A stretch of 64,000 bases of DNA from Porphyridium purpureum (taxonomy: Eukaryota; Rhodophyta; Bangiophyceae; Porphyridiales; Porphyridiaceae), in the NCBI GenBank assembly GCA_008690995.1, contig VRMN01000012.1, positions 124,001-188,000 on the forward strand, read 5' to 3'. The position numbers and the translations under genes are program-made. Positions 1-64,000 of the stretch are shown piece by piece (positions within the stretch are counted from its first letter, which is position 1; the number at the start of each line of letters is the position of its first letter). The notes under the pieces are model-generated. The model was not told the DNA's origin. It made no database searches and saw only the letters and a program-made list of their open reading frames with translations.

Positions 1-505
1 CGGTGAACTGGGCGTCGAGGGTGAGGATTACATCCGGCTGTATGAGATGGGCATGCTGCGAACGTTCGCAGACCTTGCCTCCACTCTGAGCTGCGAAGTG
101 TCAACTCCAACGCCAACGCCAACTCCAACGTCAACATCAATGCCAACTCCAACACCGGAATACTGTTGCTCGCCAGATGACGAAGGCGCAGTCTGCAAGA
201 CGGCGTCGGACATGCCAGAAGAAAGTTCGGACAACTCGGACAGCGACTATGAGACCATGAGAATGATTACGAGCATGCGCAGCCACAGCAAGCACAGCCG
301 CGGCCGCGGTCGTGGCCATTACTGCCGTTGCAGCTCATCCTCCGACTCGGAGGAAGAGGTGCCGTGCTGCCCATGCACATGCCCGAAACCGCCGCCAAAG
401 CCTCCTGTGTGTGGAAATGATGGAAGCGACAGTAGCAGTACAAGCAGCGAGAGCAGCAGTGGAAGCGAGTCGGAATCTAACGACAGAAGGGCGAAGAGGA
501 AGTAG
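1..505 (+). CDS. Secreted repeat-linker glycoprotein-like, array copy 0 (partial, 3' end)
   Basis: This is the C-terminal end of a gene that starts left of the window; the reading frame enters at base 2. It shows the end of the propeller-like domain (RTFADLAS), a short Thr-Pro linker, the [13 protein letters not shown] cysteine cluster, a Ser/Asp-rich stretch, an Arg-Gly run (SRGRGRGHYC), the [11 protein letters not shown] cysteine motif and a Ser/Glu-rich tail ending in RRAKRK. Bases 1-386 are nearly identical to copy 3 (10,559-10,944, about six differences), while the rest is closer to copy 1, so the copy looks mosaic. Function is unknown; the plan suggests an extracellular matrix or wall protein. 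Confidence 0.85.
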   Translation, partial: GELGVEGEDYIRLYEMGMLRTFADLASTLSCEVSTPTPTPTPTSTSMPTPTPEYCCSPDDEGAVCKTASDMPEESSDNSDSDYETMRMITSMRSHSKHSRGRGRGHYCRCSSSSDSEEEVPCCPCTCPKPPPKPPVCGNDGSDSSSTSSESSSGSESESNDRRAKRK

Positions 506-578
506 GCAAGAGAACCCGGACAGCAACTCAAAACAAAATTTACCTGCACAAGAGAAATGCATGGTTGTGTGATTGAAG

Positions 579-584
579 AATAAA
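579..584 (+). terminator. Candidate polyadenylation signal AATAAA, copy 0
   Basis: AATAAA lies 74 bases after the stop codon of copy 0, a normal distance for a short 3' UTR. The surrounding sequence is shared with the 3' flanks of copies 1 and 3. Confidence 0.5.
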
Positions 585-2375
585 TTAAAACAAATTCGAT
601 GTGCCCCTGCAGAGGCTTGCATTCCCGGATACTGGAGTGCATTTCTGGAGTGAAGCTTTCCGAGTCGTTACCTTATTCTCCTTCAACGTTCCCGCCTAGA
701 CACGTACTGCGTCGGATGAGAGCATTCTGAAAGCAGAGGCAGGGCGCTTTTTGCACATTAGTTTCACGTGCAGAATTCCTTCGCGAGACATTCATTGGAC
801 AGAGCACGACACAAAAGACATCGCGCCGTCCACGCACGAAGTGTGAGACTGTAGAGGCTCATATGAGATGGCCGCCGCCATACTAAAGCAGCCAAGCATG
901 TTGCGCGTTCGGCGCAAGAACACACATCACCCCACCAACCCGCTTCAGGCGCAACGACAAAACGTGTAGTAAACGATGCATTCTTGTTGTAAACTGTGAA
1001 GGAATGATCGGGGAGTTGTCTAGACTTCGTCTCTACCTGACGACACGTTTACTCGTAATCTCCTATTCCTCTTCCTTGCGTCTTCTCTGGTGAGGAAGCT
1101 AACCAGGCGACGACCGTCGGGTGGGGTTGCTTTTATACACGCCGCCAGCCTGGCGTGCACTTCTGCAGCGCAGGGCGACGAGGTGGGTCTTGCCACCCAG
1201 CCACAGGCCCTGCACGACCCGACCGTTGCGAGGATGGCTCCGAAACCACCATATGCGCGCGCATGGGCCCGCGCGGCACTCGACCGTTAGGTCGCCACTT
1301 CGAAACGGTCCGACTGTTTTACAGGTAAACGATTTCCGCCGTGAAGCAGCGTGATTTGTGAATGGCCTGGCTGTACACACACTGTACTTCCACAGAACCC
1401 CCACCAACGCCGCCCCGCGCTGCTCGGTCGTCCAGCGCGCCGCGCCGTTCCAGCACGATGGGCGTGGTGGCCGCGTAGGCCGACGGCCCTGCTTCTTCGG
1501 ACCCAAACTGCCTGGTCCTTCATCCGTGACCCCGCCGCATTCCACACGCGTGCCTGTGCGCCGCGCGGGGACCCCCCTTGGCGCTGGCGCTGGCTCCACC
1601 ACACGCACCAAACCTCTGCGGCAAACCGCTGCGGCGCGCTCGATCCGCTGACCCCGCGCGAGCTGTACCCCCACCGCTGTCCGCATTACACCTCCAATTC
1701 AAAGGTCTTCGACTGTACCTTATGCTTTGGTGGGGTGGTGCTGACACTGTACCGCAGACGGTGCTTTTGCGAGTTGGGTGCCGCGTGTGCGAGTGTGTGG
1801 AACTAACGCGCCAGGTGGTCGCACGTGCGAAGCGCCGCGGTGCGACGCTAATTTTACTAACGCTTCTGGGCATGTGCTCCCTGCGTGGCGTGTCTCCATT
1901 GAAAAGGAAGGACGGTCGAATTCAGACGCAACGTTGCTGCACGTGAACGCCGCTCAGAATGGACGGTGGACGAGCGGCTACAGGGCACGCAAAGTATCCG
2001 CGCGCTGTTCCACACAGAGGGAGGATTGCCGACCGCAGAGAAGGGCATCGCAGAGTGGTTTCCAGGCGCATCAGAAAGTGCGGCGCGAATGTGTGGCACT
2101 TGGGTCGGTGGCCGGTTTGAAACGTAGCTGGAGGCCAGCGCGACGGGACACGCAGAGAAATGTCGCGCTTTTCGATGAGATAATCCACCGGATTCTGCCA
2201 CTGCGCAGAGATGTTGGCAACTCGGGAGACGCGTAAGGCCGGTGTTCCTGCGGCTCGTGGCATGAGCCGAGGAATGTCCTATCTTCAGATTCGACGCTGT
2301 GGAACGTAGCACCGACGTCATACCATTGAGCGCGCGTGCGAGTGTAATGGTCCTGTTTCTGCTACTTTGCGCGCC

Positions 2376-2382
2376 TATATAA
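2376..2382 (+). promoter_or_regulatory. TATA box of array copy 1
   Basis: TATATAA in the context GCGCC-TATATAA-ACGCG, about 225 bases upstream of the chosen ATG. Copies 2, 3 and 4 have a TATA-like box at a comparable position, which supports a real core promoter. Confidence 0.65.
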
Positions 2383-2604
2383 ACGCGCGTACACGCAGCT
2401 TCATTTACTTTGAATCCGAGCAGCGTCGTGGGATGGTGGAAAGGTATTTGAGGGAAGACGAGCAGACAAGAAGTTACGGCGAAAAGTTTGGATCGTAACA
2501 ATCGTACCATCGTCTCAAGGAGGATAGGGAGGTAAGGTGACGGGGCGGAAGACGCTAATCTAGGATACTAGCAGCAGAGGCCCGTGCAGCATTTACACAA
2601 CACC

Positions 2605-4329
2605 ATGGGCACTCGCAAGCATGGTCTGTTGGCCTTGGGCCTGCTGCTCCTTTGCGCCCTCGTTGTTCTCGTCCGAGGCACCCAGGCGCAGGCAAGTGCA
2701 GGTATTGTTTACGGCATTGAGCGTGACACCGTGGAGAAGAACGTTTTCGCCATTGACTTTTCCGCCGGCTTGGGGTTTGAGCCCACCATCACGCTGGTCG
2801 CAAACATGACAAAGGCCGCGGCCGAGGATCCAAATTTTCCTCAGCAGTGTATTGGATACGTGAATGGGGTGACGCGCACCGGGCCCCTGTTCGAGTTTTC
2901 ACCGAACGGACTAGGGTATGACGGTGACTCCCGTCTGTACTTCGCCGTGTTTGACCGATATGGCATGACGGCGTCACGTCTGTGTTTCTACTCGTTCGAG
3001 ACGGACTCGTTCGGTTTTGCTGCTACACTTGGCGAGACTGTGACAGGTGCCGCCTTTGACCCGTACACCTACCAGTACGTGTGGATCGACGAAGGCGCTC
3101 CGCAATCCGAGGGTAGCATTCTGATGCTCCAGTTCGCGCGGCTGGACAGGACCACGGGCCAGATTGTGGAGCGAGTGACCAACACCATGTTCCGCGATGT
3201 GACGACGGACCCGGACGCGCCAGCTGCCGAGGTGCCGTTCACTTACCGTGGCGGAGATATGGCAATAGACGCCAACGGCGTATTGTACGTCAGCAGCGTC
3301 GGAACGGGTGGCGGCTTCAAACACTTCTTTTCCATCGACTTGGGCTATGTTGACGGGAACATCACCACAACTCCCGCGATGCCGTACGCGTACCGACTCA
3401 TCCACGCAGATTCAATGGACTCAGGTCAGCTAAGTACTTTGACTGGGTTTGCAACTGCAGATCAGCTGGCATTTGACGCGGAGGGAAGATTGATCAGCCA
3501 AGACAGCGAGCGAGGCATTTTTAGTGTCGTGGACACGGAGACCGGTGCGAACGGTGAGCTGGGCGTTGAGGGTGTCGACTTCGTCAGGCTCTTCCAGGCG
3601 GGCGTGTTGCGAACGTTTGCCGATCTTGCCTCATCTCTGGTCTTTGAAGCGCCGACACCGACGCCATCGCCATCGCCGACGCCGACGCCAGTGCCAACGG
3701 AATCACCCACGCCGACCCCATCGCCCTCGCCGACGCCGACGCCAGTGCCAACGGAATCGCCGACGCCGACGCCAGTGCCAACGGAATCACCCACGCCAGT
3801 GCCAACGGAATCACCCACGCCGTCGCCGTCGCCAGTGCCGACGGAATCGCCGACGCCGACGCCAATGCCGACGGAATCGCCGACGCCGACGCCAATGCCG
3901 ACGGAATCGCCGACGGAATCGCCGACGGAATCGCCGACGCCGACGCCAGTGCCAACGGCATCGCCAATGCCAACACCTGCGCCAGAGTTTTGCTGCTCAC
4001 CAGATGACGAAGGGGCAGTCTGCAATATGGCTACGAACATGCCCAAGAGGATGGTGGACAGTGACCGCAAGAGCAAGGAAATGTTTATGACCACACGCAG
4101 GCATAGTGATCACGCCGGAGGCCGCAGCCACAGCTTCAGCTGCGACTGCCAGTGTCGTTTAGACACCGACTCGGAGGAAGAGGAGCCTTGCTGCCCATGC
4201 ACGTGCCCGAAGCCACCGCCAAAGCCTCCTGTGTGTGGAAATGATGGAAGCGATAGTAACGACGATAACAGCGACTGCAGCAGCGGAAGTGAGTTGGAAT
4301 CTAACGACAGGTTGGGGGAGATGAACTAG
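2605..4329 (+). CDS. Secreted propeller-like / Pro-rich linker / Cys-rich protein, array copy 1
   Basis: 574 residues, intronless. The ATG at 2,605 is chosen over an in-frame GTG at 2,584 because it has a strong CACCATGGG context and aligns with the paralogue starts. Residues 1-30 form a signal peptide (Leu-rich core, cleavage likely after AQA). Residues 31-345 show repeated blade-like stretches ([36 protein letters not shown]), which suggests a beta-propeller. An NMT N-glycosylation site is conserved. About residues 348-458 form a linker of TPTP, SPSP and PTESPTP units. The tail has [12 protein letters not shown] (C463/C464), charged residues and [17 protein letters not shown] do not recognise a named family. 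A wall or mucilage glycoprotein is an inference from the domain plan. Confidence 0.9.
3650..3965 (+). repeat. In-frame coding repeat, [11 protein letters not shown] type (copy 1)
   Basis: Imperfect repeats of short units built on CCGACGCCGACGCCA and GTGCCAACGGAATC encode Thr-Pro and PTESP motifs. All units are multiples of three and keep the frame. The Thr/Ser-Pro composition is like hydroxyproline-rich linkers of algal wall proteins. Confidence 0.85.
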
Positions 4330-6160
4330 ATAAGAGTATTCAGGCGACAAGGCCGAATATATTTTACCTGCAGAAGAAAAATGCATGGTTGTGTGATTGA
4401 GGAGTAAGTAAAAATTTCCGTGTGCCCTTGCAGAAACTTGCACACTCTGAGACTGGAGTGCATTTCTGGAATGAAGCTTTACGCACCGTCACCTTATCCT
4501 CTTTCAACGTTCTCGCCCGGATACGTACTGTATCCGGTGAGAGCGTTCCAAATTAAAGGCAGGGCGCTTTCACACATTGGTCTCACGCACAGGATTCCTT
4601 CGCGAGACGTTCATTGAATAGGGCACGACAGAAAAGACTTCACACCATCCACGCACGAAGTGCGTAACTAGAGAGTCTCATCTGAGATAGGCGCGGCCAG
4701 ACTAAAGCAGCCAAGCATGTTGCGCGCTCGGCGCAAAGACACACACCTTCATCCCACCCACTCGCATCGCGCCTGTTTCGTGCGCAACCACAAAACACAT
4801 CGTAAAAGATGCATTCCTACTATAAACGATTTCCGCACTCAAGCAGCGTGATTTGTACATGGGCCTAACGGTTGTTGAACTGTACTTTCACCGAACTCCC
4901 CCCTTGTTCTGCTGGTTCGTCGAAACGCGCCGCGTCCTTCCAGCACCATGGCCGCGGTGGCCGCTTTCCCGCTTTGCGCGCACGCACGCTCGCGCGGTGC
5001 TTTGCCCAACCCAAAAAGCACCGGTCTCGCTAATCAGTGGCACCACCGCCCCCGTTTCCTGCATACGAGCCCGCGCGCCGCGCGTAACCCTGGCGCTCCA
5101 GCTCCTCCTCCGCCACGCGCCCCGCTGTGGCTGCGGCGCGCGCTCAATCCACTGTCCAGCTGTACCCTACTTGACTAGCACTACTGTACACATGCCTTTT
5201 CCCAGTGACTTCCATTGTGACTTCCACTGTACCTTATGCTTGGTGTGTGGTGCTGACACTGTACTGCAAGCAGGGTCGTGGTTTTGGCGAGTTGGGCGGT
5301 GCGGCGTGCGCGTGTGCAGTGGGAAGCAGCGCGCCACGTGGTGGAGCGCGCGGCGACCGCGCGCGCGCCTCGCAGATGTGAGGTGCGCCGCGGCGCGACG
5401 CAAAGTTCGCTCACGCTTCTCGGGTGTGTACTCCCCGCGTCGCGTGTCTCCCGAAAAGGAAGGAATGGAGGGAATGATGGTCGAATTCAAACGTAAAATC
5501 TCAACTCTTGAACGAAGCCCGGAATGCACGCCCGAAAAACGGATGCAGGGGGAATGGGGAAATACGTGCGCCTGACCACACAGGAGGGTTAGAGACAGCA
5601 GAGAAGAGCCGTTTTCCGACGCATCAGAAACTGCGACGCGGGTGCGCGGCACACTTGGGTCAGCGGTCGGTTTGAAGGGTTGCTCGGAATGAGCGCGCCG
5701 GGACACGCTGAGAAATGTCGCGCTTTGCGATGAGCTGATCCAACGGATCATGGCGCGGCGCAGACTTTCTAGTAACGCGGGAACGGCTGAAAGCCGGCGT
5801 TCCTGCGGCTTGTGGCGTGAATCGAAGGCTGTCCTATCTCCAGATGCGACGCTGTGGAGCGTGCCGCCGGCTTTACACTATCGAGTGCGGGTGCGAGTGC
5901 ACTGCTCCTGTATTTGCTACATCGTGCGCCTATTTAAGGGCGCACAGACCCATGGTCGTCGTCGCAAGCCAAAGGTAAGCTGCAAATCGAGGAGAAGGAG
6001 GACTGCGGTCAGAAGGGGAGATAGGGAGTTGGGGCCGCAAGTCAGAGGGCGAAACAGCTGCGCGGCTGCCTGAAGGAGAAAAGGAAAGTAGGGGCGAAAG
6101 GTGGGTTGCGCGAGAATAGGAATCCAGCAGCAGAGGCTCGGTTAGGATTGACACAGTACC
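4330..6160. other. Intergenic spacer of the tandem array, between copies 1 and 2
   Basis: No gene is supported. The left half is homologous to the spacers after copies 0 and 3, and the right half (from about 5,220) to the region upstream of copy 1, including the block TATGCTT...GTGCTGACACTGTAC. ACTGTACYTT motifs lie at 4,879 and 5,226. The 5' leader before copy 2 carries AGCAGCAGAGG, also found in the leader of copy 1. Confidence 0.7.
5931..5937 (+). promoter_or_regulatory. TATA-like box of array copy 2
   Basis: TATTTAA in the context GTGCGCC-TATTTAA-GGGCGC, aligned with the GCGCC-TATATAA of copy 1, about 230 bases before the ATG. Confidence 0.55.
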
Positions 6161-7939
6161 ATGGACACTCGCAAGCACGGTGTGCTGGCTTCGGGCCTAC
6201 TGCTACTTTGCGTCCTCCATGTCCTCGTTCGAGGCGCCCAGGCCCAGGCAAGTGCAGGTATAGTCTACGGCATTGAGCGCGACACCGTGGAGAAGAACGT
6301 TTTCGCCATTGACTTCTCCGCCGGCTTGGGCATTGAGCCCAGCATCACGCTGGTCGCGAACATGACAAAGGCCGCGGCGGAGGATCCGGATTTCCCGCAG
6401 CAATGCATCGGATACGTGAACGGGGTGACGCGCACGGGGGCTCTGTATGAATTCTCACCAAACGGACTGGCGTACGACGGCGACTCCCGGCTGTACTTCG
6501 CTGCGTTTGACCGATTTGGCATGACGGCATCACGACTGTGTTTCTACTCGTTCGAGACGGACTCGTTCGGGTTAGCCGCCAGCCTTGGTGAAACTGTGAC
6601 GGCTGCCGCGTTTGACCCGAACACATACCAGTACGTGTGGATCGACCAGGGCGCCCTGCAATCTGAGGGCGGTATTCTGGTCCTCCAGTTCGCGCGGCTG
6701 GACAGGACGACGGGCCAGATTATGGAGCGAGTGACTAACACTCTGTTCCGCGATGTGACGACGGACCCGAATGCCCCAGCTGCCGAGTTGCCGTTCACTT
6801 ATCGTGGCGGCGATTTGGCTATTGACGCCACTGGTATGTTGTACGGCAGCAGCGTCGGAACGGGCGGAGGCTTCAAGTACTTCTTCTCCATCGACTTGGA
6901 CTATGCTGCCGGAGACCTCGGCGCAATTCCCGGAACGGCGTACGCGTACCGACTCATCCACGCAGATCCAGCGGACTCGACGCAGGTGAGCACTCTGACC
7001 GGGTTTGCAACGGCAGATCAGCTGGCATTTGATGCGGATGGGAGACTGATCAGCCAAGACAGCGAGCGAGGCATCTTTAGTGTCGTGGACACGGAGACCG
7101 GTGCGAACGGTGAGCTGGGCGTCGAGGGTGTGGATTTCGTCAGGCTGTTCCAGGCGGGCGTGCTGCGCACTTTTTCGGACCTTGCCTCGGCTTTGGTCTT
7201 TGAAGCGCCGACACCAACGCCGTCGCCATCTCCGTCGCCATCACCATCGCCGTCACCATCGCCATCACCATCGCCGTCGCCATCGCCGTCGCCATCGCCG
7301 TCACCGTCGCCGTCGCCATCGCCGTCACCGTCACCGTCACCGTCACCGTCACCGTCACCGTCACCGTCACCGTCACCGTCACCGTCACCGTCACCGTCAC
7401 CGTCACCGTCACCGTCGCCATCGCCATCGCCGTCGCCGTCGCCGTCGCCGACGCCGACGCCGACGCCGACGCCAGTGCCGACGCCAGTGCCAGAGTTCTG
7501 CTGCTCCGCAGACGACGAAGGTGCTGTGTGCGACGTTGCTACGCAGGCGCCGAAAAAGAGTTCGGACAGTGACGATGAGAGCTCGGACAGTGACGATGGG
7601 AGCTCGGACAGTGATGGTGGGAGCCATAGAATGCTAACGAGCGTTCGCCACGGCCGCGGTCGAGGTCGTGGCTTTGGTCACGGTCGCGGTGGTCGTTCAA
7701 GCTCAGGCTCCGAGTCTGACGCAGAGTCGACAGAAGGACCATGCTGCCCGTGCACGTGCTCGAAGCCGCCGCCAAAGGCTCCTGTGTGTGGAAATGTAGG
7801 AAGCGACAGCAGCGACGGAAGCGACAGCAGCGACGAAAGCGACAGTAGCGACGGCAGCCGCAAGAAGGGCAAGACGGGCAAGAGTGGCAAGAGTGGTAGC
7901 GACTCGGAGTCTAACGGTAGTGGCTCGGAGAGTCACTAG
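6161..7939 (+). CDS. Secreted propeller-like / Ser-Pro linker / Cys-rich protein, array copy 2
   Basis: 592 residues, intronless. The start is the first ATG in a good context (GTACCATGG). It has a signal peptide at 1-30, a propeller-like domain at about 31-345 nearly identical to copy 1, then about 39 uninterrupted Ser-Pro dipeptides and a short TPTP run (about 348-444). Next come [12 protein letters not shown], a Ser/Asp block ([21 protein letters not shown]), an Arg-Gly block ([16 protein letters not shown]), [12 protein letters not shown] and a tail of SDSSDGSD and KTGKSGKSG units. The long pure Ser-Pro run sets it apart from the other copies, which use mixed Thr-Pro. It is the longest copy. 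Function is unknown; secretion and heavy O-glycosylation of the linker are inferred. Confidence 0.9.
7206..7490 (+). repeat. Hexanucleotide minisatellite coding (Ser-Pro)n in copy 2
   Basis: A run of six-base units (CCGTCA, CCGTCG, CCATCG) encodes about 39 Ser-Pro pairs. The central part (about 7,320-7,415) is almost pure CCGTCA, which indicates recent slippage or unequal exchange. Such arrays are expected to vary in length between strains and to collapse in assemblies. Confidence 0.95.
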
Positions 7940-9361
7940 ATGGATCAGTTAAACGCCACGCTTTCGAAAATGAACCTGCAACAGGTGAAAAAACTGGAAA
8001 CGTGAATGAGAGGTAAAGAAATAGGTATTCCGTTGGAGAAATCACATTCTTTGGGCCCGGAGCGCTCTCTAGACTGAATGGAACCGCGTGTCAAAGTCGG
8101 CTTCTTTTCAATATAGTATGCGTGCAACTATTGTACATGCTGTCGCCTGTCCTCATCTATGCTGTCGTTGAAGGTAGACTCTTTCCGAATTGTGGCCTCC
8201 CTTCCTATTTCGATTTGTCTGCCAGAGCAGCCGCGCCATCTGATGAGTGGGTGCAGAGACAACCCAAAAAAGAGAGCAGATCACTTTTGCACAATCATGC
8301 CACACACTGCGCTTCCTCGGCGAGACGTCGACCAGGGCCGCGCATCATGATTACGCGCCCGTCACGCCAGAAATACATGGCACGAGTCCAGTTGGGCGTG
8401 TGCACCGTTTAGAAGCAGCTGACCAAGTTGCGCATTTGGCGAAAGGACTCTACTCATTCATGCCGCTCGCAGCTTGCGGCACGCACGCAGACGCATCCGG
8501 CATGGTCCTTCTGCTTGCTCAGGGCCAACGCCGCTTGAGAAACTCAACCGCCGCTTCCCTCAGCCACATTCATATCAAAGTGGCGTTATTTGTATAGGAA
8601 AGACGTACAGTCCCGGCACGTGCTCCACGTGCCGCGGGTGCGTGGCACATCGCGGAATCGCGAGGTCGCGAGCGCGCTTGTTGGCGAGCGCGCGTGCGTG
8701 AGTCGCAGCGCGTGGAACGTCAACAGCACAACACCAGCACGGCGGTGCCGACGATGGAATGAACCGCACGCACACGTACGAGCACCAGGAGAAAGGAGAA
8801 ATGACAGAGCGCCACATTCCCGTGGCGCGCTTGTGCGGCGACGTGTCTGTGTGAGCCGCATCGGTCACCAAAAAGGCAGACGGAGGCATGTGCAAACGAG
8901 CACGCGGCAAAAAAAATCCAGAAACGGAAATATCTTTGTGCTTACTCCTTGCGACACGTGGAACTGCGTGAATTGAGCACATTCCAGGGACGCCGGAAGC
9001 GCCACGACGGGCGCCGCTCGGTGCCTGTGCGTTTTGTGTAAGGCATGCGCTGTTGTTGTGGATTGCGTGGCGCGCTTGGGAGAAAAGGGGTCATTGGTGT
9101 GAACACGCTGCAGTCAGAGGACACTCAGAGCAGTGGAATGTGTAGAACTCCGGCGGATACTTGGGCTGGTCGCGTGGTAGTAGGCGAACGGCGCGAGACT
9201 TGTTGGCAACGTGGGAATGGTTGACTGGCGATCTTCCAGGCAAATGCGATGAATTTAGCCCACGCATCTATCCGCAGTTTGTACTGTGGAACGTTCCAAG
9301 ATCATGAGTGTCGTGGCACACGTTGCAATCATCTGGAGCCTGTTTCGCGCCGCGCATCGGG

Positions 9362-9368
9362 TATATAA
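9362..9368 (+). promoter_or_regulatory. TATA box of array copy 3
   Basis: TATATAA in CGGG-TATATAA-TGGGG, about 240 bases upstream of the ATG, matching the layout of copies 1 and 4. Confidence 0.65.
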
Positions 9369-9445
9369 TGGGGACCGCGCGCGTGGATTAGTACAAAAAG
9401 TCGAAGAGTGCGGAACAGAGAGCAGAGTCGACAAGGAGCAGAAGC

Positions 9446-9509
9446 AGAAGAAGAAGAAGAAGAAGAAGAAGAAGAAGAAGAAGAAGAAGAAGAAGAAGAA
9501 GAAGAAGAA
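9446..9509 (+). repeat. (AAG)n microsatellite in the copy 3 leader
   Basis: About 21 AAG/AGA trinucleotides lie between the TATA box and the ATG. In one frame they would add a run of glutamates to the N-terminus, but that would bury the signal peptide, so they are taken as 5' UTR. Confidence 0.95.
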
Positions 9510-9605
9510 TTCGGGCACACACAGGAAAGGACAGACTCTGTGGTTCAGGGATTGAAGCAGCAAGCGAAGCAAAAGTGGAGGCTCCGGAAGCATTTAGTCG
9601 ACAGA

Positions 9606-11087
9606 ATGGACAATGGCAAGCGTCGTGCAATGGCTTCGTGCTTGCTCCTCCTTTGTGTACTGCATGCCCTCGTCCGAAGCACGCAGGCTCTGTCGAATGT
9701 AGGTATTGTTTATGCCATTGAGCGCGACAACATGCAAAAGAATATATTTGCGCTGGACTTTTCTGTCGGCGTAGGCATGGAGCAGAGTACCACGCTGGTC
9801 GCAAACATGACACAGGCCGCGGCTGAGGATCCAGATGGGTTCCCGATGGATTGCTTTGGATACGAAAATGGAGTGACGCGCACAGGGCCGTTGTACGAAT
9901 TTTCACCGAATGGACTGGCGTACGATGGCGACTCGCGCCTGTATTTCGTCGCATTCGACCAATATGGAATGACGACATCACGCCTGTGCTTCTACTCGAT
10001 TGCAACCGATACGTTCGAGTTTGCTGCCAACCTTGGCGAGCCTGTGGTGGGTGCCGCGTTTGACTCAAAGACGTATCAATATGTGTGGATTGATCAAGGC
10101 GAGCAGCAAAACATGGGCGGCATTATGGTCCTGCAGTTCGCGCGGCTGGACAGAACGACGGGCCAGATCATGGAGCGGGAGACTACTACCATGTTCCGCA
10201 ACGTGACAACGAACCCGAATGCGCCGGCCGCCGAATTGCCGTTCACATTCCGCGGCGGCGATATGGCAATTGACTGCAACGGCATGCTGTATGGCAGCAG
10301 CGTCGGGACGGGGGGTGGCTTCAAATATTTCTTTACCATCGACTTGAACTATGATGCGGGAGATCTTGGCGAAACTCCTGAAATTGTGTACGCGTACCGA
10401 CTCATCCATGCAGACGTACCTGACGACCCCAGTCAGGTGAGCACATTGACCGGGTTTGCAACTGCAGATCAGCTGGCATTTGACATGGACGGGAGATTGA
10501 TCAGCCAAGACAGCGAGCAAGGCGTCTTCAGTGTCGTAGATATTGCGACCGGTGCGAACGGTGAACTGGGCGTCGAGGGTGAGGATTACATCCGGCTGTA
10601 TGAGATGGGCATGCTGCGAACGTTCGCAGACCTTGCCTCCTCTCTGAGCTGCGAAGTGCCAACTCCAACGCCAACGCCAACTCCAACGTCAACATCAATG
10701 CCAACTCCAACACCGGAATACTGTTGCTCGCCAGATGACGAAGGCGCAGTCTGCAAGACGGCGTCGGACATGCCAGAAGAAAGTTCGGACAACTCGGACA
10801 GCGACTATGAGACCATGAGAATGATTACGAGCATGCGCAGCCAAAGCAAGCACAGCCGCGGCCGCGGCCGTGGCCATTACTGCCGTTGCAGCTCATCCTC
10901 CGACTCGGACGAAGAGGTGCCATGCTGCCCATGCACATGCCCGACACCGCCACCGACTGCTCCAGTATGTGGAAATGTAGGAAGCGACGGTAGCGCCAAA
11001 GGCAGCGGCAAGCGCGGCGGCAAGCGCAACGACAACCGCAGTGGAAGCAAGTCGAAATCTGGCGGGAGAGTGGTGAAGAGGAAGTAG
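9606..11087 (+). CDS. Secreted propeller-like / Thr-Pro linker / Cys-rich protein, array copy 3
   Basis: 493 residues, intronless. The frame is open for 66 codons upstream, but ATG 9,606 is preferred: it places the signal peptide (Leu/Val-rich core ending TQA) at the N-terminus and aligns with the paralogues. The upstream stretch is microsatellite-encoded poly-Glu. The propeller-like domain is more diverged from copies 1 and 2 than those are from each other (VYAIERDNMQKN, FYSIATDTFEF) and resembles copy 4. The linker is short ([18 protein letters not shown]). The tail has [12 protein letters not shown], an RGRGRGHYC run, CCPCTCPTPPPTAPVC and a Lys/Arg-rich end, more basic than copies 0-2. Its linker and charged region are almost identical to copy 0. 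Confidence 0.9.
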   Translation: MDNGKRRAMASCLLLLCVLHALVRSTQALSNVGIVYAIERDNMQKNIFALDFSVGVGMEQSTTLVANMTQAAAEDPDGFPMDCFGYENGVTRTGPLYEFSPNGLAYDGDSRLYFVAFDQYGMTTSRLCFYSIATDTFEFAANLGEPVVGAAFDSKTYQYVWIDQGEQQNMGGIMVLQFARLDRTTGQIMERETTTMFRNVTTNPNAPAAELPFTFRGGDMAIDCNGMLYGSSVGTGGGFKYFFTIDLNYDAGDLGETPEIVYAYRLIHADVPDDPSQVSTLTGFATADQLAFDMDGRLISQDSEQGVFSVVDIATGANGELGVEGEDYIRLYEMGMLRTFADLASSLSCEVPTPTPTPTPTSTSMPTPTPEYCCSPDDEGAVCKTASDMPEESSDNSDSDYETMRMITSMRSQSKHSRGRGRGHYCRCSSSSDSDEEVPCCPCTCPTPPPTAPVCGNVGSDGSAKGSGKRGGKRNDNRSGSKSKSGGRVVKRK

Positions 11088-11159
11088 ATGAAAAATCCGG
11101 ATAGCAAGTCAGAACATATTTTACCTGTGAAAGAAAAGTGCATGATTGTGTGATTGAAA

Positions 11160-11165
11160 AATAAA
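11160..11165 (+). terminator. Candidate polyadenylation signal AATAAA, copy 3
   Basis: AATAAA 73 bases after the stop codon, at the same relative position as in copy 0. Confidence 0.5.
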
Positions 11166-12103
11166 TAGAAGAAAAAAATTAGATGTAGCCTTGCAAAACT
11201 TGCATATTCTCCGACTGGAGTATGTTTCTAGAGTGAAGCTTTCCGAATCGTTGCCTTGTATTCCCTTTCGACGTTCCCGACCGGATACGTACTGTATCCG
11301 ATGAGAACGCTCCGAAAGTAAAGGCAGGGCACTTTTGCGCATTCATTTCACGCGCGTGACTTGTTCGCGAAACATTCATTGAGCAGAGCACGGCAGAAAA
11401 GACATCAAACCATTCACGCACGAAGTGCGAAACTAGAGAGTCTCGTATGAGTTAGCCGTCAAGCATGTTTCGCGTTCGGCGCAAGGACACGCATTCATCC
11501 TGCAGCCCACTTCGAGCCCGCTTTGAGCCCGCTTCGACCCGCGCTTCGGGCGCAACGACAAAACGCACAGTAAAATATGCATTCTTATTATAAACTATTT
11601 CCGCAGTAAAGCGGCGTGATTTGTGAAGCCTGTCTGAGTAAACTGTACTTTCACAGAACCTCCTTCCGGAGTTTCGCAGCGCGCTGTGTGAATTCTGGTG
11701 ACGTGCGCTGAATTCCGCATGTGATGGTAGTCTGGGAGAGCGCGGCCGTGTGCCGTGCTGCTCGTCCGGCCTTCGCTCCACAGGTCGGATGGATGGCACG
11801 TGCCACGCCGTGTTGTGTCTGCAACCGGTGACAATTCCGGGCGTGGCGCGCCGCGTCTTACACTAGTGTCAGCACGCTGTGACGTCGGGCGTGTGCTCCG
11901 GTCACGGAAAGGAGCGTGAATGTTCAGTGGCGCGGGCGCCGCATCCTAGGCGAGATGAGACTGTTTCAATGAGGATGGTCGAGCCCCTTTGATGAATTTA
12001 CCAGCGTTAATTTCGCCACTTCTGGCTTCGCGGGTACCATTGCCAGCGCAAGAAGAAATGGAGAATGCACTCCGACAGACCCGGTTCGGGTCGCGCAACA
12101 GGG

Positions 12104-12110
12104 TATATAA
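12104..12110 (+). promoter_or_regulatory. TATA box of array copy 4
   Basis: TATATAA in CAGGG-TATATAA-CAGGGC, about 175 bases before the ATG of copy 4. Confidence 0.65.
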
Positions 12111-12284
12111 CAGGGCGCAGACGAGTTCGAAGACCAAGCACGAGGTAAGGCAGTACAGAGCAGAGACAAGAAGGTGCAGAAGAAGAGGAGCAAGGAGTGT
12201 CAAGAAGACAAGCACACGCAGACAAAGTCTGAGAGAGTGATTTGGAACAAGTGGGAGAAGCGGGAAAAAGTCGGGTCAGCCAGT

Positions 12285-14174
12285 ATGAAGACGAACAAGC
12301 ATGGCATGATACCTCTCTTCTTACTCGTTCTCTGCGCAATGTCATTCCGTGCGCAGTGCACGCATGCTCTGCAGAATGCAGGTGTTGTATACGGAATTGA
12401 GCGCAACGACGTGCAAAAGAATATTTTCGCAGTGGACTTTTCGGCCGGCGCAGGCATGGCACCAAGTGTGAGCCTGGTTGCAAACATGACGCGGGCCGCG
12501 ACCAACGACCCGGTAGGGTTTCCGATGCAGTGCTTTGGATATGTGAACGGGGTGACAGGCACAGGACCCCTGTACGAGTTTTCGCCGAATGGATTAGCTT
12601 ACGACGCTGAGTCGCGCCTGTATTTCGTCGCGTTTGACCAGTACGGCATGACAGCCTCGCGACTGTGCTTCTATTCAATCGCGACTGATTCGTTTGTATT
12701 CGCTGCACAACTTGGCGAACCAGTGATGGGTGCCGCCTTTGACCCAAACTCATACCAATATGTATGGATCGAACAGGGTCAGAAGCAGTCTGAAGGGGGT
12801 ATTCTGGTCCTCCAGTTCGCGCGGCTGGACAGAACGACGGGCCAGATTATGGAGCAAGTGACCAACACCATGTTCCGCAATGTGACGACGGATCCGAACG
12901 CACCAGCTGCCGAGCTCCCTTTCACTTTCCGCGGTGGCGATATGGCAATTGCTTGCAACGGGATGATGTATGCCAGCAGCGTCGGGACGGGCGGCGGCTT
13001 CAAATATTTCTTTTCGATCAACCTGAACTATAGTGCAGAAGCTTCAGGAGCCGCTCAAGGAATGCCATACGAGTACCGACTCATCCACGCATGTCAGAAA
13101 GTTCACTCTTCCAAGCCACTGTACTAAGCGATGCACCTCGCATCGCTTCTCCGGGCTGTCGACAGGCACGGGATCATGCCGAGCCTCGCAAGATAGTTCT
13201 CACGCAGGATCTCGTCCCACGCCAGCCCGGCGTACAGCGGTCACCTCGTGCGAAGTATATAAAGTGGACTCCGTCTCCCGCAAGCTAATGACGGGAGAAA
13301 AAGGAGGACCAGAGATGAGCGTAGTGAAGAACATTTAGTTAAAAAGGGTTTGTTGTCCTTATAAGCAGCAAGGGATTCTGAAGATCACCTCCTGCAGACC
13401 GACCTCACGTCCGTGGTGGCGGGCCCACTGCCTGACGTGTAGCAGTTCTTCCCTACGCCTTCGCGGTCTCTCCGGGGCACAAAACCCCGTAAAACCGGTT
13501 TTTGTGACAACGCAGACCCGAGTGATGATCCTAGCCAGGTGAGCACATTGACCGGGTTTGCGACCGCAGATCAGTTGGCGTTTGACATGATGGAAAGATT
13601 GATCAGCCAAGACAGCGAGCGAGGCATCTTTAGTGTCGTAGACATGGCGACCGGTGCGAACGGTGAGCTGGGCGTTGAGGGTGTGGATTTCGTCCGACTT
13701 TTCGAGATGGGTATGCTGCGCACTTTTGCAGACCTTGCCTCGTCCCTAGACTGCGACGCGCGGACGCCAATTCCAACACCGACTCCGCTGCTGACCCCAA
13801 CGCCAACTCCAACTCCCGAGTTTTGCTGCTCTCCACATGACGAAGGTGCCGTGTGCGACGTGGTACCACACATACCGGAAGAGAGCTCGGACAGCGACGA
13901 TGAGAGCCAGAGATTGCTTCCTAGCACCCGCCACCACCGCAGCCACGGCCGAAGCCGAGGCCGTGGTCATGGCCACGGCTGCCATTCAAGCTCAAGCTCC
14001 GACTCCGAGGCAGAATCGACAGAGATGCCGTGCTGCCCGTGCATATGCCCGAGACCGCCACCAACTGCTCCAGTGTGTGGAAATGTAGGAAGCGACAGCA
14101 GCGGCAAGAGTGGGAAGAGTGGCAGCAGTGGTAGCGATTCGGAGTCCAAGGGTAGCGGCTCGGACAGCGAGTAG
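12285..14174 (+). pseudogene. Array copy 4, split by a solo LTR
   Basis: The gene has the full family plan. ATG 12,285 starts a signal peptide and propeller-like domain up to 13,091; from 13,515 the domain resumes ([15 protein letters not shown]), followed by a short Thr-Pro linker, FCCSPHDEGAVC, Ser/Asp and Arg-Gly stretches, CCPCICPRPPP and a Ser/Gly tail, stop at 14,174. Between the halves sits a 418-base solo LTR with a 5-base target duplication. The added 423 bases are a multiple of three, but a stop is met 12 codons after the junction, so the product would lack the end of the propeller-like domain and the whole tail. The halves show no other obvious damage, so the insertion is probably recent. 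Without it the protein would have been about 488 residues. Confidence 0.85.
13092..13509 (+). repeat. Solo LTR inserted in array copy 4
   Basis: 418 bases that begin TGTCAGAAAG and end TTTTTGTGACA, the TG...CA ends with short inverted repeats typical of LTRs. They are flanked by the 5-base target duplication ACGCA (13,087-13,091 and 13,510-13,514). A TATATAA box lies near the middle in the + direction. A second copy of the same length occurs at 52,693-53,110 with about seven differences. No internal retroelement genes are present, as expected after LTR-LTR recombination. The superfamily of the parent element cannot be told from the LTR alone. Confidence 0.93.
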
Positions 14175-14223
14175 AGTATGCACTTTCACACAGCGAGTAG
14201 AGTATGCACTTTCACACAGCGAG
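14165..14223 (+). repeat. 26-base tandem duplication over the copy 4 stop codon
   Basis: The unit CAGCGAGTAGAGTATGCACT plus six bases occurs twice and begins a third time. The first unit contains the TAG stop, so the duplication extends the 3' UTR only. Confidence 0.85.
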
Positions 14224-14682
14224 TCAGTGATAATGCCCTTGAAAACGAGAATTACAGGGAAGCACGATTGAATAAAGACTGAAGAGGTTCGACATCGACC
14301 ACGTGGACAACGCGTATCATCCATTCGACTATACTCGATTCGCCGCAGGCTTTCTTGACGCACCATTTATCCCGCCTACAGTTGAATTGGGTGTGCTGAC
14401 CTTGCATGAATGGTTGCCAAATAACTTGTACCATTTGGTCTATGCGTCACCTTCTGCCGTTGCCTCATGCAGCGTCTGGGCTTTTAGCGTAATGTGTGCG
14501 GATGATATAGCAGTACCGTGCCAGCATCTGCCACTTGGCAGTGCTATGTAGATTGATGAACAGCGTAGCAACCATGCAGAGAACGTTATGACTTGGTCTG
14601 ACTTTAGGGAACATTTCGAAGAATATCATTGTCTTTTACTTGAATGATAACCCGAACTTGCCACTATGCGCCTGCCGCTAAA
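14175..14682. other. Spacer between the array and the LEA-like gene
   Basis: It holds the 3' end of copy 4 and the 3' flank of the convergent LEA-like gene. An 82-codon ORF at 14,303 shows no recognisable feature and is not called. Confidence 0.6.
14271..14276 (+). terminator. Candidate polyadenylation signal AATAAA, copy 4
   Basis: AATAAA 97 bases after the stop codon of copy 4. Confidence 0.5.
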
Positions 14683-15102
14683 CTACTTGGTTACCTCATC
14701 CTTGGCATCCTCCATGTTGCTGCCGACCTTTTTGGCAGTGTCCTTCACGTTCTCTTTGGCGTCTTTAAACGCGTCCTTTGTCTTGTTCGCCGCATCTTTA
14801 GCATAGTCACCCACATTTTCAGCTGTGTCCGTGACTTTGTCCTTCGAATTTTCGTACGCGTCCTTGGCAGCGTCGGACCCATCACTCGCAATATCGTGCG
14901 TCTTGTCCTTAACATTCTCGGCAGCATCACCCACCGCCGACTTGGTCTTATCGTAGTCCTTGTCGAGCGATGAGTTCATCATTACCTGCGCGCGCGCGCG
15001 CGGCGCGACCGTCATCACGCCTGCGACGCGAGAAACCTGAAGAGTACGACCCAGCTGGCCCGCGGCGACACCGCCGAACATCATCCCATTCACAAACGCC
15101 AT
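14683..15102 (-). CDS. LEA-like stress protein with organelle-type N-terminus
   Basis: 139 residues from ATG 15,102; an in-frame GTG seven codons upstream is not preferred. Residues 1-40 (MAFVNGMMFGGVAAGQ..., rich in Ala/Val/Arg, no acids) look like a transit peptide; an early Phe is typical of red-algal plastid targeting. Residues 45-139 are hydrophilic repeats of about 11 residues built on Lys, Asp, Ala and Thr (KTKSAVGDAAENVKDK, DAKENVKDTAKK), the pattern of group 3 LEA and related amphipathic-helix proteins that protect membranes and proteins during desiccation or salt stress. There are no Trp or Cys residues in the repeat part. It is convergent with the array. Plastid rather than mitochondrial targeting is only a suggestion. 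Confidence 0.75.
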   Translation of the reverse strand: MAFVNGMMFGGVAAGQLGRTLQVSRVAGVMTVAPRARAQVMMNSSLDKDYDKTKSAVGDAAENVKDKTHDIASDGSDAAKDAYENSKDKVTDTAENVGDYAKDAANKTKDAFKDAKENVKDTAKKVGSNMEDAKDEVTK

Positions 15103-15217
15103 TCTGACTGTTAAGATTTTCACTGCTCAATTCTTTTGTCGATTCTGTTATCCGAGAACTTGCTTCCTACCTCTGTACAACTTTCCGACTTATCCTGTCA
15201 CCATTCTTCTCATGCGC

Positions 15218-15225
15218 TATTTATA
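15218..15225 (-). promoter_or_regulatory. TATA box of the LEA-like gene
   Basis: On the minus strand this reads TATAAATA, 116 bases upstream of the ATG, in a GC-rich setting (GAGTATAAATAGCGC). Confidence 0.6.
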
Positions 15226-16467
15226 CTCAGCGAGCGCCTTGTACAGAAACCAGCGGGCCAGCCACTCTGGAGCCCAGCGCGGGAGATTCCGGAACACGTG
15301 GAATGCTGGGTCTCCCGCGCGTCACATCCTCTGTTTTCCTTCAATCCTCTTCCATTCCCATCTCGAGACGCTCAGCCCGTGCCGCATCACGTGGAATACC
15401 CCCAGAGGTTAATATCTACTTATCTCTCCTTCCACGACGCAGCAGCTCCGCATTCCCACGACCGACTCATAGTGGCACGGTCCCATGGCATTCGATCCTG
15501 TTGGCAACAATCCCCGCTCTATCCAACTTGGCAACTTTGGCTATCCGTGAGCGGGCAGATGATAATACACCGTACTCCTCCAGCAGGCAGCGCGTCGCGT
15601 TGGAATCAGGAAACAGCGATCATCTCAGCTCACGTCTCGCTGCTTTCTTCTCTCGGCTCCGCGGCTCCGCTCCACCTGGAGCACAGCTCAAGTGGCGACT
15701 GTACCTCTCGCGACATCGAATTCTCGCTTCGCGTTCCGCGCTCCACGCTGCTGCCTCACCGCCACAGCCGACAGCCTGCCCGCCAGATTCGCACGCACCG
15801 ACATGCCCGGAACGCCGTCGTTTCCACGCCCACGTCTCAAGTCCGTTCTCCCGCTTCACGCTCCTTGGTGCGTTCTCGTAGACGGCAACACAAACTTCGA
15901 AGCGCCGATTTACTCCGGGACGAGTTCAGGCGATGAAGAAGAAGACAAAAGAAGAAAACACCTTTGCAGGAGAAGAAGGAAACATCTATCGGCCGTTTAT
16001 CATGTCTATGGCCACGTCGAACCTCCATTGACTGATTCCTGTCGTCAAAGTGCTCGACGCCAGGGGATAATGGATCGACGGTGACTACATCCGCTGTGCG
16101 ACAATCACAGCACGGTCTGCAATGCCACTCTACGTCGTGCCTCAATGTGCCGCCGTCACCAGCGTATAATCTTCCTGAGTCAGAATGATATGCACGTCCG
16201 ACTGCACGACGTCATGCAAGTGGTCCACGTTGTACTGGTAGCCGGGCTCTGCAAAGACTTGTGCGCACGTGCCGAGCTCCGAGCTTGCCATTCAAATAGG
16301 AGCAGCGCCCGCCTCTACGGTCATCTCCGAGAACATGGTCTTGCGTGCCACATGGTATGTCGTTGAGACCTACCACGTGCCGCAACTCGCGCACATCATC
16401 GCCGGCGTGCACTTTCTTCAGGGCAGATGCGCCTATTGACTTGGCTTCGATGTAAAGGGACCTAGGT

Positions 16468-17133
16468 ATGGCTGCGGCTGTAGATGTTGATGAGGTTGCC
16501 AACGTTGGCATCGGCTTGCCAAAACCATCAAGGTATGGCCATTCAGCAAGCTTTAGCGATTGGATAGAGCTATCATCTGGCTCAATCATACCGGAGCTTG
16601 TGTTCAGAGCTTGGGCCCCAACCTGCTAGCCCCATCTCAGGCATAGAAATCGATTCGGTACAATGAGCGGAATGGAACTCGGTGGCTTGAAAGCGCCACA
16701 CCGTATTGCTGGAAACGCCACACTTCACCCTGACCTGAACAGAGATGGCGTTCTCGACGAGGTCGCCAATTCAAGGCGAGCATTCGGTTTCGCGACGCCC
16801 TTGTAACGTTTTTCCGTGTGCAGACCACTTTCGGGATTTGCAGTCTCACAGATCCCCACATGCGACTCGCATCAGATCGCAAGCTCAACCTTGACACAAT
16901 CCATTCAGACTTCGGCACTGACGGTCGCTGGGGTCGGCCTGCGGCTAACGATGGAGCTCAAGCAGCTCTGGTTGCCAGCGTCGACGAGCATAGGTGCAGT
17001 ACCCGTGCAATGGGCATGTAATGAGGTCACCGCTTGCACGATGTACGGTTCACCCAGCATACGATTCAATCCGCACGCCGCGATCGTCACGTCGATGGAC
17101 AAAACCACAGAAAGTGAGGCCGTATCATCCTGA
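16468..17133 (+). pseudogene. Possible decayed coding debris with a Ca-binding-like motif
   Basis: Several short open stretches on the plus strand look protein-like. One of 47 codons (16,663-16,806) contains HPDLNRDGVLDEV, similar to the D-x-N-x-D-G calcium loops of EF-hand, dockerin and FG-GAP repeats. Another stretch (16,816-17,133) has no motif I recognise. There is no single open frame, no promoter and no paralogue in the window. This could be a broken gene or chance; confidence is low. Confidence 0.2.
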
Positions 17134-17812
17134 CGCTGGTTCAAACTTTGGTTGAGCAGCCGGTGCATGAACGAAATAAAGTTGTGGGTTTATTCATTAA
17201 TGTCGCAGATGGTCACACTAGATGCGATCAGGTCTCACTGTTGGCCACACACGACACCAGCCGCGCTGATCACCAGGAATACCTTCAACAAAGCGGCCGC
17301 ATCCTGCCTCGACCGTCGTTCTCCCATCGTACCACAAATCATCTACTGTCCGAATATCCCCAGATCCTCTTGCTCCACAACCGCACCTGCCATGGCCAAG
17401 TTCACACGAGCTGCGCCACCTTGCACCTCATCACGCGACACGAACACCCAGGCGCGCTGAGCCACTACCAACTCAGTCCAGCAGCCAGCCAGCTAGCAGC
17501 CAGAAGACATCGGATGCGCGTTGCACTCACAAATAACGACCCGGTGGCACAGTCGTAAAGAGTAGCACCTCGGCGCCGCTGCTGTATATCGCATCGCTCG
17601 GCAGCTCGGCCCCCACAGTCGCTGACCTACGCCCAAACACGCGCCTGTTCGGCGCGGCAGCAGGCACCGCGCGGATAGATCTCCCAGCTGCACCGGCAGT
17701 TACTCAATTATCACTAAATAACGCCATTTTACTATAAATATCCGATGCCGTTACGCGACCGGAAACGGTTTTTTTCCGTTTGCGTGTGGAGTGGAATCTG
17801 CGGTGCGAGGAA

Positions 17813-17813
17813 G

Positions 17814-17853
<40 letters not shown>

Positions 17854-17855
17854 CA
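17813..17855 (+). repeat. (GA)n microsatellite
   Basis: A GAGA/GAAAGA tract about 150-195 bases upstream of the flavoprotein ATG, probably in its 5' UTR or core promoter. Confidence 0.9.
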
Positions 17856-18008
17856 GCAAGTGAGAGGAGGAGTGCGGATGTGGAGCGGCGCGCGCGTGAC
17901 TGTACGATCAACGCTGAACGTGGATTGTTTGGTCCAAGACCGACGGGAAGTTTTGGCAGAGCTTGCGGAGTGGGAGTTAAAGATTGAGAGGACCTAGTTC
18001 GCAGTGAG

Positions 18009-19574
18009 ATGGGGATGGGAGCAGCCGATGCCGATGAGTATGATGTGTTGGTGGTAGGAGGAGGGCCAGTGGGTACGCATATAGCGTATCTGGCAGGGCT
18101 GGCCGGCAAGCGGATTGGGATTGTGGAGCCACGTGGGAGGCTGTTGGCCGCGCCGACCGGGTGGGTGTCCAAGGTCTTCCGTGAGGCAGGGCGTGAGCTG
18201 GGTAGTAAGGACGCGTCTCACCGCGCAGACTGGCAGCGCGTGGTGGACGAGTTTCTGCTGCCCACAGCCGAGCGCGCGTTTGCGCTCACGGATAGGACCG
18301 TCGAGCAGCTCAAGGCGGTCTCTGGCACGTGCTCGGTCACCATCATCAAGGGCAAGGCCGAGTTCTCCGGGCCCATGCAGCTCACTGTGACTGACGAAAG
18401 CGCCGAAACGGCGAGTCCACCGGTCTTGCTGCGTGCGTCCAGTATTTTCCTGGCGATTGGCTCTCTGGCGAATCGCCTGCCCAGTCTCCCGTGGTCCGAC
18501 CCACTCGCCGATGGCTTCCTGTTCGATTCAGACACGATCATGAACGTCGGCAGGCTCCCACACCACGTCGCAATTCAGGGCGCGGGCGTGATTGGATTTG
18601 AGTACGCGTCCATCTTTCGCCGGCTAGGCGCAGACGTGACCATTTTCTTCCGCGAGTCTGCGCCGCTCGACGTGGGTATTGGGATTGACTCATCGGTGAT
18701 GAAAGCCGTGCTCAAGCGCATGACCAAAGTGGGCATCACGGTGCTGTGCGAAGACGGCGATATTGAAAGCATTGACTTGCCACCGCAGAAGCACGGCATG
18801 GGTCGCATCACGCTGGCCAAGTCGGGCCGCGTCATCGAGTGCGACGCGTTCATGTCGGCCATTGGGCGGCACGGTAATGCCTCGTCGCTCAATCTTGGCG
18901 CCGGTGGACTGGCCGCTCCAGTTCGTGGTAACTTTGTGCAGGTAGACCCAGACAGCATGCGCGCGCGCACGGCACAGGGCGACGCAGATTTTTCCATGCC
19001 CGTGTATGCGATTGGCGACTGCTGTTTGGGTAGCCGCATCACCGGTATGCTGCTGTCGTCAGGACAGGCCCATGCAGAAATTGCGGCCAACCATGCATTT
19101 GGATTGGACGAAATTCATGCGGATGGACGTCTCAAGCGCTCCTCAACCACAGGGTTTGTCTTCTCCGAGGTGGAGTACCCGGAGCACCACGCCGTGGCGT
19201 TGTGGACGGACCCGACTATCGCGTATGCCGGGCTGAGCGAGCAGGCAGCAGTGGCCAAGCTTGGCGCTGAGCGCGTAGGCACCGTCACCGTGCACTTTAC
19301 CGACACTGTCAAGGCCTGCGTGCGTCCGCGCGGCAAGGACGAATTCCTCAAGCTGGTGTACAAGAAGGACGGAGGAACCTTGCTGGGTGTCTGCATTTTC
19401 GGGTCGGATGCGTCTGAGATTGTGCAGAACGTGTGCTCTAGCATCAATCGCGGCGACACGCTGTGGCAGGTCGCGCGCACCGTGCAGCCTGCCGTCACCT
19501 ATCAGGAAAGTCTCCGCACGGCTGCTTTCCGTGCCATCCACTCGATTCAGCTTGAGCAGGAGCAAGACGCTTAG
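18009..19574 (+). CDS. Transhydrogenase/lipoamide-dehydrogenase-type flavoprotein without redox cysteines
   Basis: 521 residues, intronless. It belongs to the class I pyridine nucleotide-disulfide oxidoreductase fold: FAD motif VVGGGPVG (15-22), NAD(P) motif IQGAGVIGFEYASIF (189-203), second FAD motif YAIGDCC (333-339) and the dimerisation domain (about 395-510). Where lipoamide dehydrogenase has its CxxxxC disulfide and soluble transhydrogenase has a Cys-Thr-x-x-Gly motif, this protein has LAAPTGWVSKVFRE (46-59) with no Cys. The usual C-terminal HPTxxE is replaced by QPAVTYQE (493-500). Disulfide chemistry is therefore ruled out. Hydride transfer between NADPH and NAD, as in soluble transhydrogenase (SthA), is the closest known role, but this is inferred. 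No signal or transit peptide is obvious. Confidence 0.85.
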   Translation: MGMGAADADEYDVLVVGGGPVGTHIAYLAGLAGKRIGIVEPRGRLLAAPTGWVSKVFREAGRELGSKDASHRADWQRVVDEFLLPTAERAFALTDRTVEQLKAVSGTCSVTIIKGKAEFSGPMQLTVTDESAETASPPVLLRASSIFLAIGSLANRLPSLPWSDPLADGFLFDSDTIMNVGRLPHHVAIQGAGVIGFEYASIFRRLGADVTIFFRESAPLDVGIGIDSSVMKAVLKRMTKVGITVLCEDGDIESIDLPPQKHGMGRITLAKSGRVIECDAFMSAIGRHGNASSLNLGAGGLAAPVRGNFVQVDPDSMRARTAQGDADFSMPVYAIGDCCLGSRITGMLLSSGQAHAEIAANHAFGLDEIHADGRLKRSSTTGFVFSEVEYPEHHAVALWTDPTIAYAGLSEQAAVAKLGAERVGTVTVHFTDTVKACVRPRGKDEFLKLVYKKDGGTLLGVCIFGSDASEIVQNVCSSINRGDTLWQVARTVQPAVTYQESLRTAAFRAIHSIQLEQEQDA

Positions 19575-20468
19575 CATGCGCAGTTGAATCATGAAGAGAC
19601 GGAGCCCTTCCTCCTCTTTTTGCTCGCGCGCTGTCGAAATCGAAACCTCAACCTCCTCGCCCTTTTGCCTTTGCAGCATAACTTTGAATCCGTCCTATGT
19701 ACCAAATCTGCGCCCCAGAAAGCTCTTCTCCAACTAAAAATGACCAAAACATGATAATTACACAGCTTCTCCCCGCTTGCGCATCTGAGACTGCACCGCT
19801 CTCGACATCAGCACCTCGGCATTGTCCACGCTTGCACTGGTCCAGTCAACGAGCCTCGGTCACCCAGAAACAGAGAGAGTCATCCCTCATACCGTGTGAG
19901 CTTGTGCGGTGCGCCACGCGGTCATTACTCCTATCCATCCTGGCACAGCCTCTCACCACACTTTCTTCCACACCTTGCTGCTACTGCTGCTGCTTCTGCT
20001 GCTGCTTCTGCTTCTGCGTGCTGCTTCTCCCAATGCCAACTCGCGCCAGCTCGAAGAAAAAACCACGCGCGACGTTCAGTGACCACTGTACCTTATCCTC
20101 AGGAAATAGATGTACAGTGAGGAGGTACACCGACCTAAAACAGCCCTCTCTATTAAATTTGCGTACATTTATTGGTACTCAAAAATAGATATTAAATCAG
20201 TCTGTTTTTATAAGACATGTGACATGAGCCGGTAGACCGTTTTGCCCCGATTCGCGAGAAACCGATAAACCGTTCTGTGTAAGGGAGAAAAATTTTGTGT
20301 GGGAGAAGAAAAAGAGAGAGCAGAGAGGGCGAGGGGAGAAGAACGGGGATTGGAACGGGCTGGTAGAGATACAGACGGGTACTTGAGAGGCGGCTGGAGC
20401 GCTACATGCGCGGGGTTTGGTGTGTGCTGGCGTGGGCGTGACGTGTGAGTGTGTCTTGCGAACAAAAG
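19575..20468. other. Spacer between the flavoprotein and NF-YB genes
   Basis: It contains a (CTG/TTCTGC) microsatellite at about 19,975-20,025, an ACTGTACCTTATCC motif at 20,085 and AT-rich sequence around 20,150-20,215 that may hold the NF-YB promoter. No gene is supported. Confidence 0.6.
19975..20025 (+). repeat. (CTG)n / (CTTCTG)n microsatellite
   Basis: Trinucleotide CTG/TTC repeats in the spacer downstream of the flavoprotein gene. They are not in a supported reading frame. Confidence 0.85.
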
Positions 20469-20831
20469 ATGTCGTCGGATAATGAGCAGGAGGTTGGAGA
20501 TAGCCGCGAACAGGACAAGTACCTTCCCATCGCTAACATTGCGCGGATTATGAAGCAGGCGCTGCCGGAGAGTGGCAAGGTGGCAAAAGACGGAAAGGAT
20601 ACCGTGCAGGAGTGCGTATCCGAGTTTATCTCCTTTATCACCTCCGAGGCAAGCGACAAGTGTATCCGCGAAAAGCGCAAGACGATCAATGGCGAGGATA
20701 TTCTGTGGGCCATGAACACGCTAGGCTTCGACGCGTACATTGAGCCGCTCAAAATTTACCTCGCCAGGTACCGTGAGCTTATGCTCAACGAAAAGCTGGA
20801 GGAGGATAAGAAGAATAAGATTCAGCAGTGA
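20469..20831 (+). CDS. NFYB: NF-YB / HAP3 CCAAT-binding factor subunit
   Basis: 120 residues from ATG 20,469; an in-frame GTG eight codons upstream is not needed. Residues about 15-105 are the histone-fold core of NF-YB and are almost fully conserved: [65 protein letters not shown] and [19 protein letters not shown] pairs with NF-YC and then NF-YA to bind CCAAT boxes in promoters. The protein is little more than the core with short acidic and basic tails, like yeast HAP3 in size. It is nuclear and needs its partner for function; neither NF-YC nor NF-YA is in the window. Confidence 0.97.
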
Positions 20832-21386
20832 GTGGCACACGGGCGATGCGAATCTTGCGCAAGAAAGAAAAAATAAGTCCATGTCCTGTGGGAAGCTCTT
20901 CATCGCTCAAACATTGGACACAAGCCAAAACACGCAGAACAAGCAGAACTAAACATGTCCGCTACCGCGTGTTTGTACTCGTTGCGGAACCAGAACAAAC
21001 CAGCTCCACTGAAGATTCCCTCCGCGCCACATTCACACGTGCGAAAGAGCATCATACGTTCCCCATTTCCGTCCTCATTCAGAAGCTGACGGCTCAGTCC
21101 AGCTGAGGCAGCGTCATGCCGTGACACAACAAAGATTCACCACCCGCAAGCGCACGCAGCCGAACATCTGGAAACGCCTTGCGGCTCACACTTTCATTTC
21201 TCCAAGTGGAAGGTGACTTGAGACCGTCGAAAAGGACAGACCGCAGGTAAAGAGACGGCTGGATTAAAGCACGCGGTCAGATTCTGGCGGGAGGAAGGAA
21301 GACTCGCTGTTATCATCTGTACCAAGTCGCCGTTTGCAGATCTGCGAGTAGGAGGTTGTCTACGGAAAAGCACAAGAGAAGGGAAG
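20832..21386. other. Spacer between the NF-YB and Hsp31-like genes
   Basis: No gene or clear TATA box is seen. The 3' end of NF-YB and the promoter of the Hsp31-like gene must lie here. Confidence 0.5.
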
Positions 21387-22067
21387 ATGGTCAAGGTGGT
21401 GATTGTGTCTACGTCTGCGTCCGACTTGAAAGGACACGCCACGGGCTTGTGGATTGAGGAATGCGCGACTCCGTACTACATGTTCAAGGCCAAGGGCTTT
21501 GACGTGGTGCTTGCGAGCACGAGTGGCGGGGCGATTCCGATTGACGCCACAAGTATGGCCGACGCGTTTTTTACGGACGCGTCCAAGCGCTTCCTGCACG
21601 ATGCCGAAGCCATGGGCGCGTTCAGTCACTCAATCAAGGTGTCCACCATTGATTGGGCAGGCGTGGACGCCATCTATATGGCTGGCGGGCACGGCACGTG
21701 CGTGGATTTTGTGCAAAGTACCGAATTGCACGACGCGATCGCCCATATTTACAAAATGGGCAAGATCGTCGCGGCCGATTGCCACGGTCCTATTGCACTG
21801 TGCCATGTCTCCAAGCCAGACGGCACGCCGCTGCTTCAAGGCGTCACAGCGACAGGATTTGCAGACTCTGAAGAAGTTGCGGTGCAACTGGACAAAATCG
21901 TGCCGTACATGCTCGAGGCCAAGATGAAGGAGCTCGGCGCCAAGTACGAAAAGGCCGACGACTGGAACCCCAAGGTTTGCGTGGATGGCAAGATCGTTAC
22001 AGGCCAGAACCCGCAGTCGTCTGAGGTGTGCGCTGAAGCTGTGATCCAGCTCCTCGCTTCTGCGTAA
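21387..22067 (+). CDS. Hsp31-like DJ-1/PfpI family protein (putative glyoxalase III / chaperone)
   Basis: 226 residues covering one complete DJ-1/PfpI domain. The nucleophile elbow is AADCHGPIALC with Cys132-His133, and the conserved acid is Glu24 in TGLWIEE. MAGGHGTCVDF (98-108) is the glycine-rich loop. The long insert around 50-85, the GHGT(x)xD motif and the ending DGKIVTGQNPQSS match the Hsp31 branch (yeast Hsp31, glutathione-independent glyoxalase) better than human DJ-1. Members convert methylglyoxal to lactate and act in oxidative-stress protection. No targeting peptide is seen, so it is probably cytosolic. It is convergent with the SET-domain gene, 156 bases away. Confidence 0.88.
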   Translation: MVKVVIVSTSASDLKGHATGLWIEECATPYYMFKAKGFDVVLASTSGGAIPIDATSMADAFFTDASKRFLHDAEAMGAFSHSIKVSTIDWAGVDAIYMAGGHGTCVDFVQSTELHDAIAHIYKMGKIVAADCHGPIALCHVSKPDGTPLLQGVTATGFADSEEVAVQLDKIVPYMLEAKMKELGAKYEKADDWNPKVCVDGKIVTGQNPQSSEVCAEAVIQLLASA

Positions 22068-22223
22068 CCAAGACGCCATGGGAAAGACTCGAAGACGTTG
22101 ACAAGGTAGAAACAAGAGAACGGCAGATGAAAGGAACACAATATAATGTACCTTTTTATACTTTGTTTCAGGTGCAACAGTGCAAGTATCTTATTCCTCT
22201 AAACGCTTGCCGCCGGCGGCGCC

Positions 22224-23426
22224 TCAATCGACACGAGAGCAATCCATGCCTTCTGCAAGCTGGATGTTTGCCGCTATGAACGACGGGTTAAGATACTTGA
22301 GCAAAGAGGCGCACGTGTCGTAAGGGTTGCGTTGCACCACGAATCCAAACTGCATGAGTAATAATCCGTTATGTTTTTCACCGTAGCTGCCGTAGATTTG
22401 GTCGCCCGGACGCAAAGCTTGGGCTTGCTCGTACAGAAAGCGTGCGCCACCGGAAGAAAACGTGGCCTGCGAGCCGCGCACGGGGTCATGATTGACAAAC
22501 TCGAGGCCTGGCACCATCCGGATTCCACGTTGGCCGCCCCAGGAACGCGACTTGATCAACGCGACAGTCCGCACGAACTCGCGCGAATCCAAGGCGAGCG
22601 CCTGGGCGATGCGCAAATAATATTTCTGGTCGTCGCGCAGCCTGTTACGTATGAGCGTGGAAAATGTCGCAGCCACGCGGTCTGCATCCCAGCACAGTGC
22701 CATGGTGCATTCGCGCGGAAGCATTGCGAGCTCGGGGTACCAGAAGCGGGCAGTGTTAGCACGATGAATCATCACAAACAGAGCCAACACAGCCTTTTCG
22801 TTGCGGTCAGCCTTTTTCTTGCGCAGCTTGTCGAGACTTTCGGCTGCATCGGCATTGGTGGTCAAGCCACTGTCCTCATCGGCGTCCTCATCGTACCCCA
22901 TCACGCGCACAAACTGTCGCACACTGATCTTCCTAGCCGCAGAATTTCTCTCCGCGCGGTCAAGCCGATGCAGATCTGCCACAATCTCGGCGAGTGCGCC
23001 GCGACTCGACAGAACAAGATGCTCGGGCGCCTCGACCAGCGCATCGCCTTTCGTGATCGACCCGGTGGCCACGTATCCAAAATTCGCATTGTCTGCGTCC
23101 ATCGCAACGAGCGAAATGTTGGGGTGCATACGCCCGCCATTGGCCAAAAACCATTCCTGAAACTCACCAACGGCCTCTGCGCGTGACACGGCGCGTGTCG
23201 TCGGCACGATCGGGATTCCAAGGATCCCGCTCACCGATCGACTCGAAAGGACCACCTCCCGCTGCGCTTGAACCACGCTTCCGCGCGATGAAGATAAGGA
23301 CGCGACAAACAGAAGCACCGGGATCCACACTAGTCCTGACAGCAGCAGGAGCAGACACGAAGCGCCCGCGTGTGGCGCCTGTGAGAGCCACACGCGCGTA
23401 GACTGCAACGCGCCCGACAACTTCAT
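22224..23426 (-). CDS. Membrane-anchored SET-domain protein lysine methyltransferase (LSMT/SETD3-like)
   Basis: 400 residues from ATG 23,426. A hydrophobic segment at 24-45 looks like a signal anchor or part of a bipartite targeting sequence. The split SET domain starts with NFGYVATGSITKGDALVEAP (115-134), followed by a helical insert with an acidic patch (DEDADED, 179-185). It ends with VPGLEFVNHDP (305-315), the NH motif of the AdoMet site, and YGSYGEKHNGLLLMQFGFV (345-363), the catalytic Tyr and pseudoknot. This order is typical of the Rubisco LSMT/SETD3/SETD6 class, which methylates non-histone proteins. The C-terminal substrate-binding domain of Rubisco LSMT is very short or absent, so the substrate is open. 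Confidence 0.87.
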   Translation of the reverse strand: MKLSGALQSTRVWLSQAPHAGASCLLLLLSGLVWIPVLLFVASLSSSRGSVVQAQREVVLSSRSVSGILGIPIVPTTRAVSRAEAVGEFQEWFLANGGRMHPNISLVAMDADNANFGYVATGSITKGDALVEAPEHLVLSSRGALAEIVADLHRLDRAERNSAARKISVRQFVRVMGYDEDADEDSGLTTNADAAESLDKLRKKKADRNEKAVLALFVMIHRANTARFWYPELAMLPRECTMALCWDADRVAATFSTLIRNRLRDDQKYYLRIAQALALDSREFVRTVALIKSRSWGGQRGIRMVPGLEFVNHDPVRGSQATFSSGGARFLYEQAQALRPGDQIYGSYGEKHNGLLLMQFGFVVQRNPYDTCASLLKYLNPSFIAANIQLAEGMDCSRVD

Positions 23427-23710
23427 CGCATCCCGCGACGTCGTAGCTACTCCACTTCCGACGCAAAGAAACAATGGCTTTACTTGAAAGCGAGTCAGAC
23501 GGCCATGTCGGGAGCTGGCGCCCAGCGATTGGCCAGGAAAATCACAGTCTCATCGCAGCGAATATCCAGGCAGTGATCTTAGCGGCCAAGGCAAGTTCAT
23601 GGCCACCAGGAACAAGCGAAAACGTCAGCTCGTGCTGTGCGTTTCGACCTCGAGTGGGAGTTCTGAATGTGCTGAGGCCTTTTGCATCAGGCTTCTTTTT
23701 TTCCTCGTCG

Positions 23711-24901
23711 TCAATCTTCTTCAGAAAGCCATTCATTCAAATCCTCCAGCAAGAGACGGCGAATGTGTGCGAGGCTTAGGCGACCGAGATTCAGCACAAG
23801 TGTGCTCTCAATTTCAGCAGCTTTCTGAAGAGCATTGTAATATAAATCATCCTTTTGTTCCAACAGCACGGGCAATTTGGTTCCGAGCACCATCATCAGG
23901 TACATCAGCGCCGTGGCTGTGCCGCACTCAACTTCAGCGCCTCGATTGATGTCCGCGCCGCACTGGACAAGCAGCTCAAAAACATGCTTCCACCCCCAGC
24001 AAGAGATGGTGCCATATTGATTGTCGTGGAGAGCAAGCAAGAAAGAGGTAGACCAAACGTCGAGCGGTGCCCGACCATAGACGTCTTGCCCATTCACAAG
24101 GACTCCATGGCGGACAAGTAAATGCATTATGCCCAACCTGCACTCGTCCAAGAGAGTGGGCATTGGATACCACATATATCCAAGGACTTTATGCAGCGCG
24201 TTTGAACCGTCATGTGCTTTCGACAAGACACAAGCGCCGTGCCTAAGGAGGATACCAACACAGTGATTATTTATCTCAGCAGCCGCGTAAAGCAGAGCGG
24301 TCATCCCTCTTTCGTCAGCTGCATTCACTTGTGCTCCATGTTGTATCAGCAAGAGAACAATGAAGGGGCAGTAGTCTTCGGATGCAATAGCTGACATCAA
24401 CGCCGTAAATCCGCGGTTGCATTGTGCATTCGCATCGGCGCCCAACTCCAACAGCACGGAGACAAACCTCTCTTTCGAATAGTAAGCTGCCTCATGTAGG
24501 TAACTCCAACCACCGGGACTCCGTGCATTGACATCAAATCCGTGGGCCGCCAGCAAGCGTAAGCAGGTTCCAGCTCCGATGCGCTGTTCATTTATCTGAT
24601 TGATCCATGAGAAATGCTGTGTCGCCCTCAAATCCACGCCGTGTTCAAGCAGCGCGCGAAGGCTCTCGTCATGACCCTCGATCACGGAATACATCCAAGC
24701 AGTCCGCGCAGATTTATCTTCCGCGTTTACATCCGCGCCGTGCGAGAGCAACAGCTGCACGCAGCTCCAGCTCCCACTCCGAGCCGCGCATATCAACGGA
24801 GTCGCATCTTCAGAATTGCGCTCATCAACAAACGCGCCGAGCTGCAGCAACCGCGCGACCTCACTTTCGTCGCCACCCGACGCCGCGTCACAGAGAAGCA
24901 T
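23711..24901 (-). CDS. Ankyrin-repeat protein
   Basis: 396 residues from ATG 24,901; the frame is open to 25,018 but only with a GTG start. About eight ankyrin repeats cover residues 1-300, with clear units such as EDATPLICAARSGSWSCVQLLLSHGADVN, GFTALMSAIAS...LLLIQHGAQVN and GMTALLYAAAE...ILLRHGACV. After residue 340 the repeats give way to a C-terminal helical part ending SLAHIRRLLLEDLNEWLSEED, faintly like a SOCS-box helix. There are no membrane segments or enzymatic domains. Ankyrin repeats mediate protein binding; the partner is unknown. It is on the same strand as the SET gene with 284 bases between them, but co-transcription is not implied. Confidence 0.9.
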   Translation of the reverse strand: MLLCDAASGGDESEVARLLQLGAFVDERNSEDATPLICAARSGSWSCVQLLLSHGADVNAEDKSARTAWMYSVIEGHDESLRALLEHGVDLRATQHFSWINQINEQRIGAGTCLRLLAAHGFDVNARSPGGWSYLHEAAYYSKERFVSVLLELGADANAQCNRGFTALMSAIASEDYCPFIVLLLIQHGAQVNAADERGMTALLYAAAEINNHCVGILLRHGACVLSKAHDGSNALHKVLGYMWYPMPTLLDECRLGIMHLLVRHGVLVNGQDVYGRAPLDVWSTSFLLALHDNQYGTISCWGWKHVFELLVQCGADINRGAEVECGTATALMYLMMVLGTKLPVLLEQKDDLYYNALQKAAEIESTLVLNLGRLSLAHIRRLLLEDLNEWLSEED

Positions 24902-25569
24902 CTCCCTGCGCTGCACGCGACAACGGAATCTTCGGGCGAACAGCAACCGCACGCAATCGCTAGTGGAGCGACGGAACGTTCCTGTTCGGCGTGCTTGAGT
25001 TGGGTTACCAACGGACACCGAAAACGGAGAAACTTGCGTTTGAGAACGTCGAACCTTGTTGGGAATTCTCCTCCTCCCCCCTCGTGCTCTCTCTCCACTC
25101 GAACTCGTTTATCTCTTCCACCAAAACGACTGCTTGCGCACCTTTACTTCCTGCCGAAAGAACCAGCGACCTCAGATTGCTTTGCGTCTTGCGCAAGCTC
25201 CAGTTTTCTAACAATTCAAACACAGCGTTCGCGCGTGCGCTCCGGCCGAGCGGCTGCAACGGACACCGAGCGTGTGAGTACAGCACGGACTGTACGTGGC
25301 CTTTTTCACGGGCCATTGTGCTCGACCTAGAGCCGAACCTTTCGGGGGGCAACACGACAGGATCGGCCGACTGTCCAGCCAGTGAAACTCAATGAAACAC
25401 ACCCGTCCTTTTTTGACAATGCCAGACAAAAATGACACTCATAGAGCAAAAGAATACAAGGTCGACCGTGCGGTGGCCGTTGCAAGCGTCCAAACGAATA
25501 AAATCATTACAAGCAAACACACATTCCAAGCTTCACAAAGCGCGGAATAGGGCTCGGGGCGGGGGAAAA
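24902..25569. other. Upstream region of the ankyrin gene; edge of the mobile-element block
   Basis: No gene is supported. From about 25,400 base composition shifts towards A+T, marking the start of transposon-derived DNA. Confidence 0.5.
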
Positions 25570-26597
25570 TCACGGGCACGACGCTAAGCTTCAGCGGGCG
25601 AGAGCAGGGCATAAGTATTGCTTTGGTGGCTGAGGGTCACTCTTGGCAGGTGATCGCGGACCAGCTGGAAGGACCTCGCTCAGGAACGGTACTGCAGAAC
25701 TAGTTGAAATGTCCGGAAAAGTACGGCAAACGGGGACTCAATCAGAAAGCTAGAAAAATAAAACCTTGCCTGCGCCGAATAATTGAGAATGTCCTGAAAA
25801 CAAAGCCATTTTCTACTGCAAGCCAGGTGCCCGCAGGCATCTTGTCAGCAGGTGATAAGCCAGGCTCAGTGCAAACGGTCCGATTTGTCATTCAAAATGA
25901 GCACACATGGAAGGAGTGCAAGAGAACGCCGCATTTGCAGGATCGCCATCGGCAGACATGTGTGAAGTTTGTGCTTGATCACCGCTGGAAACGCGAAGAA
26001 TGGCGAGATGTCGTGTTTCCAGATGAGAAGAAGTGGACTTTGCACGGTCCTGATGGCTTTAAAACTCTGTTTTGCGGGTCTGGAGGATGAACCAGCTGTT
26101 TGTTCGAATCGTGTTTGTGGTGGACACAGCTTAACTGTCTGGAGAGAAATAAACGGTGACGGAGCGCTTACTCTTTGGTCCATAAAAAAAGCGATTCGGG
26201 CCGTCAGACTGCCGCAGAATACGTGGAAATGTTGAACAGGTCTCGAGTATTTGTGAAGGCTAAATGAAGGATTTTATGCTTCAAATTCATGCAAGACGGG
26301 GCTGCTTCGCACAGCGCCAAGATCACGATGGACTGGTTGCATCGCAATAGCGTGAAGACTCTGGATTGGTCCACGCTTTTACAACATACAAATCTAATTG
26401 AGAATGTACGGGTCCATTTGACACGCCAGGTTTACGGTAGATGCAAGCATTATTACTCTAATTTGAAAGAGCTACAAGAGGCAGTCGAGGATGCGTGGGA
26501 GAAAATGGACGATTCCTACGTCAGAGACCTGTGTGACAGCATGTCAAAGAGGCTGGTTGAAGTGGCCTTGGCGCAAGGAACGAAGCGCCGCTTCTAG
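25570..26597 (+). pseudogene. Decayed Tc1/mariner transposase
   Basis: Remains of a Tc1-type transposase in at least three disconnected open stretches. An N-terminal helix-turn-helix (SGREQGISIALVAEGHSWQVIADQLEGPRSGTV, in the frame ending at an in-frame TAG at 25,701) is followed by 25,704-26,090 with HRQTCVKFVLDH and VVFPDEKKWTLHGPDG, where the first catalytic Asp is kept but the usual Ser before it is Pro. Then 26,289-26,597 has MQDGAASHSAK (second Asp) and LIENVRVHL (Glu). Frame changes and stops mean it cannot make transposase. It is clearly a different lineage from the two Tc1 copies at 27,521 and 35,854. Terminal repeats were not found. Confidence 0.85.
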
Positions 26598-27520
26598 AAC
26601 CTGATTTCTTCGTTCAATCTTCTAGATAATGCATTGCGCCGTTTCTGACTTTAATAGGTTGTCACTTTTTTTTGGCTTTAACTGGTCGACCTTCAACAAC
26701 TTCGGACAAGATTTACCATTATTCTCTTAAACGGTACGAATTACGTGTGTTTTTGATTAACTGTCACTTGCTTTACTATTAGAAAGCGGTCAACACAACC
26801 AGAAACGGGCGAAGCTTGTCAAGCTTAACCAAAACATAATTAAAATAGCAGAGCTATACCGAATATGTTTCAGTCCACGGCAAGACACACTGTTTTACTA
26901 TTTATAAGTTTTACGACTTTGCCGGATCTGGTGGTCACGGACTCGGAGAAGTTGAGTTCGCCCAAGAACAATAGGAGACCTGTTGCTGCCACGGCTAAGG
27001 CGATGGCGAGAGCTTTCGGCTTTAATTGCTGCAATCTTGCAATTGCTGAAATGGGTGCGCGAAAGGACAGTGTGTCCACTTGAGACTTAAACTTGCACAA
27101 TTGGAAAACACAAGCAAACATTCTCCCTTGCGACCAAGCTCGCAGCATTTTCTGCTTCCTTGATGCACTGTTCTAACGATGAGCACGGATCCATCAAGTG
27201 GAAGCTCAAGGTTGCAAGGTTCCGACAAAGTGGCCCTTAGAAAACGAGTGCGCTGTTTTCGACATCTTTCCTGAACTCGAACGCCCGCTTGTCAATGCAG
27301 CCTTGGCGCGTAAGTCTATACTGGTCCAGGAGAAACCATTCTGAAACACTTTTGGTGTCCCAGTAAAGCTTTGTCCATGTTTTGGCCAATCTTGGCAAAA
27401 TGTTTCAACTTCTGGTTGTTCTTGTCGTTTTTTGGCTGTATTCGGCCGTTTCTGTCGTTTACCCAACTCCTTTGTTATCGAAAATGTTTTTAAGAAAAGT
27501 TAATCAAGTCAAAAGAAGTA
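26598..27520. other. Region between the decayed Tc1 copy and Tc1 element A
   Basis: A+T-rich sequence with short ORFs on both strands and no recognisable gene. It may be further transposon debris. Confidence 0.45.
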
Positions 27521-29065
27521 CAGTCCTGGCCAAGATGTTTGCAACACTCTCAGAAAATGTGAAATTCGTGTAAAAGTGAAGAATTTTGATAGACAAGGGT
27601 GTGTTCTGAGCACGCCAATCGATCGCGCGTCCCTCGAAACACTAGGAATCGTCCAACCGGGAGGGAAAGGCAAGGAAAGAGCGGGTGGGCAATGGAGACG
27701 GCAAAAAGGAGGGATTCGGCGGGGGACGCGAGTTTTGGAACGTAAGAAAGAAACACGAAAATCAAGAAGGATGAGACTTTAGTACTTGGTGTGGTGGCCG
27801 CGCGCGTCTAGTACAGCTTGAAGACGGCGAGGCATGGACTCCAAGAGTGGAACTACGTACTTTTGGGCATCGGTCGCCCACGCTGCAAGGACGGCAGCCT
27901 TAAGTTCTGCGACGCGTGCGAACTGGCGGCCTTTTCGGTAAACCACGCGCGACAAGACACCCCAAATGTTTTCAATTGGGTTAAGGTCCGGAGACCTTGC
28001 AGGCCACGGCAGCACAGTGACGCCGAGTGCGTCGAGCCACGCCTCCGTCGAGTTGGCCGTATGTGCCGGGGCATTGTCTTGCTGGAAAGTGAAATTGAAG
28101 TCATGCATTTCCAGGCCGAACGGAAGCAAGGCTTCCAGCAAGACTTGTTGATACTTCACGGCATTCAAGCCACCCTCGACGAAGACGGCCATTGTTAGGC
28201 CGCGCAGGGACATACCGGCCCACATGTGAACCTTGCCACCTCCAGAGTGCTGGCGCCTGGCGTACGAACTTGACTTGGCGCGACAGTCGACCCATCGCTG
28301 CGAGGAGCCGAATGGGCCATCGCAGCTCCAAATCTTCTCGTCTGAAAAGACCACTTGATGCCAGAAAGCCATTGGTTTCGCAATGAATGCGGTGGCAAAC
28401 GCCAATCGCTTCCTGATGTTGTCAGACGACAGCAAAGGTTTCCGCGAGACTCGCTTGTAGCGAAGAAAGCCTGCTGCTTGAAGCGTCCGACGCACTGTCC
28501 TGGCCGAGCACTGCAAGTGCAGCTCGTGAACCACCTGTCCGGACGTCAGTGCATCAACAGATACGGCGCGAATGATGCGGCGTTCCGATTTGCGACTCAA
28601 AAGCCGTTTCGGACCTGGCTTCTTGCGGACAATTCGGCGCCCCCTTGACGCCAGATAACGGCTCACAGTTGCATAGGACGGTCGCGAGCGATCTGGGCGA
28701 GGCTTCAGAGCCTTCGCAATGGCTCGCACCGACAGATCCTGGCCCGCAAGGGCGTCGATCTGCCCTTTTTTGTGTTCCGACAGCCACGGTGCCATCGTTC
28801 GGCCGTTGCGCGCTCAATTTCGATCTGGAGACTCTCCACTTGCGCACGAGGAGATGGATCAGCGAGCGAAGATTCTTTGAGCACCTTCTGATGGTCTGGG
28901 GAAAACAAAAACGCGCGCGCCGCGCCTTGCTTCATCGTCATGCTCGATGTTAACAATGTTAAAAAAAGAGATAAAATAAGTTTTCCATTAAAATGGGCTA
29001 TTTCACTATAAGATCGAATTTTTTGGACCAAAATGCAGGTGTTGCAAACATCTTGGCCAGGACTG
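27521..29065 (-). mobile_element. Tc1-type transposon A, apparently whole
   Basis: 1,545 bases bounded by perfect 27-base inverted repeats that begin CAGTCCTGGCCAAGATGTTT (27,521-27,547 and the complement of 29,039-29,065). TA lies immediately outside both ends (27,519-27,520 and 29,066-29,067), the Tc1/mariner target duplication. Inside is one intact transposase ORF on the minus strand. Length, ends and ORF all fit a complete element. It lies at or within the edge of the 5' LTR of retroelement relic 1. Confidence 0.95.
27779..28795 (-). CDS. Tc1-type DD34E transposase (element A)
   Basis: 338 residues with no stop or frame break. The N-terminal part (1-60) is a helix-turn-helix (KGQIDALAGQDLSVRAIAKAL) followed by RKKPGPKR, and a second winged HTH occupies about 65-120 (LTSGQVVHELHLQCSARTVRRTLQAAGF). 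The catalytic core has FSDEK (Asp152), FQQDNAPAH (Asp240) and SPDLNPIENIWG (Glu275), with 34 residues between the last two, the DD34E signature of Tc1. The end MPRRLQAVLDARGHHTKY is shared with transposase B. The enzyme would cut and paste the surrounding element at TA sites. All catalytic residues are present. Confidence 0.96.
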   Translation of the reverse strand: MAPWLSEHKKGQIDALAGQDLSVRAIAKALKPRPDRSRPSYATVSRYLASRGRRIVRKKPGPKRLLSRKSERRIIRAVSVDALTSGQVVHELHLQCSARTVRRTLQAAGFLRYKRVSRKPLLSSDNIRKRLAFATAFIAKPMAFWHQVVFSDEKIWSCDGPFGSSQRWVDCRAKSSSYARRQHSGGGKVHMWAGMSLRGLTMAVFVEGGLNAVKYQQVLLEALLPFGLEMHDFNFTFQQDNAPAHTANSTEAWLDALGVTVLPWPARSPDLNPIENIWGVLSRVVYRKGRQFARVAELKAAVLAAWATDAQKYVVPLLESMPRRLQAVLDARGHHTKY

Positions 29066-29069
29066 TATA

Positions 29070-29456
29070 AAGGTTTATTGAATATTCCATGTTTTCCGCA
29101 CAGGGTGGCCTAGTAAAATTTCAGAGCAACTCGTCATTGGTAGCGAGGCCGGTCATTGGGATGAGGCGCCGCCTCACAATGCTTGAGGGGTTGTGATTGA
29201 AGCGCACGACGCAGCTTTTGAGTTCAGAGGGCTTTTACGAGCCGGAGAGCGTCTACATGTTGAATCATCTTCCGAGTTCTCAGAGTTGCTCAATCCAAAA
29301 TGAAAGTTGCGAACAATTAAACGAAAGGAATTTGTCCCAGAAGTACCCTACGCGAAGTAGCATACCGTGCAGTGCCTACGAGTTGAAAATCTCTGCGCAC
29401 AAATGGTCAGGCTCAGCTCCTTCATTCGTCGAGATCGAGAGTACAGAACCGAATGT
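29070..29456 (+). repeat. Left LTR of relic 1 (diverged)
   Basis: It aligns with 33,950-34,333 through shared blocks such as GCGAGGCCGGTC, GAGGGCTTTTACGAGCC, CTCAATCCAAAATGAAA, GTCAGGCTCAGCTC and ACAGAACCGAAT. Similarity stops just after the last block in both copies, which sets the inner and outer limits. The left limit is within a few bases of Tc1 element A. Confidence 0.7.
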
Positions 29457-32400
29457 TTAGGTACTTATGAGTGCACCTAAATCCGTGAGAGATTGGAAGA
29501 ATGCTAAACAATGTGCACAACACGCACTCGCGAGCGCGTGTACGGACGGGAAGTCGTGAAGGAGGTGACTACTTTGGGAATGACCAGCAGCAAGCCACGT
29601 CTGTCTCTCGAAACATCCACACGTACCCGTGAAGAATACTTTGAGAAACACTGGAAGTCGTGCAAGGGTGCAATACAACGAATTTCACGAAGTCCAACAT
29701 TCTCTGTCGAGGAATCAGATGCGGTCAGAATTCACCTGAGCATTTGAGGGTTCAATGCTACATGAGATGTTGCTGGTTGAATTACACATGATTGCCCTAT
29801 AAGTTGAAGGGCACCAAGCGCTCGTCATCAGGCCACGAGAACAATATTGTGGTGTTCTCGTGCGCATCTGTGAAAACCCTGTGGCATCTCGAAACGGAAT
29901 GGCTGCGCAGTCGTCGGGAAGCGAGTCCTTGTTAGCCAAAATGGTAGAAAACTGCCAAATGTTTTGACGGAACCAGCGAGGCTGACTTATTTGGCGTGAC
30001 AACGAAGTTTCAATTGTCGTGTGAAACGGCTCATGTAGATGAAGTGGTAGCACGGTGCGTTATCAACTCTGTCCTGCGAGGACTGGCCCGCTCGCATTTC
30101 CTCAAGCACAGCGCCGTGTACTGCATCGTTGAAGATGCTTTTCGGGATTTGCGCCTGCATTTCGTCGTCGCGGATGTGCTACATACGTTGTTGATGGAGT
30201 GGTCAAACTTGTCGCTCTCGTCCGTGCGCATGAAATATCCAAGAGCTTTTGAGCATCAAGCCCGGGACCGCCTTTTCACTCACGCAATTCAATTGAAGGC
30301 TCAACTTCCAAAGGAAATGCAGTCTGACTTCAATTTGCTACTTGCCGTCAAACGCGCTGTGTTAGGAGATCTATTTGAGAAAGCTCTACAACACAATCCG
30401 CCGGAAACCGCAGCAGCAGCGCCGCTTAATAGGCTGGTTCGGCCCTCACACCGCGCTCTTCCCCCTCAACCCCGCCGAGAAGGAACCTTACCCCTATCAC
30501 TGGCCCGGTCGGTCCTCCTCTTTTTCTCTTGTGTGGTTGCCGTCTACGGCGACCTTTTTTACGAATTCTAGCCTACCCATACTGTACCTTTTATGAACCC
30601 TACGCATAACCACAGGGCCTGGTTAGAAACAGGGTCTTGTGGGTACGGAGGGTGTATAGTGGAGAGTGTGGGTAGAGGGGTACAGTGGATGAGGTCAATC
30701 ATGACAGAAGCCATTTAGCGACTCAAAGTTTCGGCATATCACGAAGGAGAGGCAGTCACTTTTTGGGCGTGAAAGCAATTTGAGAGCCGAAAGAATAGGA
30801 AGGGACAAAATGGGTCCAATAATAACGTACAAAATGTGTCGAAGCGTGATTCATGTATGCAGGCGGTATCCCCCAGCATGCGTATCGACAGACGTATGAT
30901 TTGCTGAGCTAGGTTTGATCGAAGGCTTGATGCAGGATGAAGCGACTCCTGTGCTCGTGCCATCCGCAGTGCTGGCCAAGTCTTCGCAGTCAGTGACAGA
31001 GTGGCAACAGAATTACTTCATGTTTGGTGATGCTCTGTGTCTTGATGAAGATGAAACAACGATTGATTTCGCGACTTCCTTTACGCCAGCTCTGGGTGTG
31101 CCAGGCCACAGAAAAACTAATCGACTCTGCGTCGATACCGAAGTTCCATTTTCTATCGTCGGCATGCGTTCCTAGCGAGGGTATCGTTCCCGTCACGCCG
31201 TTCGGTTGACACCTGGACGTCCTGTGCCATTGAAGTTCGGCACAAGCGTACAGCCTTCTCTCGGTGTGGTCAACGTGCAAGTGCCAATCAGCGGGAGTCA
31301 GTACTTTGAGTATACGACACACGTCGTCCAGGACCCATCGGACAAGCCTCTTCCATTTCTTTTAGGAAACGATGTCCTACGGAATGCAACACTTCATTTG
31401 GGCGATCGACTGCCAGGGACCCTGCATAGTGTTGGCAAATGTTGAGTAGAAAGCAAGGAGGGTCATCTCACCAAGGAAAGGATACCTGCAGCTCGTAAAG
31501 GAAGCAGACTTGAAGGCGATCGCAACATTGCTTGGCTACGCATAATTATCGCCCGAAGCTTGCAAGTTTCGCGGAGAGAAGCCGTAGCGGCCTGCAGTGA
31601 GCACGTGATTTCCGGAAGAAAGTTTGTTCAATGAGACCGTCTTCATGGGTGCATGCCATTTTGGAGAGAGACCGGTGCTGCAGATGGCGTGCAGGGACAC
31701 AGGATACACGGTGGCTCGGTTTCTCGTATCCAAAAGGGCAAAGGATAACAATACGGATTTCTTGGAAGGCAGGGTGTGTCAAACAAGCGGTTTACCATCC
31801 ATTGCGCGCGCAGATGTGGCACAGAATTTGTCAATGTAGACTGGTCCACAAAATGTCTGAGCACGGAGGTAAGCCTAGAGAATAATGGTGTGGGAGCGCC
31901 ATTGCATGTGGGAAGAGGAGGAAACGTACATGGACCATTAAAACGCATTTGGACAAATAATCCATTCCGAAAGTGATATTAACCCCGACTTGGCCTCAGC
32001 TGTGGCGCAGAAAGTCATGAATGATTGCATGAATCCTGTAGGCCTCGTGCTAACCCTCCTACTTTTTGGATGCACGCATCGAACGCTGTTAGGCACCAAT
32101 TTCATGTGGTCGCTGGACCAAAGAGCGCGCCTGTTGCTGATAAAAGCAGCAAGCGCAGAATATGAGCTCTTGGTGGTGCAAGAGAGGCTGAACCGTGCCT
32201 TATCATCCAAGTGTCCGACTGAGTCGCTGCTCCAGTTAGGAGACAATGTCAAGGTCTATCGCCACACACGCAAGCTCTGGGAGGGTCCGCTCAAACTCTC
32301 AGCGGTCGACTAGGACACGAACATGGCAACCGTGCAATTGTCGGCCGGGACCTATCAAAATTTCAGTGCTGCGGTCAAAAGACCATTTCGAAAGCGCGCA

Positions 32401-33949
32401 CTTGGCTTGATGCGGCCTGACACTGGTCGATATTATTTCTAAACGTGCGAGAGACCGAGGCCTACGACGAAGCAAGTCAGAATGAGTTGCAATAGCTCTA
32501 GAACCGCGCGATCATAAAAACGGTACTAACGAACAAGGCTCCAGTGGGCAGTATCGTACTGCACACCACGTGGGTGCTTACATCTAGGGAGGCACTGGGT
32601 GGCAAAGTCGTGCGGAAAGCAAGATTGACCAAGTCAAGCCATTTCGACCGCGAAAAGCACATGCAAGTCCCGGAAGCGCCAACCTTGCAGGCTATGTCCC
32701 TGATTCATTTGCTGGCTCATGCGGAAGCCTCTGACTTAGACATAAGGACAATGGACGCTGTGCAGGTTTTCTCGCCAACTACATTTCCGCTGGACCGACA
32801 AGTTTAATCCGTGTCCCCGGGGTAGAAACCAGAGACAAAACAGCGCCTATGGAAACTGCTGAAGCCAATGTAGGGACATGCAGGCGCGCCAAAGTATTAA
32901 AGTGCGCCTCTAACCACTACCATCAAGGACATCGCGGCAGTGTCTTCAACTGATGCGTGCCTCTTCCGCTCACAGCACGAGTGGCTGGATGCGATTTATG
33001 ACGATATTATCCGTCCAGGAGACAAGTAATTCGGAGATGAAACAGCCCGACTTAGAGGCAAGTTTGACATGAAAACGTAAAATCCTTTGACCTGCTGCGG
33101 AAGCCTGAAATTTGCAGATATAACTATACAGAAAAAGGACAGATCCTTGCGGTAGACCAAGCTACATTTACCACTCAGGTACTGTGCTCCGAGCCACCGG
33201 AAACCTTCGTAGAATTGTGGACTTTTCGAGGCAAAGTCCTGTGGTTCTCGACCCGGACAAAGCCGGACTAGAGTTTGCGGTAGCCATGTCTAAGCAACTT
33301 ACAGACACCTCATTTTCCTCCGAGCTCGGAAAGCAATTTCATGGAAGCTTTCGCGACACAACGAACGCGTGAGATGGGGCATTACAAATCTTTCAGCTTG
33401 GCAAGCGAAAGAGGTCCGTGATGTTTGCGGACGCCCGCTTACCAGAAAATCTATACTTTTCCAGTCAGGTAGCCTTCGTGACAGTCATGCAGGACAACGC
33501 TGCAAAAGTGATTCCTATTGCATAGGCATCGAAAGAGACGCGCAGGATCACCTGATTGTTGCTGGCAGCCGAGCTAATGGCGCTTGTGGAAGGACTCGTC
33601 TACGCGCTTTCTTTCAATAGATCATTTGGATGATGAAGATGCACGTGCCGTTGCACTTCAGCACGCACAGCAAGTCCACACGCGACGCAATGTTGATGAA
33701 CAAACTGCCTGCAGAGAAAAGGCTTCCAATACATTTGTCTGTGCTACGTGAAGCCTTCCTTTCCGGAGAGATTGATAATGTCCTTTCGACAGTTAACGAA
33801 GCAAATCTCGTGGACGGATTAGCTACGCCCACAGCAAACAAGGCGCTTCGCCACTTCTTGCAGACACGCATCCTGGATATGACACTGGAGTGGCAAATCG
33901 CAGCGAACGAAAGAGAGAAAAGAGAAGAAGAGCGAGTGAAATAAGTGAA

Positions 33950-34333
33950 ATAAGTTTTGAATGTTGCATGGTTTCGGCAAAATGGCGCGTATCAGATTTT
34001 TGGAGATGGTCTTCATTGCTGGCAAGGCCGGTCTTTGCGACAAGGTGCGACCCTTCAATATTTGAGGTGTTGTCTTTCATGCTCTTGACGCACTTTTTGA
34101 GATAGGGGGCTTGAACGAGCCGAGGAATGCATATATAAGCAACCATCTGCCAACTTCTCGGAGGTTTTCAATCCAAAATAAAACTTACGGAAGATTGAAC
34201 GAAGGAAAGTTTTCTACTGGTGCCTTACGTCTAGAGTCTACCTAGCAGTACACACGAGCTGAGGTCCTCCCCGCGTAAGCGGTCAGGCTCAGCTCTTTCA
34301 TCCGTTGTGAGAGAGACAACAGAACCGAATTCT
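33950..34333 (+). repeat. Right LTR of relic 1 (diverged)
   Basis: This is the partner of 29,070-29,456. It keeps a TATATAA box (34,130-34,136) and TCCAATCC-type and GTCAGGCTCAGCTC blocks. The divergence between partners shows the element is old. Confidence 0.7.
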
Positions 34334-34335
34334 GC

Positions 34336-35416
34336 AATACGAGCTAGCAAACCCTATGCTTAATGGTTTGGGGTTATTGCTGGAGGATGCTTTGGAGTCG
34401 CGGGTGAGTCCACACCAGGCTGTGTTCTCGACTGTTTCAAAGAAGCGCTTCGGGTCTCAAGTCACCGTCATGGAGCCTTGTCGCTGTCAAGCTATTGCTT
34501 ATTCTAACAAACCCTTTTTCGTCTTCTTCTCCCTTCCTGCGGAGGACTGTGGCCCTCATATGTGACTCCACGTTTATGGTCTTCTTCTGGACATACTTTC
34601 ACGCTAGCAGCGGTGATTGCAGACCGCGTGTTCACAATGTCGGATTTACGACGCACAATCAAGAGCGCGCTGAATAGGCGTCCTTAAATGCAGACAACCC
34701 GATTTGTCGTATAGTCCGTGAGCATTTTCCCGCTCCAATTTTCTTCTGCACAATACCAAACCAGCGGGCAAGCGGACAACAGAACTTTTTTCCTGCGATT
34801 GTGCTTGTCCACGTTCCTTTGCTCCGTTATGTCACGTACTTTTACATGCGCTCGGCACCGCATCACTCATGTCTGTGTGCTTACGCTTCGTGCGTCCATC
34901 ACGCGGCACACACTTTTCTACCGCACACCTCGCGTTCACACGCACCCTTTATCTAGTTGCTTTGTTACGCTGCCGACTTCCAATGTACTTCAGCAGTCTT
35001 GTCTCAAGTGTATAATGGTGTATCTCTAATACACAGCCAAGATTCTAACACTCGTGCTACTAGTGATTGATACGGAGTGCACCGTAAGTTCTGGTAGGGT
35101 GGCAATTGCGCTGCGATATAATGTACGGGAGCGACCAGCATCGTGTGCAGTGGGTTTAGAAAAATTGTTTTATATATTGAGAGTACCGGAGCGCGGCGTT
35201 GTAGGCGGGAATTTGTTCGACATTGGGCAAGGTTTGAGGGAGTGTTAGTCTTTTACATCTTGAGGGTAAAAGTGCAAGTTTTACTTTCATACTTAACAAC
35301 TTCATCGGGGAGAGGTTTCTTAATTCGCGCAACTTCTGTTGAAGCGTGCAAAAGTTGAAGCGAAAACACGGTTCACCGTAAACGTGAAGGCTATGGAATG
35401 TTCTTTTATAAAGCAA
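34336..35416. other. Region between retroelement relics
   Basis: A+T-rich sequence with only short ORFs. No feature is recognised; it probably includes flanks or terminal repeats of neighbouring relics. Confidence 0.4.
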
Positions 35417-35853
35417 TTATCCCTCAAGAAAGATGCATTCTTCGAAGTGATTTGAAAGGCGCCCTTCGGTCAACGTTCTCGTCCCAAATTCACATGATGC
35501 TTGATAGTTTGTCCTAGAGTTGGCAATGTTCTTTGCTCCTGCAATGCGCACCTCGTCCGAAATAGTCAAATCGTTATATCCTTCCGGAAGAAGCATGAGA
35601 CGCACCATCATTCACTTTTCAGTTAACGATGTATTATGCGTCAGCGTATCGAAGATTTGTTTGCTGCCTTTATACAGCATAATTCTTGCTTGCGGGTTAG
35701 ACGCTTGCAATTCTTTTTGGATTGCTTCTGCAAAGTCGTACGCGTTGCATAGAGCAAGTAATTCGGTACTGAGAATTGACACAATCATCCGCTTAGCTTT
35801 GTTCGATGTGCCGTTAATGAAGTGCTCTCGACTCGAATCTTCTCCGAGAAGTA

Positions 35854-37404
35854 CAGTCCTGGCCAATTTAATTGTCCCACGGGATTATATGAAGTGTTTT
35901 TTGAATAACTCGACTTTTCGACTAGGTTGTCGTCTGTTTTGATGGCACGAAAAGAATCAGCGGCACGGAAAATGGGTAGGGGCGTCCAAAGTTATCGTAG
36001 AACAAAACGACAGGTGTGAGAAGTGCCGAAAAAGAGAAAAATAATAAAACAGGTTGATGAGGACAAACACGCTCATGAGAAGAGATTTAACTGTAGTAAC
36101 GAAACTAGTACTTGGTTTGACGGCCACCGGCGTCGATGCAAGCTTGCAGGCGACGGGGCATGCTCTCGAAAAGTGCCTCAACATACTTTGGCGCTTCCGT
36201 TCGCCAGCAGTCATAGATAACTGGAAGCATGTCATCGAGGCGCATAAACTGGCGTCCTTGCCAATGCACACGGCGAGAAACGATCGCCCACAGATTCTCA
36301 ACTGGATTCAAGTCCGGCAACCGCGCTGGCCAATCAAGTAGTGCGATTCCGACCGTGTCAAACAGCTCGCGCGTGCTCAGCGCTGCATGTCCGGGCGCAT
36401 TATCTTGCTGAAATATGAATGGACAATCCGGCTGATCAAGACGCCAGGGCAGTTCCAGTGCCCAGGGCATCATGACGTTCAGCATAACCTGCCGATATCG
36501 CTCGGCATTCAGCGAGCCTTGAACACGATGCAACGTACTCAGTCCGTGCCACGACATGGCACCCCAAAACATCGCGGATCCTCCGCCACTGTGGCGACGC
36601 ATGGTTGGCGCGGGCTCAGGGCCTCGCGTGCGCTGATAAGTCTTGTTGTACCCGTGCGGCCCGTCCAGCCGAAAGATCTTTTCATCCGAGAAGATGACAT
36701 TCTTCCAAAACGATAGCGGCTTGTGGACGTATTCTCGAGCAAATGCAAGCCGCTTGACTCGGTTCTTTTCCGAAATGAAGAACTTTCGCCTCTGTGCGAT
36801 AATACGAATCTCTGGTGATCTCTGCAGGATACGACGAACAGTTCTCGCACTGCACGCAAGCTGCAGCTCCGTCACTGCCTGTGCAGACGTCAACCTATCC
36901 GTAATGACGTGCCGAATCAGGCGACGCTCCAATTTCGGCGATATTGTCCGCGCCGGTCCGGGCTTCTTGAAAGCCCTTTTCTTGCCTCGGTTCTTCAGAA
37001 ATCGCTCCACAGTCTTGTAGGATGGTCCGGTCTTGTCTGGTCGCGGACGAGGACGTGCTGCAATGGCCCGCGGCGTCAGAAAGAGCCGGTGCAGAGCGTC
37101 AATCTGGCCTTTCTCAAAGTCGGAGAGCCGTGGTGCCATATTTCCGATGCTTGCGGTTGCTGGATTTGGTCACGATCTTATGCCCGAGTGCAGTAAATGT
37201 GTTAGTCTTCTTTCACAAGTCTTGAACCCCTTCATGGCCACATGAGGTCCCGCAAAAGCGCGCGCTTACCTCTGACCTGAGCAACAAAAATATGTTTAAA
37301 AAAGGTACAAACATTGATCTTATATGGAAAACGCTCGTTTTTATAATAAAACTGGAGTTCAGACGTTGAAATTGCACCTGGGACAACCATCTTGGCCAGG
37401 AGTG
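35854..37404 (-). mobile_element. Tc1-type transposon B, apparently whole, nested in relic 2
   Basis: 1,551 bases with imperfect inverted repeats of about 26 bases (left CAGTCCTGGCCAATTTAATT, right CACTCCTGGCCAAGATGGTT on the complement, both continuing GTCCCA; about five mismatches). TA flanks both ends (35,852-35,853 and 37,405-37,406). It carries one intact minus-strand transposase ORF. The first 13 or so bases of the ends are nearly shared with element A, so the two belong to the same subfamily. Confidence 0.94.
36105..37139 (-). CDS. Tc1-type DD34E transposase (element B)
   Basis: 344 residues with no break. Layout as in transposase A: helix-turn-helix (KGQIDALHRLFLTPRAIAA), a GRPR-like basic linker (KKPGPARTI), a second HTH (LTSAQAVTELQLACSARTVRRIL), then catalytic FSDEK, FQQDNAPGH and LPDLNPVENLWA with 34 residues between the second Asp and the Glu. 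The end MPRRLQACIDAGGRQTKY matches A. Overall the two proteins are clearly homologous but well diverged, so A and B are not recent copies of each other. Activity cannot be judged from sequence, but no catalytic residue is missing. Confidence 0.96.
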   Translation of the reverse strand: MAPRLSDFEKGQIDALHRLFLTPRAIAARPRPRPDKTGPSYKTVERFLKNRGKKRAFKKPGPARTISPKLERRLIRHVITDRLTSAQAVTELQLACSARTVRRILQRSPEIRIIAQRRKFFISEKNRVKRLAFAREYVHKPLSFWKNVIFSDEKIFRLDGPHGYNKTYQRTRGPEPAPTMRRHSGGGSAMFWGAMSWHGLSTLHRVQGSLNAERYRQVMLNVMMPWALELPWRLDQPDCPFIFQQDNAPGHAALSTRELFDTVGIALLDWPARLPDLNPVENLWAIVSRRVHWQGRQFMRLDDMLPVIYDCWRTEAPKYVEALFESMPRRLQACIDAGGRQTKY

Positions 37405-38479
37405 TACTTCAAATCCACGTTTTGGTCCACCGTCTAGGCGAATACCGTATGAAGCATCGGCATAGACATGAAGAAGAAGCTTTGTAGTGCAGAACATGGA
37501 CTTGTCAAAAGGCCTTGGTGCCACATGGAACTGTCTCGAAAGAGCTCGCATTTGGGTTATATATTCGGTTTTATTCGTTTGCTCTGTGGCTTGTGAGAGC
37601 CAGCTTTCGCTTCCAAGTCAATCACGACGAGTGCCATTCGTCATGAAAACTATTTTAGCGCGAATGGACCGAATCGTCTTGAATTCTCTGTCATTGTGGC
37701 ATGAAAGATCCACATTCGCTTTGATGCACGCATAATGGCTCCATTGTATCTCCTCGCTGGCCTGTGATACTCCAAAAGCCTTTGACTTGAATTGGGGTTG
37801 GAAACAGGCTGTTTTTCTCATAATGTGCGCTGACTCGATCCGAATTCTTTCTTGAGTACCTATCAAGCGTAATGGTACTTGATCCAAGCTTCCGCTATTC
37901 ACGCGAGCGCTACAAAGAAAGATACTTTCAAGATCCGCAATAACACTGGACACGAGTTGCTTTTATCTTCTTGACTGTGTCACGTGCTAATTCTCTGGTA
38001 ATGGAGGGCAACGCCTTGGACGCGTCAGCATCGGTCGCCCCACACAATTCTTGCGCGTTGATCACTTGATCTTTCCACAAAGGGAAAGCGACATCTCCCT
38101 CCAACTCGCCAAGTTCCTTGCCTTTGAGCATCTTTACGATTTCAACGCGAGCCTTTTGTTCTGTTCTTGCTGCGTCTAACATGGGTTGTTGCATGGAGGA
38201 CGACGGAGCGTTGGAACGCAGCGGGACAGAGGGCACTGCTGCATGGTTACCATCATGAATTCGAGCCTGATCTTGCGAGGCGGCAGCATGCGCAGCTGGC
38301 CCGGCGTCCGTCAAAAGATCTTGAAGTGCGACGTAATAGGTAATTTCGCACCCACTGCGCACCGTGACCCCATTGCTGGTAATTCATGGATTAGAATGTT
38401 GCGTCCCCAGAGATGCCCTGCATGTACACCTAAAGGCACAGTGCCTTAAAATAATTTAAAATTTTGAAGTACAGCGGCT

Positions 38480-39344
38480 TTTCGCCCACGTGGTTTTTTA
38501 CCCTGTACGTCTAGTTTGTGCATCGTTGTCTTTCGCCCTCAGGAGCCGGAGTCGCGTCCGAGGGGAGCTGGAGCCGCCTGGCGGCCGGCCGGCACCCATT
38601 GAGCCGCTTGCTGACGTGGCGTGCTGTGGCTTCGTTCTGTGGAACGAACGGAGGAAAGCCGGGCTTTTGGAGAAACCATTTCTCTATCCCGTGTAGAGGA
38701 CAGCAAAGACGGCGGGGTATATAATATGCGCGGGCCTTTGCGGTCCCCCGGATTTCTTGAGAGCGGAAGAAGTAGAGGCAAGGGAGTAGGACACAGAGAA
38801 TAAAGGAAGAGTTGTTCTTTGGTGTCGGGTGCCTGGGCGTGGTCGTTAGAAAGCGTGGGACCTTTTGCTGAGCCTGTTTAGCAAAGCCAGCATTACATCG
38901 TGCCTGAGGAGGTATCGGTGCCCTAAGAGCACTGAAGGCAGACGGCGGCTTTGTCCATTCAGACACCCTGCCCCTGTCAAGACCGGTGCTGCCTGTGCCG
39001 ACGCGAAAGGCAATAGTAAAGGCCTTGTGCGTTGGAATTTCCACGCCCCGGGTATTCGTCGTCTGTGGTGTGTACGTCGTGTGGTCGTGGTCTCGGTGCT
39101 GTGTGGGTCGTGTTGGTTTTCGGTCATCTGGGAAGAGTTGTGTCATCCGGGTTCGTGCGCTTGTCATCATCAAGCGTGCGAGAACTTAAAGGACTACCTT
39201 TACTTTACTTGAGAATTGCCGGACCCTTGTATTAAATGGTCGTCCGAGTTACTTGGAAATTCCGTTGTTACAGAGTATGAAAGCTCGCCCGCCTCGCGCT
39301 GGGTGAGCTGTTCAGAGTGATAAAAGGTCAGGGGTTCGTGAAGA
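38480..39344 (+). other. TATA-bearing LTR-like region
   Basis: It contains TATATAAT at 38,718 followed 75 bases later by AATAAA at 38,799, the close promoter/poly(A) spacing seen in LTRs. It lies just upstream of relic 3 on the same strand. No matching second copy and no target duplication were found, so the LTR assignment is tentative. Confidence 0.3.
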
Positions 39345-42165
39345 TTGTTTTGTCTTTTGGATGGCAGCTCGAAGCGAAGCTCGCTGTCGGCTCCCCTTAC
39401 ACGTCAGAGGGTGCTTTCATTTTTCTTTGAGACGGTGTGGATTTATCGCCACGGAGCATTTACACAAGTGCTCGCGGATGGTAAGTTTGAAGATGACGCC
39501 ACTTGGACCCAAATCCTGAAGGCGCAGGGGATTACGCCATTACGTCTTCCTCCACGCCACTGTACGAAGAATGGTGGATTGGAGAGAAAGAACAGGGAAT
39601 TTCGGAAGCATTTCGAGCGGCTCGCGGACAAGCAGGACACGGACTATGCGCATATGGCTGAGATCGCTACTCTTGCTCGTGACCTAGCAAATTGCCAAAG
39701 TGGCTCCCGCTTGGCTTCATTATTCGAGCCCGTGCGCGAGTATGCCCCGCATATTCCAGGCGGGGTAAGGTTGCCGGATGACACCCGTCAAGCTGACAAG
39801 AAAAGGCGAGCGCATCAGAAAATCCTCCAGATCAAACCTGCCAAAGCGCCCCATTTTTAAACGGATTACAAGATTGGAGAAAAGTCTTTTTCGCACATCA
39901 AGGATGGCTACACCAGGCGCTGGCAAGAAGCACAAGTAAAAGACAACTCAGCGGGTGGTGTCTAAATTGGAAAAGGACGCCACAAGCGTTGCGCTGCTTT
40001 CGAGGATCTCCTACCTCAGCTAGCGTTGGCAGAAGATATTGCCGTATCTGAGTAACTGCTAGGTCAATATGCACATCTAGAATATGATAGTCCTGAATGT
40101 ATACCATCAGCAGAATTTGATTTGATTCTATCTGGAGAACCGGTCGACAGCAAGCAGCGCAAGTCGGGAGCGCAATTGCAAGACGAAGCGGCAGATGAAC
40201 CCCCGGTAGAGCAGGTACTCGGAGCCTCACAACAATCAGATGCCGTCGCCTCTGAGACAAAGGCTATATCGGATTCTTCGACGGAAGACTTTTCTCGTGA
40301 CGTACCCATAGTTGCGAAACCAGACAAGGTGCAGCTTGCAAGTGGAGCAGAGATCTCGGAGTCTCCGTAGCGTGAGACCAAGACGTTAAAGTTTGAGCGA
40401 AAAGAAGATGAATGCGCGACTGATATCCATCAAGTTGGGAAAATTTTGGGACCGCGAAAAGGAGTACATGATGACAGTATCGTACAGACAGAAGTGAAAC
40501 GCTTACAGTTTAATCGTAAGCGGTGGCCCACATCGCCAGTTAGAGTATCCTCGCGCGTGAAGCGTCACACATAACGTTTCAACGAGAGCTACCCAGGTGA
40601 TTCTAAAGCAGCAGATCCTGTGAGGCAGGTAAGAAATATTTTCGGTTTCGTTCCAATCTTTTGTCACAAGGCAATGAATTGCGCGCTACCCACTGTTGTG
40701 GCTGCACAAGCGCTTCGGGTTGAAACGAAGGATTGGAAAGACGTTTATGAGTACGTCGATGTAGAAGATTTTCCGCGCCAATTAAATGCGATCGGCGCAA
40801 ACGTCATTTTTATGTGAAGCCTATCCAGGATGGCAAGCCCCAATCAGCTAAAGGCTCGGCTCGTGTTACGCGGTCATCGTGATCAAGAGAAGAATACAAT
40901 TCGTGGGGATGCGCCAGCGCCAAGCAGCACCGCACAGAGGATTGTGGGATCCATTGCCGCGGCAACGAGATCGTCGTTCTTCAATGTTGATGTGGGGGGA
41001 GCGTACCTAAAAAGCGGACCATCGCAAAGGTCAATCTTTGTTCGAGTCCCAGCGTTCATAGAAGCCAGGAAGCGTGTGCCGTGGCGCCTTGTAAAATTCC
41101 CCGACGGACTGACAGACGCAGGTCGCCAGAGGTGTGCTGCGGGCGATACCCAGCTCAAGGATATGTGCTTGCTCCAATCTCTGTACTATCCGCAAATCTT
41201 TTCGAACAAAGGCAAAATCCTGATGTTTGCAAAGTACGTAGACGATTTATTTGACGCTGGTGAATCCAATGCCATATTTTAGTTTCTTACGATGTTCGAA
41301 ACAAAGTTCAAGTTTGGCGCGAAGCAAGTCCCACCAGAGATCATGAGATTTGTTGGCTGGAATGTGTCCTGAGGCGAACGAAGAGAACATCCTCTTGCGC
41401 TTAGCCAAAAAGAGTACGCTGCAAGAGGGCAACTGCTAGATGTAGACAAGAACAAATCGAGTGTCACTAGAGCAGATAAGCAGCATTCTCTTCGTCTGTG
41501 CGGGCAGATAAAGTGGCTGAGTCATAGAACCTTCCCAAGTGCCGCTTTTGCAGTTTCGTTTTTATTGCAACGGATATCTACGTTGCAAGTTCAAGATCTC
41601 TGCACGGCCAACGTGGTGCTGAAAGAGTGCATGAAATTGAAGAAAACAGTTGCTTACAAGGCTACAGAAGAAGGCTCGAACGACAGCCTGAGGAAGAAAT
41701 AGCGTATTCAGTTCTTTACTGATACCGGGTTTCCACATGGTAGGGAAACACCGTTCGCTCAGCTTAGTATCGTGGTAGGACGTTGATGTGGATCGCTTTC
41801 TCACCTCATTCATTGGGAGTCACGACGAGTGCGCAAAGTTCTGTAGTCATCACCGCACGCGGAGCTGGTTGCTATTTCGCAGGGCTATGCCACCGGAAAG
41901 CTAGCACAAGCCTTCCTTCTTGAGTTTGCCGGAGTAAGTGTCCCATTGAACGGGTTTACTGATGCCGAAGGTATACAATCAAACTTAACTACGAGCAGCA
42001 GTGACATTGAAACGATCATGAGTAGAGACGATGCTCTGGTATGGCACGAAATGGAAGTTGAGAAACTCGCGTATTTGTCTTGGAACCCAGGAAGCCAGAA
42101 CCAAGCAGCCTGCTTGACGAAGCGTGTCACCAGAAACGCCTTCTCAATCTTGAGTTGTTAGATGG
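39345..42165 (+). mobile_element. Decayed copia-type LTR retroelement, relic 3
   Basis: Parts appear in copia order: integrase core and C-terminal region (about 39,420-40,000), a low-complexity linker (about 40,070-40,370), reverse transcriptase (about 40,620-41,280, with ARLVLRGHRDQ, the FFNVDVGGAYL region and the catalytic YVDDL) and RNase H-like remains to about 42,160. The element is broken in several places. The reverse transcriptase is better kept than in relics 1 and 2, so it is probably younger, but still a fossil. The LTRs are not defined. Confidence 0.75.
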
Positions 42166-45038
42166 CAAAAAGCGATTTGCCAGAGCCCGCACGGCTCGCC
42201 ACAAATTGGCGCAGAGCTAAAGCGGTCAATTTTCGCTGCGACCGTATGCAGGCACGAAAATAGAGGACACGCCTTTTTCGTGACGGCAGTGTTCAATTAC
42301 GGTTGCGCCAAGCGATGCACAATTGGCGGTCGCGCGCTTATGCCCGATGCAGGTTTAAAAAGTGCGATAAGAAGGACCCAAACGGGCGAGAGAGCCGTTA
42401 CGGCCTGGTAGTCGGCCTGCAGGCGGTCGGCCACGCATCTCTGCCGTGAACGGGTATCAAATAAGCGGGCAACTTCGCGTGCTGCGGAGCTTTGTAGATG
42501 AAAGGAAGAAAGGAAAGAACTAGGCAAGGCAAAAAGTAAGATATCTGCTCTTGCGGTGGTCGTTTTCTGAAAATTTGTGTGGCAGAGCAGCGAAACACAC
42601 CTGTGGCGTACAAGTAGGGTAGCTTGGGCTAGCTTTGCCAGGCACTCGACGCTCGCGCAAACTGGCAATGAAATACCGCGTTGGTAGCCGCCAGTCGGGC
42701 CGCAGCGCGGCCGTTGCGTTCACTCAAACAAGCCAACCTTAACAATTGTCGTCATTCGTCTCAATTAAAAATGTGCATCTTGTGGAGATTTCTCACTGTA
42801 CCAAGTAGATGTGAATGATGTATTCCTCTGACGAAAACCATGGATCGCGAAAATTTTACCCGTTTGCTGATGGCTTCTTAGAATGGAACAGACTGTAGGA
42901 ATTGGTTCCAAAAGCCCATGACCTGGTTGATGCACAAGCGTCGCATTGAGGTATTGGGGTTGCTCTGATAATCATGGAGTTTATTCAGAGCAAGCTTTGC
43001 CATCAACAATTCTAGAAAACGAAAATCCTGCTTCTAACATGACCCAAAGATGGTCATGGTTTGGTGGTTCAACGGCGTATGGGTCGATCACTGGCACGTC
43101 TGTCCGCCAGTTTATGTCGGCACGAGACACATGAGCAAGAAATGAGGAAAAAGAAAAGGACCGCACGAGTTGCCCAGGTGGGATTGTAGACGAAGGACAG
43201 CTTGTGAGGATAAAAAGAGACGAAACGAGCAGGGTGAGACGAGAGAGGGAGACCTTTCCTGCGGCAGACGGTCGGCGGCTGTGAAGGACTATCCATGGCA
43301 CGCCGGTCAAGTATGTTGACATTGTCTTTCTTTGCAGACTTCGATCGTCGGTAAAGGCTTTGGCGGAAAGCTCAAGCAGGCGATTTTCAGTCGGTCCCAT
43401 TGGAATTGATGCTTTCCAACACTTGGATTCTTTCTTCACTAAAAGTGCAGACGGAAATAATGTACCAATACAGACTCGGGCCGATAGTGGAAACATGTTT
43501 TCAGTGCGAATCTATTCAGCGTAGCAAGATCGGAAGCCTGAGAAAATGCGCAGTCCTCGTTTCGGTACTTTCTTACGTTTCTTTTTCAACGCATATCTCG
43601 TAAGCTCGTGCCGCCCAGCAATGTCCTCATTCCCACTGTACTTTCATGAGAAAATTAGCCCGTTGAAACCGACCCTAATTTTAGCATTACAATAAGGAGA
43701 AGATGGTATGTGGAGTTCCTCCATTTTTCCTGTCTGCTTGTTGCGGCCCCGCAAAAAGGACACCAAAAAACACAGCGCTTCGTAAGCAGTCCCACCCTCA
43801 CGCAAACGTACCTGTCCGTATCACTCCCATCCACTGTAACCCACTCCCCGTAGCCTTACACTCGGCAGCTCTCTCTGCCCGAGCGGATGAATCCTTCCAG
43901 AAACCTTCCAAACTCCGCTTTTCTTCCCAAGATCCATACCCTTTTATTTTCCGTCACTATCGATCCCAGCTTAATTTTACGACATTTTAAAGGCGAGCTC
44001 TAGTGCTTAAAAAAAACCTCAGGGAAAAAAGCTTAACTAGAATTCACCTCCGCGCCCCCTCACCGCGGCACCTCACCGCGGCACCTCACCGCGGCACCTC
44101 ACCGCGGCACCTCACCGCGGCACCTCACCGCGGCACCTCACCGCGCCCACTCGCTGACTTACACGCGCTTCCGCTTCGCTACGACGGTCCGCGCACCGTC
44201 TCCCGGGTCCGCAGCCCATCTCAGGCTGTCCTGCAACATGCTGTACATTTGTTTTGACGCACAAAACCTTTCCGTGCCGAGAAACGTGCACCGGGTCTTT
44301 AAGCCCACTTTCCGTTCGCCCCTGGACTGGCATATTGTTGTATCTAAAAACGGAACTCCTGCATCTAGAATGCTTCATGTGAAAGGACGGGGCATACGCT
44401 CCACCCTTCAAGTCAACTCGGCCATGAAAGAAACAGGTTTCAGTGAGACATTGAGTCACATGCATTGAACAACACGCGACATGTTACATGCGGCACCAAC
44501 ACTCAAAATGGGATGAGTCCTCCAAAGTAATACCAGGCGCCACGTCATACTTCTTGAAGATCTCGTCTCCTGCGCGGGAAAGCCGCCGCCGCGTCCAACG
44601 ACCACCGTCGTCCACACTTCTTGGCGCGCCTCTCCAGCGAAAGTTGGAAGGCGATAAAAGTACAGTGCATCAACCATAAGGTACAGTGGTTTGACGATAC
44701 CGCCAGCGCATAATAAAGCGCGCTTATTTTATAGACTTTTTGCAAACGATCATAAAACGCGCTCGTTTTCGTATGTGCCGCGAAATCTCGGCGAATTTCT
44801 GGCGGCACGCGTGCGCGCAGCGACTGGGAGCTGAAGGGCATTGGCAGGACTTTGCGCGAGTTTGCGCGGCGCGACAGAGAGCTGTGCGTGTGTTGTGCGT
44901 GTCTGCGCGGGACTCGGCGTCGCTCAGCATCGCTCTGGCCAAGGCATTGATGCTGCCAATCCGCTTGAATGGGCGGTTCACGTGCGAGTTCTGAACACGG
45001 AAGACGTTGAACAGAGACCTGGCCCTGACACTGACGAG
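42166..45038. other. 2.9 kb region between the mobile-element block and the transporter gene
   Basis: No gene is supported. A 171-codon minus-strand ORF at 42,981-43,496 has no recognised domain. ACTGTACTTT occurs at 43,635, and paired motifs at 44,657 and 44,678 lie on the minus strand. A 13-base GC-rich tandem repeat starts at 44,060. Confidence 0.5.
44060..44150 (+). repeat. 13-base tandem repeat TCACCGCGGCACC
   Basis: Six exact units plus a partial one, each containing the palindrome CCGCGG. The unit is not a multiple of three, so it is unlikely to be coding. It lies about 0.9 kb upstream of the transporter ATG. Confidence 0.93.
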
Positions 45039-46565
45039 ATGGAATCCGATGTGAGTCAAGGTGGACGCGGGGAAAAGAATGTGTCAGGGCATAAGGATCT
45101 GCGTGCCGAGACACAGCCACTGGTGATGAGCGTTCGTGGGAATGGAAGGTCTGAGCGTAGCTTTGTGGCCGGGCCGGGCATTGGAGTGGGACTTGCGATA
45201 CATCCTGGGCCACATGCGCATGACAATGTGCACTTGGCGGTGAATCATAGTGTGTTTGATGCAGAGAGAGAGCAGGCATCAGAACCATTTTTGGGCAGCA
45301 ATGTAGAGGTGCATGTGCTCGCAGTTGAAGGTGGTGGGGTCGTTGAGCTCCATCGCGAAAAGGACTTGTCGATCCCGGCTGCCGTGGTCAATGTGGTCAA
45401 ACTCACGCTTGGCGCGGGCTCGTTTGCGATTCCGTGGTGCTTTCAGCAGTCTGGCTTAGCGGCGGGATGCGCTGGTATCCTCGGGATGGCGCTCTTTACA
45501 TACGTGTCCGTGGGCTTCTTACTGAGCGCGAAGGACGCGCTTCTGGAGAAAGGCATTCAGGAGGACCGTATTACGTACGCCAGTATTGCTTCACATGCAT
45601 TGGGCCCCAATTGGAGCATACTGGTCCAGTTGGCCACGAGCTTTTCGTGTCTCTTTGCGTGCGCGGGATACGTGGCCTTTATTTCCGGCATTCTCGAAGA
45701 TTATGTCGACGCGCTGTCGCTCCGTGGCGCGTGTATGCTGCTGGTACCGATCTTAACCCTGCTGAGCTGGATCCGCACCTGGAAGCACGTGTCTCTGTGG
45801 AGCGCGCTCGGCAACCTTGCGTTTGGTCTGACCATGCTTGCGGTGGTGAGCGACGTGCTCAGCAAAACGTATCTCATCCGGCCGCTCACACAGTATCCGC
45901 TGGTGCAGTGGCGCACACTGCCGCTTCTCTTTGGCCCGGTTACCTTTTTATTCTGCTTCCCCTATTGTATCATTCCGATTGAGTCCGAGATGCGCGTGCG
46001 TGAGCATTTCCGAACGTATGTCATGCCTATTTCTCTGGGCATCTGTGGCCTTCTCAATGTAGCCTTTGGACTTGTGTGCTATATGGTATACCAGGACACC
46101 ACGAGAGACAACGTGGTTCGCAATCTGACGCAGGGACCTCTCGTCGCTGTGGTCTCCGTGGGGCTCGCCGTAGACCTTCTTTTCACCTATGCGTTGATGC
46201 TAGCACCACCGCGGGAATACCTGGAGGAGTACGTTCTTGCCTGGTTTGTGACAAACCGCGATACCAGTCAAGATATGGCGACTAATCAAGTCAAGCACGA
46301 AACAATAGTACGCAACGTGGTGCGATTCCTGCTCGTCCTGCTCACGGTGGGTATCGCCGTGGTCATTCCAAGCTTTGCGGGCATTACGGGACTGGTGGGC
46401 TCATTCAGCGATACGCTGATGAGCGGCGTGTTGCCGCCTCTCATGCTTGCGGGTGAGTTGTCGGCCATGTCGTCGCGCAAGCGTCTCTTGCAGGGTGTGA
46501 CGCTTCTAGGCAGTTTGTGGATGCTATTTATCACTTCTTCGAGCGTGCAGAATCTGTTCGTATAA
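45039..46565 (+). CDS. Amino acid transporter, SLC38/AVT family
   Basis: 508 residues from ATG 45,039; the open frame upstream to 44,841 has no ATG. Residues 1-115 are a hydrophilic cytoplasmic tail. From about residue 118 there are some 11 membrane helices, starting with the family hallmark PAAVVNVVKLTLGAGSFAIPWCFQQSG, where the broken first helix (GAG) binds substrate and sodium or protons. Later helices include AGYVAFISGILEDYV, FGPVTFLFCFPYCIIPIESEM and GLAVDLLFTYALMLAPPREYLEEYV. Relatives move neutral or cationic amino acids across the plasma membrane or out of the vacuole; the substrate is unknown here. It is convergent with the FAD oxidase gene, with 58 bases between stop codons, so their 3' ends probably overlap. 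Confidence 0.9.
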   Translation: MESDVSQGGRGEKNVSGHKDLRAETQPLVMSVRGNGRSERSFVAGPGIGVGLAIHPGPHAHDNVHLAVNHSVFDAEREQASEPFLGSNVEVHVLAVEGGGVVELHREKDLSIPAAVVNVVKLTLGAGSFAIPWCFQQSGLAAGCAGILGMALFTYVSVGFLLSAKDALLEKGIQEDRITYASIASHALGPNWSILVQLATSFSCLFACAGYVAFISGILEDYVDALSLRGACMLLVPILTLLSWIRTWKHVSLWSALGNLAFGLTMLAVVSDVLSKTYLIRPLTQYPLVQWRTLPLLFGPVTFLFCFPYCIIPIESEMRVREHFRTYVMPISLGICGLLNVAFGLVCYMVYQDTTRDNVVRNLTQGPLVAVVSVGLAVDLLFTYALMLAPPREYLEEYVLAWFVTNRDTSQDMATNQVKHETIVRNVVRFLLVLLTVGIAVVIPSFAGITGLVGSFSDTLMSGVLPPLMLAGELSAMSSRKRLLQGVTLLGSLWMLFITSSSVQNLFV

Positions 46566-46603
46566 GACACTAAGATCCAGAACACATGCACAACAAAAGA
46601 TCC

Positions 46604-46609
46604 TTTATT
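46604..46609 (-). terminator. Candidate polyadenylation signal AATAAA of the FAD oxidase gene
   Basis: On the minus strand AATAAA lies 14 bases after the stop codon, inside the 58-base gap shared with the convergent transporter gene. Confidence 0.4.
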
Positions 46610-46623
46610 GCCTCACGCGCGTG

Positions 46624-48162
46624 TCACCAAAATTCGCCGACCTCTTCACCTGTAGCGGCGTTTTGGCGGCTCCGGCGCAGCTTCTGAGGCATAAAACGTG
46701 TCGGCTCAAACGGCGAGAGGTCCAGAGTGGCCGACTTGCCTGTCAGCAGAAGCTCGGCCATTGCCTTGCCACTCGCCGGCCCCCATAAGATGCCCCAGCA
46801 GTTGTGGCCCGTCGCGATGAACGCATTGGAGCGACCTAGGCGGCCCATCAACGGCTTTGCGTCGGGCGCGCACGGCCGGATGCACGCCTGGACAATATCA
46901 GGCCCGCCGTCCTCTCCTACAAGGCCCGGGGCAATGGCGCGGAGCGTGTTCATTGCAGCATCAAGTCGTGACGCGCTTGGCCTGACGCGGCTTGGTGCTT
47001 CGATGTCGCCTCCCGGAACGACACGATGGATGTCTAGAATCTCGCTGCCCCCCATGCCACAGACGTATAGGTCACCATTGGCACGCGGGTAGAGCTCAAG
47101 ATGGCAACCGTTGCGGTCTTCGCCGCAGAAGACTGCAAAGGGTTCGTCCAGCACTTTTTGTTTGCGCTCAAACACCAAACTGGTGCTCAAAATCCCTTCC
47201 AACGGCAGTTGCAGCTGCGCGCGACCCTTTGCTCCGGCATCAAGCCACGCTGCCACGGTCGTTGACCATACGCCCATTGCAATGAGGACTTTTCGGCACC
47301 GGAACACCTTACCGCTTTGGGTGCGTACGGATGCGACTTCCCTACGACTCCCGGCTTCATCGTGTGGTCCACTAGGCCTGTGTAGCTCAAAGCCGCAGGC
47401 CGTCTCGTGCACGAGCTCGACGCCAGCGGCTTGCGCCTCCTGCATCAGCCGAGCAGTGAGCTCAAATGGCGTGACCTGTGCCGTGTTGGTGGTGTCGTCC
47501 ATTAGCGACGAGCGACACGCGTCACCGCTGAGCCATGACGAAGCATTGGCACCCTTTCGGAAGGGCTGTGCTTGCAGCGTGTTAACTTTTCGATAGCTCG
47601 TGAGCTGCAGCTCGGCTGCAAGCTGCTCGTGCAGCGCAAATGAAACTCGGTGCAGCTGCTGCGTGTCGCCGCCGTCGCCCCACGTGCGCGCAAGGAACCC
47701 TCCCGCCTTGCCTGACGAGCTGCACGCTACCGCCTCGCGCTCTATCACAAGCACGCGCACACGTGGCGTGTCTACCCCTTCTACTTGTCGGCTGAGATAG
47801 TACGCCGTGGCAGCGCCAATGATTCCGGCACCGAGAATAACGACATCGTATTCGATCTCCTCCTGCTTCCCACCACTTGCCATGGTTGCGGCAGACGCGC
47901 GGAGCGCCCGCCCCGTGCTCAGCTGAGCCTTCTGCGCAAGGCTGGCCGGTCTATGCCTTTCAGTCCGACCACGTCGCCACTCAGATGTGACCGACACCTG
48001 CGCCTTTCCATAGCCAACCCTGTTCGAGACGCGCTCGGCGCACAACGCTCCCACGTAGGCGGCGCCAGGGACAAAAGTCAGGGCGCCACGCATCTGGGTC
48101 AACGGCACGTGCTGATCCGTCTGCCAAGCGCTGCGCACCGCGTCACTGCACGTGCGGTTCAT
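46624..48162 (-). CDS. FAD-dependent amine/amino acid oxidase (DAO/DadA family)
   Basis: 512 residues from ATG 48,162. Other in-frame ATGs are at 48,093 and 47,883; the first two keep an N-terminal extension (for example MRGALTFVPGAAYVGALC) that could be an organelle transit peptide, the last gives only the catalytic part. The FAD motif DVVILGAGIIGAATAYYLSR is followed by SSSGKAGGFLARTWGD, typical of the DAO superfamily. The C-terminal part has GLVGEDGGPDIVQACIRPCAPDAKPLMGRL and ATGHNCWGILWGPASGKAMAELL, the second FAD contact. Family members oxidise D-amino acids, glycine, sarcosine or related amines. Fungal and algal relatives are often annotated as FAD oxidoreductases of unknown substrate. 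It is divergent from the exonuclease gene, 68 bases away. Confidence 0.85.
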   Translation of the reverse strand: MNRTCSDAVRSAWQTDQHVPLTQMRGALTFVPGAAYVGALCAERVSNRVGYGKAQVSVTSEWRRGRTERHRPASLAQKAQLSTGRALRASAATMASGGKQEEIEYDVVILGAGIIGAATAYYLSRQVEGVDTPRVRVLVIEREAVACSSSGKAGGFLARTWGDGGDTQQLHRVSFALHEQLAAELQLTSYRKVNTLQAQPFRKGANASSWLSGDACRSSLMDDTTNTAQVTPFELTARLMQEAQAAGVELVHETACGFELHRPSGPHDEAGSRREVASVRTQSGKVFRCRKVLIAMGVWSTTVAAWLDAGAKGRAQLQLPLEGILSTSLVFERKQKVLDEPFAVFCGEDRNGCHLELYPRANGDLYVCGMGGSEILDIHRVVPGGDIEAPSRVRPSASRLDAAMNTLRAIAPGLVGEDGGPDIVQACIRPCAPDAKPLMGRLGRSNAFIATGHNCWGILWGPASGKAMAELLLTGKSATLDLSPFEPTRFMPQKLRRSRQNAATGEEVGEFW

Positions 48163-48230
48163 TGCATCGGCCTTGTGTCTCACGTTGACGGCACCGCACG
48201 CGTGGCGCTCTTGGGTTGTCGCGGCAGACC
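48163..48230. promoter_or_regulatory. Probable bidirectional promoter
   Basis: Only 68 bases (or 137 if the second ATG of the oxidase is used) separate the two divergent start codons. No TATA box is visible; the region is GC-rich. Confidence 0.45.
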
Positions 48231-49907
48231 ATGGCGAGAGCGACAAGGGTGGCTGGGCGACGGAGGGCAATAACAGCGCACATGCAGCTTCGTCCGCGTG
48301 GAGAGGCCATGGCTAGCTTTGTATCAACGTCGCGGTTGGTGGATGTGAGTCGCAGTGGAAACGCAAGCGTTCCACGTGCGCATGCAGACGGAAAAGCGAA
48401 CGACTTGCAGGATGAGAGCAACGATCGCGCTCGTTCTCGTTCTCGTCCTCGGCCTCGTGCTCGTCCTTCTCAAAGGCCAATGAGACGCGGTCCTGCATCC
48501 ACGCAGACACAGTTCGGTCAGGCGCCAAGGGAGAGTCTGGTTGCTAGGTTGCGAGCAAGCGCGTCGTCCCCAAGCTCGGCTCGTCTGCGCGAGCTCAATG
48601 AACTCGGCCTGTTGTATTCGTTTATGCGCGGTCGGAGAAGCGGCCCATCTGAGCAAGGACGAGCGCCAAATGAGGCCCCGCGACCACAACAACAGATTCC
48701 AGTGCATCCGTCTGTGCCGACGTGCCGGCCAGGAGAGCTGGTTACGACTCGCGCCCAGCTCGAAGCCATGGTTGATGAGGTGATGACCTCCGGCAGCGGT
48801 GTGGGCATTGATACTGAGTTTGTTAGCGAGCTGAGCTTTCGTGCGGAACTTTGCTTGGTTCAAGTAGCGACCACAAAAAAAATCTGGATCGTGGACGCCT
48901 TGAGCCCGGAAATCCATCGCCATATAGACCATTTCTGGAGAACTCTTGTCATAGACAAAGCGCATGAAAAGATTGTCCACGCCGGTGATCAGGACCTAGA
49001 GCACGCATTCAGAAGCACCGGACGCATCCCGGAGAATATTTTCGACACACAGCTCACGGCTGCTTTCGCCGACAACTTGCTCGAGGCAAAGTATCCAGCA
49101 TCGCTCGCAAGACTCGCTGACGAACTTGTTGGAACCGATCTGAGCAATGAAATAGGCAAAGGTACGCCAAGCATGACGGTAAGCGACTGGGTTCAACGTC
49201 CCTTGCGCGTCTCGCAGCTTGAGTACGCAGCGAATGATGTGCGTTTTCTCCCGCTCATGCGGGAGAAGCTTGGAGAACTGGTTGAAAAGACAGGCAACGC
49301 AGCGTGGCTGCAGGACGAGCATGACCGCGTGTACAGGCTCAACGCCAATGCTTTATACGTGCCTCGCCCCACTGCGCCGCACGCCCTGCGCAACACGGGC
49401 GTCGACTTGAAGCGCATGGACGCCGAGCAGGGCGCCGTGCTGAAGGCTTTATGTGATTGGCGCTTTGCCCAGGCGCGCGAATGGAACGTGCCCCAGAATG
49501 CGGTGCTCAGTACCCGGACAATGATTGATCTAGCCGTCGGCGCGAATGTCAGTATAAGCTCGGTCAAAGGGCTGAACAATCGCATCCGCACCGAATGCGG
49601 CGCCGAGATTATGGCGGTTGTACATCAAGCCAGGGAGCGCGTGCACAGCGCCGGTGAAGGCGACAGTGCAGAGACTTCAGGAACGTTACGGTCGGCACAG
49701 GAGATGCTGAACAGTCGCGACATCAATCTCGAATGCCAGCCGCTCAAGCTGAAGCTGGAAAAGAGATGTGCTGAGCAGAATATCGCTTCGCGGCTTGCAT
49801 TCTCCTTGAATGACCTGCGCGAAGTGTTGGACGGTCGAAAAGCACACAGCAAGCTTTTTACAGGGTGGCGCAGTGACCTCTTTTCCGATCTGTTGCTCGA
49901 ATTCTGA
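48231..49907 (+). CDS. RNase D-like 3'-5' exonuclease with HRDC domain
   Basis: 558 residues from ATG 48,231. Residues 1-30 are Arg-rich and acid-poor, possibly a mitochondrial or plastid presequence. Residues 30-165 are low complexity with an RSRSRPRPRARP run. The DEDDy exonuclease domain covers about 170-350: VGIDTEF (Asp194, Glu196), VHAGDQDLEH (Asp255) and LEYAANDVRFL (Tyr332, Asp336), plus the RNase D hallmark VSDWVQRPL. An HRDC-like helical domain follows at about 390-470 (KALCDWRFAQAREWNVPQNAVLS). RNase D enzymes trim the 3' ends of tRNA and other stable RNAs; bacterial-type Rnd is the closest architecture. An organellar tRNA-processing role is an inference from the N-terminus. Confidence 0.9.
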   Translation: MARATRVAGRRRAITAHMQLRPRGEAMASFVSTSRLVDVSRSGNASVPRAHADGKANDLQDESNDRARSRSRPRPRARPSQRPMRRGPASTQTQFGQAPRESLVARLRASASSPSSARLRELNELGLLYSFMRGRRSGPSEQGRAPNEAPRPQQQIPVHPSVPTCRPGELVTTRAQLEAMVDEVMTSGSGVGIDTEFVSELSFRAELCLVQVATTKKIWIVDALSPEIHRHIDHFWRTLVIDKAHEKIVHAGDQDLEHAFRSTGRIPENIFDTQLTAAFADNLLEAKYPASLARLADELVGTDLSNEIGKGTPSMTVSDWVQRPLRVSQLEYAANDVRFLPLMREKLGELVEKTGNAAWLQDEHDRVYRLNANALYVPRPTAPHALRNTGVDLKRMDAEQGAVLKALCDWRFAQAREWNVPQNAVLSTRTMIDLAVGANVSISSVKGLNNRIRTECGAEIMAVVHQARERVHSAGEGDSAETSGTLRSAQEMLNSRDINLECQPLKLKLEKRCAEQNIASRLAFSLNDLREVLDGRKAHSKLFTGWRSDLFSDLLLEF

Positions 49908-50291
49908 AGGATAAAGAAAGTGTTCGTAATCCATTCCGGTCAGCTTGAGAGCGTGTCTACACAAGTGTAACACATGTGTGAGACTGTCTTGCCTGCTGAA
50001 CGGATTCCATCGGAGACGCAAGTCAAGGCCGGTATTCAGTATCAACATGTGCTTCTGAACTGCCGCCCTGCTTTGCGCCGATGCTCGAAACGGATAGGAC
50101 CCCAGTCATCATGGAGGCGCAGCTCGTCAAAAACGAGCACTGCAATGAGCGACACGCGCCCACAGAACGCGCTTGCGACTGACTGCGGCCAGCCTCGTAC
50201 AAATGCGCGCGCATCATTGTTGATAGAGCAAGTCATGGTTCTACATAGCCTGCTCCGATGCAATCCGCGAGCTGAAGCCCTAGATACTGGC
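49908..50291. other. Convergent 3' flanks of the RNase D and GNAT/VOC genes
   Basis: No gene is recognised. The region holds the 3' ends of two convergent transcripts. Confidence 0.5.
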
Positions 50292-51353
50292 CTAGAAGTC
50301 GAGCTCTTGATCCATGTCATGCTGGAGCACAGTCTGTCTGCGCACAAGCTCGAGAATTGTTCCATCCGGGTCACGCAAGATCGCCACTTGCGCAATGAGC
50401 GCGCCGAGCATCTGCTGCTTCGGCGGCTGCAAAACGGGGAGTGTCTTGCCAAACTCGCGGCGGCTCTTGGCGTCAATGCGATCCACAAACTCCTGGAGCT
50501 CGGTGCAAACGCGTGTCACGTCCCAGGACACATGGTACAGCCCCAACGATAGTCGCTGCGCGTCCAAGGCGCTGCGTGCTCCTCCAGCTGCGCTGGTTGA
50601 CTCCAGGCGCCGCTCAGGTGGCAGCTCAATTAGCTCAAGCGCAATAGTAAACAGCGGTGAGCGTAGCCAGGCGCTTCGGCAGCTCGCGGTTCGGAACTTG
50701 AGCGTTGGCTCAAAGCCAAACAAGGAATAAAAGTTCATCGACACGCGAATATCGCTGACTAAGAGGCAAACGTGGTCTCCTGTGCCAGCATACATCTGCG
50801 TCAGGGCATCTGAGAACGAAGCCGCGTCCAGCTCGCGCGAGTGCATGCTCGTGGCGCGTTTCGGCACATATATCCGTTCGTTCGCCCTGGTGAGCTCAAA
50901 GCCGCGTGCCTCGAGAAGCGCGACAAAGGGATGATCCTGCAACAGAGATGAAGCCAAGCACGTACCAGTCGCCGCGCACACACGTACTAGCTCATCGATG
51001 CACAAGTGAATCAGCAGCCTGTCAGAATCTGGGGCGCAAATATCTGTAATGAACCACGTAAACTTGGACGCCAGGCGCACTGTGACACGCGCGCCCGCCG
51101 CGCGCAGCACGCGCTCATTCGAATGCCGTGATGAGAGTGGGTACTCCCACTCTACTTTGGGTGTGGCCAAGTCTGACGCATTGTCCTTTCGTGCGCCAGC
51201 CATGCACATGCACACCGTCGTGCACCGCGCATCAAGCGTTCTACCATGTCTCACCCGCGGGCACAGCCCGTGGCGATTATGCTGCACCACGGGCCGCGGC
51301 GTAACAACACCACCGCCACTGACAAAGCCGCACAAGCCGCTCACACGCGTCAT
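50292..51353 (-). CDS. Fusion of GNAT-like and VOC (glyoxalase-fold) domains
   Basis: 353 residues from ATG 51,353. Residues 1-65 may be a targeting or low-complexity segment. Residues about 110-165 resemble the C-terminal half of GNAT acetyltransferases (IHLCIDELVRVCAATGTCLAS, then HPFVALLEARGFELTRANERIYV), but the acetyl-CoA loop is not evident. Residues 190-340 form a VOC domain: DHVCLLVSDIRVSMNFYSLFGFEP, ALELIELP, GLYHVSWDV and AILRDPDGTILELVRR. His194, Glu242, His274 and Glu335 sit at the four metal-ligand positions, so it may bind a divalent metal as glyoxalase I and extradiol dioxygenases do. A single VOC module pair is present. Substrate is unknown. Confidence 0.75.
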   Translation of the reverse strand: MTRVSGLCGFVSGGGVVTPRPVVQHNRHGLCPRVRHGRTLDARCTTVCMCMAGARKDNASDLATPKVEWEYPLSSRHSNERVLRAAGARVTVRLASKFTWFITDICAPDSDRLLIHLCIDELVRVCAATGTCLASSLLQDHPFVALLEARGFELTRANERIYVPKRATSMHSRELDAASFSDALTQMYAGTGDHVCLLVSDIRVSMNFYSLFGFEPTLKFRTASCRSAWLRSPLFTIALELIELPPERRLESTSAAGGARSALDAQRLSLGLYHVSWDVTRVCTELQEFVDRIDAKSRREFGKTLPVLQPPKQQMLGALIAQVAILRDPDGTILELVRRQTVLQHDMDQELDF

Positions 51354-51564
51354 GGCTTCCACCTGTCGAGCTTGGAGCAGGATGGAGGCAGAGCAAGCGA
51401 CTTGACGATGTGGAGTCTTTCATTTGCGGGATGATGTGTGGTACAAGGGCAGGCTGAGCGACAGGCTACAGATGGCAGTCCGATGTACAAGTTTGTCTAT
51501 CATTTTAGTTCATCGAAAGACGCCTGCAGGCGGCGCCCAGGGTGTATCCAGCGAGTGTCGCATC

Positions 51565-52392
51565 TCACTGGCGGCCTGGCGGAGCGTCATTGGCGCTATC
51601 ATCTGCGGTGTACACATTGTTGGTGGTGAGTTCGGAGGCCTGCGGCATGTATCCGAGTCCTCGCATAAGCGTCATACCGTCGGCCAGCTCATGTCGCAGC
51701 GCTTCTTCAAACCGTCTTGCCTCGGGCGGCACGTGTGCTTCAAGCGCATGCTTGTTCAGCACGCCGTCGAGCCACAGTTCGTCCAATCTATCTGCATAGT
51801 GTAGCTTGGCCCAGAACTTGCTGCTGAGGAAGGGCCGCATGATCAGAAACACGCCGCGCACCCACACTCCCGGATGGACAATACTGAGGTGTGCAAGGTT
51901 CTTCTTGTACGCTGTCGGCAGAAGACGATACGCTCGTATGGCGAAGGCGACACTCGGCTGATTCCGCCAGCCCATGTTTGTGTGAAAGAAGATCACGCTG
52001 TACTGGCGACTAGAGTCGTCGAGCTCTATATCTGCCCCAGGCCCAAAAACACACGGATGCAGCAGGCGAATAAACAACAACAACACGTCGTGCATGTCCA
52101 CATTCCACGTATCCAGCCGACTCCCGTGCACCATCATGACGGGCCTGCCGTGGCCATCATCCTCGACAACCTCGAACACATTCAGGGCCTCAATGTGCTC
52201 CAGATTTGCGGCACGCGCCTCTTCTAACACGCGAAGATACTCTTCAACTGGCGCCTGCTGGAGTGCACTCAACGGCTCCCCCAACGGCGCCTCAGCGTCC
52301 GCGCCACGAATATCCTCCGACGCAGCGTCCACCTCGGCCATGGCCTCGGAGTCGGCCGCCACCACGACCACCGCACCTTCATCGCTCTCCAT
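51565..52392 (-). CDS. CRAL-TRIO (Sec14-like) lipid-binding domain protein
   Basis: 275 residues from ATG 52,392. Residues 1-50 are acidic and Ala-rich. Residues about 65-245 match the divergent CRAL-TRIO/BCH type found in GDAP2, BNIP2 and some RhoGAPs: GRPVMMVHGSRLD, the YSVIFFHTNMGWRNQPSVAF strand-helix, RLLPTAYKKNLAHLSIVHPGVWVRGVFLIMRPFLSSKFWAKLHY and DRLDELW. No macro or RhoGAP domain is attached. Such domains bind lipids or small GTPases and act in membrane signalling. It is a stand-alone, cytosolic-looking protein. A solo LTR with a promoter-like box lies 300 bases upstream in the same orientation. Confidence 0.82.
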   Translation of the reverse strand: MESDEGAVVVVAADSEAMAEVDAASEDIRGADAEAPLGEPLSALQQAPVEEYLRVLEEARAANLEHIEALNVFEVVEDDGHGRPVMMVHGSRLDTWNVDMHDVLLLFIRLLHPCVFGPGADIELDDSSRQYSVIFFHTNMGWRNQPSVAFAIRAYRLLPTAYKKNLAHLSIVHPGVWVRGVFLIMRPFLSSKFWAKLHYADRLDELWLDGVLNKHALEAHVPPEARRFEEALRHELADGMTLMRGLGYMPQASELTTNNVYTADDSANDAPPGRQ

Positions 52393-52692
52393 GCTCAGTC
52401 ACACTGCACCAGCCCATTCCTGACGCGAATCTCGCGTCCACGTTCCACGCAACCACCGACTCGACTCTCACCCCACAAAACCCCGCCCACCACCACGCCG
52501 TTCTCCGCAATCAGCACGTGCGCACTGCAACACGCATGAAACTATATCCGTGCGCGCGTGCGCTTCCACGTCTCGCCGCATCCACGTCGTTCTCGGCTCC
52601 CATGCGCGTTGTTCTCCGCTCCAAGCCCCGCGTCTCTCCCGTTCTGACTCGAAAATTGTTCTCGGCTGCACGTGCTGCGTGTGAGTTCCATG

Positions 52693-53110
52693 TGTCACAA
52701 AAACCGGTTTTACGGGGTTTTGTGCCCCGGAGAGACCGCGAAGGCGTAGGGAAGAACTGCTACACGTCAGGCAGTGGGCCCGCCACCACGGACGTGAGGT
52801 CGGTCTGCAGGAGGTGATCTTCAGAATCCCTTGCTGCTTATAAGGACAACAAACCCTTCTTAACTAAATGTTCTTCACTACGCTCATCTCTGGTCCTCCT
52901 TTTTCTCCCGTCATTAGCTTGCGGGAGACGGAGTCCACTTTATATACTTCGCACGAGGTGACCGCTGTACGCCGGGCTGGCGTGGGACGAGATCTTGCAT
53001 GAGAACGATCTTGCGAGGCTCGGCATAATCCCGTGCCTGTCGACAGCCCGGAGAAGCGATGCGAGGTGCATCTCTTAGTGCAGTGGCTTGGAAGAGTGAA
53101 CTTTCTGACA
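52693..53110 (-). repeat. Solo LTR upstream of the CRAL-TRIO gene
   Basis: 418 bases, the reverse complement of the LTR in array copy 4 with about seven differences (about 98% identical). It has TG...CA ends and is flanked by the 5-base target duplication CCATG (52,688-52,692 and 53,111-53,115). Its TATATAA box points left, toward the CRAL-TRIO start codon. Confidence 0.93.
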
Positions 53111-56100
53111 CCATGAGCACGGTACAAACATTGTTGCGGGCGCGTGCGTCGGGCATTCTGTGAAGTAAAGGCCGAGAGAGGTGCTGCTTCGCCAAGATAA
53201 AAAAGGCGGAGTCTCGTCGTTGAGCGTCGGGCGCGGCATACTCGCTCGCCCGGCAAGGAACGCTGTTGCTGTTATGACCGCTGTTGGTTCGGCTTGCAGA
53301 GAAACATAATCTGGTAACCAAAAGAATTGGACCTCTGAGAAAGCTCTGCCGAGCAGTGCCATAGCTCGATGGCTTTGCTTGCATCACTCGTAGTATATGC
53401 AAGAGACTTCCTGCACGTGCAAGAGAACAGAACGGACAATTTCCAAATCGGAACTGGCTCACTGCTCGAGAGGTAGCGATAATTGGGTTGGAGAATACCC
53501 AACAAGCAGCTGCAAAAGGAGCGCCGTGAATAAGCGGCATGCGCACAAGAGTGCGAAAGTGGAATAATACAGAGACGAACTTCACGCGTGGCAGAGTGCG
53601 GGCCGTGTAGGGAAGCTTTTGTGCAGGGACGAGCTCGTCCGAGGCCAGACAGCCCGCGTAGTGAGGTTGTAAGGAAGACACTCACGTGGGAGTACCGCAT
53701 TTAGTCTGACGTATATTTGTAGATATAAGAGAATGGTTTTGAGTGTATCGGAATGGAATCAGCCATCCGCAGCACAAAATCACTCTAACGTCGCAAATTC
53801 ACTTTCACAACGGTTTTCGCAGACTCCCAGGCCCTCGGCTACAATTCTGGTTCACAGTTGCGGTCCTTTTTGGTCTGCATGTCTTGCATCGGAGCGAGGA
53901 TGAAGTGCACAACCCGTTGCAAGTGATGCCAGTCATTGCGAACCGATGTAGATTCTTTTGGACGTATATCAAACCTCGCCCCTTTCAGGCATGCAAGAGA
54001 GAAGTCACCACCCTCTGAGTTTCATCCGCAAAAGATAAGAAAGTAATGAACTACAATTTGCACGGATGGAGGCTGCTTGTGGTCGGCGAGATTTCAGCTA
54101 AAACATGCGCTAATACAGCATGCTCCAATGAATTCGGACGTTCCCTGCGCTTAGCATTCTCTCTTCTTCTCTTCTGTCAAGAAGTAACTTGCCGAAGAAT
54201 CTGGAGGCTTCTTTAAAATAGTTCAACTGGTTAAAAAAGTTGTCTTTCTACGTCAGGAGACAGCATCTTACAGATGATCTCATCGTCTGAGGAGTTGTGG
54301 GAAAATAACAGGTAAATGCACTGCGGACACCAGCTTTTATTTGTTAGTTTCTTGCTTCCCCCTCCCTTCCTTCCTCCCCCTTTTAAGGAGTATTTGAGGC
54401 CTCTTTCGCTGTTGCGCACCGCTCGTATTCAAATACTCGCCACCTTGATAGATTTGATGCTCCAAAGAAAGCCTCATGGCTGCATTCGCTCTTTTTCAAC
54501 CTCTGCCCAAAGGATTTAAGACTACGTCCTGCGGAACTACTTCGGCTGTCTTGCTAGACCATAAGTGTCAGTCTCCTGCTCTATTGCGGGTTTCTAATAC
54601 TGTCGGATGGTAAAAATGGCAAGTACTCGAAATGCGTACGTTTACTCTGTTTCGTGCATCCAATTGTTCAAAGCAAAGCCATTCGCATGAAATGTGTATC
54701 GTCATACAATTCTGGTTAAAAGAGCGTACGCTTGCACTATCGGCGTAAGCTAGGTGGAGAAACAGTCAACTACGTCTCTTCAATGCTCTGTCTTTCTAGC
54801 TGCGTGCGTGCGTGTGTGTTATCCGCCAGCCCCACGGATACCTAGTCTTCGCTAGATCCTCACTGGATCCTTGCTGTGGCCTTGCTGTGGCCTTGCTGTG
54901 GCCTTGCTGTGGCCTTGCTGTGGCCTTGCTGTAGCCTTGTTGGTGCACTGTCATTTTTCTCACAGTGCTACCCGGAAAGCTGGTGAACACGGGGCGGCAG
55001 TCTATATTGAGACGTGGAGACCCGCGAGCAGGATCGGGGTCAGAGAGGAAGGAGAGAGAAAGGCAGTGAAGGGGAGAGAAGAAGGAGAGGGAAAGTAAAA
55101 GAAAAAGGAGGCTGAAAACGGTGCCTTCCAAGACCTTTGCAAAACTGACCGCTTGGAGCTTCGTGTCGCCCTTTTCTCACTCTGTAGCCGCGCGGGCGAA
55201 TGTCTTTCACGCGTCACATCCAAACACCTTGCACCAGTGACTTTTCGTGAGCTCGGCCGCGCATTCATGGTCATGATCGCGCAACGCGTTCCCACATCTC
55301 CTTTACTACTGTGTTTTTGAGGTTGAGACGCATGTGTCAAGTTGAACGGGTTTGTGAGTGTTGTTCCCGACGGGGCCTGGAACCACCAATCCTCCCGGAT
55401 AGGGTGCTGGTCGACGGGGCGGTGCAGAAGAAAGTAATGGTGCGTCCCGATTCGTCTATCTCCTTCAAAGCACGAGTCTCTTAGAACACGTTTACTACAA
55501 ACTCCAAAAACAATGATTCTAGCCCTCAGCCTTTCCCATAAGCCGCTACTTTTCCAGCACCGCCAGCATGAACTCGTGCGTGGTAAACTGATGCTTAGCG
55601 CCACTGTCTTGACTGCGACTGCCTGAGCTCGCGCCACTCTTCCCCTGTTGGGCTGCAACCAACAAACAACGACGACCTTTGCCGTTGTCCATTTTCTACG
55701 CGTCACGCTGTACACGGCGCGACGCCCTGCATTCGGCGCCGCTTCGTGCGTCGCTGCACGTGGTGGCTGCAAGCGAATGTCGGTGACGGGGCTGGACGAG
55801 GTTCTCGGCGGTAACGGAAGAGCGGACAGGTGTCTGTGGTGATGCGCGCACGCCGCGGGAGGGCCTGACCGTCCGCGTGGCATGCTGAGCGATCGCAGGG
55901 CGCACACGTGGATGGGCCTGCACAGGGAGTCAAGAAGGGAGTAAGGCTGTTCTTGGAAGGATCGATGGTGGCGGATTTGTTCTGCGCTTGAATGTCGGTG
56001 GAATCGATTGCATGTCGTTGAGATCGGGAACCTTTGCACGGAGAGCGTTGTAGCACATACGGGCTCGCAGAGTGGTTCGGCGCGTTTTTTCAAACGCGCT

Positions 56101-56233
56101 CGCTAATGTTTGCGCGTGTCTGGGCAAAGGTGTGCGAAAGTGCGCTTTTGGATTGGAGAGTGGAGGCGCTCGAGTGGAGACGTGCCTTTGGAGGACCCGG
56201 AATAAGAGATCCGAAAGGCAGCTCGGCTTCAAG
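53111..56233. other. 3.1 kb region without a confident gene
   Basis: Short ORFs only. A 363-codon minus-strand ORF at 55,002-56,093 overlaps other ORFs, has no domain and crosses purine-rich sequence, so it is not called. A tandem 11-base repeat lies at 54,871. The right end is the promoter side of the site-2 protease gene; no TATA box is visible. Confidence 0.5.
54871..54936 (+). repeat. 11-base tandem repeat TTGCTGTGGCC
   Basis: Six units, the last with one change. The unit is not a multiple of three and lies outside supported genes. Confidence 0.93.
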
Positions 56234-58186
56234 ATGATGCTGCTAGTTGCTGTGGTGCTGGCCTGGTTGGCTTTGTTTGTGCCTTTGAAAGTAATGGAAA
56301 TGCGGTCCAACGGTGCGGTAAAGGACTGGCTGCAAGTGCGGAATCTGTCGGTATATCTAGGATATGTGTGCTGGGCGACACCACAATTCAACACGTTTTT
56401 TCAGTCTTTTGGAATGCGCTACCGTCGTCTTCTGAATATATGGTTTCACGCTGGTGTTGCCACGGGACTCGTCGGGCTTGTTGCCTCCGTGCTTATGCTC
56501 ATGCTTAACCTTGGGTATATCTTTTACCTGGCCGGTGCCGACTGGGCGCCTAATGCTGCGACGGACGGCGCGCTGTTGGCTTCGCAGTTTATCGAGCGTG
56601 GTAACGCGCCCATGCCGCTGGGCAGCAACTCAGAAATCATGGAGAATCACGATTCTGCTCTGGCAAAGAACATGGGCCTGAGTCCGAACGTATCGGCCGC
56701 GATTCTGTTGTCAAATAATAATCGTGCGAATGGCGACGCGGAGCTGAGTTCGGAAAACCGTTTGCATGCATTGCACTTGCGGCAGCGTCTGTTGGATGCT
56801 GAGGAGAGCGCACACCATATGCTGCTACAGGCCGAGCTGCGCGCGGAGCACGTCGCTCGATCATACGAAGGCTCGATCCAGAAACATGCTGGATTGATTG
56901 CGCCGCTCCTGCCCGGCATCAACATGCCCCAGTCCCAACTGTCGTACATTCTCGCAGCGATTGCGGTCGCCGCATGCTTCCATGAGCTCGGCCACGCGCT
57001 GGCCGCCGGCGCAGAGGAGCTACGCGTAGTCTCGGTCGGCGGCTTTTTGGCATTCATCTTTCCTGGCGCATTTGTGCAACTTGAACGCATGGATCATCAG
57101 CCTTATGCGCGCCAGCTGCGAGTGTACTGTGCCGGCGCGTGGCACAACCTTGTGCTCGCGCTCGGCGCCATGCTTGGCATTATCTTTCTGCCCGTGCTTT
57201 TGCTGCCGGCCTTTACCACAGGCGGTGCGTGCGTCGTCACCTCTGTGCAGCCAAACTCGGTGCTTTTTAATGTGCTGCCCGTCGGCGACGCTATCCTTAT
57301 GTTGGGTGACACACAGGTTACAGACAAACGCTCATTTGCGGTCGCCGTCGCGCGCGCTAGCGCAAAGCCGTCCGCCGGCTTTTGTGTACCCGAGCTCATG
57401 ATCTACGAGGGTCGCCGTGACATCAGCTGCTGCAATACAGCGATCACTTTCAAGAATGGTCACGACGCCCTACCAGAAGAGGAGCAAGCCGTGCAGGGTG
57501 ATGCGCCCGGCGCATTGTCGGCCGCGTCACCGAACGGGCAGGCGCTAATGCAGTGCTTCCACTCTGCCGTGGACGAAAAGTTTTGTCTGTTCCAACAGCG
57601 TGTGCGCGGACTGCCGACGTGCTATCCGGGGTACCATGACGAAGAGTCGTGCCCGTGCTCCGTGCCGCAGCTTCCAAGCGAGCACAAGCTGGTGCCCATG
57701 ACGCTGCATGATCCGGTCTCCGGGATCAAGCGCATGATCTTTTTCCAGGGCCAACCGCACATGCTGATGGAGAAAATCATTCTGAGCGAGTATCGTGCGC
57801 GAATCCCGGTGCTGCCGTTTGCATCGGGGCCATCGCAAGCCGATGGCCCCGGTTGGCTGGAGCGCGCGTACCGATACGCAATCAGTCTCAACTTGCCGCG
57901 CAAGCTGGATCGTCTCTTCAGGTACGTGTTCAGCATCTCGCTGTGCCTCGCCCTGCTCAACATGGCACCGGTGTACTACCTTGACGGCGACGCGATTGTG
58001 ACGGTGCTGCTCAAACTCATCATTCACGGCACGGACGCAGACCTGCACGACTCGACCTCTGCATTCTCCGCCGAGCACCACGCCAGCGCGCGCAAACTAG
58101 ACTCGGCCCGCCGCCTCATCCTCGGCATCGGCACCGCGCTGCTCACAGCCAACATCGTGTTCTCCCTCATGAACGTGCTCCTCTAA
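56234..58186 (+). CDS. MBTPS2: Site-2 protease (S2P/MBTPS2-type intramembrane metalloprotease)
   Basis: 650 residues from ATG 56,234; the frame is open 54 codons further but without ATG. A signal-anchor helix is at 1-20 and another membrane segment at 76-100. The zinc motif HELGH is at 250-254 (VAACFHELGHALAAG). The second hallmark LNMAPVYYLDGDAI is at 575-588, with Asp584 as third zinc ligand. Between them are a PDZ-like region (CVVTSVQPNSVLFNVLPVGDAILMLGD) and a Cys-rich loop (CFHSAVDEKFCLF...CYPGYHDEESCPC), both characteristic of the eukaryotic S2P branch. The enzyme cuts membrane-bound transcription factors (SREBP, ATF6 type) inside the membrane after a first cut by site-1 protease. All catalytic residues are present. 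Confidence 0.95.
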   Translation: MMLLVAVVLAWLALFVPLKVMEMRSNGAVKDWLQVRNLSVYLGYVCWATPQFNTFFQSFGMRYRRLLNIWFHAGVATGLVGLVASVLMLMLNLGYIFYLAGADWAPNAATDGALLASQFIERGNAPMPLGSNSEIMENHDSALAKNMGLSPNVSAAILLSNNNRANGDAELSSENRLHALHLRQRLLDAEESAHHMLLQAELRAEHVARSYEGSIQKHAGLIAPLLPGINMPQSQLSYILAAIAVAACFHELGHALAAGAEELRVVSVGGFLAFIFPGAFVQLERMDHQPYARQLRVYCAGAWHNLVLALGAMLGIIFLPVLLLPAFTTGGACVVTSVQPNSVLFNVLPVGDAILMLGDTQVTDKRSFAVAVARASAKPSAGFCVPELMIYEGRRDISCCNTAITFKNGHDALPEEEQAVQGDAPGALSAASPNGQALMQCFHSAVDEKFCLFQQRVRGLPTCYPGYHDEESCPCSVPQLPSEHKLVPMTLHDPVSGIKRMIFFQGQPHMLMEKIILSEYRARIPVLPFASGPSQADGPGWLERAYRYAISLNLPRKLDRLFRYVFSISLCLALLNMAPVYYLDGDAIVTVLLKLIIHGTDADLHDSTSAFSAEHHASARKLDSARRLILGIGTALLTANIVFSLMNVLL

Positions 58187-58893
58187 CTCCCTGCCTTCCT
58201 CGCCCCGCCGTTATTCATCACTAAATCAGCGTTACTCTACATTAAACCATCACTGTACTCTGCACTGTACTTCACCCTTAACCTTTTTCCGCTGAACACC
58301 CGTGTATGTAATTGTGCATATTTTTATAGACTTTTATGTTTTCTGCACTAAAATGAGCTATTTAATATGAAGAGGTAGGTGACTAGTACAGGAAGGTTCA
58401 CGCTCGGTGGAGTCTAATAAATCAGACGCGTTTGTTATGAAAACACTGTACTTCATGCTTCGGGCTTTTTGGTTGTGATGCGCGTTGCCAGCAAGCACGG
58501 GCGGGAAGGAGGAGAAGGAAGGGGGAAGGTGGGGAAGACGAGGTGGCGTGCTCTTTGTGCTGTGTGTTTGTGGCGGATCGAGACGGCCGTGCGGTAGATC
58601 GGCGCCGCTGTGCATTCTTCTACGGCGATCTGCGCGAGAACGGTCGCGCTGAAGGCTGTGCGTGCGTGGCGCGGGCGCTGGCGGTTGTGCCTGTGCGCTT
58701 GGAGACGTGGGAGACTAGGTGGATGTGGTTGGGGAGGAGGCTGAGGGGAGTTGCGGTGTGAGTGGGTTGGTGCAACGCGGCGTTGGAGGTTGGAGCACCG
58801 CGAAGTAGCTGGTGGGTTCGAAGGTAGGCGCGGGGTGAGGGTCGGGGACGGTGGTGGTCTGAGCTGCGCAATTCGCGCGGTTTGCCGAGAGAG
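58187..58893. other. Spacer between the S2P and Rpn1 genes
   Basis: It holds the 3' flank of S2P and the Rpn1 promoter. Three ACTGTACTY motifs occur at 58,252, 58,264 and 58,446. No gene is supported; a minus-strand Pro-rich ORF opposite the Rpn1 start is a GC artefact. Confidence 0.6.
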
Positions 58894-61800
58894 ATGGTTG
58901 AGAAAAAGGCGGACGCCGCGGGTGCGGCACCGGGGAAGAAAAAGGAAAGCAAGGATGCGAAGGGTGCGGATAGTAAGAACCAAGCCAAGAAGGGCACGGG
59001 GGATCTGGAGGTCGAGATGTCAGAAGAGGACCGCCTGCTGCAAGAGGAGCTCGCGCTGCTGGCGTCTCGCGCCATGGATACGGATGCTGGCGTCCAGAAG
59101 CTTGCGCTCGAGCGAATCCGGGCGGAAATTCGGTCTGCCACGTCGTCCATGACGTCGGTTCCAAAGCCTCTCAAGTTCATGCGCGACCACTACCACCCGC
59201 TCAAGGCGTTCCACGAATCCATGATGGATGAGCAGAACAAGGTGTTTCTTTCCGACATTTTGTCCGTGCTGGCCATGTCGATGGCGAAGGAGGGCAGTCG
59301 CGAATCTCTGCGGTTCAAGCTGCAAGGATCGGGCGACCCGCCGCAGTCTTGGGGCCACGAGTATGTGCGCTCGCTCTGCGGTGAGATCGGGCAAGAGTAC
59401 GCTGTGCGCGTGCAAGAAATCGCAGACGCGGCCGCTGAAAAGCAGGACGAAGAGCTAGAGAAGATGGATGAACAGGCCGCGATTGACGCGGCCACCACGG
59501 ATCTAACGAAGCTGGTGCGTGAAATCGTGCCGTTCTTGCTGGCCAGTAACGCACAGTCTGAGGCAGTGGACTTGCTCATGGAGGTGGACAATGTACCGCT
59601 GCTGCGTGAGTACGTGACCGAGGCGCATGTCGAGCGCGTCGCAATGTATCTCGTGACGTGTGCGTCCTACTTGCCGGAGCCGGACGACGCCGAGGCGTTC
59701 CATGAGGCCGCGGTGCTGTACAAAATGTGCAATCAGCCCAGGCAAGCCGTGCGTGTGGCTCTTCGCCTTCGAGACAAGCATATGATCAAAGAGATCTTCC
59801 GGTCAGCGGACGCAATCACACGCAAGCAGCTTGCGTTTGACTTGTCCCGGCACAACATGGTGCTGGATGATGACGACGGTGACGACATCGATGACATGGA
59901 TGAATTACTGAAAGACATCATGGGCAACGTAAAGTTGAGCGAGCACTTTCTGACGCTGGCCAAAGACCTGGAAGTGCTGGAGCCCAAACTGCCCGCAGAC
60001 ATCTACAAGAGCCATTTGGTGGACAATGTGCGTGCAGGCGCAGGCGGCACCGGCCTGTCGTCGCAGAGCAATGTAGACTCGGCTCGACAGAACCTAGCAT
60101 CGACGTTTGTGAATGCGTTTGTGAATTGTGGGTTTGGGCAGGACAAACTGTTGAGCGACGAGGAGAACAAGTGGATTTATCGCAACAAGGAACACGGCAT
60201 GATGAGTGCGACCGCGTCACTCGGCATGATCATGCAGTGGGATCTCGATGGCGGGCTCGGGAAAATCGACAAGTACATGTATTCACTTGAAGATCACGTC
60301 AAAGCCGGCGCACTGCTTGCGGTGGGTGTACTGTCTGCAGGCTGTGTTCGCAATGAATGCGACCCGGCGCTCGCGTTGCTGTCCGAGCATATTGATGCCA
60401 GCGTGCCGTTTATGAAGATTGGTGCAATGCTGGGGCTGGGTATTGCGTACGCGGGCACCAACCGTGAGGACATTATGGAGCTACTGGTTCCCGTTGTAGC
60501 AGACGGTACTGTTTCTGGTGAGCTGTGCGCGTTTGCCGCGCTCGCTCTCGGGCTTGTCTTTGTCGGCTCAGCAAATGAGGACTTGGCCGCGACATTGCTG
60601 CAAGTGCTTGCTGAGCGCTCCGAAGCCACCGACTCGAGCGGCTTGCTGAACGACCCCCTGCTTCTCAGCTTTCTGCCAGTTTCTCTTGGCTTTGTCTTCC
60701 TCGGCCGCCAGGAGGCGTGCGAGGCTGTGGTCGAGAGCATCCAGGCCATGGTTCACGGAAGCGTTCTGCAAAAGCTATGTGCCACTGCGCTCGAGGCGTG
60801 TGCGTACGCATGCTCGGGCAACGTGCTCAAGGTCCAAAAGTTTCTCGCGATGTGCGGTGAGCGGCCGCAGGAGCAGGCAGACGACGTCGCGGAGGGCAGC
60901 GGGTCCGTTTCCGTCCCGGCGGGTGCTGAGCTATCGACAAGAGAGTCAGCAGGGGGCGATCTCGACGAGCAGACAATCGCCACTGTCGCACGTTTGGGCG
61001 CCACAAGCATGGAGGATGGCGCAGACATCGACATTGGCAGCTCGTACGCGGCCACCGGTGCAGGTACTGGTGGTGGAGTGGTGGAAGGCTCCGCAGAATC
61101 CAGTTCGGCACGGGCGCCGAGTCGAGGTTCTACGTCTATGGCAGCCGAATCATCGTCGAGTGGCGTGGACGCCAGCGCCTCCACTACGGCAGATCAAGGC
61201 GAAGAAGACATGACCAAGTATGCCGCCGCACTTGCGATGCAAGAATCCATGGCGGTGATGGGTATCGCGATGGTAGCCATGCAGGAGGAGACCGGCTCGG
61301 CAATGGCGCTGCGAATGTGCTCACACCTTTTGCAGTACGGCTCACCAGCTGTGCGGCGCACAATCCCGCTGATGTATGGCTTGCTACTAATCAGCAACCC
61401 GCAGATTACTGCAATGGAGGCGCTCTCAAAACTCACCCACGATGCGGACACAGATGTAGCACAGCTAGCTATCCTGGCACTTGGGCTCATTGGTGCCGGC
61501 ACCAACCACAGCCGCATCGCCGGTATGCTGCGCCAACTGTCAAGCTACTATGCGAAGGACGCAGGCCCGCTCTTTATTACTCGTATCGCTCAAGGTCTGC
61601 TGCATGCCGCCAAGGGACTCGTGACTTTCAACCCTGTACACTCAGGGCGGTTTTTGGTCAATCCTGTTGCACTCGCTGGTCTGCTCACAGTGCTTTGCGC
61701 TTGCTTCAACTTGAAAGGCACTATCCTGGGCAAGCATCACTACATCCTGTACGTGTTGTCTTTGACAATGAAGCCGCGCATGCTTCTATGCGTTGATGAG

Positions 61801-62037
61801 GAGACTTTGGAGCCGCTTGACGTGCCCGTGCGCGTGGGTACTGCCGTCGACACTGTAGGGCTTGTGGGACGACCGAAAACCATCACAGGGTTCCAGACAC
61901 ACGCGTCGCCCGTTGTGCTGGCTGCAGGTGAGCGCGCCGAAATCGGGACGGAAGAATACATCGCAAGTTGTTCGGGCGTTCTCGAAAACGTCGTGCTGCT
62001 CAAGAAAAATCCAGAATACATCGAGCTCGAAAAGTAA
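58894..62037 (+). CDS. RPN1: 26S proteasome regulatory subunit Rpn1 (PSMD2)
   Basis: 1,047 residues from ATG 58,894, intronless. The Lys/Ala-rich N-terminus (1-45) is typical of Rpn1. An alpha-helical N-terminal domain (50-390) contains DHYHPLKAFHESM and SDILSVLAMSM. The proteasome/cyclosome repeats follow from about 430: SATASLGMIMQWDLDGG, AGALLAVGVLSAGC, MKIGAMLGLGIAYAG, LCAFAALALGLVFVG, then after a break LAILALGLIGAGTNHSRIAGML and ITRIAQGLLHAAKG. The C-terminal part ends in NPEYIELEK. A Ser/Ala/Gly-rich insert at about 670-770 makes it longer than the usual 900-1,000 residues. Rpn1 is part of the proteasome base and docks ubiquitin shuttle factors and the deubiquitinase Ubp6. Confidence 0.97.
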   Translation: MVEKKADAAGAAPGKKKESKDAKGADSKNQAKKGTGDLEVEMSEEDRLLQEELALLASRAMDTDAGVQKLALERIRAEIRSATSSMTSVPKPLKFMRDHYHPLKAFHESMMDEQNKVFLSDILSVLAMSMAKEGSRESLRFKLQGSGDPPQSWGHEYVRSLCGEIGQEYAVRVQEIADAAAEKQDEELEKMDEQAAIDAATTDLTKLVREIVPFLLASNAQSEAVDLLMEVDNVPLLREYVTEAHVERVAMYLVTCASYLPEPDDAEAFHEAAVLYKMCNQPRQAVRVALRLRDKHMIKEIFRSADAITRKQLAFDLSRHNMVLDDDDGDDIDDMDELLKDIMGNVKLSEHFLTLAKDLEVLEPKLPADIYKSHLVDNVRAGAGGTGLSSQSNVDSARQNLASTFVNAFVNCGFGQDKLLSDEENKWIYRNKEHGMMSATASLGMIMQWDLDGGLGKIDKYMYSLEDHVKAGALLAVGVLSAGCVRNECDPALALLSEHIDASVPFMKIGAMLGLGIAYAGTNREDIMELLVPVVADGTVSGELCAFAALALGLVFVGSANEDLAATLLQVLAERSEATDSSGLLNDPLLLSFLPVSLGFVFLGRQEACEAVVESIQAMVHGSVLQKLCATALEACAYACSGNVLKVQKFLAMCGERPQEQADDVAEGSGSVSVPAGAELSTRESAGGDLDEQTIATVARLGATSMEDGADIDIGSSYAATGAGTGGGVVEGSAESSSARAPSRGSTSMAAESSSSGVDASASTTADQGEEDMTKYAAALAMQESMAVMGIAMVAMQEETGSAMALRMCSHLLQYGSPAVRRTIPLMYGLLLISNPQITAMEALSKLTHDADTDVAQLAILALGLIGAGTNHSRIAGMLRQLSSYYAKDAGPLFITRIAQGLLHAAKGLVTFNPVHSGRFLVNPVALAGLLTVLCACFNLKGTILGKHHYILYVLSLTMKPRMLLCVDEETLEPLDVPVRVGTAVDTVGLVGRPKTITGFQTHASPVVLAAGERAEIGTEEYIASCSGVLENVVLLKKNPEYIELEK

Positions 62038-64000
62038 GGGATAAAAGAATTTTCCACAGAATATGTGGGCGTGGAGCCACGGCACGGTCTGTACATGAAA
62101 CTGTCTGTGTGTGGTCGCAATTGGCAGAAATTCGAGAACTTTGCGGGGTATCTCTGGAACTTGCCAGCTTCATGTTATGCATCGGCGCGCAGTCAGATGA
62201 TGGGGTGGCGCTCACCGTCCCTGAATGAGTAGAGGATGCCACCCATGGCGATTGCGAAAGGAGGGTATTCTTGTAGGATGGACCACCTCTACAAGCCGCT
62301 CCAACAAGATTCGCAGATCGAAAGAGTGACAGAGCCCTCACATCAAGTACGCATTCATCCTTCATGAGCGAACTCAGCTCGGACATGGCGATGTAAACGG
62401 GCGCCTCTGATTGAGAGGCGCCTCACCGCTCTCCGCTGACCTCAGTTTTCCCCGCCAGACCTTGTTATGCGTCCCTGACGCTGGCATTGGTGTTGCGAAA
62501 CTAAAATGTCCGCTACGATGCATGTGAGACGCCGAAAACGAATGGCGGGAGTTGCAAGGGAGAATGCCTTGATCAGCGAGGCCATAAATCCAGCACTGGG
62601 CTGCAGAACGCACGATTTCTGCGCAGGGTACTCCTTGTTGTACGTTCGAGCCTCCCGTGTAGTCGCGCCCTCGATCTTCTGCCGCTTTCTGCCTAAATTT
62701 ATTTCATCCCGAACGACATGATACTGTCCGATGCTATGGTGCATCTCTATTTGCAGACCGCGCCCTCCGTGCAGTGGCTCTCCCTATTTCTTGCTGCCGA
62801 AGCGATTCTTGTCCTGTTTGGTGTTGCTTCGGTCGACAAGCTGCGCTTGCTGGATCAGTTTGTGTGAGATCCTCTCCTGGGGCATATGGCGGCCTCAATG
62901 CTCCAGTGAAGATCCGGAAGGACGATGGAGATGCGAATGTTGGTGCTCGTGCCATGCAGTGTGATTCTTGCTTTGCTACTCATGCGCACACGCACGACGC
63001 TCTAGGCTTGCTTCCGACTTGACGTGGCCCTGTCATTTTGGCAAGAAAGCGTGCATGTGGAGATTCTCCTCTGGAAACAATCCGAGTATGTATGGCCCTG
63101 TTAGGGCATTCTGATAGTGTTGCTGAGACGACAGACATCGGAATCTGACTTTGACACTTGCACTCAGAACAGTTTCGCACGGCGGTCATGGCTGCGCATG
63201 CGCTGGTTGGTAAGAAGTTCTCATGACGGCGCGGAGAAGGTTTCATTGCGGAACAGGTCTCCTGCTTTCGGGGCGTGTCTGAGCGATAATCTCGAGCCAC
63301 ATCTGAGTGTCTCGCCGGACATCACGCGAACTAAATCGGGTAGTACACACGCCACCCAAGCGGTACCGCGCCAACGGCACCGAAAGGCCGGATGGAAGAG
63401 TGCAAAACTCTCGAAGATCGCTGAGCGCCACTGTCATACAAGCGCAGTTCTAGGCTGCAGAGAAGCAGGTCGCGGTCTTGTCCATCCAGAAAACCAAAAC
63501 GATAAAGAGTGCTGCAGTGGGTCCACGCTGTCAAATTTGGACTCTCACAGCAATCCCTCCATGATGCATCAAGAGACATGGGATTCTCCAGCTCATGTAT
63601 CAGGCCAGTTGCTGTAGGTGTCACAACGACTTCAGCTTCTGTGTACGCTGCGATCTTTCATTCCTGTAGACACCGCGCGCCACATGTTATCCGAAATCTA
63701 ATCCCATCAAGGAAGCGATTTTTTAAGTTTTCTTTCGCCGTTCCCGACAATTGTGATCGCTACACTGTGCAGAGGCCAATGGTCGTCAATTTGTTCCCTC
63801 ATACATTCGGCCTCTAGTGCTCAGCTTTGATGATACAATCTCGTCATAACTCTCACAGCTGTGTCCATCAGAATTTGGGAACGCTATGTAGTCCTCCTGA
63901 CCATGAGCTTCTGACTCCATCAGAAATTTCTACTTTGGCACTGAAATACTCAGAGAACTAACTTTTGTCCTTCTGCGAGCCCTTTCATGTGGCCGTGCGC
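62038..64000. other. Region after Rpn1 without a recognised gene
   Basis: Only short ORFs on both strands, the longest 166 codons (63,117-63,617), none with a recognisable domain. No AATAAA or TATA box stands out. It may be intergenic or hold a gene interrupted beyond the window. Confidence 0.5.

What the first reader, a model, noticed from the sequence alone, without database searches (positions are those of the whole stretch)
1..14174. Tandem family of secreted, modular, charge-banded proteins without a recognised name
Seen: five same-strand copies with a shared signal peptide, propeller-like domain, Pro-rich linker, Ser/Asp and Arg-Gly stretches and two Cys clusters (CCSxDDEGAVC, CCPCTC). 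The gene-to-gene period is about 3-4 kb, and flanks are duplicated too. Known: algal wall proteins such as pherophorins combine globular domains with (Ser-Pro)n linkers. Inference: these are extracellular matrix or mucilage proteins, with the linker O-glycosylated. The combination of propeller, polyproline and alternating acidic and Arg-Gly blocks is not one I know.
Basis: partly seen in the sequence, partly recalled or inferred. Interest (0 to 1): 0.75.

Follow-up and report, generated by a model that had tools for sequence, protein, structure and literature searches.

The report
Secreted propeller-protein gene array, probably algal
Five side-by-side copies of one gene, one of them broken by a jumping element, encode secreted proteins made of a probable beta-propeller, a proline-rich stalk and a charged cysteine-bearing tail, probably matrix glycoproteins of a microalga and possibly relatives of a long-known but structurally unsolved cell-wall glycoprotein.

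Summary
Five + strand paralogues lie at 2-14174. Copy 1 is cut by the window edge. Copies 2, 3 and 4 are intact (574, 592, 493 aa). Copy 5 is broken by a 418-bp insert with TG...CA ends and a 5-bp target duplication. A second copy of that insert (411 of 418 bases identical, its own 5-bp duplication) lies at 52693-53110, so it is a solo LTR. The signal peptide is seen in four copies.

The globular domain is under purifying selection (dN/dS 0.14-0.22). It matched no Pfam or NCBIfam family above cut-off, no PDB sequence, and nothing credible in the collections searched. The tail keeps eight invariant cysteines and has no predicted structure.

Best reading: extracellular-matrix (mucilage) glycoproteins, with the propeller as binding head, the Ser/Thr-Pro stalk as spacer, and the tail as cross-linker. 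Organism and function are inferred. Mature copies 2 and 3 (58.1 and 57.8 kDa) coincide with the ~58 kDa polypeptide reported for the Porphyridium 66-kDa cell-wall glycoprotein, a lead that one sequence comparison would settle.

The parts
2..505 (+). Copy 1, 3' part only (end of domain, 20-residue linker, Cys/charged tail); the gene starts outside the window
   Evidence: open frame to the window edge; tail at 158-502
2605..4329 (+). Copy 2, 574 aa: signal peptide, propeller-like domain, 112-residue Ser/Thr-Pro linker (3649-3984), tail (3985-4326)
6161..7939 (+). Copy 3, 592 aa: signal peptide, propeller-like domain (6242-7207 as used), 96-residue linker, largely (Ser-Pro)n (7205-7492), tail (7493-7936)
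9606..11087 (+). Copy 4, 493 aa: signal peptide, propeller-like domain, 20-residue linker (10656-10715), tail (10716-11084)
   Evidence: ATG at 9606 chosen by likeness to the other copies, not the upstream GTG of the ORF list
12285..14174 (+). Copy 5, interrupted: 12285-13091 codes for the signal peptide and most of the domain; 13515-14174 for the last part of the domain, linker and tail
13092..13509 (.). 418-bp solo LTR inside copy 5 (TGTCA...TGACA ends, TATATAAA inside)
13087..13091 (.). Target-site duplication ACGCA, left copy (right copy 13510-13514)
52693..53110 (-). Second copy of the same 418-bp LTR, 98.3% identical, with its own target duplication CCATG (52688-52692 and 53111-53115)
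2..365 (+). Tract of copy 1 that is 95-100% identical to copy 4 (about 10560-10923) in 60-base windows, then falls to 71-85%: recent gene conversion or unequal exchange; right edge approximate
539..994 (.). Duplicated 3' flank: matches 4363-4827 (78%); 513-995 matches 11094-11596 (71%)
1707..2388 (.). Duplicated 5' flank of copy 2: matches 5221-5943 upstream of copy 3 (69%)

Best explanation
A tandem family of secreted extracellular-matrix glycoproteins of an intron-poor eukaryote, probably a unicellular red alga. Shown by sequence: paralogy, signal-peptide-like N-terminus, purifying selection, modular layout, eight invariant tail cysteines. Supported by prediction: a single beta-propeller head (six blades likeliest) and a stalk and tail without predicted structure. 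Inferred: the head binds a component of the cell's extracellular polysaccharide. The Ser/Thr-Pro stalk is O-glycosylated and holds the head away from the tail. The tail, with acidic and possibly phosphorylated Ser/Asp blocks, basic Arg/His/Lys blocks and eight cysteines, anchors and cross-links the protein into the sulfated gel through disulfides and charge. Copies differ mainly in stalk length (20, 96 or 112 residues) and tail charge, so the array would supply cross-linkers of different reach. Tandem duplication and gene conversion keep the copies alike, and one copy has been lost to a solo LTR.
For: Paralogy and layout. Hydrophobic N-terminal run with an A/T-x-A site in 4 of 4 N-termini, and no hydrophobic C-terminus. 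Domain dN/dS 0.14-0.22 in the 9 comparisons that could be made of 10 (copy 5's two parts share no columns). Tail dN/dS 0.24-0.69 in 10 comparisons, the 0.69 being the converted pair copy 1/copy 4 at dS 0.13. Two models with different query copies: Foldseek gives 34 PDB matches at E<=0.001 for model 1 and 408 for model 2, best 1.3e-07, with target-normalised TM 0.54-0.56 to SAKe6, KLHL12 kelch and Pizza6, six-bladed by name or recall. No strand or helix after residue 318 of mature copy 4, pLDDT 25-39 there. N-glycosylation sequons in the three intact copies: 2, 2 and 3. In Porphyridium the polysaccharide carries non-covalently bound proteins, notably a 66-kDa glycoprotein with a ~58-kDa polypeptide (PMC4626698, passages). 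Mature copies 2 and 3 compute to 58.1 and 57.8 kDa, cut at a site I chose.
Against: Model confidence is low (mean pLDDT 42 and 47, pTM 0.44 and 0.47; in each job the other four models scored lower). Query-normalised TM does not exceed 0.37 in either list and many rmsd values are above 5. Since the head itself scores low, low pLDDT of the tail is weak proof of disorder. A blade-against-blade profile test gave no repeat signal above shuffled controls. No homologue was found, so no function can be carried over. Organism, secretion, glycosylation, cysteine pairing and binding partner are untested. The S/T-x-x-D/E counts have no control. A paper on P. [quoted passage not shown]
Confidence: 0.5

Rival explanations
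1. Secreted propeller enzyme (a hydrolase, lyase or lactonase-like enzyme) acting on the cell's own polysaccharide, with the stalk and tail serving only to hold it in the gel.
For: Several near folds are enzymes: 2qe8 'putative hydrolase' (best hit), GH43 (3zxj) and luciferin-regenerating enzyme (5d9b); oligogalacturonate lyase (3pe7). The 66-kDa Porphyridium glycoprotein was itself proposed to act in synthesis or modification of the polysaccharide (PMC4626698, passage).
Against: No enzyme family matched above its cut-off. The same fold lists hold many non-enzymes (LDLR, kelch, NHL, WD). The low-confidence model does not allow an active-site search, and none was made.
Confidence: 0.2
2. Surface adhesin or recognition protein (cell-cell, mating, or the determinant recognised by grazers), with the diverged copies as variants.
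For: Head on a stalk is a common adhesin layout. Stalk length varies and the copies show a gene-conversion tract. The glycoprotein moiety of the Porphyridium wall is reported as a biorecognition site (PMC4626698, passage, citing Ucko 1999, not read).
Against: No hydrophobic C-terminus that would suggest a membrane or GPI anchor. The domain is under purifying, not diversifying, selection overall.
Confidence: 0.15
3. Mineral- or metal-binding secreted protein: the acidic, possibly phosphorylated Ser/Asp tail and Cys clusters bind calcium or metal ions, and the propeller is only a carrier.
For: Eight invariant tail cysteines and 6-12 S/T-x-x-D/E sites per tail; mature pI 4.2-4.4 for copies 2-4.
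Against: CC and CxC spacing also suits disulfides. Basic blocks lie between the acidic ones and the tail of copy 4 has net charge +3, which does not suit a dedicated cation binder.
Confidence: 0.1

Closest known systems
[quoted passage not shown] (Shrestha 2004; Levy-Ontman 2011; neither paper seen), known here from passages of PMC4626698, PMC3564169 and PMC3958852
   Same: Polypeptide reported as about 58 kDa against 58.1 and 57.8 kDa for mature copies 2 and 3; N-glycosylated; said to lack similarity to any protein in public databases; structural likeness to superfamilies that include sialidases (a propeller fold, recalled)
   Different: About 8 kDa of glycan as high-mannose N-glycans of 8-9 mannoses would need roughly four sites (my estimate), while copies 2 and 3 have two sequons each. 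The window's species is not known.
Pherophorins and other volvocalean hydroxyproline-rich glycoproteins (recalled)
   Same: Secreted, multigene, globular part joined to a (Ser/Thr-Pro)n rod
   Different: No pherophorin domain reported by Pfam; head is propeller-like; the second module is a charged Cys tail, not a second globular domain
Extracellular or periplasmic propellers and other propellers: Ava_4197 (2qe8), TolB, LDLR/LRP6, NHL, kelch
   Same: Among the best fold matches of the two models
   Different: 3-17% identity over the listed rows; no sequence-level match to any PDB chain; none of these, as far as I recall, carries a (Ser-Pro)n stalk with a charged Cys tail

Membership tests
Beta-propeller fold | Circular array of four-stranded sheets | tested here: inconclusive
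   19 strands of 3+ residues in the domain of model 2 and Foldseek lists whose shown rows are almost all propellers, but pLDDT, pTM and query-normalised TM are low; suggestive only
Beta-propeller fold | Internal blade repeats detectable in sequence | tested here: not met
   hhalign between five presumed blades, 10 pairs, was no better than shuffled columns; many true propellers also fail this (recalled), so it lowers little
Named families in Pfam/NCBIfam, propeller families (kelch, NHL, YWTD, WD40, SMP-30, GH43) included | Profile match above the curated cut-off | tested here: not met
   No family above cut-off; BamE and Kazal_2 below theirs. The second part of copy 5 was not scanned; NCBIfam was run on copies 2-4 only
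Pherophorins | Pherophorin domain | tested here: not met
   Pfam scans of the copies reported none; that Pfam holds such a model is recalled
Pherophorins / hydroxyproline-rich glycoproteins | Ser/Thr-Pro rod | tested here: met
   96- and 112-residue linkers in copies 3 and 2 with 48 and 46 Pro; 20 residues in the other three
Pherophorins / hydroxyproline-rich glycoproteins | Hydroxylation and O-glycosylation of the rod | not testable with these tools
   needs protein chemistry
Porphyridium 66-kDa cell-wall glycoprotein | Sequence identity to its cDNA | not testable with these tools
   the 2011 JBC paper is not held and no eukaryotic sequence collection is on hand
Porphyridium 66-kDa cell-wall glycoprotein | Polypeptide of about 58 kDa | tested here: met
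   58.1 and 57.8 kDa for mature copies 2 and 3, but 50.2 for copy 4; one number is a weak criterion
Porphyridium 66-kDa cell-wall glycoprotein | Enough N-glycosylation sites for about 8 kDa of glycan | tested here: inconclusive
   2, 2 and 3 sequons in copies 2, 3 and 4 against roughly four needed by my estimate; O-glycans could add mass
Solo LTR | TG...CA ends, 5-bp target duplication, further copies | tested here: met
   two copies of exactly 418 bp, each with its own 5-bp duplication

The most novel reading that the evidence does not exclude
The array encodes the long-known but structurally unclassified 66-kDa glycoprotein of the Porphyridium sulfated polysaccharide, or its close paralogues. 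That protein would then be a propeller lectin on a Ser-Pro stalk with a polyampholyte, disulfide-forming tail that cross-links the sulfated gel, a wall-protein architecture not described in any other lineage that I know.
Probability: 0.12. Interest if true: 0.65.

Novelty: new variant of a known kind. Interest (0 to 1): 0.4.

Why it matters
Functional data on the proteins of red-microalgal extracellular polymers are described as scarce (PMC8465309, passage), although the polysaccharide is widely studied. A secreted family with its own architecture gives concrete candidates for what holds or modifies that gel. If one copy proves to be the 66-kDa glycoprotein, its gene family and likely fold would be settled by one sequence comparison. 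The array also shows tandem duplication, gene conversion and LTR damage in one place.

Tried and rejected
Known family: rejected, no match above cut-off in Pfam or NCBIfam. Weak BamE (E 0.015 and 0.0098) and Kazal_2 (E 0.013) hits are below their cut-offs and ignored. The NCBIfam hits (for example S-layer, internalin, ClfB), all far below cut-off, are ignored too.

Bacterial, viral or plasmid relatives: genome contigs 57 pattern stretches, 0 confirmed; viral contigs 3 stretches, 0 confirmed; phages and plasmids by tblastn, no match. A degenerate motif scan of genome contigs gave one hit, L001, whose frame holds a stop inside the motif: a chance hit. A profile search of 149 genomes of one bacterial phylum gave 1 weak hit (E 0.0074, 16.8 bits, L003), and of L001's own genome 1 hit at E 0.064. 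Neither was followed up. No eukaryotic sequence collection could be searched.

Pseudogene array: rejected for copies 2-4 by open frames and dN/dS 0.15-0.22 among them; accepted for copy 5. Whether the insert in copy 5 is spliced out as an intron was not tested by any search; it is unlikely if the host has only 235 introns (PMC10866757, passage).

Internal blade repeats by profile comparison: no signal. Organism: the window's RPN1 is closest in the PDB to 8amz (E 1.3e-266, spinach by recall), ahead of chains that I take to be animal and yeast, a weak plant/algal lean. Three window ORFs without a family had no PDB match at E<=0.01. Extra copies beyond 14300: none by tblastn at E<=1e-3.

Full report
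What is there. The first 14.2 kb of the window hold five same-strand members of one gene family: copy 1 at 2-505 (5' part outside the window), copy 2 at 2605-4329, copy 3 at 6161-7939, copy 4 at 9606-11087 and copy 5 at 12285-14174. No further member was found beyond 14300 (tblastn, E<=1e-3). Domain identity to copy 3 is 87% (copy 2), 76% (copy 4) and 75/79% (copy 5's two parts). Pairwise dS of 0.46-1.07 with dN/dS of 0.14-0.22 in nine of ten comparisons, the tenth having no shared columns, shows that the domain has been held by purifying selection after fairly old duplications.

Copy 5 is broken. Between RLIHA and the rest of the domain lies an insert of 418 bp (13092-13509) beginning TGTCA and ending TGACA, flanked on both sides by ACGCA. 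A second copy of exactly 418 bp with 7 differences lies at 52693-53110 on the other strand, flanked on both sides by CCATG. Two copies of identical extent, each with its own 5-bp duplication and TG...CA ends, identify a solo LTR. The frame runs through 11 of its codons and then stops. LTR elements are reported as the most abundant repeats of P. purpureum, 8% of the genome, with a relatively recent expansion (PMC6811547, passage).

The array is a mosaic. Copy 1 is 95-100% identical to copy 4 in 60-base windows up to about position 365, then falls to 71-85%, while its 3' flank is closer to that of copy 2 (78%) than to that of copy 4 (71%). Recent gene conversion or unequal exchange is the simplest reading. 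Flank duplication is real but partial: 3' flanks of copies 1, 2 and 4, and 5' flanks of copies 2 and 3, match; 7940-9605 and 14175-16500 have no blastn match in the window at E<=1e-4.

Protein anatomy. All four visible N-termini have a basic start, a hydrophobic run and a site ending in A/T-x-A. Cut there by my own choice (no predictor was on hand), copies 2, 3 and 4 lose 28 residues and have mature masses of 58.1, 57.8 and 50.2 kDa and pI 4.2-4.4. There is no hydrophobic C-terminus. The domain of about 320 residues is followed by a Ser/Thr-Pro linker (112 residues in copy 2, 96 in copy 3, 20 in copies 1, 4 and 5) and a tail of 114-148 residues. In the tail alignment of five copies 8 cysteine columns are invariant among 38 invariant columns of 153. 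The tail evolves faster than the domain (dN/dS 0.24-0.69).

Fold. Sequence searches gave nothing: Pfam on copies 1-4 and the first part of copy 5, NCBIfam on copies 2-4, PDB by single sequence and by profile. AlphaFold2 with only 5 and 6 window sequences gave weak models: copy 3 domain, mean pLDDT 42, pTM 0.44; mature copy 4, mean pLDDT 47, pTM 0.47, with 67 residues at 70-90. The Foldseek neighbours are nonetheless consistent. For the second, 50 of 1225 were shown; all 50 are ones I recognise, or in two cases (8itf_B, 9n6z_LT) take, to be propellers, with target-normalised TM of 0.54-0.56 for the six-bladed SAKe6, KLHL12 and Pizza6. That recognition is from memory. Query-normalised TM never exceeds 0.37; in the second list the 466-residue query includes the unstructured tail. 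The viral library gave kelch-like and WD40 names among more mixed matches. A blade-to-blade profile test was negative. I put the propeller fold at about 0.8 and six blades at about 0.6.

Host. Window GC is 54.3% (mean); a 1068-aa RPN1 and other conserved genes are single ORFs. P. purpureum is reported with 55.5% GC and only 235 spliceosomal introns (PMC10866757, passages). This fits, but does not identify the species.

How it may work. The best-supported reading is a matrix glycoprotein: secreted head, glycosylated spacer, charged and disulfide-forming tail. Shown: paralogy, selection, signal-peptide-like N-terminus, modules. Predicted: fold. Inferred: glycan binding, O-glycosylation, cross-linking. 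The literature describes a 66-kDa glycoprotein non-covalently bound to the Porphyridium polysaccharide, with a polypeptide of about 58 kDa, no similarity to proteins in public databases, and structural likeness to superfamilies that include sialidases (PMC4626698, passages). The mass agrees with mature copies 2 and 3 (not copy 4), but their two sequons each are fewer than 8 kDa of large N-glycans would suggest. I give this identity a probability of 0.12.

Three literature searches that combined red-algal, propeller, proline-rich or pherophorin terms listed 4, 0 and 4 papers, none of which by title or start of abstract describes such a family; none of these was opened. They cover open-access papers only, so absence from print is not shown.

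Noticed in passing
13092-13509 and 52693-53110: Two 418-bp copies of one solo LTR, 98.3% identical, each with its own 5-bp target duplication.
   Followed up: yes
2-365 and about 10560-10923: Near-identity of copies 1 and 4 over a short tract, then a sharp drop: gene conversion or unequal exchange.
   Followed up: yes
14164-14224: A 26-bp unit repeated 2.3 times with 100% match, spanning the stop codon of copy 5.
   Followed up: no
9440-9509: (AGA)n run of about 23 units upstream of copy 4; it makes the mechanical ORF look as if it had a poly-Glu N-terminus.
   Followed up: no
27785-28813 and 36111-37169, minus strand: Two open Tc1/mariner-like transposase frames (HTH_Tnp_Tc3_2 and DDE_3).
   Followed up: no
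14683-15123, minus strand: 146-aa ORF of charged amphipathic repeats with an Apolipoprotein match below its cut-off; looks like an LEA-type stress protein (recalled).
   Followed up: no
44050-44145 and 54869-54939: Near-perfect minisatellites: 13-bp unit x 7.4 (97% match) and 11-bp unit x 6.5 (98% match).
   Followed up: no
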